This document shows positions 1 through 29,165 of a DNA stretch of 29,165 nt, in pieces. The DNA is from a virus: positions 1 through 29,165 of the IMG/VR virus record IMGVR_UViG_3300020404_000845; one strand, 5' to 3'. The position numbers and the translations under genes are program-made. The notes under the pieces were generated by a model. That model ran no database searches. It saw nothing but the letters and a program-made list of their open reading frames with translations, and was not told where the DNA came from. Numbering within the stretch: the stretch's first letter is position 1; the number at the start of each line of letters is the position of its first letter.

Positions 1-1
1 T

Positions 2-3000
2 AAATATGTATTTGGTTCACAGAGTGGTGCTTATGGAGTTGTAGAGGGTACAGGGACAGGTGTTTATAGCACAGGTAATCTTTTATTCGTTAAGACACTA
101 TCTGGTAAATTCTTACCTGGCGAAACAATTAGAGATGAATCAGGAAATACTGTAAGAATCGCTAAAGAAAATACTATTTCTCATTTTGTTACCAATGCAA
201 GAGGACTTGGTTATGCAGATGGTGCCACACTGTTAATCAATGGATTAGAGTTTGATGCATCAAAGATTGAAATTAAGAGAACTAGTGGTGGTTCTATCTA
301 TGGTGCTGTTGTTGTTAATAGACGTGCTGTAGAAGTAGAATATGCACAACCTCCTGCTGTAACTGTTAAAAATCCTGCTGGTGCTGCTACACCAAGCTCA
401 GCAGCTTCTGTCGTCCCTGTATTGTTTAGAAATACTGTAACCACATATACTCCACAGAACGTGAAGTCTATTGGTGCTGCTTATGGATCTGGAAACTCAA
501 ATTCATTCTCTGCAGACGTTGTAGTAAACAGTCAGACAGATGCTGAAATTAAATCTGTAACTAGTTTTACATTCTTTGGTTCTAAAGGATCTAATTTTGT
601 AGAGTCCACAAGTTTTAGTGCTGATGCTTCTATCCTATTGCAGCAAGGTGACCTTGTACAGTTCTCTGATGATGATAATAATTTAGTTCGTGCTATTGTA
701 CAATATGCAACAAAACAAGAAGGATCATCTAAATCTAGAATTTATCTAGACACTGCACTTCCTGGCGATGCAACTAATACTAGTATTGTACGTCTACGTG
801 CTAAGGTAGACAATACCAATTCTGGTACATTACTATTCCCAACTGGTAGTAAGCAAGTATCTCAAGTTTCTGCTGGTGGTGAAGATACTAAGATTAAATA
901 TTTCTTCCGTAGAGATTTTGTGACTACAGCTTCTAGCGGTGGTGGTACAATTACATTTGCTGCACAGTTACCATTTGGTACACAAAGATTTGCTGCATTC
1001 ACTGAGAGTAATTTTGTTATCACTGTTCTTGACAAAGGTGATGCTACTAATATCGTTAAAGGTGACATCATTTATGTTGAAAATGATGCTGTAGAAATTT
1101 CTTCATCTACAGATACTGGTAGTGGTTTAACTTCTGGTAGTATTAGTCTCAATTTACCAAGTAATTACTTTGGTACTATTCCTAGTAACGGAACTTTCCC
1201 TAAATTAAAACTTACAGCAACTCTTGAAGTATCTAATGCAAAACCAAGACTTAAGACTGTTGTAAGAAATAAGAGAATTGTTGTTGCATCTGCTGGTGAT
1301 CGTAATGTTCCATTTAGAGGACAAGACTTTGATACTGATGTTGTAGAAACTCTATCATATTCTGATGCATTCAAATTGAGATATGTGTATGAAGGAACTT
1401 CATCTCAACCACCTTCTGCAGATACCTCAGGTAATCTAATTTCTGGTACGGATGTAACTAATAGATATACATTTGATAATGGTCAGAGAGATACATTGTA
1501 TGATGTCTCTCGTATTGTTTTAAAACCAGGTTTTGAGGCAGCAGAAGGTCAACTTCTAATTGCTTTTGATTATTTTGAACAATCTCAAGGAGATTTCTGT
1601 ACTATTGATAGTTACATTCATGAGGCAGGTGTTCCTGAAGATGAAATTCCTACTTTCAATTCTTCTGTACATGGAAACTTAGAACTCAAAAATGTAATTG
1701 ACTTCAGACCAAAGGTTGATTCTAATGCAATTATTCCTGGTTTCTTGGATAAGTCATCGCTGGAAGTTACAGAAGGATCATTCTCAGGTCCTGGCGCTGT
1801 ATTAGCTAGCACTCCTGCTCCAGATTTAGGACTAGAACGTACCTTCTCGTTCAGTCAGATTCAATACTTAGATCGTATTGATGGTATTTTCTTAGATAAT
1901 AAAGGACAGTTTATAGTTAAAGAGGGTAACTCTTCTCTCAATCCAACTAAACCTGATCCTATTGATGATGCTGTGCCTCTTTTCTATGCATACATTCCTG
2001 CATTTACAAAGACAAGTAAGGATGTAAGAATCACTCCTGTTGATAACCGACGTTACACAATGCGTGATATCGGTAAGTTGGAGAAGCGTATTGAAAGACT
2101 TGAGTACTACACTACTCTCAGCATCCTAGAGCAACAAGCTCTTAATATGCAGGTTAAAGATGAGATTGGTCTAGACAGATTTAAGTCTGGTTTCTTCGTT
2201 GATAATTTTGAGGCACATAAAGTAGGTAACTTACAATCTCTTGATTATAAATGTGCAGTGGACAGTCAACAAAGTGTCCTACGTCCTCAATCAAAAGAAG
2301 ATTCTGTAGCACTAACAGAAGTTAATGTTAGAGAAGATCAGAGAGCGGTTTCTGGATATAAAAAATCTGGAGACATGGTAACATTACCATTCTCATCATT
2401 GACATTATTAGGTAATGATTTTGCGTCTAAGACATTAAATCCAAATCCATTTGTTGTTCTTCAATACGTTGGAGATGGCGAAGTATCTCCATCTATTGAT
2501 CACTGGTATGATCAAAGTGAAGAACCATTAGTTGTAGATACAAATACAGATTTGTTCACAATTTTCTTAGCAAAAGATAATGTAAAAGAAAGTTTCTCCA
2601 GTCTATTCAATTCATTTGTTGTTAACTGGGTAGGAACATCTACTTCATTTACTGCTATCAACTCATTAGGTGAAGTTAATACACAACAAGCTATCACATC
2701 TGTTGCTAGTGCATCTGTAGCAAGCACATCTAATATCAGTCCTCAAAATAATGAGGTAGGAAAAGGAATTCAAACTAAGACGATTGGTGAGAGTTTAGTT
2801 TCTACATCACTACAGTTCTTTGCTAGAAGTAAACCTGTAAAATACATTATTAGGAGAATGAAACCTAACACAAAAATCTATGCATTTTTGGAAGGAAGAA
2901 GCGTAGCACGTTGGGTTAACCCTGATCTAAGATTTACTGGTATTGCTGGTAACTCACTATCCTCTTTCAATGGAGAAATTACTACAGATGAGTATGGTAA

Positions 3001-6000
3001 TGCTAGTGGTATTATTCTAGTTCCTGCTGGAGCTCCTCCACTAGAAAATAGCACATGGACAGGTGATGTAGATACTGTTTCTTATGACACATCTGCAGAG
3101 GAAATAAACATAACATCTGGTATTCTAACATTTAGATTTACCTCTAGTTCAACTAACGCATCAAAAGAAACTGTTGATAGTTATGCAGAGGTTAAGTATT
3201 ATGCTACTGGTTTGCTCCCAGAAAATCCAGCAAGTATTATTTCAACAAAACCATCTTACTTCAAATCTAACGAAGGTGTTCAATTAATTGAGAGTAATAC
3301 TGATAATCCTGTAAGACCTAATCCTCTTGCACAAACATTTAAAGTAGAAAACTTAGATGGAGGATGTTTTGTAACTGGTGTTGATCTCTACTTCAATAAG
3401 AAGAGTACAAATATTCCAATAAAAACTTACATCACTAATGTAGATGCTGAGAAACCATCAAAAAATATCGTACCTGGCAGCGAAAAAACTTTATCACCCA
3501 ATACATTCCTTAAGTGTGCTGCTAGTGGAAACATGTCAGTTCTAAAGGGTGAAAATGTAACTGGTGCATCATCATCTGCCTCAGGTCCTATCCTTTCAAT
3601 TTTTGATAAGAACAATGTAGAATTAGTTGCTACTGCATCTGGTAGATATAGTCTTACAAACGAACAGTGTTATACAGTTGTTCTTAGCAATCATAATGGT
3701 AAATCTTTTGTACAGAATGAAGATCTAATTATTCCTTCTGTTACTGAGGCAAACGCAAAAGATGCTACAACTTTCGTATTATCAATCGTAAAAGATAGCG
3801 GAAAATTATCTAAGGTTAGAGTTACAAATACTGGTCAAAATTATGACAGTGCGATTCTTACTATTGAGAGTCCACAATTACCTGGCGGATCTACTGCTAC
3901 AGCAAGCATAGAAGTTTCTGGTGGTCAGATTTATAATGCTGAGGTATCTTTACCTGGCATTGGATATACAGAAGCACCATCTGTTGTTGTTAAAGGTGTT
4001 GGAAGTGGTGCTGGTGGATGTGAGATTCAGACTTTCTTAGATATTGACACACCTGCAGTTAGAATGGGAGTAGCTATTGATGCTGGCGAAGCAACCAACT
4101 CTACTACACCTACACACTTTGCATTTGAGTATCCTGTATACTTACAGAATGATACTGAGTATGCCCTTACTGTAGAAACAGATTCTACTGATTATGAACT
4201 CTGGGTTTCTAGACTTGGAGAGACAGATATTGCTACCAGTACGGTCATCACAACTCAACCAGGTTTAGGTTCGGTATACCGTTCTCAAAATACTGAGAGT
4301 TGGACTGAGGATATTTTTGAGGATCTTAAGTTTACCATGTATCGTGCTGAGTTTAATATTGGCAGACCAGCAGATCTCTTACTTAAGAATGACAATCTTG
4401 GATATGAGTTGCTTGATGTAAATCCAGTTGAAACAAATGCAAGTTCTGGTTCTAACGCTACATCAAAACTATTCAAGAATAACAACTCTATTGTTAAAGT
4501 TAATCATAGAGACAATGGATTTGAAACTAGTGGTAAATCCTATGTCTTCTATAGAACAGTACTAGGGACTGGTGGTATCACAGCTTCTACTTTGAATAGC
4601 AATCTATTCCAAGTAATCAACTCTGGTATTGATATGTACAACATTGATTCTCCTACACAAGCAGCTGCTAATGCTATTGGTGGTGGAGAACTTGCTTACG
4701 CATCATTCAATAGAAAATTTGAAACTCTGTACCCACAAATTCATTATCTAACATTTACTGGAACTGGGTTGGATGTTAGTGTTAAGACTACAAACATTGT
4801 TCCTGTAGATTCTAGCACTACAAACTATACCTCATATTCACAATCAGAGTATGAAAGAACCTTCTTAAATGAACCACATTACTTTACTAATCAAAAAGTT
4901 GTAGCTTCTGAAATTAATGAGACACTTAATAACCTAAGTGAGTCTTTAACTTATAAGATGTCTCTTTCGTCTACTTCGTCTCATTTGAGTCCAATTATTG
5001 ACCTATCTAGTGCAACTGTTAAAACAGTGAGCAACAGAGTTGAAAATGCTGAAGGACAAGAAGATAGATTTGGTAGAAGAGATCAGATTATTAAGTTCTT
5101 CCCTGTATATACATTTGATCTTGGAGGAAATGGTGGAACTGAGATTCAAGAAGATCAAACAATTCAAGGTAATACATCTAAAACTATTGCAACTATTGCA
5201 AAGGTAGATGGATCTACTGTGTTTGTGAGAATTAAAACATCTCAATTCTTCCAGAAAGGAGAAACAGTAACCCTATCTAATCAAAGTAGTTTGACTTCGG
5301 TCACCGTTGATTCTAATCCATCACAAGTTCTTTTCTCTATTGATGAGGCTGTTACGATTGTGGCACGTAATCCTAATGTATTGACTCAAACTTATGATAA
5401 CAAGATCTCAGGTAGAGTGGTTCTTTGGGATAGTCAAAATCAAGAATTGACATTGAGAAATGATATTCAACCAATCAATGACAACTTTACAGATAGATTG
5501 ATTGATAGCACTGTCTATAATAGAAATGCTGATATCAGTTTACAACTTGCTGACATCTTCCGTGTAGGAGATTTCATTAAGTATCCTAATCAACCTGAAA
5601 CAGAAAATTCATATCTTGAGGTTGGTAAAGTAACCTATCAGAATGGTATTGACTTCGTGGCAGAGAATACTTCTAAGAATAGTTCTTCTGCTGCTAAGTA
5701 TGTTACTAAAGAAATTGTTATCAACAATCCAGCTACATCTATCAATGTTCATTTGATGGCAAATGTAAAAGAGATTGAAAATATTGAGGTTCTATTTAAG
5801 TTCAAGAAAGCATCTAGTCAAGAAAACTTTGAGGATATTGATTGGGTATACTTTAACGATAATGGACAACCAGATACACTTGAAATTGCTACTAGTGAAA
5901 ATAGTATCTCTAGTGTGGTTGAGAAACAATCTTCATATCAAGATTTAAAATATAGTGTTTCTAATCTAGAAGAATTTTCCTCTTTTGCAATCAAAATTGT

Positions 6001-6067
6001 AATGCTTGGAGTTGATCCCGCATTCGTTCCTAAGATTCAAGATATTAGAGCTGTAGCATCTTTCTAA
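2..6067 (+). CDS. DUF4815-type virion structural protein, 5'-partial
   Basis: The reading frame is open from base 2 to the stop at 6065-6067, about 2021 residues, so the true start lies left of the window. The TTG at 422 is internal, because coding sequence of the same composition continues upstream of it. Recognisable parts are the RRYTMRDIG segment followed by a coiled-coil stretch (LEKRIERLEYY, about 2042-2150), which is characteristic of DUF4815 proteins of T4-like cyanophages. Further on are a beta-rich region with FTGIAGNSLSSF and GNASGIILVPAG (about 2930-3040), an NPLAQTF...LYF segment (about 3320-3400), and a GIGYTEAP-type repeat (about 3808-4045). The C-terminus resembles the usual end of such proteins (SSFAIKIVM...IQDIRAVASF). 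It is probably a large baseplate or tail-associated protein. Role in the virion is inferred from family and position. No frameshift is seen. It is followed by a 68-aa gene after 9 bases. Confidence 0.85.
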   Translation, partial: KYVFGSQSGAYGVVEGTGTGVYSTGNLLFVKTLSGKFLPGETIRDESGNTVRIAKENTISHFVTNARGLGYADGATLLINGLEFDASKIEIKRTSGGSIYGAVVVNRRAVEVEYAQPPAVTVKNPAGAATPSSAASVVPVLFRNTVTTYTPQNVKSIGAAYGSGNSNSFSADVVVNSQTDAEIKSVTSFTFFGSKGSNFVESTSFSADASILLQQGDLVQFSDDDNNLVRAIVQYATKQEGSSKSRIYLDTALPGDATNTSIVRLRAKVDNTNSGTLLFPTGSKQVSQVSAGGEDTKIKYFFRRDFVTTASSGGGTITFAAQLPFGTQRFAAFTESNFVITVLDKGDATNIVKGDIIYVENDAVEISSSTDTGSGLTSGSISLNLPSNYFGTIPSNGTFPKLKLTATLEVSNAKPRLKTVVRNKRIVVASAGDRNVPFRGQDFDTDVVETLSYSDAFKLRYVYEGTSSQPPSADTSGNLISGTDVTNRYTFDNGQRDTLYDVSRIVLKPGFEAAEGQLLIAFDYFEQSQGDFCTIDSYIHEAGVPEDEIPTFNSSVHGNLELKNVIDFRPKVDSNAIIPGFLDKSSLEVTEGSFSGPGAVLASTPAPDLGLERTFSFSQIQYLDRIDGIFLDNKGQFIVKEGNSSLNPTKPDPIDDAVPLFYAYIPAFTKTSKDVRITPVDNRRYTMRDIGKLEKRIERLEYYTTLSILEQQALNMQVKDEIGLDRFKSGFFVDNFEAHKVGNLQSLDYKCAVDSQQSVLRPQSKEDSVALTEVNVREDQRAVSGYKKSGDMVTLPFSSLTLLGNDFASKTLNPNPFVVLQYVGDGEVSPSIDHWYDQSEEPLVVDTNTDLFTIFLAKDNVKESFSSLFNSFVVNWVGTSTSFTAINSLGEVNTQQAITSVASASVASTSNISPQNNEVGKGIQTKTIGESLVSTSLQFFARSKPVKYIIRRMKPNTKIYAFLEGRSVARWVNPDLRFTGIAGNSLSSFNGEITTDEYGNASGIILVPAGAPPLENSTWTGDVDTVSYDTSAEEINITSGILTFRFTSSSTNASKETVDSYAEVKYYATGLLPENPASIISTKPSYFKSNEGVQLIESNTDNPVRPNPLAQTFKVENLDGGCFVTGVDLYFNKKSTNIPIKTYITNVDAEKPSKNIVPGSEKTLSPNTFLKCAASGNMSVLKGENVTGASSSASGPILSIFDKNNVELVATASGRYSLTNEQCYTVVLSNHNGKSFVQNEDLIIPSVTEANAKDATTFVLSIVKDSGKLSKVRVTNTGQNYDSAILTIESPQLPGGSTATASIEVSGGQIYNAEVSLPGIGYTEAPSVVVKGVGSGAGGCEIQTFLDIDTPAVRMGVAIDAGEATNSTTPTHFAFEYPVYLQNDTEYALTVETDSTDYELWVSRLGETDIATSTVITTQPGLGSVYRSQNTESWTEDIFEDLKFTMYRAEFNIGRPADLLLKNDNLGYELLDVNPVETNASSGSNATSKLFKNNNSIVKVNHRDNGFETSGKSYVFYRTVLGTGGITASTLNSNLFQVINSGIDMYNIDSPTQAAANAIGGGELAYASFNRKFETLYPQIHYLTFTGTGLDVSVKTTNIVPVDSSTTNYTSYSQSEYERTFLNEPHYFTNQKVVASEINETLNNLSESLTYKMSLSSTSSHLSPIIDLSSATVKTVSNRVENAEGQEDRFGRRDQIIKFFPVYTFDLGGNGGTEIQEDQTIQGNTSKTIATIAKVDGSTVFVRIKTSQFFQKGETVTLSNQSSLTSVTVDSNPSQVLFSIDEAVTIVARNPNVLTQTYDNKISGRVVLWDSQNQELTLRNDIQPINDNFTDRLIDSTVYNRNADISLQLADIFRVGDFIKYPNQPETENSYLEVGKVTYQNGIDFVAENTSKNSSSAAKYVTKEIVINNPATSINVHLMANVKEIENIEVLFKFKKASSQENFEDIDWVYFNDNGQPDTLEIATSENSISSVVEKQSSYQDLKYSVSNLEEFSSFAIKIVMLGVDPAFVPKIQDIRAVASF
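3808..4045 (+). repeat. GSGY-type beta module in the DUF4815 gene
   Basis: This stretch encodes two half-units, TNTGQNYDSAILTIESP and LPGIGYTEAPSVVVKG, separated by a SIEVSGGQI strand. The same GG-x-GY-x-x-x-P-x-V layout occurs in the two following large structural genes (6591-7075, 11262-11490, 17188-17445, 18010-18255). It is a degenerate protein-level repeat rather than a DNA repeat, and probably a small beta structural module. Confidence 0.6.
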
Positions 6068-6076
6068 TCTCCGCGT

Positions 6077-6283
6077 ATGGACTATATTAAAGTTGAGGGA
6101 CATGATGGTCTCGTAAGAGACAAAAACACTGGTGCCATCATCAATGTGGACGATTCTGCTATTGAAGCAAGACGCAAATCAAAACACCTAGGTTCCGCGT
6201 TAGACGACATAAATATGTTGAAGAATGAAATCTCTGAAATTAAATCACTACTTAGAGAGTTAGTAAAAAATGCCAGCAATTAA
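6077..6283 (+). CDS. small conserved coiled-coil protein of the structural cluster
   Basis: A 68-aa acidic/basic protein starting MDYIKVEGHDGLVRDKNTGA and ending in a heptad-like helix (DDINMLKNEISEIKSLLREL). Short proteins of this kind (VEGH/LVRDK N-terminus, coiled-coil C-terminus) are common hypothetical proteins beside structural genes in T4-like cyanophages; I know no assigned function. ATG at 6077 is the only sensible start. No clear Shine-Dalgarno sequence precedes it. The gene sits 9 bases after the upstream stop and overlaps the next gene by 14 bases, so it is probably translated by coupling. The helix suggests oligomerisation, perhaps as a virion accessory or assembly factor (inference). 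Confidence 0.75.
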   Translation: MDYIKVEGHDGLVRDKNTGAIINVDDSAIEARRKSKHLGSALDDINMLKNEISEIKSLLRELVKNASN

Positions 6284-9200
6284 TGTCGCAAAGACCGATA
6301 CCTTTGAATCACAAAGGGTCAAAATTAATCAGATCGCAGCAGCGATTTTTAATGTAACAGCAGGTGGTAGTGATCTATCTACTGGTATCCTAAAATTAGG
6401 TGATGGAACGAAACCATTACCATCATTAGCATTTAACAATGAACCTTCATTAGGTTTTTACAGACCAGCATCTAAGACCATTGCATTTGTCTCAGGAAGC
6501 AAAAATATTTTAGATATTGAAGAAGGTCAATTAACTGTATATAAAGATGAAGTTATAAGAAGAAAATCCATTCCTACTAGTGGTGGAATCAATCTCACTC
6601 GTGGTTCTGGATATGAGTTTGGAACATTTACAGCTGTACCTCTTCTAGGTGGATCTGGTACTGCTGGTACAGGTACATTCTTTGTAGATCATTTTAGAGG
6701 TACTGCTGGCAGTGGTACTGGATATCAAGCAGGAACCTTCACAGGTGTGCCTTTACAGGGTGGTAGTGGAAGTGGTGCAACGGTAGACTTTACAGTTACT
6801 GGATTGGAAATTACTGTCTCTGACGGTGGTTCTGGTTACACTGATGGTTTTTATTCTGGTGTAGCTTCTACTAACGTTAGTGGATCTGGTAATGGATCTG
6901 GTGCTCTCCTTATTGTTGAGGTTACAGGTGGTGAAGTTACTAACTGTTCTGTCTCAGATGGTGGTAACAACCAATATGAGGCAGGAGATGTTTTAACAGT
7001 TGCTGACGCTCTCCTTGGTGGTGGAGGTGGTAGTGGTTTAGAAGTGACCGTTGATTCTGATGCAGGTCTTTTAAGTTTTGACTCTATTAGTAAAGAGACA
7101 GGATATACAGCAGGTAATGTTCTAACTCTACCAGTATCACAAACAATAAACAATATTGATATTGGTGGTACACATATTTCTACAGGATGTACTTTAACCT
7201 CTGGTAGCACAACAGTTACTCTAGGTGCATCTACTAACGAAGTTATACCTGGCATGATTCTAGCGGTAGACCAAGGTGGATCTGTAGGAGGATTCGCAGG
7301 TGGAGCTACAGTTACTGTTGTTAGTATTACAAATGGAACTACTGTAGAGGTAGATGTTGCTGCAAACGCTAGTGGAGCAGCAAATATCACATTTGCCAGT
7401 GCCACACCAACCATCCTTACAATTCCTGGCGGAACTTCATCCTTAGTTGCTGGATACGTTATTACTGGTGTCAATACTAATGTTGCAGATGGTCTTGAAA
7501 TTATTAACGTTATTGACGCTAATACAGTTGAACTTGATGCTGCCTCAACAGCTCCTTTCTATCAAGCAAATCTACAATTCATACCTAAATGGGGTGTTGG
7601 AGTATCAACATTTAACTATACCATTGATGTTGTAGGAGCAGTAGAGACTTTAACCGTTGTAAATGGTGGTACAGGATATGCTATTGGTGATGTGTTAACT
7701 GTTGCATCAACTGATCTTGTCAAACCCATTGAGTACACAGTTAAATCTGAAGCTGTACAACACTTGACATTTACAGGAACGGTTTCCTCTTCTGTATTCA
7801 CTGTTGGTGATCTGTGGGAAATTAGTGAGGGTGGAGGAAGTTCTCATGAGGTAGGATTTGTTAAATCCACTGGTGGTAATATTGATTATGTTTTATTACT
7901 TGGAGCATCTTTTTCTGATGGAGATATCATAAGAAAAGTTGGTACTACCACAGACTACACTATTAACGTTGCTAGATCTCCAGAAGGCAAGTTTTACATA
8001 TCTCCATTAGGAGGCACATTAGCTTACGCACCAGATATTACATTCTATGTTGGAGAGAGATACAGATTTAATCTTGATCCCTCAATGACTAGTCATAATA
8101 TCAAGTTTAGTACATTCCCAGATGGAAAATGGTTAGAGTCAGCAGTGATAGCTACAACAGTTACTAATGGAACTGATACTATCAACGTGACTAGCACCAC
8201 TGGCATTCAAGTTGGAATGGCGGTAGAGGAAACAGGAAATGATCCTGGTCAATTAGGAGAGAAGACATTAGTAACAGAGATTGTAGACGCAACAACGGTT
8301 CGTGTATCACCAGCACCAGTAGCAACTGGTATTATTAGTATTAAGTTTTACGGAACAGAATATACAACTGGTATTACCGTGGTTAGTGGTGCATCACCTT
8401 ATATTGAGATACAGGTTACAGATACTACACCATCTACCCTCTATTATTATTGTGATAACCACCCTGATATGGGAGGTGAAGATGGTGACGAAGCAACTAT
8501 TACGGTTGATCCAACTAACCCAAGAGTATTTGGTAGTGGATTCGCAGCTGAACTTATTGATATTGATGTTGTAGACGTAATTGAACTTGACGTTGAAACT
8601 GGAGCGATTAAATCCAATAGTATTCAATCATCATCAGCAACGTTCACTAGTGCTAATGTATCAAGTAGTTTAAGTGCATCTAATATTTCTGGTAATGTAA
8701 TTTCACTATCTACCATTAATGCCTCAACTGCTTTAGACATTGTAGCAACAACAAGTATTAATTTGTCTGCTGACGTAGCACTTGGATCATACGCTACTGT
8801 TGCCAAGACTACTGGTAATATCACAACTACTGGTGAGATTAAGACAACGACTCTCTTTAATTCAAATGACGCATTAAAGATTGAAAATGCTAATATTGAA
8901 TCTATTAACAACTATGACTTAGATTTCACACCTTTTGCAGGAAGAATTGCAAAGGTAAATACAAACACTGCATTTGTACTTCCAGTTGGTACCTCATCTG
9001 AAAGACCAACTGGTTTAGCAGCAGATGGATCTATTAGATTTAATAGTGACACAAATCAGTATGAAGGATATAGTTCTAACTCTTCATCATGGTCATCTCT
9101 TGGAGGTGTTCGTGACCTAGATGGTAACACATATATTCTAGCAGAATTGACTGTAGGTGCTAACGACAATACACTACACTTTGTTAATGATAATCAGGTT

Positions 9201-10517
9201 ACTCAAAGATTTACTCCTAACTGGCATGAGTATGTAACTGTTAAAAATGTCAGATCTGTAAATACAACCGCACCAACATACACGGAATTTATTAGTAACG
9301 CACCTGTCAGTGAAGGAGATTATGTTAAGTGGAGAAACAATATCTATGTTGTTCCTAATGGAGGACAAGGAACTACCGCTACAAGTGGTGCTGAACCTAC
9401 ACATACAACAGGAACTCAACCAAACGGAACAGCAGAGCTAGAATGGTTTGCATCTGCAGTTGCTCCACTTACATTTGAGGAAATTGAGGAGGTTAGAATT
9501 TCTCCATTAGGATTTACACCTCTTGTTATTAGTGGAGACTTGAGATTATTTGGTAATAGAATATCTACAGACATTAGAGATCTTGTATTACAACCTAATG
9601 CTGGTAAGAGAGTAGACGTTGATTGTAATACTACATTGACAGTTCCAGTTGGTTCTGATGGAGATAGAGGATCTGCAATCCAAGGTGGTATCAGATTTAG
9701 TACAACTGCTGGACAGTTTGAAGGATATGATGGAACCAACTGGGGTTCTCTTGGTGGTGTTAAAGACGTTGATCAGAATACTTATATTATTCCTGAGACT
9801 TCACCTGGCGCAAACGAAAACATCTTATATTTCTATAATGATGGTAATAACACAGCTCAACTAACCACCACCGCACTAGATTTTTATGCTGTGGATACAA
9901 TCAGATCAATGACATCTGATGAATTAGAGATAACAGCATCACTGATTACTTTTGATAGTGCAGATACTACTTTAGATAATACTTCTACTACAACCACATT
10001 CTTACATTCTTCAAAACAATACTTTGATCTAGGTCTTTCTTCTGGTCTTTATACTGAACCAGTATTGAGACTTGATAATCAAGGTGATGTTTATTTCAAC
10101 ACCACATTCGGTACAGGATCCTTTACAGGAGTAAAAGTTTTTGATGGAGATCTTACAGAGTTTGAACTTGCAGATACTACAACCAGAACACAGGATCTAA
10201 CTTTAGTTAAAGGAACAACAAACACTGGTGGTCAGATAATTTACAATCCATCTGTTGAAATTGGAGCAAAGACAGTAATTACTGCACACAATCCAACAAC
10301 AGGTGAGAAAGAATATATTGAGTTTGGCATTATAGATAATGGAACGGACGTTTCCCATACAGAATATGGTAACGTTAGAACTGGTCAGCAACTTATTATT
10401 CCAACTTTTGAAGTGACTGGTGATAATAAAGTTCGTATGAATATAGAACTTGGTGCTGGAATTGGAACCACACAATCTATCAACATCACCCTAACCTCTC
10501 AAATCACTAAGAAGTAA
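6270..10517 (+). CDS. tail-fibre-like structural protein with cupredoxin-like domain
   Basis: A 1415-aa Ser/Thr/Gly-rich protein without signal peptide or membrane segments. From the N-terminus: a head with SLGFYRPASKTIAFVSGSKN (a typical start of phage structural proteins), GSGY/GGSG modules (about residues 108-270), two modules of the TLTSGSTTVTL...TNGTTVEVDV type (about 300-435), and another GGTGYAIGDVLTV unit. A cupredoxin-like segment follows, with candidate copper ligands His609, Cys728, His731 and Met734. Next are low-complexity Ser/Ala/Asn sequence and two copies of an EGY...W.SLGGV.D.D.NTYI module (about 910-975 and 1125-1195). The C-terminus is beta-rich. ATG at 6270 lies inside the end of the previous gene. 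Function as a virion fibre or baseplate component is inferred from composition and context; whether it binds copper is not known. Confidence 0.8.
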   Translation: MPAINVAKTDTFESQRVKINQIAAAIFNVTAGGSDLSTGILKLGDGTKPLPSLAFNNEPSLGFYRPASKTIAFVSGSKNILDIEEGQLTVYKDEVIRRKSIPTSGGINLTRGSGYEFGTFTAVPLLGGSGTAGTGTFFVDHFRGTAGSGTGYQAGTFTGVPLQGGSGSGATVDFTVTGLEITVSDGGSGYTDGFYSGVASTNVSGSGNGSGALLIVEVTGGEVTNCSVSDGGNNQYEAGDVLTVADALLGGGGGSGLEVTVDSDAGLLSFDSISKETGYTAGNVLTLPVSQTINNIDIGGTHISTGCTLTSGSTTVTLGASTNEVIPGMILAVDQGGSVGGFAGGATVTVVSITNGTTVEVDVAANASGAANITFASATPTILTIPGGTSSLVAGYVITGVNTNVADGLEIINVIDANTVELDAASTAPFYQANLQFIPKWGVGVSTFNYTIDVVGAVETLTVVNGGTGYAIGDVLTVASTDLVKPIEYTVKSEAVQHLTFTGTVSSSVFTVGDLWEISEGGGSSHEVGFVKSTGGNIDYVLLLGASFSDGDIIRKVGTTTDYTINVARSPEGKFYISPLGGTLAYAPDITFYVGERYRFNLDPSMTSHNIKFSTFPDGKWLESAVIATTVTNGTDTINVTSTTGIQVGMAVEETGNDPGQLGEKTLVTEIVDATTVRVSPAPVATGIISIKFYGTEYTTGITVVSGASPYIEIQVTDTTPSTLYYYCDNHPDMGGEDGDEATITVDPTNPRVFGSGFAAELIDIDVVDVIELDVETGAIKSNSIQSSSATFTSANVSSSLSASNISGNVISLSTINASTALDIVATTSINLSADVALGSYATVAKTTGNITTTGEIKTTTLFNSNDALKIENANIESINNYDLDFTPFAGRIAKVNTNTAFVLPVGTSSERPTGLAADGSIRFNSDTNQYEGYSSNSSSWSSLGGVRDLDGNTYILAELTVGANDNTLHFVNDNQVTQRFTPNWHEYVTVKNVRSVNTTAPTYTEFISNAPVSEGDYVKWRNNIYVVPNGGQGTTATSGAEPTHTTGTQPNGTAELEWFASAVAPLTFEEIEEVRISPLGFTPLVISGDLRLFGNRISTDIRDLVLQPNAGKRVDVDCNTTLTVPVGSDGDRGSAIQGGIRFSTTAGQFEGYDGTNWGSLGGVKDVDQNTYIIPETSPGANENILYFYNDGNNTAQLTTTALDFYAVDTIRSMTSDELEITASLITFDSADTTLDNTSTTTTFLHSSKQYFDLGLSSGLYTEPVLRLDNQGDVYFNTTFGTGSFTGVKVFDGDLTEFELADTTTRTQDLTLVKGTTNTGGQIIYNPSVEIGAKTVITAHNPTTGEKEYIEFGIIDNGTDVSHTEYGNVRTGQQLIIPTFEVTGDNKVRMNIELGAGIGTTQSINITLTSQITKK
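6591..7075 (+). repeat. tandem GSGY/GGSG modules
   Basis: The encoded segment has successive units RGSGYEFGTFTAVPLLGGSG, GTGYQAGTFTGVPLQGGSG and GGSGYTDGFYSGV, then GGNNQYEAGDVLTV. The first two share the pattern GYxxGTFTxVPLxGGSG almost residue for residue, which points to a tandem duplication. A related unit (GGTGYAIGDVLTV) follows near 7660-7705. Confidence 0.7.
7180..7575 (+). repeat. two adjacent TLTSGSTTV-type beta modules
   Basis: The first unit encodes TLTSGSTTVTLG...VIPGMILAV...VVSITNGTTVEVDVAA. The second encodes LTIPGGTSSLVAGYVITG...IINVIDANTVELDAAS. Both follow the plan strand, GM/GY-I turn, then an I-x-x-x-T-V-E-x-D strand. A third copy lies inside the cupredoxin-like region (about 8150-8345). 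Confidence 0.55.
8040..8500 (+). other. cupredoxin-like domain with internal insertion
   Basis: The segment starts VGERYRFNL...SHNIKFST, carrying His609, and ends LYYYCDNHPDMGGEDG, carrying Cys728, His731 and Met734. These are the four residue types of a type 1 copper site in cupredoxins, with C-x2-H-x2-M spacing. Between the first His and the Cys loop lies about 70 residues resembling the TLTSGSTTV-type module found upstream, so one beta module seems to have been inserted into the other. Copper binding is an inference from motif alone. Confidence 0.6.
8990..9190 (+). repeat. EGY/SLGGV/NTYI module, copy 1
   Basis: Encodes GSIRFNSDTNQYEGY, WSSLGGVRDLDGNTYI and GANDNTLHFVNDN in that order. A second copy lies at about 9650-9850 in the same gene. 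Such modules are found in phage fibre shafts. Confidence 0.7.
9650..9850 (+). repeat. EGY/SLGGV/NTYI module, copy 2
   Basis: Encodes GGIRFSTTAGQFEGYDG, WGSLGGVKDVDQNTYI and GANENILYFYNDGN, aligning along its whole length with the copy at 8990-9190. The IRF...EGYDG.NW core is also like the N-terminal MMIYN...VWDG.W segment of the two glycine-rich proteins downstream. Confidence 0.7.
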
Positions 10518-10518
10518 C

Positions 10519-11019
10519 ATGGCAACTGAATTAGAAAAGTTTGATTCTACTGGTGGATTTTCTATTGATAAAACCACAGTAGTAGATGAACTTAGAAACG
10601 CAAAAGATTTAAACACCTTAGAAATTAAAAACTCTGTGTTTACAGACAGTAGTACAACACAATATATTCTTAGAGGTCTTAATACTGCTGTACTAGCATT
10701 GGATGGTGTAGGAACACAAATTCCTATTGCTGCCAACACTCTAAACTTTGTGACTGGTAACATCATCGCTGTCAATCCAACTGGAGTTGTCTACGGAGCT
10801 AAGATTGAATCTGTTGCCTATGCAAATTCTGCAGGAGATGTTTCCATTCTCTCAAGTATGAATACTGTAATTAAAGATGATATTCCTGCAGGACAGACAT
10901 GGGATATTCAACCACTAGGATCATCATTCCGTTTTAGTTACTCTACGACTAGAGCTGGTACAACAAATGTCATCAAATGGGTAGTGTCTACGCAAGTCAT
11001 AAGTATTGAATGGCAGTAA
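10519..11019 (+). CDS. putative virion structural protein (166 aa)
   Basis: A 166-aa protein beginning MATELEKFDSTGGFSIDKTT and rich in Ser, Thr, Asn and Val with predicted beta character. No signal peptide, transmembrane segment or catalytic motif is visible. I do not recognise a named family. Its position between two giant fibre-like genes, with only one base between the upstream stop and its ATG, suggests it belongs to the same structure, for example a fibre connector or baseplate-associated protein. That role is inferred from context only. It is the last gene before the 58-bp gap that carries a late-promoter-like motif. Confidence 0.65.
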   Translation: MATELEKFDSTGGFSIDKTTVVDELRNAKDLNTLEIKNSVFTDSSTTQYILRGLNTAVLALDGVGTQIPIAANTLNFVTGNIIAVNPTGVVYGAKIESVAYANSAGDVSILSSMNTVIKDDIPAGQTWDIQPLGSSFRFSYSTTRAGTTNVIKWVVSTQVISIEWQ

Positions 11020-11033
11020 GTGCAAACTTAATG

Positions 11034-11040
11034 CTAAATA
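11034..11040 (+). promoter_or_regulatory. putative T4-like late promoter (CTAAATA)
   Basis: CTAAATA in the 58-bp gap ahead of the 3233-aa fibre gene resembles the T4 late -10 element TATAAATA and the late motifs proposed for cyanophages. It lies 37 bases before the ATG. A purine-rich AAAAAGGAA (11042-11050) follows it but is too far from the ATG for a standard ribosome binding site. Confidence 0.5.
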
Positions 11041-11060
11041 TAAAAAGGAATAACTAGGCG

Positions 11061-11076
11061 TTACTGCAGCAGGCAC
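11061..11076 (+). repeat. 16-bp direct repeat, leader copy
   Basis: TTACTGCAGCAGGCAC directly precedes the ATG of the giant fibre gene. It is identical to bases 14841-14856 inside that gene and in the same reading phase, where it contributes to ITAAGTD. The upstream phase is closed by TAA at 11051-11053, so the leader copy is not translated from an earlier in-frame start. Confidence 0.8.
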
Positions 11077-11077
11077 C

Positions 11078-14000
11078 ATGAGTTTTAATATTAATTCTGA
11101 CAAGGAATTTGTAAGAGGTTCTAAACCACGTTTAATTGGCGATCAGGAACTGACTATCCGATCTGGCACTGGTTCTGCCGAGAAGGAAATTATCAGAGCA
11201 CAGTTAGATGCTAACACTGCTCTACCTCGTGTTGGTATTAACAGAACGGGTGAAAGAGTAAACGAAATTAATGTCGTCACAGGTGGTTCTGGATATACTA
11301 CTGAACCCTCTGTAACAATTGATCCACCACCAACAGCTGGTGGTATCCAAGCTCTTGCCTCTGCATTTATCTTCAATGGTCAAGTTGTTAATATTGCAAT
11401 CAATAATCCTGGTTCTGGTTACACGTCTGCTCCTACCGTAACTATCACTGGTGGTAATGGTGGAGGTGCTACTGCTGAATCTGTACTTGATACTGTTGAC
11501 TTTGAACTTGATATTAACGGTGCTGTTAGAACTTCTACATCTATCATTTCTGATACTGCTAGAATTCTAAACCTAGATATTGACAACTTTATTACGCCTG
11601 ACACAAACTTCAGAGCTCCTAATCTGAAGACATTTATGAACAACACAGGCACAGCATGGGGTGCCAATGTTATTGTTCAAAAGAATGCTTACAGATATTT
11701 TGGTGCTAATGTTTATCAGGCAATTAATTCTGGACAAACAGGTCCTGAAGCACCCACACATCTAGATGGTGTTGCATTAAACGGTGAAGTACAATTCAAA
11801 CATATTGGTTTCCGTGCCAATGATACAAATTCATTTGCATATAATCAAACTGGAGAAGCTGGTATATTTCCAAGATCTATTACACCTCTATTAGGTGACA
11901 GATCAGACAAGATTGCAACCACAGAATACGTCCTTAACCTAGCAACGAATGACGTTGGTGGTAGAGTTTACGTTTCTGCACAAATTGGTGATGATCTTAA
12001 TGATGGTCGTTCTGCTGTAAACCCAGTAAGAACTATTAAAAGGGCAGCACAATTAGCGTGGGCAACACCTGGCGTTAAAGAAACACTTATTGTATCTGGT
12101 GGTGACTATGTAGAAGACAACCCAATCTCTCTACCTCCAGATTGCTCAGTTGTTGGTGACAACCTCCGTCTTGTTATTATTCGTCCTGCTAATCCAAAGA
12201 AGCACATCTTCAAGTTTGGTGATAAGAACTATGTAATTGGTGTTACTTATAGAGACCAAGTTGACTCTATTGGTGACGCTGTTGCTACTTGGGACTTTGC
12301 TATGGTCTTTGATGACAAGCAAAGAATTATTATTGACAATGAAGTCAATGGAGACTTTGGGGTTAACTTCCCAATCGGTCATCAAATTTTCGGACCTGAT
12401 CAGTTCCGTGTCAACTTCCAAGAAAACACTGGTTTATCAGCTCTTGTCACAGGACTAGAGGTGGTTGGTATCAACACTGGTGCTAGAGCGAAATTAACAG
12501 GTGTCAGATTTAATTCAACCTCAGGTGTTGATGCATACCTGACTGGTTCTGTAGATGTAGAACTTAAAAGTGGTTCTTTCCTAGAGGGTGAGCGATTTAA
12601 TTATATTGTTAGTGGAGCACAGGGATCTTCTGTTGCAATAACAATTACTGCTACAGCTGGAAAAAATATTTTTAGAACTACCACAGATCCCGATACACTA
12701 ATTCCACCTGGCACATATATCTACCTTAACGACACTGATAACAGTAGTTTCACACAAGGTTTTTATGAAGTAAAAGCGATTAATGATGACAACTCACCAA
12801 CATACTGGGATGTAGAAGTTGTACCAATTTTAAATTCACCTAGTTGGGATTCAACAGCAACAGAAGCGATTGATATTTTTGATGCTAATATTACAGTCAA
12901 TAGTTTTGATACTACATCTCTAAAATCAATTAGAGCTGAGGGTGAGGTCGTATCCTTTGATGATGATATTACAACATCTGTCCCTATTCAAAGACTTGAC
13001 TTCTCTCTACAAGGAGATCCAAGTATCGCTACTGGTGGTTTCCAAAATGCACAGTTTGGTAACGCAGAAGATTTAGGTGGTATTGTATTCTATACCAATG
13101 AACTAGTTGGTAGAAGTAATATTCACGACTTTAAAGAAGGACAAGAAATTTTAATTGAGGGACTACCTACTTCATCTCCAGACTTATCCGTCCTTATGGG
13201 TAAGCAAAGAATTTACAAAGTTTTAGAAGATGCTGATGGACGTTCTAGAAGATTTGTTATTCCTAAAAAGTTACCAGCAATTACAACTGCTAACTTTGAT
13301 CCTGGCACAGTAGCAACTGCAAAGTCTTTCTCCAAATCTATTACACTTTCACTTTTAAACTCACCAAATAAATTCCCACTATCCAGTCCTGTAGAAAGAA
13401 GATTCCAAGATGCTTGTGTATTCTTACGTAACAACAGAGAGTTTATTGCTGACGAAGTTGTAGGACAAATTAACGTAGAATTTAAGACAGATCACTTCCG
13501 TGTATATGATGTCAGTGGAACTGATTTCAAGATTTACTTAGGAACTACACCATCTGATAACAACTATGTTAGCGGTGGTACAGTAACATTTGGTGGCACT
13601 GCATACAACATTACAGGATTTACTTACGACAATCTTGTAACTGGAGAGGCAACTATATCTACAGGAACTGCTATTCCTGGTCTCGCTGAAGATAATATTG
13701 TAAAACTTGCAGATATTCTTATCTCATGTGCTGCTGGTAATAAAATTTATCCTGCATATAGTTCTCCAACATCAGGTAATAACACTGGAGATGATGGTGA
13801 TGAGCAATGTCGTCAAGACGTTATCCACTTTGTCAATGCTCTCGTCAGAGACCTTGAATTTGGATCTAACCACAACATCATTGATGCAGCTAAAAAATAT
13901 ATTGTTAATGGTAAGATTGCATTCATTGAGGATGAAATTGTACAAAACATTCGTGCAGTAGAATATGCACGTAGATTGTGCGTTCTTGCAATGAGAAACT

Positions 14001-17000
14001 GGAGAATGGAAGATGGAACTACTAATGATCCTATCTACACTCCAAGATACTCTTCTGTACCAAGATACTTTGATGACACTGTAATTACAACAACCGCTGG
14101 AACTCCTGCTTGTGCTGATGTAAAAGCTGCTATTGATACTCTAGCATTCCTTTGGGGAGATGTAATTACCAACAATGCATCAGGAACATACTTAGATGGT
14201 GCATATCTAATCGCTAGAAACGCAGACTTGATTGCTGATCAGGCATTCCAAGATACTCTAACAGCATTTCCTGAGATTGCTTACTCAAATATCAACGAAA
14301 GAAAATGTCCTAGAGATACAAAATTAATTTTAAAAGCTTTAGTAAAAGATTTAGTTCTTGGTGGTAACAGCGGTATTGTTGATGCTGCTGAATCTTACTA
14401 TAGCGGTAGCACTATTACTGGTGTATCAGTATCAGAGATTCCTTATGTTCGTTATGCATATACTAGAGCTAGATTATATGCTAAGTATGCATCTAAGAAC
14501 TGGTCTGCAACTGGTTCTACTGGTGGAACTGGTGGAAATCATCTTTGGGCTGGTGGCACAGCTACCAATGCAGTTCAATCAGGTGGTGACTATGCACATA
14601 CATTTGTGTCAGGAACAGTTACAAGTAACGTTGGTGCCTTACCTAATCCAATCACTGACATATTATATACTGCTTCCACTGGTGAGATGGTTATCTACTC
14701 TGCTGGACATGGGTTAACCACATCAAATACAATTAATATCGCTAATAATGCACTGTCCTTTACCTGCTCAATGGACGGTAATACATCAACTAAAACATAT
14801 CCTAGAGCATCTGATCCTGCATCTGGACAAGCATTAGCAATTACTGCAGCAGGCACAGATACCTTTACCGTAAACGTAGGTGCGTCACCTATCGTAAATC
14901 ATAATGTTACTAATGCAACTTATGATCCATCTACGGGTGATATGGTATTGACTATTGGTAATCACTCATTACCAGTAAATACAAGTATTCAGATTGCTGC
15001 TAACTCACTCACATTTACTTGTGATAAAGATGGTAATGCTACTCAACACACATATCCAAGAGTAACTGACCCTGCATATAATACTGCTATTAATATTGAT
15101 GCAGCAACCTCAACAACTATTACTGTCAATGTTGGTGTAGCACCAACCACTAGTGGTGTTGTATCTCGTTCAATTTCTAACGCAACTTATACTCCTACTA
15201 CTGGTGTATTGAGTCTTTCAATGCCTGTCTCTAGTATTCCTACAGGTTTTGGACAGAATGCTAACTCTAGAGTTGCATTCCAGTTAGGTGGTATCATATT
15301 CAGTTGTGCTTATAGCGGTGGTGGAAATGATGAGAGTCCTAAGATTTTTGATCAGAACGTAGGACAATCGTTTGAAGTTTTAAGTTATAACGAAGCGGTT
15401 GGAGTTGCGACGTTTACAATGAATGTGGGTGTTGCAGGAAGTAACACTGATCCACATACATTTGTAAGTGGTGATGCTCTACTAATCACCGATTATGTTA
15501 CATTATCTTCTGGAATTCCTAAATTTGAAGACTGGAGTATCCTAGTAGATGATGGATCTGGATCTACATGTTCAAACGTAGACTCTTCTATCAATACATC
15601 ATTTGATTTACTTGATGATATTCTAAAATATTCTGTAGATCCTAGCAACGGAACAGAGCCTGGTTCTACAACTAAGACATTTGGAACTCTGCATGATACA
15701 TCTGATATTATTACGTATCCAAGTAGTTTCATCACTGATCAGAACAATGTCAGAATGTCAGTCCGTGCTGACTTTGATGACTTCCCAATCATTGAGGCAT
15801 CTCCATATACACAGAACGCATCTGTTATCTCCTTCTTAGGAGGTGGTGGTGCACTGGTTGATGGATCTAAAGTTAAACAACCTAACTGCCCATTTCCTGG
15901 TCTTGAGTTAGATGGGACTGCATCATTCCCTAATCAGGGTAAGTCAATGGTTGCATCGGCATTTACGATTGTCTCCTTTGGTGGTACAGGTTATAAGATT
16001 ATCAACGATGGTTATACACAGTTAGTTTCTGTGTTCGTTATCTTCTGTGCTGATGGTGTTCTTGCTGAGTCTGGTGGTTATGCATCTATCACTAACTCTG
16101 CTACAAACTTTGGTATCTACGCTCTTCGTGGTATTGGATTTAGAGAAGAATGTTACAGCTTTGATAAAGGAACTATCAGTAACGTATCATCTACTCCAAC
16201 TGGTAGAACAATTCTAACAGTTACTGGATTGGGTAGAGAACCACTAGAGCATTACGTTGTAAAAATTGATGGATTTAGAAACACAAATGAAAATATTGAA
16301 TTCTTCGTTGACTCTGTAGATGGTGTTACTGTAGGTCCTCCTTTCTCTGCACAGTTAACTCTTGACAATGGAACTGGAGATCCTTTAAATCTAACAAATA
16401 CCACCACTGGTAGTGTTGTCTCTGCTGGCACTCTTACTGGTGAGTCAATTAATCTACACAGACCATCTATTGTTAACTCATCATCACATACTTGGGAATT
16501 TGCAGGATCAGGTACAAACTACCTTGCACTACCTGAGAACGGTGGTACTAAGACAGAAGCATTTGAACAGGTTTCAGAACAGTATGGTCGTGTATATGTT
16601 TCTGGTACTGACGAACTAGGAGACTTCAAGGTTGGTACATTTGCTAGAATTGAAAACAGAACTGGTGCTATTACCTTTACTGGTACGGTTACAATTTCTG
16701 AAGTTGAATTCTTGAAATTAAAAGGTGGTGACGTTGTTGTTACTGGTTTTGATGCATCTAACACATTAGGTGGTGCTAACTCCAGTAACTCAAAGCTACC
16801 CACACAGAAAGCAGTTAAGGATTACATCACAAACAATCTAGGTCCTTACATCAACAAACCTTTCTCTACAAACGCTGTTCCAAGAAACCTTGTAGAACTT
16901 ACTGACTCTGGTAAAATTTCTGTTGATCAGATTCCTGCACTTAGACCATTTGAAGTCTTTACAGTTGCTAACCAAACAGAAAGATTAGCACTAGAGGGAG

Positions 17001-20000
17001 CACTTGCTGGTGATATTGCGATTGAACAAGATACTTCTACATCATTCATTCTAAACAATGACTTAGATAGTCAATTCTTAGCATTCGGTGTAGATACAAC
17101 AGTACAATTTACTATTGGTGATATCTTCACTGGTAGTATTACAGGTGGTCGTCTACAAGCAACTGAATACAGACAAGGTGTTGTATTCCAAATTAACATC
17201 ACACAAGGTGGATCTGGATATGCAACTCCACCAACTGTAACTCTAACTGGTGGTACTCCTCAAGCTGGATCTATTGAAGCAAAAGCACAAGCTATTATTG
17301 CTAATGGTGAAGTTGTTGCAATTGACCTTATTGTATTCAACGGATTCAAAGGTGGTAAAGGATATACTGTCGCACCAACTGTTAATATCGCTGCTCCTGC
17401 AGGATCTGGTGTTGCTGCAACTGCTACATCACTTATTGAGAGTAGACTTTATGGAGACATTGTTAATAGAATCAAACTAGAGGATAATGACTTTATTGAA
17501 AGTAGTGATATTCCTGCAGTTGATATTGACATTACTAGAGTTGTTAATACATCATCTTCTAACTCTCTCAACTGGGTATCTCTATCATCCAATCAGATTG
17601 CTGCAAACCAGATTGTATCTGGCATTATTGAGACAGATAGACTTGCATCTGGTGGTGCTGCAAACTCCTTCACATTCTTACGTGGTGACCAAAACTTTGC
17701 ATTAGCAGTTCAGTCAGTTAAAGGTTCTGAGAGAAGATACTTTGCTAAGTTAACTTCCACATGTAACAGTGGTGCTAGTGAGATGGTATTCTCCACACTA
17801 GCTGACGCACTTGTAGGACACGAAGTTAAGAATAACGTATCTGGTATACAACCAAATACAAACATCACTGGTGTTCTTACTACTGGTGGTTCAACCACAG
17901 TTGCATTAAACAACCCAGTCACTGCAACAATTGCTGCTGGAACTGTTATTGAATTTGAACGTGGCGAATCGCCAATGATCTTTGAGTCTACCTTTACTAG
18001 AGGTAACTTTGTTAATGATGTTATTATTTCTAACGGTGGTACTGGATTTACAAACGGACAATACTTTGATGTTGATGTAATTGGTGGTACTGGAACTGAG
18101 GCTAAGATGAACCTCATCATTTCTGGAGGCACTATCACAGAGATTACTGTGACTGATGGTGGTTCTGGTTACGATGCAGACTTCACAATGACAGTTCCAC
18201 CCACAGAAATTGGTGGCGGTTCTGGTCTTGTTTTACTTGTTAAGATTAGTACTGTTAACAAACAGTTTGCAAACGTATCCTTAGACGTTCAAAGAGTTTC
18301 TGATCTTACTATTTCATCTGATCTATTCGGAACTATTGGTGTTGCAAGATTTAAGAAATCTCAATTCCTTGTAGGACAATCAGGTAATGGTTCTGTTGAA
18401 CTAGACGTTGGTGCAGACTCAGGTCTTGATGCTGACCTACTAGATGGACAGCAAGGTGTTTACTATACCAATGCTACTAACTTATTCTCAGGAACAGTTC
18501 CAGAAGACAGATTAAGTGGTTCATATCCTATTGATGTTTCTGGTTCTTCTGGTAATACACTTAGACTTTCAAGTGGTACTAACAACCCAACTTCAAACCC
18601 ATCACCCGATAACTTTGCTGGAGGTATTGTTGCTAACACTATTAACAATACAGCAAACGGTTTGGTTGATGGCGGAAGCAAGAATTTGGTTCTTACACTT
18701 AGAGCTGGTGGAACTAGTTTTGATGCATCGTTTGGTGGTGTAAGACAACTTGCATTTACAGATAACGATAACATGTATCTTCGTGGATCTGGAACTGGTG
18801 TTACAACCTTTGGATCTTGGGCGAAGATTTGGTCATCATTAAATGATGGTATTGGATCTGAATTAGACGCTGACAGACTTGATAACAGACAAGGTATTTG
18901 GTATCAGAATGCTCTAAACATTAACTTCGGAACTTTATCTGATAATAGATTACCGAACTTCATGAGTTCTAAAATTATCCAAGATAATTTAACCATCAAA
19001 GCATTTAATGGAGATCCTAAGTTTAGAATTTATGTTTCTGGTTTAATTTTAAATACAACACCATTTACACCTGGTTCTAACGTCAACCTATATGACGCAA
19101 ACGGACAAGGTACAGGTACTATCGCTATTGATAATATCATTGTTAATAACGATCCAGATAACACTAATGACTTTACAATCATCATTGGTAGATTAACTAC
19201 TGGTAACTTTGTAGGTGCAAAAACAATCGGTTCTGCATCAGACAGAAAAGAATTCCAAGATTTCACTATTGAAGATGGAAACACTATTCAAGTCGCTAAG
19301 TTAGAAAGTGATGGTGGTACTGCAAACTTAAGACTAGGTAGAAAGGATAGCATTGCATCCTCACCTGGCGTTTACTTCAATTCATCTATCTCTCCAGCTA
19401 ACTACAACGTAGGTTTAGTTGCAACAGGTGGTAATGCTACTGATGGTTCTGGTACTCTAAACTGTTTAGTTGCAAACGCTGATGGTTTTAACGTTAACGG
19501 TAACGTTGTTTGGAACGCAGGTAACATTGACTTCCAATCATCAAACGTTGCAGACACTGGTGTTAAGAGAGATTCCAATGGTAACTTCGCTGCTGGAACA
19601 ATCACTGCAAACCTAACTGGTTCTGCTTCACTAAACGTTCTTAAGGCTGGCGATAGCATGTCTGGATCGTTGAACATTACTGGTGTTGGATCTACCCTAA
19701 CAGTTTCTGGTGATGCTAACTTTAGCAGTAAGGCAACCGTTACAGATGACTTTGCAGTTGACACCGATACACTATTCGTTGATGTGTCTGCAGACAGAGT
19801 TGGTATTAATGCTGGTTCATCTCCTGCATACAACTTAGATGTTCGTGGTGATCTTGGTCTTGGCATCTATTCATCAACAAATGCTGCTGGTGCTCAGATT
19901 ACATTTAGTGATCTTTCTGGTGGTTCATTTGCACAGAAAGGTTACTTCCAATACTTCCATGCTGATGGAACTGTTTCTGGAACCAGCTTCGCCAACTACT

Positions 20001-20779
20001 TCATTATGGATAGTTCGGAATCTAGCTTGCTATTCAAGGTTGGTTCTGCTGCTTCACCTGGTACTTTATCTGTCACCAACAGAATTGGTATTCAAACAGA
20101 TACTCCATCATATCCATTAGATGTTGCAGGTTCTGGTCGTGTCCGTGGCACACTCTATATTGATACTGCTAATGATAACTCAGGTGCTCCAATTGAATTC
20201 TTTGGTGCTGCAAACTACAGAAACTTTAGAATTGGTAACCAGTTAATTGCTAATCACATCTTCTCCATCCAAGCTTCTAATAGCAATGGTAATAGTGACT
20301 GGAACACAACTCCAGCATTACAAATTAAGGGAGATACAAATGCTGTTGCAATTAATACAACACAGCATTCTGGAACTGATCCATCAACAAGCACTGTTAG
20401 AAATTACAAACTTAATGTTCAAGGTGATGTTAACTTCAATGGTCAACTCTTCCAGAACAATGCAGAGTTTGTTACCTCTAGATGGACTGAGGCTTCTAAC
20501 GGATCTGACATTTACAGACTATCTAAAGTTGGTATCAATAAGACAGATCCTCAATACACATTGGATGTTGATGGAGAAGCAAACATTAGAGGTATCACCC
20601 GTGTCAACGGAGACGCACAATACCTAGATACTTACGGTATTGTTAAGAGAAACAGAAATAGTATTTCTCAGAACCTCACAATCGGTGGTGCGGACAACGC
20701 TGCATCATACGGTCCTGTCTCTATTGCGAGCGGATACACAGTCACCATCTCATCTGGCGGTGTCTGGAATATACTATAA
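11078..20779 (+). CDS. giant modular tail-fibre-like virion protein (3233 aa)
   Basis: Largest gene of the window. N-terminal part: MSFNINSDKEFVRGSKPRL, then a GSGY module (about residues 62-138). KIATTEYVLN (from residue 278) is a motif seen before phage fibre domains. From about 295, GRVYVSAQIGDDLNDG and DCSVVGDNLRLVIIRP resemble the start of a pectate-lyase-like beta-helix. Similar helix sequence resumes near 1565-1735 (ASVISFLGGGGALVDGSKV, ALRGIGFREECYSF). The intervening insert holds two related helical units (911-975, 1077-1142) and three beta repeats (about 1190-1455). Further on are TQKAVKDYI (near 1909), more GSGY modules, DADLLDG and DADRLDN units (near 2451 and 2598), AGDSMSGSLNITG, three Y-x-LDV-x-G repeats (near 2919, 3012 and 3160) and a beta C-terminus ending GGVWNIL. 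No S74-type autoprocessing domain is evident. It is probably a host-contacting fibre or a large tail-decorating protein. Confidence 0.85.
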   Translation: MSFNINSDKEFVRGSKPRLIGDQELTIRSGTGSAEKEIIRAQLDANTALPRVGINRTGERVNEINVVTGGSGYTTEPSVTIDPPPTAGGIQALASAFIFNGQVVNIAINNPGSGYTSAPTVTITGGNGGGATAESVLDTVDFELDINGAVRTSTSIISDTARILNLDIDNFITPDTNFRAPNLKTFMNNTGTAWGANVIVQKNAYRYFGANVYQAINSGQTGPEAPTHLDGVALNGEVQFKHIGFRANDTNSFAYNQTGEAGIFPRSITPLLGDRSDKIATTEYVLNLATNDVGGRVYVSAQIGDDLNDGRSAVNPVRTIKRAAQLAWATPGVKETLIVSGGDYVEDNPISLPPDCSVVGDNLRLVIIRPANPKKHIFKFGDKNYVIGVTYRDQVDSIGDAVATWDFAMVFDDKQRIIIDNEVNGDFGVNFPIGHQIFGPDQFRVNFQENTGLSALVTGLEVVGINTGARAKLTGVRFNSTSGVDAYLTGSVDVELKSGSFLEGERFNYIVSGAQGSSVAITITATAGKNIFRTTTDPDTLIPPGTYIYLNDTDNSSFTQGFYEVKAINDDNSPTYWDVEVVPILNSPSWDSTATEAIDIFDANITVNSFDTTSLKSIRAEGEVVSFDDDITTSVPIQRLDFSLQGDPSIATGGFQNAQFGNAEDLGGIVFYTNELVGRSNIHDFKEGQEILIEGLPTSSPDLSVLMGKQRIYKVLEDADGRSRRFVIPKKLPAITTANFDPGTVATAKSFSKSITLSLLNSPNKFPLSSPVERRFQDACVFLRNNREFIADEVVGQINVEFKTDHFRVYDVSGTDFKIYLGTTPSDNNYVSGGTVTFGGTAYNITGFTYDNLVTGEATISTGTAIPGLAEDNIVKLADILISCAAGNKIYPAYSSPTSGNNTGDDGDEQCRQDVIHFVNALVRDLEFGSNHNIIDAAKKYIVNGKIAFIEDEIVQNIRAVEYARRLCVLAMRNWRMEDGTTNDPIYTPRYSSVPRYFDDTVITTTAGTPACADVKAAIDTLAFLWGDVITNNASGTYLDGAYLIARNADLIADQAFQDTLTAFPEIAYSNINERKCPRDTKLILKALVKDLVLGGNSGIVDAAESYYSGSTITGVSVSEIPYVRYAYTRARLYAKYASKNWSATGSTGGTGGNHLWAGGTATNAVQSGGDYAHTFVSGTVTSNVGALPNPITDILYTASTGEMVIYSAGHGLTTSNTINIANNALSFTCSMDGNTSTKTYPRASDPASGQALAITAAGTDTFTVNVGASPIVNHNVTNATYDPSTGDMVLTIGNHSLPVNTSIQIAANSLTFTCDKDGNATQHTYPRVTDPAYNTAINIDAATSTTITVNVGVAPTTSGVVSRSISNATYTPTTGVLSLSMPVSSIPTGFGQNANSRVAFQLGGIIFSCAYSGGGNDESPKIFDQNVGQSFEVLSYNEAVGVATFTMNVGVAGSNTDPHTFVSGDALLITDYVTLSSGIPKFEDWSILVDDGSGSTCSNVDSSINTSFDLLDDILKYSVDPSNGTEPGSTTKTFGTLHDTSDIITYPSSFITDQNNVRMSVRADFDDFPIIEASPYTQNASVISFLGGGGALVDGSKVKQPNCPFPGLELDGTASFPNQGKSMVASAFTIVSFGGTGYKIINDGYTQLVSVFVIFCADGVLAESGGYASITNSATNFGIYALRGIGFREECYSFDKGTISNVSSTPTGRTILTVTGLGREPLEHYVVKIDGFRNTNENIEFFVDSVDGVTVGPPFSAQLTLDNGTGDPLNLTNTTTGSVVSAGTLTGESINLHRPSIVNSSSHTWEFAGSGTNYLALPENGGTKTEAFEQVSEQYGRVYVSGTDELGDFKVGTFARIENRTGAITFTGTVTISEVEFLKLKGGDVVVTGFDASNTLGGANSSNSKLPTQKAVKDYITNNLGPYINKPFSTNAVPRNLVELTDSGKISVDQIPALRPFEVFTVANQTERLALEGALAGDIAIEQDTSTSFILNNDLDSQFLAFGVDTTVQFTIGDIFTGSITGGRLQATEYRQGVVFQINITQGGSGYATPPTVTLTGGTPQAGSIEAKAQAIIANGEVVAIDLIVFNGFKGGKGYTVAPTVNIAAPAGSGVAATATSLIESRLYGDIVNRIKLEDNDFIESSDIPAVDIDITRVVNTSSSNSLNWVSLSSNQIAANQIVSGIIETDRLASGGAANSFTFLRGDQNFALAVQSVKGSERRYFAKLTSTCNSGASEMVFSTLADALVGHEVKNNVSGIQPNTNITGVLTTGGSTTVALNNPVTATIAAGTVIEFERGESPMIFESTFTRGNFVNDVIISNGGTGFTNGQYFDVDVIGGTGTEAKMNLIISGGTITEITVTDGGSGYDADFTMTVPPTEIGGGSGLVLLVKISTVNKQFANVSLDVQRVSDLTISSDLFGTIGVARFKKSQFLVGQSGNGSVELDVGADSGLDADLLDGQQGVYYTNATNLFSGTVPEDRLSGSYPIDVSGSSGNTLRLSSGTNNPTSNPSPDNFAGGIVANTINNTANGLVDGGSKNLVLTLRAGGTSFDASFGGVRQLAFTDNDNMYLRGSGTGVTTFGSWAKIWSSLNDGIGSELDADRLDNRQGIWYQNALNINFGTLSDNRLPNFMSSKIIQDNLTIKAFNGDPKFRIYVSGLILNTTPFTPGSNVNLYDANGQGTGTIAIDNIIVNNDPDNTNDFTIIIGRLTTGNFVGAKTIGSASDRKEFQDFTIEDGNTIQVAKLESDGGTANLRLGRKDSIASSPGVYFNSSISPANYNVGLVATGGNATDGSGTLNCLVANADGFNVNGNVVWNAGNIDFQSSNVADTGVKRDSNGNFAAGTITANLTGSASLNVLKAGDSMSGSLNITGVGSTLTVSGDANFSSKATVTDDFAVDTDTLFVDVSADRVGINAGSSPAYNLDVRGDLGLGIYSSTNAAGAQITFSDLSGGSFAQKGYFQYFHADGTVSGTSFANYFIMDSSESSLLFKVGSAASPGTLSVTNRIGIQTDTPSYPLDVAGSGRVRGTLYIDTANDNSGAPIEFFGAANYRNFRIGNQLIANHIFSIQASNSNGNSDWNTTPALQIKGDTNAVAINTTQHSGTDPSTSTVRNYKLNVQGDVNFNGQLFQNNAEFVTSRWTEASNGSDIYRLSKVGINKTDPQYTLDVDGEANIRGITRVNGDAQYLDTYGIVKRNRNSISQNLTIGGADNAASYGPVSIASGYTVTISSGGVWNIL
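11262..11490 (+). repeat. GSGY modules near N-terminus of giant fibre
   Basis: Encodes GGSGYTTEPSVTIDPPP, then FNGQVVNIAINNPGSGY and TSAPTVTITGGNGGGATA. The GSGYTxxPxVTI pattern recurs at 17188-17445 in this gene and in the two upstream structural genes. Confidence 0.75.
13806..14003 (+). repeat. helical unit, copy 1, in giant fibre
   Basis: Encodes CRQDVIHFVNALVRDLEFGS, IIDAAKKY and AVEYARRLCVLAMRNW, an alpha-helical island in an otherwise beta protein. It aligns with 14306-14508. Confidence 0.65.
14306..14508 (+). repeat. helical unit, copy 2, in giant fibre
   Basis: Encodes CPRDTKLILKALVKDLVLGG, IVDAAESY and YTRARLYAKYASKNW, in the same order and spacing as 13806-14003. The shared core is C-x-x-D-x4-A/V-LV-x-DL-x-x-G, then I-x-DAA-x-x-Y, then a C-terminal helix ending N-W. 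Confidence 0.65.
14650..15440 (+). repeat. three tandem beta repeats in giant fibre
   Basis: Three units begin ITDILYTASTGEMVIYS, VTNATYDPSTGDMVLTIG and ISNATYTPTTGVLSLSM. The first two continue with LSFTCSMDGN or LTFTCDKDGN, then YPRASDP or YPRVTDP, and end FTVNVG or ITVNVG. The third is diverged (IIFSCAYSGGGN...FTMNVG). This YPR-x-(S/T)DP unit is known from cyanophage fibre-like proteins. Confidence 0.75.
14841..14856 (+). repeat. 16-bp direct repeat, internal copy
   Basis: Identical to 11061-11076. Here it codes for TAAGT inside LAITAAGTDTFTVNVG, at the end of the first of the three beta repeats. Confidence 0.8.
17188..17445 (+). repeat. GSGY modules, mid giant fibre
   Basis: Encodes QGGSGYATPPTVTLTGG followed by GGKGYTVAPTVNIAAPAGSG, separated by an AIIANGEVVAIDL strand pair. 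It has the same architecture as 11262-11490. Confidence 0.75.
18010..18255 (+). repeat. GGTGF/GGSGY modules, mid giant fibre
   Basis: Encodes NGGTGFTNGQYFDVDVIGGTG, then GTITEITVTDGGSGYDADF and GGGSGLVLLV. This is the variant with G-x-Y-x-x-V closer to that of the 1415-aa protein upstream than to the TxxPxVTI variant. Confidence 0.65.
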
Positions 20780-20782
20780 ATA
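20775..20782 (+). promoter_or_regulatory. T4-like late promoter TATAAATA
   Basis: A perfect match to the T4 late -10 consensus TATAAATA, overlapping the TAA stop of the giant fibre gene (20777-20779). The ATG of the next gene is 21 bases downstream, leaving room for a short leader with GGAG at 20791-20794. It probably starts a late transcript for the adhesin genes. Confidence 0.75.
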
Positions 20783-20803
20783 ACACTAACGGAGAATTTT
20801 ACC

Positions 20804-21001
20804 ATGGCTTTTATAGATGGAAAATTGACAGTTACTACTGCCAATCCAAGTATTTCGGTAGACCTACCTATTCATGGTATTGGTGACATGCCAAGAGCAG
20901 AGGAAGGAGCTATCTGTTGGGAACCTGAATCTAAAAAAATCTATGTATATGCTCCCAATAATGATGGATACCTCATTTGGCAAGAAACACAGAGGCAGTA
21001 A
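20804..21001 (+). CDS. small fibre-associated protein (65 aa)
   Basis: A 65-aa protein, MAFIDGKLTVTTANPSISVD at its start and EGAICWEPESKKIYVYAPN in its second half. GAICWEPESKKIYVY...YLIWQ resembles the GMMIYN...VWDG.W segment at the start of the two glycine-rich proteins that follow, so it may be a stand-alone copy of that attachment module (inference). The start is supported by GGAG at 20791-20794 with 9 bases spacing and by the late promoter just upstream. No other motif is recognised. Six bases separate it from the next gene. Confidence 0.7.
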   Translation: MAFIDGKLTVTTANPSISVDLPIHGIGDMPRAEEGAICWEPESKKIYVYAPNNDGYLIWQETQRQ

Positions 21002-21007
21002 AAAACT

Positions 21008-21045
21008 ATGTCTACATTAAATGCTGGAACCCTTAACATTACAGG
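21008..21045 (+). repeat. 38-bp direct repeat at the 5' end of paralog 1
   Basis: The first 38 coding bases (MSTLNAGTLNIT plus two bases) are identical to 22059-22096. Similarity continues beyond (LPSY..SQRD, AAAGGGAT etc.) with scattered differences. Confidence 0.9.
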
Positions 21046-22027
21046 AACACTGCAGTTACCATCTTACAATAATTCTCAAAGGGATGCTCTGACACCTACA
21101 ATTGGGATGATGATCTATAACAATGAAGATCCTAGTGTGCAAGTATGGGATGGAGAAGCTTGGCAAGTTTCTGTAGGTACAGGTGGTATTGCAGAACCTG
21201 GTCAAGCATATTATAGTTCACCTGGTTCTTATACCTTTGACGTTCCATCAGGAGTAACACAAATTTCTGCCGTATGCGTTGGCGGTGGCGGAGGTGGAGG
21301 AGGTAACAATGGTACCTCAGGACCTGGTTCATCTGGTGGTGGAGGCGGTGGTCTCGCATATGGAACATTTTCTGTGACATCAGGAGAATCATTGACTGTT
21401 ACTGTTGGTGGAGGTGGTTCTGGTGGTTCACCTAGTTCAACAGGAGCTGCTGCATCTGGTGGAGATTCTAAGATTTCAAGAGGAGGAACCGATTTACTAC
21501 GTGGTGGCGGTGGTAACGGTGGAGTAAGTAATACTAGTTCACAAATTGATGGTGGTACAGGTGGAGGTTCCGCTGGTACTGGAAGATCTGGTGGTGGTGT
21601 AGGTGGACAAGGAGGTCGTTCTCAGTGGAACGGTGCTGGTGCTGGTGGCGGTGGAGCAGGTGGATATTCAGGAAATGGTGGTATTGGTGCAGGTACACAA
21701 GGTGGCGGAGGTAACGGCTCTGGCGGTGGTGGTGCTGGTGGTAGAAATATTAACAGTCAACCTCCTGGCACTGAAGGTTCTGGTGGAGGAACTGGAGTCT
21801 ATGGACAGGGTAGTAGTGGATCATTTGGTAGCTCTGGTAGCGTAACTGGTTCTCCTGACTCTAGTACATCTCCTCCCCAGTCTACCGTTGGTGGTATACC
21901 TGGTGGAGGTGGTGGAGGTGTTGAAGATGATACATTCTCCAATGGATGTACTGGCGGTAGAGGTGCTGTTAGAATTATCTGGGGAGAAGGAAGACAGTAT
22001 CCTACTAGTGGTGTATCCGATGTTTAA
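21008..22027 (+). CDS. glycine-rich tail fibre/adhesin protein, paralog 1
   Basis: A 339-aa protein with two parts. Residues 1-60 (MSTLNAGTLNITGTLQLPSY, then GMMIYNNEDPSVQVWDGEAW) form a short fibre-attachment-like module. From about residue 70 comes a domain starting YTFDVPSGVTQISAVCVGGG, then some 230 residues dominated by Gly and Ser with GGGG runs, ending GRGAVRIIWGEG. Domains of this glycine-rich kind occur in distal fibre proteins and receptor-binding adhesins of many phages, and T-even gp38-type adhesins are likewise built of glycine-rich stretches. A role in receptor contact is therefore plausible but inferred. It is paralogous to the next gene, sharing the first 38 bases exactly. No metal or catalytic motif is visible. 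Confidence 0.8.
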   Translation: MSTLNAGTLNITGTLQLPSYNNSQRDALTPTIGMMIYNNEDPSVQVWDGEAWQVSVGTGGIAEPGQAYYSSPGSYTFDVPSGVTQISAVCVGGGGGGGGNNGTSGPGSSGGGGGGLAYGTFSVTSGESLTVTVGGGGSGGSPSSTGAAASGGDSKISRGGTDLLRGGGGNGGVSNTSSQIDGGTGGGSAGTGRSGGGVGGQGGRSQWNGAGAGGGGAGGYSGNGGIGAGTQGGGGNGSGGGGAGGRNINSQPPGTEGSGGGTGVYGQGSSGSFGSSGSVTGSPDSSTSPPQSTVGGIPGGGGGGVEDDTFSNGCTGGRGAVRIIWGEGRQYPTSGVSDV

Positions 22028-22033
22028 TAAATA
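22026..22033 (+). promoter_or_regulatory. putative late promoter AATAAATA
   Basis: AATAAATA differs from the T4 late element only at the first base and overlaps the TAA stop of the preceding gene, the same arrangement as at 20775-20782. The next ATG is 25 bases downstream; GGAGGA at 22038-22043 lies 15 bases before it, farther than usual for a ribosome binding site. Confidence 0.6.
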
Positions 22034-22058
22034 CAGTGGAGGAAAGTTCTGATCAGTT

Positions 22059-22096
22059 ATGTCTACATTAAATGCTGGAACCCTTAACATTACAGG
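22059..22096 (+). repeat. 38-bp direct repeat at the 5' end of paralog 2
   Basis: Identical to 21008-21045, starting at the ATG. Confidence 0.9.
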
Positions 22097-23111
22097 GACA
22101 TTAAATTTACCATCTTACAGTGATTCTCAAAGGGATTCATTGTCAGCAACTGCTGGCATGATGATTTACAACTCTGAGCAGGGTGGTATTGAAGTATATG
22201 ACGGTACAGAATGGAAAGCTGCTGTTGGTGCTGGTGGCGGATTTATCGTAGCTTCTGGAGGTGCAATCCAGAATGACGGTGACTTCCGTATTCATACTTT
22301 TAACAGTGCATCTTCTTTTGTTGTTACAGAAGTTGGAGACTCTACTCAACCATTTGGTAATACAGTTGACTACCTTATCGTCGCAGGTGGCGGTGGTGGA
22401 GGAGGATTTGCCTCAGGAGATTTTAATAACTTTGGATCTGGCGGTGGCGGTGGTGCTGGTGGCGTCTTAAGAACTGAAGGTTACAATTATGCTGTATCCG
22501 TTGGTTCTATGTCAGTCTCTATTGGTGGTGGAGGAACTGGAGGAACTGGTAACTCTGCTGGATCACCTGGTGGAAATAGTTCACTAGGAACACAAACCGC
22601 TATTGGTGGCGGTGGAGGAGGTCAACAGGATAAACCTGGTCAATCAGGTGGTTCTGGTGGCGGTAATGGTACTGACGGAGCAGGTGAAGGACCTGGCGGA
22701 CCTGGCACATCAGGTCAAGGATTTCCTGGTGGATATGGTGCTAACCAACAGAATGGTACTTCTGGTGGTGGTGGCGGTGCTAGTGAATCAGGACAGAATG
22801 GTTACAATAGACCTAACTCAGGACCTGCAAGAGGTGGTAACGGATTTACATCTGCTATCTCTGGTTCTCCTGTAACATATGGAGGAGGCGGTGGTGGTGC
22901 AAACTATCCTGGCGGTCCTCATAACCCCAATGGTGGATCTGGTGGTGGTGGAGTAGGTGCTCTATCTCCTACTGCTAACGGTAATCCTGGCACAGGTGGT
23001 CTTGGAGGAGGTGGCGGTGGTGCTGCTGACCAAGATCCTCGTAACTATCCAGAACCTAAAGGTGGTAATGGTGGTGGCGGTATTGTAATTGTCAAGTATA
23101 AATTCCAATAA
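22059..23111 (+). CDS. glycine-rich tail fibre/adhesin protein, paralog 2
   Basis: A 350-aa paralog of the preceding protein with the same N-terminal module (MSTLNAGTLNITGTLNLPSY, GMMIYNSEQGGIEVYDGTEW). Then comes a beta region with GGAIQNDGDFRIHTFNS and DYLIVAGGGGGGG, a long Gly/Ser/Asn/Pro region, and the C-terminus GGIVIVKYKFQ. DYLIVAGGGGGG...GGGGAGG followed by a C-terminal IVIVKY is the classic form of the glycine-rich phage fibre domain. The two paralogs agree well up to the attachment module, then differ in the glycine-rich part, as expected if two alternative tips share one base. Whether both are mounted in the virion is unknown. It has its own late-promoter-like motif upstream. Confidence 0.8.
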   Translation: MSTLNAGTLNITGTLNLPSYSDSQRDSLSATAGMMIYNSEQGGIEVYDGTEWKAAVGAGGGFIVASGGAIQNDGDFRIHTFNSASSFVVTEVGDSTQPFGNTVDYLIVAGGGGGGGFASGDFNNFGSGGGGGAGGVLRTEGYNYAVSVGSMSVSIGGGGTGGTGNSAGSPGGNSSLGTQTAIGGGGGGQQDKPGQSGGSGGGNGTDGAGEGPGGPGTSGQGFPGGYGANQQNGTSGGGGGASESGQNGYNRPNSGPARGGNGFTSAISGSPVTYGGGGGGANYPGGPHNPNGGSGGGGVGALSPTANGNPGTGGLGGGGGGAADQDPRNYPEPKGGNGGGGIVIVKYKFQ

Positions 23112-23115
23112 AATC

Positions 23116-23706
23116 ATGGCACATTTCGCAAAAATAGATAGAGTAGGAACTGTCGTAGATGTCATTATAGTTGACGATGACATTCTTAAGAATGAAGATG
23201 GTGAAGAAATAGAACAGAGAGGAGTTAAGTTTCTTTCTGATCTGTTTGGCGGAGCACCTCAATGGGATTGGAAACAAACATCATATAATGCAGTTAAAGG
23301 TCGTCATAGATTTCAACCTGCACCAGCTAGTTACGGTGATGCTGTAGAACCAATCTTTGATAGTAAACCTTGCTTAAGAAAAAATTATGCTGCTGTTGGT
23401 GGTAAATATGATTACGTAAGAGATGCTTTTATTCCACCAAGACATAATGCAACTCATGTTATCTTAGATGAAAAGGCATGCCACTGGGAATGTCCATATC
23501 AATCTAATCAGATTAATGATAATGGAGGTGTGCCACTTCCATATAAAGATGAGTCAGATTACACTGTAAACGCACAAAGAAATCCTAAGGGTTGGGTTTG
23601 GGATGAAGGAAAGAAAACATATAAACAAGTGCTAGCTTTTGAGCAAAAGAATGTACAATATCAGTTTGATCCTCAACAACATATGTGGGTTCAACCAAAT
23701 TATTAA
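23116..23706 (+). CDS. MAHFAK-type conserved phage protein (196 aa)
   Basis: Starts MAHFAKIDRVGTVVDVIIVD at ATG 23116. A TTG at 23089 would add nine residues but lies within the previous gene and breaks the MAHFAK family start. Short proteins beginning MAHFAKL and containing W-K-Q-T-S-Y-N, RKNYA-x-(I/V)G and RDAFIPP are frequent next to fibre genes in T4-like cyanophages and pelagiphages; no function is established to my knowledge. This one keeps WKQTSYNAVKGRHRF, LRKNYAAVGGKYDY and DAFIPPR, followed by several W-containing segments (ACHWECP, GWVWDEGKKTY, HMWVQPNY). The repeated W/Y segments look like short beta hairpins. It opens the operon of oxygenase-type genes. There is no signal peptide or membrane segment. 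Confidence 0.75.
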   Translation: MAHFAKIDRVGTVVDVIIVDDDILKNEDGEEIEQRGVKFLSDLFGGAPQWDWKQTSYNAVKGRHRFQPAPASYGDAVEPIFDSKPCLRKNYAAVGGKYDYVRDAFIPPRHNATHVILDEKACHWECPYQSNQINDNGGVPLPYKDESDYTVNAQRNPKGWVWDEGKKTYKQVLAFEQKNVQYQFDPQQHMWVQPNY

Positions 23707-23714
23707 ACAACAAT

Positions 23715-24278
23715 ATGATTTCATTATGGTTTCCAAAAGCGATTTATTTTCAACCAAATATTTTAAATAATAAATTAGGCATCTATGAGAAACAAATCAA
23801 AGGTGCCTTTTCTAGTATTGGAACTTGTCGCGAAAGATTAAAGAATGTAGACTCTACACATAGGTTAGAGAAAAACATTTTTGATGTAGCAGAACTAGAT
23901 GGTCTGGTAGAAGAATTTTATAAACATGCAAATTTGTATCTAGATGCTCTAGGTTACAAAAGAAGAAAGTCATTACATATTCAAAATTGTTGGGCAAACA
24001 TTAGTTATCCTGGCGATTATCTTTTTCCACATAACCATGGCGGTTCTGTGATAGCAGGAGTTTATTATGTAAAATGTGGTATCCATGAAAAAATAAAATT
24101 TTTCAATACACCCACAATGCTTCCTGATCCAGATGAGTGGAATGATAAAAATCATCAACATTGTGAATACTCTTGTTTACCTGGCTCGCTTTTATTGTTT
24201 ACAAGTGATATAATGCATGGTACAGAGAAACAAGACTGTAAGGAAAAGATTGCTATCTCTTTTAATATGTCATTATGA
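23715..24278 (+). CDS. putative 2OG-Fe(II) oxygenase, TIGR02466-like
   Basis: A 187-aa protein starting MISLWFPKAIYFQPNI. The upstream GTG at 23685 lies inside the previous gene, so ATG 23715 is preferred. The core NCWANISYPGDYLFPHNHGG, then SVIAGVYYVKC, and PGSLLLFTSDIMHGT...KIAISFN matches the small oxygenase family often annotated TIGR02466 in marine phages. Candidate metal ligands are His106/His108 and His168. The usual HxD acidic ligand is not evident (HNH), and Lys178 stands where an Arg normally binds 2-oxoglutarate. It may therefore be a diverged or inactive double-stranded beta-helix enzyme, or use another ligand set. The substrate is unknown. The stop overlaps the next ATG (ATGA). 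Confidence 0.75.
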   Translation: MISLWFPKAIYFQPNILNNKLGIYEKQIKGAFSSIGTCRERLKNVDSTHRLEKNIFDVAELDGLVEEFYKHANLYLDALGYKRRKSLHIQNCWANISYPGDYLFPHNHGGSVIAGVYYVKCGIHEKIKFFNTPTMLPDPDEWNDKNHQHCEYSCLPGSLLLFTSDIMHGTEKQDCKEKIAISFNMSL

Positions 24279-24892
24279 TTGAGTTCAATGTTCCACAACA
24301 ATCACCAAATTTTATTGCTGGATGGTATATAAGTGAGGATGTCTGTGATGGTTTAATTTCTTTCTTTGAGGAATCAGATGATAAAAAACCTGGCGCTATT
24401 GGTCAAGGTGTAAATGAAGATTTTAAAATATCAACTGATGTTACTGTCATTCCTAGAAATCCTGATAACAGAATTCAGGATTATCTTAGAGAGTTAACTG
24501 ATGTGTGTAAAGAATATACTCTCAAATATCCATGGTGCTCTACTAACCAAGATGTATGGGGATTGAATACTAATTTTAATATTCAAAAATATAATCCTAG
24601 TGAGGGTTTTTTTGGATGGCATACAGAGAAATCTACTATGTCTGATCTAGTTGGAACTAGGCATCTTGTGTTTATGACATACCTAAACACAGTAACCAAT
24701 GGTGGAGAAACTGAGTGGTTTCACCAACAGATAAAAATACAACCAAGGAAAGGATTGACAGTCATGTGGCCAGTGGATTGGACTCATGTTCATCGTGGTG
24801 TGCCTTCCAAGACCGAGACTAAATATATTACGACGGGATGGTATACTTATAAGATACCTAACTTTGATTACACTCAATATAATGGAGCCTGA
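24275..24892 (+). CDS. putative 2OG-Fe(II) oxygenase, prolyl-4-hydroxylase-like
   Basis: A 205-aa protein of the double-stranded beta-helix dioxygenase type. The core starts FNIQKYNPSEGFFGWHTEKS, giving an HxE pair (His116, Glu118). It continues RHLVFMTYLNTVTNGGETEW, the strand and GGET turn typical of prolyl-4-hydroxylase-like proteins, then TVMWPVDWTHVHRGVPS with the distal His171 or His173. Lys183 (KYITTGW) is in the place of the 2OG-binding Lys of prolyl hydroxylases. HxE in place of HxD is a conservative variation. Substrate is unknown; peptidyl-proline or other protein side chains are possible from family relation. It starts in an ATGA overlap with the preceding stop and its own stop overlaps the next start (TGATG). 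Confidence 0.8.
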   Translation: MIEFNVPQQSPNFIAGWYISEDVCDGLISFFEESDDKKPGAIGQGVNEDFKISTDVTVIPRNPDNRIQDYLRELTDVCKEYTLKYPWCSTNQDVWGLNTNFNIQKYNPSEGFFGWHTEKSTMSDLVGTRHLVFMTYLNTVTNGGETEWFHQQIKIQPRKGLTVMWPVDWTHVHRGVPSKTETKYITTGWYTYKIPNFDYTQYNGA

Positions 24893-25503
24893 TGAATCTT
24901 TATAATAATTATTGGTGGTTTAAAAATGCATTTTCTCCAGAACAATGCGACCGTATTATTAAAATGGGTATGCAGGAGAATTTTGAATTAGGTGATATTA
25001 ATAGAACTAATAGAGAAACAGTAGAAGTAGAGGATACAAAAGATTTATTTAAAACAAGGAACTCTCACGTCTCATGGTTAGACGAACCTTGGATTTATAA
25101 TATTCTAAAAAAATATATTGATGCTGCTAATTCATCTGCAGGATGGAATTATGATTGGGACTGGACAGAGATGTTGCAGTTTACAAAATATAAAGTCGGT
25201 CAGTTTTATGATTGGCATCCAGATCAACATCACTATGTTTATCCAGAAGATGATACTAATGTAAACATGAGAGGAAAGTATAGAAAACTTTCTACAACAC
25301 TACTATTAAATGATGCAAGTGAGTTCAAAGGAGGTGAGCTTGAATTTCATTACAACATGAAAGAAACCAAGATTGCTGAGGAGTTATCTTCTAGAGGAAC
25401 CTTAATTGTATTTCCTGCATTTGTATATCACAGAGTTCGTGAAGTTACAGAGGGAACTAGATATTCTCTTGTTAGTTGGAGTATTGGAGCACCATTCAGA
25501 TGA
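24892..25503 (+). CDS. putative 2OG-Fe(II) oxygenase, PKHD-type-like
   Basis: A 203-aa protein with a complete motif set: YKVGQFYDWHPDQH (His109, Asp111), RKLSTTLLLND, FKGGELEF, TLIVFPAFVYHRVREVTEG (His180) and TRYSLVSWSIG (Arg190). The order HxD...GGEL...FP...H-x-V...R-x-S matches PKHD-type hydroxylases related to prolyl 4-hydroxylases, at about the usual length of 200-230 residues. Of the array members it looks most like an active enzyme. The substrate cannot be predicted. It starts one base into the previous stop, with GGAG at 24884-24887 only four bases before the ATG, and ends in an ATGA overlap. Confidence 0.88.
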   Translation: MNLYNNYWWFKNAFSPEQCDRIIKMGMQENFELGDINRTNRETVEVEDTKDLFKTRNSHVSWLDEPWIYNILKKYIDAANSSAGWNYDWDWTEMLQFTKYKVGQFYDWHPDQHHYVYPEDDTNVNMRGKYRKLSTTLLLNDASEFKGGELEFHYNMKETKIAEELSSRGTLIVFPAFVYHRVREVTEGTRYSLVSWSIGAPFR

Positions 25504-26021
25504 TCCATATTTCACACATTAATCTCAGTGATGATTTTGTAGATAGGATAATTGATTTTTTCAAAGACAATATCCTAAAAACATATACATGGGATGAGAC
25601 TAGAGTTCTCAGTATGGATAAAGGTGGGATTGGTAAATACAATCTACCAGAGACATACTATGATATCCTTAATCTTGCAAAGGATGTAAAGAGTAAGGTA
25701 ACTAACAAAGAGTTTTCTGTTCTACAGAATGTTGAAATTGTAAAGTATCCATGCGGTGCTTGTAAAGTATTTCATAAAGATAGAACAAGGAAAACCACAA
25801 CAGGAGCTTCAATAACTTATCTGAATGACAACTACATTGGTGGTCATACTGTTATTGAAGGAGTAGATGTTCAACCTCTTTCTGGAAGAACAGTTTACTT
25901 TGATGGAATGGAATTTCGTCACGGTGTATCAAATGTAATCAAGAGAGATAGATATACTCTCTCTATGTGGTATGGACTTGATACCACAATGCCACTAAAC
26001 AAAGACTTCTTAGAAATTTAA
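25500..26021 (+). CDS. putative 2OG-Fe(II) oxygenase (173 aa)
   Basis: Starts MIHISHINLSDDFVDRIIDF at ATG 25500, in an ATGA overlap with the previous stop and with GGAG at 25486-25489. A TTG at 25476 would extend it by eight residues into the previous gene and is not favoured. The core has KVFHKDRTRK (His92, Asp94), GASITYLNDNYIGGHTVIEG, SGRTVYFDGMEFRHGVSNV (His141) and RDRYTLSMWYG (Arg151). This is the full HxD...H...R set of a minimal double-stranded beta-helix dioxygenase, a little shorter than its neighbours. The FDGMEFRHGVSNV segment corresponds to the F-P-x-x-x-x-H-G-V stretch of prolyl-hydroxylase-like phage proteins. Substrate unknown. One base separates it from the next gene. Confidence 0.82.
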   Translation: MIHISHINLSDDFVDRIIDFFKDNILKTYTWDETRVLSMDKGGIGKYNLPETYYDILNLAKDVKSKVTNKEFSVLQNVEIVKYPCGACKVFHKDRTRKTTTGASITYLNDNYIGGHTVIEGVDVQPLSGRTVYFDGMEFRHGVSNVIKRDRYTLSMWYGLDTTMPLNKDFLEI

Positions 26022-26022
26022 A

Positions 26023-26505
26023 ATGGAAATTATTGACAATTACTTAGCACCTGATTTGTTTAAAGTTGTTCAAGAAACAATTCTATTATCTCAGAACACA
26101 CCATGGTTTTTAAATACTGATGTATCTGGTCATGGAGTAGAAAAACATCCATATTTTACTCACCTTATGCATCATGATCACAGAGCAAACAGTAACCACT
26201 TTGATCAATGTATTGTTCCTATTCTATTCATGTTTGGAGCAAAAGCATTAATGCGTGTAAAAGTAAATTTATATCCTAGAACAGATACTCTATATCATTA
26301 CCATGATCATTATGATTATGATTTTGAACATAAAGCTGCTATTCTCTATCTCAATACAAATGATGGATATACAATCTTTGAGGATGGAACAAAGGTTGAG
26401 AGTATTGAAAATCGTCTGTTAAAATTTGATGCTAGAAAAATGCATCATAGTACGACATGCACAGATCAACAGTATAGAGCTAACATCAATTTTAATTACT
26501 TCTAA
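26023..26505 (+). CDS. putative 2OG-Fe(II) oxygenase, small His-rich type (160 aa)
   Basis: A 160-aa protein with VNLYPRTDTLYHYHDHYDYD (His92, His94, Asp95, His96, Asp98), AILYLNTNDGYTIFEDGTKV, RLLKFDARKMHHSTTCTD (His141/His142) and YRANINFNY (Arg152). The NLYPRT...H..H.D...LYLNTNDGYT.FEDGT...H.S..CTD...R.NIN pattern is one I associate with short oxygenase-like proteins of marine T4-like phages. A plausible iron triad is HxD (His96/Asp98) plus His141 or His142; the crowded His region makes the exact ligands uncertain. The enzyme is near the lower size limit for this fold. Substrate unknown. Its TAA stop overlaps the next ATG by one base. Confidence 0.78.
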   Translation: MEIIDNYLAPDLFKVVQETILLSQNTPWFLNTDVSGHGVEKHPYFTHLMHHDHRANSNHFDQCIVPILFMFGAKALMRVKVNLYPRTDTLYHYHDHYDYDFEHKAAILYLNTNDGYTIFEDGTKVESIENRLLKFDARKMHHSTTCTDQQYRANINFNYF

Positions 26506-26867
26506 TGGCAAGTCAACTATTGAATGTTAGGAACAGTTATAAGTTTCCTGAATACATTGATGTAAAAAACATACCTGATACCAGAAGTATGGAGTATGGT
26601 ATCAGAAAAGTATTACATGAAGAGTTTGGTATTGAAGGAGAGATTGACTGTATAGAAAAAATATCTGATCAAAAGGTATCATCAAATGGAACATTTACAT
26701 CTGTTGTTTGTTTAGATACTGGAGATCTACATCTGTATGCTCTAGATGTTGAAAACAAAGAGGTTGGTTTTGAATTAATTCCAAAGGTAATGTATTTTTC
26801 AGATGCTATTGTATACCGATGGAAAAATATAAAGGAGATTGATAATGTCGGGTTTGACTTTTACTAA
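26505..26867 (+). CDS. unrecognised protein within the oxygenase operon (120 aa)
   Basis: A 120-aa protein starting MASQLLNVRNSYKFPEYIDV. It lacks any HxD/H/R arrangement, signal peptide or membrane segment. Visible sections are a charged helix (MEYGIRKVLHEEFGI), a central beta stretch (TFTSVVCLDTGDLHLYALDV) and a hydrophobic/aromatic C-terminus (IPKVMYFSDAIVYRW). I do not recognise a family. It starts by a one-base overlap with the upstream oxygenase stop, and its end overlaps the next gene by 23 bases, so it is co-translated with the oxygenases. It could be an accessory or substrate-recruiting subunit, but that rests on position alone. Confidence 0.7.
   Translation: MASQLLNVRNSYKFPEYIDVKNIPDTRSMEYGIRKVLHEEFGIEGEIDCIEKISDQKVSSNGTFTSVVCLDTGDLHLYALDVENKEVGFELIPKVMYFSDAIVYRWKNIKEIDNVGFDFY
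26831..26837 (+). promoter_or_regulatory. ribosome binding site deciding the start at 26845
   Basis: AAAGGAG lies seven bases before ATG 26845, inside the end of the upstream gene. It favours this ATG over the TTG at 26839. Confidence 0.75.
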
Positions 26868-27450
26868 GATATCTGATTTACCAGTCGCACATATTCAAAA
26901 TTTTTACTCATCAGATGAGTTAAAAAAGATAATGAATGAATTAGAATATCTGTATAGCATTGACAGATATAAAGGTGCAGAAGAGGATGGAGGACCAGGC
27001 ACTGCATATGAAGATGGTGTAGCACTTAAGGTAGGAAAAGGTCTCCATCTAAATGTTGTGTATGATGACGTAAAGCAATCTGATATACTAAGTATCAATA
27101 GAAAAATATTCAATGAAAGTTTGATGGAATCTCTAATGGGTAATCATCCATTCTTTCGTTATCTGTGGAGATCAAATAGAGATGAAACTAAAATTCATTA
27201 CTTTGAGAATGGAGATCACTACAGACCACATACAGATGATTGTGTAATCACTGCTATTACTTGGTTCTATAAGGAACCAAAGATGTTTACTGGTGGTGAT
27301 TTTATCATTGAAAAAGCGATCAAAATTCCATGTCTAAATAATTCTACGGTAATATTTCCTTCAATTTTATACCATGAGGTGACATCTGTCGTAATGGAAA
27401 ATCTTTCTGGATTTGGAAGATATTCTATGAGTCAATTTTTGTATATGTAA
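26845..27450 (+). CDS. putative 2OG-Fe(II) oxygenase, prolyl-hydroxylase-like (201 aa)
   Basis: Starts MSGLTFTKISDLPVAHIQNF at ATG 26845, chosen for its AAAGGAG site. The core carries KIHYFENGDHYRPHTDD (His129, Asp131), then ITWFYKEPKMFTGGDFIIE (a TGG-D turn equivalent to GGEL/GGET in related enzymes), TVIFPSILYHEVTSV (His177) and GRYSMSQFLY (Arg192). This is the complete HxD...H...R set with the family's spacing, close to PKHD/prolyl-hydroxylase-like enzymes of about 200 residues. It is likely active. The substrate is unknown. The N-terminus contains a helix beginning SSDELKKIMNELEYLY, as in other members. Two bases separate it from the next gene. Confidence 0.86.
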   Translation: MSGLTFTKISDLPVAHIQNFYSSDELKKIMNELEYLYSIDRYKGAEEDGGPGTAYEDGVALKVGKGLHLNVVYDDVKQSDILSINRKIFNESLMESLMGNHPFFRYLWRSNRDETKIHYFENGDHYRPHTDDCVITAITWFYKEPKMFTGGDFIIEKAIKIPCLNNSTVIFPSILYHEVTSVVMENLSGFGRYSMSQFLYM

Positions 27451-27452
27451 TT

Positions 27453-28100
27453 ATGAGTCAAGTAATTTTATTTGAAAACGACGAACCGAAAACTATTTTT
27501 GCTCCAACATACAGATGGCATATGTATGAAGGAGAGGTGCAGGTAAGAGATATTAGAGATACTATTCTCAAAAGAGAGAATGAGATTATTAATACTCATG
27601 ATTATGAGAGTGATTGGAATACAGGTCTAGGTAAAGATAGTATGACATCTAGATCAAGTAGCTATAATTTATTGGATTGGGAAGAGGCAGATCATATTAG
27701 AGATATTATTAGAAACTCTCATGATAATCTTGTTACCACACTAGATGCTAACATGTGGGAGGACAAGATATATGTTCAGTGTTGGGCAAACGTATTGAGG
27801 AAGGGACAAAAAATTAAACCACATCAACATTGGAATAGTCAGTACACATATCTTGGTGGACATATTTGTTTAGATGATTATAATACTCATACTCACTATG
27901 TAAATCCATACACTAAAAAAACATTTAAAAGTAAAAACGAAAAAGGAAAGGTGCATCTGTTTCCGAACTGGTTAGAGCATTACACTGATCCATATGAGGG
28001 TGATGATGTCCGTGTTACAATTGCATTTGATATCATTACACAAATTGTATACGACGAAGATATTTTTGATAATAAGAAGGATCATTGGGTACAGTTGTGA
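27453..28100 (+). CDS. putative 2OG-Fe(II) oxygenase-like protein, WAN/HxH type (215 aa)
   Basis: A 215-aa protein whose second half reads YVQCWANVLRKGQKIKPHQH (His124, His126), then YTYLGGHICLDD, KVHLFPNWLEHYTDPYEG (His176) and VRVTIAFDI (Arg187). The LFPNWLEH...R-x-T-I-A-F-D end is the signature of TIGR02466-like small oxygenases, and the CWAN...H-x-H stretch links it to the gene at 23715 and to the partial gene at 28791. As in 23715, HxH occupies the place of the expected HxD, so its metal ligation and activity are uncertain. The N-terminal half is helical and charged. The last four bases form a GTGA overlap with the Fe-S gene. Confidence 0.75.
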   Translation: MSQVILFENDEPKTIFAPTYRWHMYEGEVQVRDIRDTILKRENEIINTHDYESDWNTGLGKDSMTSRSSSYNLLDWEEADHIRDIIRNSHDNLVTTLDANMWEDKIYVQCWANVLRKGQKIKPHQHWNSQYTYLGGHICLDDYNTHTHYVNPYTKKTFKSKNEKGKVHLFPNWLEHYTDPYEGDDVRVTIAFDIITQIVYDEDIFDNKKDHWVQL

Positions 28101-28798
28101 ACACCAATCAAATTGTTGAAGCTATCAACTGGGTAACTAGGGATACTCCAATTATGTTTGATGTTACTGTTACTACACCACCTGATGATTTGATACGTCA
28201 AAGAGCACAAGACAATTACAATAGAGGAAAACCAGATTCATTAGATAAAGATTTTTATTTGTCTGATACTTGTAAATCTATTATTGTTTGGAATGTTTTT
28301 AGTGACGTTGCCTATGATTATTATTACAAAAATAATTTTCTACCTAAAATTATTACATACTTAAATATGAGATATGAATATAATTTTGGTTATGATGGTT
28401 ACAATCTCAATCGTAAACAGTTTGCTATTAGATCTGGTGCTGCAACACTAGCAAAAACATCTTTAGCATTTCATAAAAAATTTGGGATGAATTATAAAAT
28501 TGATCTCATCTTTACAAATGCAGAGTTTGAAGATGCTGTTGTTGTAGAAGGACAACCACATTATGAGAACTGTGAAGGATGTGACGCTCCATGTGAGAGA
28601 TTGTGTCCTGTTGGTTGTACAATGAATTTTGATTTAGTTAACTGGGAAAAATGTTCAAACTTTGTGGACACTCCAGAAGCTTTTAAAAATTTAGATACCA
28701 TATGTAGAATCTGTCAGGAAAAATGTCCTTACTCAGAAGATCTGAGAAAAGATATTCTAGCTATGAATATAAATTATGGAGGTAGGATAAATGGGTGA
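28097..28798 (+). CDS. QueG-like iron-sulfur (8-Cys) protein
   Basis: A 233-aa protein from GTG 28097 in a GTGA overlap with the upstream stop; the TTG at 28085 lies deeper inside that gene. The C-terminal third has eight cysteines in the arrangement of a two-[4Fe-4S] domain: C159-x2-C162-x3-C166-x3-C170-P, a lone C186, and C203-x2-C206-x3-C210-P, with an extra C174. Upstream, YDGYNLNRKQFAIRSGAATL and AKTSLAFHKKFG match the layout of epoxyqueuosine reductase QueG (D...R-x-x-x-x-R-A-G-x-G-x-x-G-K-N-x-L). QueG is a cobalamin-dependent enzyme of the last step of queuosine synthesis, related to reductive dehalogenases. This protein is shorter than QueG (about 310-390 residues) and lacks its C-terminal repeats. 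The first motif has three residues between its second and third Cys, where ferredoxins have two. Reductase, electron carrier or other role cannot be decided. It overlaps the next gene by eight bases. Confidence 0.7.
   Translation: MNTNQIVEAINWVTRDTPIMFDVTVTTPPDDLIRQRAQDNYNRGKPDSLDKDFYLSDTCKSIIVWNVFSDVAYDYYYKNNFLPKIITYLNMRYEYNFGYDGYNLNRKQFAIRSGAATLAKTSLAFHKKFGMNYKIDLIFTNAEFEDAVVVEGQPHYENCEGCDAPCERLCPVGCTMNFDLVNWEKCSNFVDTPEAFKNLDTICRICQEKCPYSEDLRKDILAMNINYGGRING
28778..28782 (+). promoter_or_regulatory. ribosome binding site for the gene at 28791
   Basis: GGAGG lies eight bases before ATG 28791, within the 3' end of the Fe-S gene. It is one of the strongest Shine-Dalgarno sequences in the window and supports a real gene start despite the eight-base overlap. 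Confidence 0.8.
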
Positions 28799-29165
28799 AT
28801 GGCGTTCATGGAAATCTAATTTACCAAACAATCCGTTTGCTCCAAAATTTTCTGTTGACATGTGGTTTGATCTTATTAATCTACAGTTGATTGATAATTT
28901 ATTAGACGTAGTTAAACAGAATGAGGACTTATATAAAAACCATCAATGGGAACACTACAATATTTTCCAATGGGAAGATAGATGTATCCGTGATCTCAAA
29001 GAGATTACCAAAGCTTCTTACCACGATTTTTGTAAAAAAATTGGATTTAAAACAGAAGAAGTTTGGATAAGAGGTTGGGTATACCCACAGAAACAAGGAA
29101 TGGTATTGAAAAGACATTCACATGCTATGCATGAAAATGCGTATATTAGTGGTAATATTTGTCTT
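28791..29165 (+). CDS. putative 2OG-Fe(II) oxygenase-like protein, WAN/HxH type, 3'-partial
   Basis: Open from ATG 28791 to the right edge, 125 residues, beginning MGEWRSWKSNLPNNPFAPKF. Near the edge it reads VWIRGWVYPQKQGMVLKRHS (His109) followed by HAMHENAYISGNICL. This matches the YVQCWANVLRKGQKIKPHQH...YTYLGGHICLDD stretch of the protein at 27453 position by position, so it is very probably another member of the same HxH-type oxygenase-like group. The distal His and the Arg would lie beyond the window. The N-terminal half is helical (LINLQLIDNLLDVVKQNEDL) and charged. The start is supported by GGAGG at 28778-28782. Confidence 0.7.
   Translation, partial: MGEWRSWKSNLPNNPFAPKFSVDMWFDLINLQLIDNLLDVVKQNEDLYKNHQWEHYNIFQWEDRCIRDLKEITKASYHDFCKKIGFKTEEVWIRGWVYPQKQGMVLKRHSHAMHENAYISGNICL

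Follow-up and report, generated by a model that had tools for sequence, protein, structure and literature searches.

Eight genes of the 2OG-Fe(II) oxygenase type crowd the end of a T4-like cyanophage fragment (IMGVR_UViG_3300020404_000845; the window is the whole stretch of 29,165 nucleotides), and the question raised by this locus is what a phage would do with so many of them side by side. Few accessory genes are as numerous in cyanophages as those for 2OG oxygenases, which are usually seen as metabolic or DNA-repair genes. Their multiplicity is already on record and has been read in terms of DNA repair, nitrogen or secondary metabolites (PMC3037559, PMC9602691, PMC7824862, PMC9146016), although what they do has "not been specifically investigated" according to PMC9602691. 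The eight genes are B, C, D, E, F, H, I and the partial K, in the following layout:

11078..20779, + strand: TF, protein of the long tail fibre with 3233 aa (4788 bits against phrog_5342, tail fiber protein; S-RSM4 SRSM4_146)
20804..21001, + strand: T65, small protein of 65 aa, encoded between the tail fibre and adhesin genes, without family match
21008..22027, + strand: M, glycine-rich adhesin-like protein (PF21722, 3.9e-11)
22059..23111, + strand: GR, glycine-rich adhesin-like protein (PF21722, 2.1e-15; phrog_2295, 2.6e-71)
23116..23706, + strand: A, phrog_7759 protein (3.9e-36), adjoining the adhesin gene
23715..24278, + strand: B, predicted PF13759-type 2OG-Fe(II) oxygenase, HxH...H (family, ligand and profile evidence)
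24275..24892, + strand: C, predicted 2OG-Fe(II) oxygenase, H116/E118/H173/K183 (PF13640, ligands)
24892..25503, + strand: D, predicted 2OG-Fe(II) oxygenase, H109/D111/H180/R190, with the PiuC type of hydroxylase as its closest kin (PF13640; PDB PiuC, 1.1e-4)
25500..26021, + strand: E, predicted 2OG-Fe(II) oxygenase, H92/D94/H141/R151 (phrog_2297, ligands, profile comparison)
26023..26505, + strand: F, predicted 2OG-Fe(II) oxygenase, H96/D98/H141/R152 (phrog_274, ligands, profile comparison)
26505..26867, + strand: G, 120-aa cassette-specific protein (AF2 fold resembling an iron-free double-stranded beta-helix)
26845..27450, + strand: H, predicted 2OG-Fe(II) oxygenase, H129/D131/H177/R192 (PF13640, ligands)
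27453..28100, + strand: I, predicted PF13759-type 2OG-Fe(II) oxygenase, HxH...H, R187 (PF13759, ligands)
28097..28798, + strand: J, protein of 233 aa carrying two 4Fe-4S cysteine motifs, putative distant QueG/reductive dehalogenase relative
28791..29165, + strand: K, predicted PF13759-type 2OG-Fe(II) oxygenase, cut by the contig end (full relatives in locus L009 and others)

The sequence-only reading had described an array of eight adjacent oxygenase-type genes coupled by ATGA/TGATG overlaps; all of these frames exist, and so do the overlaps. Start and stop codons overlap as ATGA (B/C and D/E), TGATG (C/D), TAATG (F/G) or GTGA (I/J), with longer overlaps at G/H (23 nt) and J/K (8 nt) and gaps of 1 nt at E/F and 2 nt at H/I. 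The run is mixed rather than purely oxygenase, as G and J sit inside it. A single TATAAATA motif at 20775, 29 bases upstream of the T65 start, was considered as a late promoter and gives no promoter evidence because 2.69 occurrences are expected by chance.

Pfam places B (46.1 bits, 6.9e-12) and I (47.0 bits, 3.5e-12) in PF13759, above its 27-bit cut-off, and C (5.2e-12), D (1.4e-14) and H (5e-07) in PF13640, likewise above cut-off. The oxygenase type read from the letters in all eight is thereby borne out by Pfam for these five, whereas E, F and the partial K, the latter devoid of any family match, have no Pfam match above cut-off, and both B (58.3 bits) and I (33.8 bits) miss the TIGR02466 cut-off of 62.5 bits. 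E and F match phrog_2297 (1.1e-48) and phrog_274 (1.4e-42), respectively, and profile comparison links them to C (C-E, 78% and E-F, 83.5% probability); F has no match among PDB profiles. The full relative of K in locus L009 scores 28.9 bits against PF13759 (cut-off 27), and the I-K profile comparison reaches 99.5%. The public name of F, "DNA endonuclease V", is not retained, as F lacks any Pfam match at E<=1, nor is the PHROGs label "DNA endonuclease" of E, for which Pfam gives only Oxygenase-NA and YqbF, below cut-off. D shares a C-terminal core with the PiuC/PKHD-type hydroxylases (PDB 9ghl, 1.1e-4; NF003974, 1.5e-15) but scores far too low for a PiuC/YbiX member, with 57.3 bits at best against equivalog cut-offs of 143-399.

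The five ligand sets that had been picked out by eye hold up well. In each family, comprising 23-38 non-redundant sequences, the HxD/E...H iron triad of C, D, E, F and H is kept by at least 95%, and a putative 2OG-binding basic residue follows 10-15 positions past the last His (K183, R190, R151, R152 and R192, respectively); R152 of F is conserved at 90% or more, without being invariant, in a smaller alignment (A4). B, I and K do not possess this triad and display HxH...H instead (H106/H108/H168, H124/H126/H176 and H109/H111/H160, respectively), with a Lys or Arg 10-11 residues after the final His. The same HxH is found in the aligned PDB 2rg4, and is therefore a trait of the PF13759 branch. 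On this combined family, profile and ligand evidence, the assignment of all eight predicted enzymes to the 2OG-Fe(II) superfamily is confirmed. Pairwise identity among them does not exceed 30% (median 24%), in agreement with the earlier view of strong mutual divergence and not of recent amplification; such divergence may reflect either different substrates or successive steps, which sequence alone does not tell apart.

The two remaining proteins of the run are more singular. The AF2 model of G (pLDDT 87.4) suggests that its fold resembles an iron-free double-stranded beta-helix, if the model is correct: 2OG/Fe oxygenases make up 45 of the 50 VIA rows in the fold comparison, with Z values of 4.5-6.8, while the best Z overall is 7.5 and the caution line of the tool itself is 8. 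Foldseek returns no match at E<=0.001 in the PDB and three in BFVD, two of which are annotated as proteins of S-SM1 and S-RSM4. By sequence, a kinship of G with the oxygenases is rejected: hhalign to B-L gives at most 1.6% probability, and against five families G scores no better than column-shuffled G, 7-40 of 40 shuffles reaching the real score. G has no match outside cassette loci, and the small S-PM2 protein encoded after an F-like gene (GC742) belongs to phrog_4883 and is not its homologue.

J is probably a two-cluster 4Fe-4S protein, distantly related to QueG and the reductive dehalogenases. C159/C162/C166/C170 and C203/C206 are invariant and C210 is kept at 90% or more, the exception being one truncated row. 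The equally invariant D100 aligns with an Asp of QueG that we take to be catalytic. A profile of J matches QueG 5d6s at 2.5e-5; TIGR00276 is hit below cut-off by 9/18 members (best E 3.4e-4) and RDH by 3/18. Against TIGR00276 (cut-off 200 bits), J reaches 14.7 bits with a longer start, and the 233-aa form has no QueG match. Its AF2 model was left out of the fold search because of its pLDDT of 41.5. Relatives of J were found only in cassette phages, and none of cellular origin in a contig scan, which is weak evidence as it relied on two peptide patterns.

How firmly these genes belong together was assessed in 58 fetched loci, representing 52 distinct records, each with at least five cassette genes. 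The B-K order is unchanged in all 58, apart from locus L044, where E is divided between two frames, and S-SM1, where B is absent; the run is therefore not a chance assembly. B-K is one unit kept together, to which G and J belong as strictly as the oxygenases, while M, a second F and a second L come and go. The idea of a dedicated system rather than scattered auxiliary genes stands because the genes are diverged, translationally coupled and kept together in 52 records, but it is not a system of oxygenases only. Values of dN/dS against S-RSM4 are 0.066-0.192 for B-J, to be read only as a sign of purifying selection because dS is near saturation. The unit is flanked by tail fibre and glycine-rich genes on one side and, beyond the window end in relatives, by a glycine-rich gene and g13. 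T65 is kept in the cassette loci that extend that far, and P, N, H, Y and K are conserved between the glycine runs of GR (24 sequences).

The array is not new to databases: S-RSM4 and S-SM1 already carry the cassette, and smaller clusters of at least three oxygenases occur in 16/17 phage records. In S-RSM4 (SRSM4_132-142; B-J share 49-86% protein identity), B-L follow the tail fibre in unchanged order and precede g13; its genes bear in part the names 2OG oxygenase, DNA endonuclease V or ferrochelatase, and G is annotated too short (SRSM4_137); the array has no function assigned in the accessible parts of the literature. S-SM1 encodes C-K and then two L genes behind fibre and glycine-rich genes (SSM1_051-061), but at a different genome place, with g13 not adjacent. 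S-SCSM1 also possesses many diverged 2OG genes (24 in the accessible text of PMC9602691, 23 loci counted here), but they are scattered through the genome, our rule giving a single cluster of four, and neither J nor G was found in the 205-224 kb stretch scanned. The cluster of the jumbo cyanophage S-SSM6a likewise combines several hydroxylases with other tailoring enzymes and differs in gene make-up, according to the part of the description available (PMC7824862). What is new here is that the cassette is fixed, that J is part of it and that oxygenase clusters are statistically linked to tail fibres.

This link was evaluated on 216 oxygenase loci in 17 phage records, with clusters defined as at least three oxygenase genes and expectations obtained by rotation. 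Clustered genes lie within 2 kb of tail markers in 39/83 cases against 7.1+-5.3 expected (p<=0.0003), and still in 28/62 against 4.8 (p<=0.0007) without S-RSM4 and S-SM1; these p-values are too favourable because the records are related, and one marker, phrog_4924, was picked after inspection of S-PM2 and Syn1. Unclustered genes (129/216 loci) show no fibre link (9/126 against 7.1). With A and glycine-rich markers alone, 46/167 lie within 6 kb (12.6 expected), or 30/139 (10.6 expected) without S-RSM4 and S-SM1; adding phrog_1325 and dropping both phages gives a marginal 30/181 against 17.6 (p<=0.042). By eye, 12 of 16 annotated clusters are at most two genes or ~2 kb from a tail-fibre, adhesin or baseplate gene, three are not beside fibre genes and that of syn9 is 4.7 kb off. 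A is found in 7/17 records and in each has both a PF21722 gene and a cluster of oxygenases beside it. The same neighbours (glycine-rich genes, A, oxygenases) are present in HTVC023P, a 61-kb Pelagibacter phage. Nearness to fibre genes is not proof of function because T4-like late genes cluster anyway.

Our preferred reading, for which we see the scales as evenly balanced, is that the B-K unit hydroxylates tail fibres or adhesins made by the phage itself, a target that the sequence-only reading had not named. It starts from what is observed, namely the genes, ligands, fixed order, purifying selection and nearness of clusters to fibre genes, and from there enzyme activity, substrate, order of steps and roles for G and J are proposed. 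The tail fibre and glycine-rich adhesins encoded just upstream would be the candidate substrates; before or during fibre assembly, each oxygenase would hydroxylate its own chosen residue site, drawing on host 2-oxoglutarate, oxygen and iron. J may supply electrons or strip an oxygen or halogen, and G, should it prove to be such a helix without iron, may bind the substrate or scaffold the enzymes. More tentatively, and with somewhat more doubt than belief, 8-11 site-specific hydroxylases, J and G in one operon with polyglycine adhesins might form a multi-enzyme line for post-translational chemistry on the receptor-binding fibres of marine phages, of which the halogenases and carbamoyltransferases of sister clusters would be further steps; if true, phages would have an additional, new level at which host range and adhesion are controlled. 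If clustered oxygenases finish fibres, a large group of so-called "auxiliary metabolic genes" would be virion-maturation genes, and a chemical layer of host range, invisible to sequence alone, would be lacking in fibres produced in laboratory hosts. The PBCV-1 prolyl hydroxylase and the mimivirus L230 lysyl hydroxylase are viral 2OG oxygenases thought to target structural proteins; unlike the cassette, they act singly, in giant viruses that infect eukaryotes. In the literature searched, largely outside subscription journals, no paper was found to propose that phage oxygenases hydroxylate tail fibres. Host adaptation of S-TIM4 selected mutations mainly in fibre and baseplate genes, and also in the 2OG gene ORF23, whose protein is absent from the particle, according to the accessible part of PMC6224464. 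The S-SM1 virion proteome has already been measured, as reported in the accessible part of PMC3037559.

Four other explanations should be weighed against fibre hydroxylation. The enzymes could make or modify a sugar or another small molecule, such as a secondary metabolite or a glycan carried by the capsule, the host surface or the fibre, and closeness to fibre genes would then only reflect that both are late host-interaction genes. Diverged enzymes with an Fe-S partner do resemble a biosynthetic cluster, other phage clusters hold tryptophan halogenases (syn9) and Nol-like carbamoyltransferases (S-SSM5, P-RSM4), and the halogenase/2OG/carbamoyltransferase cluster of S-SSM6a is read as capsule decoration or secondary metabolism in the accessible text of PMC7824862. 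Yet no glycosyltransferase, peptide synthetase, carrier protein or transporter is found among the cassette genes of the window, and the fibre neighbourhood recurs across unrelated layouts; this explanation appears unlikely. Quite unlikely is the absence of any joint task, with independent acquisitions sharing a fold and a tail neighbourhood in a late-gene hot spot: cyanophages do gather oxygenases generally, and cluster make-up varies by phage group, e.g. C-D-L-H-F in loci L082, L083, L085 and L092, but the B-K order is constant while its optional neighbours vary. An action on host metabolism, through 2-oxoglutarate drawdown or signalling (nitrogen control) or succinate for respiration, was proposed for cyanophage 2OG genes (PMC3037559) and repeated (PMC9602691), both in the portions accessible; it appears improbable here, as 2OG turnover needs one enzyme, not eight diverged ones in fixed order beside fibre genes. 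Repair or modification of nucleic acid, proposed for phage 2OG genes because some lie by uvsX, uvsY or uvsW (PMC9146016, accessible part) and favoured by a weak AlkB-type match of L (PF13532, E=0.03), is very improbable for the cassette: at distances of 2 and 5 kb from uvsW, 0/84 clustered genes are found, only unclustered genes show a slight excess at 2 kb (8/128 against 3.2, p<=0.027), and the PHROGs endonuclease labels are not borne out.

L itself, a further putative oxygenase gene, comes next in relatives with longer contigs. Its HxD...H is conserved, and PF13532 (2OG-FeII_Oxy_2) is the sole family match at E<=0.1, so that the public name "ferrochelatase" is not retained. hhalign does not link L to the other cassette oxygenase families (at most 8.2%) and its best match among PDB profiles is 0.11; its assignment as a putative oxygenase is moderately supported. 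Past L, another glycine-rich adhesin-like gene is present in two of the relatives read that far.

The window, a virus record of 29,165 bases, represents part of a T4-like cyanophage genome (Kyanoviridae), judging by the closest relative with a name: Synechococcus phage S-RSM4 aligns over 84% of bases 11000-29165, with 75.9% identity. The genes are, from left to right:

Large virion genes
TF, tail fibre of 3233 aa
65-aa gene
21008-22027, M, glycine-rich adhesin-like gene (PF21722)
GR, second glycine-rich adhesin-like gene (PF21722)
A, phrog_7759 gene, directly before the array
23715-29165, array of 2OG-Fe(II) oxygenase genes B, C, D, E, F, H, I and K (K cut by the contig end)
26505-26867, G, gene inside the array
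28097-28798, J, gene inside the array, with a GTGA overlap with I

The eight oxygenase frames listed by the sequence-only reading are all present, and Pfam, PHROGs and profile-profile evidence assigns each of them, partial K included, to the 2OG-Fe(II) type. They are connected in an hhalign network (B-I 81%, I-K 99.5%, D-K 83%, C-D 96%, D-H 97%, C-E 78%, E-F 84%). The five ligand sets picked out by that reading are at least 95% conserved among non-redundant orthologues. In B, I and K, HxH...H replaces HxD/E...H, and a Lys or Arg is found 10-11 residues past the last His. HxH also occurs in PDB 2rg4 at positions aligned with B, and is therefore a trait of the B/I/K branch; the chemistry predicted for these three proteins is less certain than for the other oxygenases. 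The mutual divergence that had been noted holds, with no paralogue pair above 30% identity (median 24%) among the 36 that nine oxygenases give when L, the oxygenase-like gene located behind K in relatives, is counted in. The dN/dS values of B-J against S-RSM4 are 0.066-0.192, with dS near saturation. To note, the E-, F- and L-family oxygenases (window 25500-26505; SRSM4_132, 138 and 139 in S-RSM4; SSM1_054, 060 and 061 in S-SM1) go in public records under the names “DNA endonuclease (V)”, denV or “ferrochelatase”, a misnaming that has apparently spread through PHROGs and RefSeq. Neither the endonuclease name of E and F nor the ferrochelatase name of L is borne out by sequence: E and F both exhibit a conserved HxD...H...R, and L a conserved HxD...H.

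The back-to-back run described earlier stands as to its eight oxygenase-type genes and not as to its uniformity, as J and G, inside it, are not plain oxygenases. J harbors the motifs CxxCxxxCxxxCP and CxxCxxxCP. A PDB search with its profile returned QueG (5d6s, E=2.5e-5), the next best hit being at 0.21; 9 of 18 J members match QueG models and 3 of 18 reductive dehalogenase models, all far under the model cut-offs. Among the enzymes of the cassette (B-K), J shows the highest conservation, with 86% identity to S-RSM4. Its relatives comprise 23 viral loci and four phage records, each of the latter from S-RSM4 or S-SM1; none was found outside cassette phages among phage records, viral loci and, by a weak scan, cellular genomes. 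G is 120 aa long, and its AF2 model has a pLDDT of 87.4 and a pTM of 0.80. Of the 50 rows given by fold comparison with VIA, 45 are 2OG/Fe oxygenases (Z 4.5-6.8, many rows being the same protein, PHD2), ranking below two rows of Chlamydia CT296 at Z 7.5, the tool cautioning that a Z below 8 may reflect a common arrangement. A Foldseek search of the PDB with the model had no significant hit, no family match and no conserved His were found, and sequence comparison with the oxygenase families scored no better than shuffled columns. For these reasons, an iron-free beta-helix is a possible description of the G model and is put no higher. In S-RSM4, G (SRSM4_137, 91856-92092) is annotated as 78 codons, while the frame matching full-length window G runs from 91859 to 92218.

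Two IMG/VR scans and two phages yielded 58 loci in which five or more cassette genes occur. S-RSM4 and five contigs are each represented twice among them, leaving 52 distinct records, of which the window is one; these are not independent lineages, because some contigs are near-identical. The synteny comparison called for by the sequence-only reading yields a constant picture: the order B-C-D-E-F-G-H-I-J-K is unchanged throughout, with D identity to the window down to 51%. B-K is complete in 19 distinct records, the others being cut by contig ends, except L044 (E split) and S-SM1 (no B). In S-SM1, a phage with a measured virion proteome (PMC3037559), the fibre is SSM1_043, the glycine-rich protein SSM1_049 and A SSM1_050. 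The gene behind K is L, and one group has an additional F-like and L-like gene. L is followed by another glycine-rich gene in L009 and L045, and in S-RSM4 by SRSM4_131, which has the same adhesin head by phrog_1325, and then by the neck gene g13. Some cassette loci have M and others lack it, as if adhesin genes were swapped. A second arrangement, in L082, L083, L085 and L092, groups relatives of C, D, L, H and F without G or J.

Oxygenase clusters were then surveyed in 17 phage records, 16 of Kyanoviridae type and the 61-kb Pelagibacter phage HTVC023P, using phrog_61, 81, 274 and 2954 for the oxygenases and A, PF21722, phrog_1325, phrog_4924 and a helicase family as markers. Merging gave about 216 oxygenase loci among the matches listed (phrog_2297 lay outside the search set), 4-23 per record. 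By approximate counts, clusters of at least three genes occur in 16 of the 17 records, the largest, of nine genes, being this cassette in S-RSM4 and S-SM1. A is present in seven of the 17 and in all seven lies beside a PF21722 gene and an oxygenase cluster. Against a null in which each record is rotated at random, 39 of 83 clustered oxygenase genes lie within 2 kb of tail markers (7.1±5.3 expected), a number that rises to 53 at 5 kb (12.1±7.1 expected), whereas unclustered genes show no excess (9/126 vs 7.1 and 11/126 vs 12.9, respectively). Without S-RSM4 and S-SM1, the 2-kb excess is 28/62 vs 4.8 expected; in a separate count, with these two phages likewise left out, the first marker set plus phrog_1325 gives a marginal excess (p≤0.042). 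A and the glycine-rich markers were chosen from the window and phrog_4924 from reading S-PM2 and Syn1, and the records are related to one another. None of 84 clustered genes lies near uvsW; unclustered genes show a slight excess there at 2 kb (8/128 vs 3.2, p≤0.027) but none at 5 kb (10/128 vs 7.0).

Annotation was inspected around 16 of 19 clusters, those of HTVC008M, S-MS29 and ACG-2014i being judged from marker matches. For twelve of the 16, a fibre, adhesin or baseplate gene is no more than two genes or about 2 kb away. A “tail assembly chaperone” adjoins, or is interspersed in, the clusters of S-PM2 and Syn1 and the second one of S-RSM4; the S-SM2 cluster is flanked by two tail-fibre genes. 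The syn9 cluster is 4.7 kb behind fibre genes, and three others (S-SSM7 second, ACG-2014h second, S-H9-1) do not adjoin them. In HTVC023P (MN698239, 36241-47988), a series of four glycine-rich genes is followed by A, by oxygenases resembling D and L, and by a fifth glycine-rich gene; the neighbourhood is therefore not confined to T4-like cyanophages.

An abundance of 2OG genes in cyanophages is known (PMC3037559); S-SCSM1 has as many as 24, and the functions of such genes are described as not investigated (PMC9602691). Published proposals are nitrogen control (PMC3037559) and DNA repair (PMC3037559, PMC9146016), and one jumbo-phage cluster was interpreted as capsule decoration or secondary metabolite (PMC7824862). 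S-RSM4 and S-SM1 were both sequenced with the cassette, on which the accessible part of their deposition makes no comment; the literature searched, which covers few subscription papers, gave no suggestion that phage oxygenases hydroxylate tail fibres. The cassette is real, conserved and under-described, and its substrate is putative.

The dedicated modification system suggested by the sequence-only reading would most likely, and most simply, be protein hydroxylation in fibre assembly, and we give the cassette an even chance of hydroxylating proteins of that path. The diverged oxygenases, with intact ligands, would each serve one residue context and be produced at the same time as the fibre proteins. 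Between the glycine runs of GR, Pro, Asn, His, Tyr and Lys are retained over 24 sequences (11 of 18 Pro and 13 of 26 Asn, for instance, are at least 90% conserved); these are candidate hydroxylation sites, although conservation has other causes too. In an evolution experiment on S-TIM4, mutations arose in genes for the fibre and baseplate and also in the 2OG gene ORF23, whose protein was not found in the particle (PMC6224464). This fits enzymes that act on the fibre but do not belong to it; ORF23 was instead linked by the authors to nutrient limitation (PMC6224464).

J might contribute reduction, dehalogenation or electron transfer. Dehalogenation would be attractive, but no more, given the halogenases of the sister cluster in syn9. 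There (L113, 24000-46000; locus 8966-12071), two tryptophan halogenase genes separate the tail-fibre genes from an eight-gene oxygenase cluster and may belong to the same chemistry. A Nol-like carbamoyltransferase gene lies on the opposite strand between adhesin-like genes and the oxygenase cluster in S-SSM5 (L115, 8514-10178) and P-RSM4 (L122, 24652-26316).

Follow-up and report, generated by a model that had tools for sequence, protein, structure and literature searches.

A compact relative of the epoxyqueuosine reductase QueG in the 2OG-oxygenase cassette of T4-like marine cyanophages, a candidate cobamide-dependent reductase

The window, that is, the whole stretch of 29,165 bases analysed here, is a virus record belonging to a marine cyanophage of the T4-like group. 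Genes for structural proteins and tail fibres extend to about 20.8 kb, among them a single tail-fibre ORF of 3,233 aa at 11078-20779 (phrog_5342), and are followed by two glycine-rich tail-fibre-like genes; the remainder of the window, to its end, is a tight run of overlapping genes. Within this run, on the plus strand like the other cassette genes described below, lies an open reading frame at 28097-28798 (GTG start, TGA stop), the product of which was described in a first-pass annotation as a QueG-like Fe-S protein embedded among oxygenases. Translation bears out the length of 233 aa given there, and both of the overlaps reported are seen: a GTGA overlap with the preceding 2OG-Fe(II) oxygenase gene (27453-28100; PF13759), and one of 8 bp with the next oxygenase-like gene (28791-29165), of which only the start is present, the window ending inside it, and whose S-RSM4 homologue, SRSM4_133, matches PF13759. 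Further 2OG-Fe(II) oxygenase genes are found at 23685-24278 (PF13759), and at 24275-24892, 24892-25503 and 26839-27450 (all PF13640). Interspersed with these are two oxygenase-like genes, at 25476-26021 (phrog_2297; a weak prolyl 3-hydroxylase match, with homologues named 'leprecan') and 26023-26505 (phrog_274; a weak 2OG match), and a gene of 120 aa with no assigned function (26505-26867). The public names of phrog_2297 and phrog_274 are 'DNA endonuclease' and 'DNA endonuclease V', respectively; the weak matches, together with an HxD...H pattern, make their products resemble 2OG oxygenases. Most neighbours of the Fe-S gene match 2OG-Fe(II) oxygenase families, and the oxygenase setting described in the first-pass annotation is borne out.

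The Fe-S gene is not peculiar to this virus. Its product is matched over its full length by phrog_33749 (E 6e-141), a family annotated as of unknown function, and homologues of 60-100% identity are encoded by cyanophages S-RSM4 (SRSM4_134, 86%) and S-SM1 (SSM1_058, 64%), in both of which they are annotated as hypothetical, and by about 45 marine viral contigs. Among these homologues dN/dS is 0.06-0.32, indicative of purifying selection. The ORF is a genuine gene, under constraint in marine cyanophages of the T4-like group. A survey of the homologues and their neighbours, which the first-pass annotation had proposed, places the gene at one fixed position in the overlapping cassette. In all contigs that are long enough the order is oxygenases, a short gene without assigned function (undetected in a few contigs), two oxygenases, the Fe-S gene, one more oxygenase and then a gene that carries the annotation 'ferrochelatase'; one contig (L025) has no recognisable neighbour upstream of the Fe-S gene within the stretch examined. 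A second search, started from the upstream oxygenase instead, recovered no cassette lacking the Fe-S gene, and in the two additional contigs that contain this oxygenase the sequence enters the Fe-S gene directly before the contig ends. Searches of a viral fold library with the Fe-S protein returned one unnamed 103-residue fragment (61% identity) and nothing else, and PADLOC gave no match to a defence system.

Two further features of the surrounding region merit description. The downstream genes annotated 'ferrochelatase' (SRSM4_132, L033:13273-13908, and its homologues) have no Pfam or NCBIfam ferrochelatase match and carry an oxygenase-like HKDW...H pattern. In addition, glycine-rich (PF21722 / PF12810) tail-fibre-like genes lie on both sides of the cassette, at 21008-23111 in the window and, in S-RSM4, as SRSM4_131 (L033:13942-15021).

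The eight cysteines in a 4+1+3 arrangement that had drawn attention to the protein are C159, C162, C166, C170 / C186 / C203, C206, C210, which with C59 and C174 make ten invariant cysteines in total, and the D...R-SGA...AK-x-S-L segment noted upstream of them corresponds to D100...R112-S113-G114-A115...A119-K120-x-S122-L123. Among proteins of solved structure, the best single-sequence match is the Streptococcus thermophilus QueG (5d6s; phmmer, E 9e-6), and no RdhA is found among the sequence matches. Profile-profile comparison substantiates the proposed likeness, a phage-only profile aligning with a bacteria-only QueG profile over 173 columns (hhalign, E 1e-12). The likeness is not limited to the ferredoxin cysteines, as the refuting condition named in the first-pass annotation would have had it: the N-terminal 152 residues (28097-28552), which contain no cluster cysteine, match bacterial QueG with E 2.8e-4 and a score of 33.7 (150 column shuffles used as a control gave a mean of 14.5, sd 3.1 and a maximum of 28.2), and both proposed proton donors are present. 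The cysteine-free comparison and the shuffles rule out chance or generic ferredoxin likeness. The protein also departs from a generic two-cluster ferredoxin or NuoI, with a 4+1+3 layout in place of two CxxCxxCxxxCP motifs and a NuoI model score of 21.2 bits against a cut-off of 113.

Nor is this a plain QueG, a possibility ruled out by the curated models and by altered motifs. The best E-value with TIGR00276, the NCBIfam model for QueG, is 3.4e-4, with the phage proteins below the cut-off of 200 bits, and PF08331 does not match the phage proteins whereas it does match control QueGs. In a phylogenetic tree the phage proteins form a single clade on a very long branch, separate from all QueGs. 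Twelve cyanobacterial QueGs form one clade without phage proteins, which rejects capture of a host queG, a rejection that covers recent capture only. Collectively, these comparisons establish, at the level of sequence, that the phage family is a stripped-down, diverged relative of QueG, homologous to the QueG core.

Of 80 diverse bacterial QueG loci collected, 40 were aligned with 20 phage proteins, and D74, Y75, D100, G130, C159, C162, C166, C170, P171, C186, C203, C206, C210 and P211 are invariant in all 60 sequences. In S. thermophilus QueG, proton donation has been proposed for Tyr-101 and Asp-130, and the cluster ligands are residues 184, 187, 190 and 243 for the distant cluster and 194, 210, 236 and 239 for the cluster next to B12 (PMC4646009). 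Phage D74-Y75 corresponds to D100-Y101 of the DYH motif, D100 to Asp-130, and the eight cysteines to the ligands of both clusters; it is this correspondence and the invariance across phage and bacterial rows that delimit a putative di-[4Fe-4S] module at 28571-28726. The phage proteins share with QueG (TIGR00276; PDB 5d6s, 5t8y, 5d0b) the N-terminal domain, the 4+1+3 module, the D-Y pair, the catalytic Asp and the eight ligand cysteines. In contrast, the His of DYH is variable, the third position among the 20 phage proteins being Y (6, including the window), H (8), T (4) or F (2), and the Pro three residues past the catalytic Asp is lost. Elsewhere GxxGK has become AxxAK, GCD has become ICR and CPxN has become CPxS, while in the pocket segment ISYLTIE the SYLTIE portion is replaced by NFxD with a deletion. 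The phage proteins have one residue more than QueG between the second and third cysteines and a shorter loop from the strand after C59 to D74-Y75. Moreover, they stop about 23 residues past the last ligand cysteine and lack the C-terminal HEAT-repeat domain, which in QueG provides a base-stacking active-site Trp and is the proposed tRNA binder (PMC4646009).

Structures were predicted from two alignments. With phage rows only, AlphaFold2 produced no clear fold (pLDDT 46; QueG Z 3.7). Addition of QueG rows to the alignment raised the pLDDT to 75.8, with a pTM of 0.79, and the resulting model, the alignment for which contained QueG, matched QueG with Z 13.9 (200 residues, 3.5 A; Foldseek E 7e-8), RdhA with 11.2, NpRdhA with 9.8 and MMACHC with 8.2. 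QueG, RdhA, NpRdhA and MMACHC are all cobamide binders. Since QueG sequences were in the alignment, the model supports the fold without amounting to independent proof, and the nitroreductase-like fold of the N-terminal part, a candidate cobamide-binding domain that includes D74-Y75 and D100, stands as a prediction. The second-best fold match, to RdhA/PceA (4ur2, 5m8x) and NpRdhA (4ras), comes with a redox chain that is laid out alike; the phage protein is nevertheless less like RdhA than like QueG and is far shorter, and where the Sulfurospirillum multivorans RdhA has Asn-272 (PMC4646009) all phage proteins have an Asp, D100. MMACHC/CblC, a B12-processing protein, has a distantly similar fold and no iron-sulphur module. 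There is no cobalamin-binding sequence motif for class III enzymes (PMC4646009).

The reading that we favour, at a probability of a little under one half (about 0.45), is that the phage protein is a compact reductase of a class III-like type, relying on a cobamide plus [4Fe-4S] clusters, whose substrate has changed and is probably also handled by the neighbouring oxygenases. The N-terminal nitroreductase-like domain would hold a base-off cobamide obtained from the host, and the C-terminal di-[4Fe-4S] module would take in electrons, for example from ferredoxin, and pass them on to the cobalt. Y75 and D100, positioned above the corrin, would donate protons to a substrate that is probably a product or intermediate of the surrounding 2OG-oxygenase cassette. 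Beyond the homology to the QueG core, the conserved catalytic and ligand residues, the purifying selection and the fixed gene order, which the data show, cobamide and cluster binding, the electron source, the reductive chemistry and the sharing of a substrate are all features that we infer. The absence of the QueG C-terminal domain coupled with the changed pocket segment makes it probable that the substrate is other than epoxyqueuosine-tRNA, and it is gene order alone that points to a substrate in common with the oxygenases. In arriving at this estimate, the QueG profile match, the conserved proton donors and ligands, the model built with QueG rows, the synteny, the purifying selection, and the presence of cobS and petF in S-RSM4 were counted in its favour; the lack of any class III cobalamin motif, the poor phage-only model, the shorter loop before D74 and a bacterial relative without the catalytic residues (described below) were counted against it.

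An extension of this reductase reading, speculative and rather unlikely, is that virus-specific cobamide-dependent reductases act, by epoxide removal for instance, on the product of the adjacent 2OG oxygenases. The glycine-rich tail-fibre-like proteins flanking the cassette are candidate substrates, and virion modification would then combine oxidative and B12-reductive steps. For the cobamide/[4Fe-4S] class, to our knowledge, no more than two reaction types have been established. Further members are expected and are hard to recognise from sequence (PMC4646009), and no homologue of QueA, QueG or QueH was reported among the viruses covered by a phage survey of 7-deazaguanine genes (PMC6884629). 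A viral member of the class that is conserved, keeps the putative catalytic residues and has an altered pocket would be a candidate for a third reaction type, and one soluble protein would open the purpose of the unexplained cyanophage oxygenase cassettes to testing.

QueG is the closest family, and the D-Y pair and the Asp are conserved, as would be expected of a minimal phage epoxyqueuosine reductase that, in the infected cell, carries out the last step of queuosine formation on GUN-anticodon tRNAs of either the phage or its host. The tRNA complement is suggestive of such a link in S-RSM4, which encodes tRNA-Tyr(GUA), tRNA-Asn(GUU) and tRNA-Asp(GUC), and offers a weak one in S-SM1, which of these has only tRNA-Asn(GUU), but two large contigs with the Fe-S gene, possibly fragments, carry no tRNA. 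The missing C-terminal domain argues against this role, as do the altered ISYLTIE, GCD and CPxN motifs and the variable His of DYH, loss of which impairs the Bacillus subtilis QueG. Furthermore, small (1.6-2.5 Mb) cyanobacterial genomes, which we take from their size and gene order to be Prochlorococcus and marine Synechococcus, already have a QueG of their own (315-325 aa), and these short QueGs of the presumed hosts retain part of the C-terminal segment. Given that the phage protein falls short of the curated models for QueG and departs from it in several invariant motifs, action on tRNA is a minor rival and quite improbable. An even smaller likelihood attaches to corrinoid handling of the MMACHC/CblC kind, in which the protein would bind, dealkylate or reduce the host cobamide. 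MMACHC is among the fold matches and cobS belongs to the core genes of cyanophages (PMC3037559), but the MMACHC match is weaker than those to QueG and RdhA, the ferredoxin module has no counterpart in MMACHC, and there is no B12 gene within the cassette. Since S-RSM4 carries nrdA and nrdB, a phage B12-dependent reductase does not readily suggest itself as the client of such an activity.

The remaining rival, a B12-free iron-sulphur electron carrier on a leftover QueG-like scaffold, which might for example return the iron of the adjacent 2OG oxygenases to its reduced state, is unlikely but is, with the minimal epoxyqueuosine reductase, one of the two main alternatives, and its standing depends in part on relatives outside viruses. 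No relative emerged from an initial scan of bacteria for which the phage alignment was used. When Pseudomonadota were searched with the phage profile, an uncharacterised Fe-S family of about 220 aa was recovered (L226, L227, L228, L239-L250), one member of which, used as a query, matched 37 of 249 genomes. This family shares with the phage proteins a CxxCxAPCxxxCP motif and an F/L-x-DT sequence after the lone cysteine, and its ferredoxin part matches that of the phage proteins (hhalign E 3e-8 over 102 columns) and also QueG (E 3.5e-9). It keeps the cysteines, the last three of them differently spaced, but lacks the D-Y pair and D100, and no significant match was found between the N-terminal halves of the two families. 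Compact QueG relatives thus occur outside viruses and some are without the catalytic residues, so a scaffold of this kind does not have to serve a reductase. The invariance of all eight cluster cysteines and the location of the gene amid those for Fe(II) oxygenases also speak for electron transfer. On the other hand, Y75 and D100, for which simple electron transfer has no use, are nevertheless invariant in every phage sequence, the N-terminal domain is retained whole, and 2OG oxygenases generally do not need a dedicated electron donor. Among 386 cyanobacterial genomes scanned there were weak matches, mainly to QueG. One genome (G341), which also has a full QueG match, contains a 146-aa QueG/RdhA-like ORF (L160:1486-1926) that is possibly a fragment.
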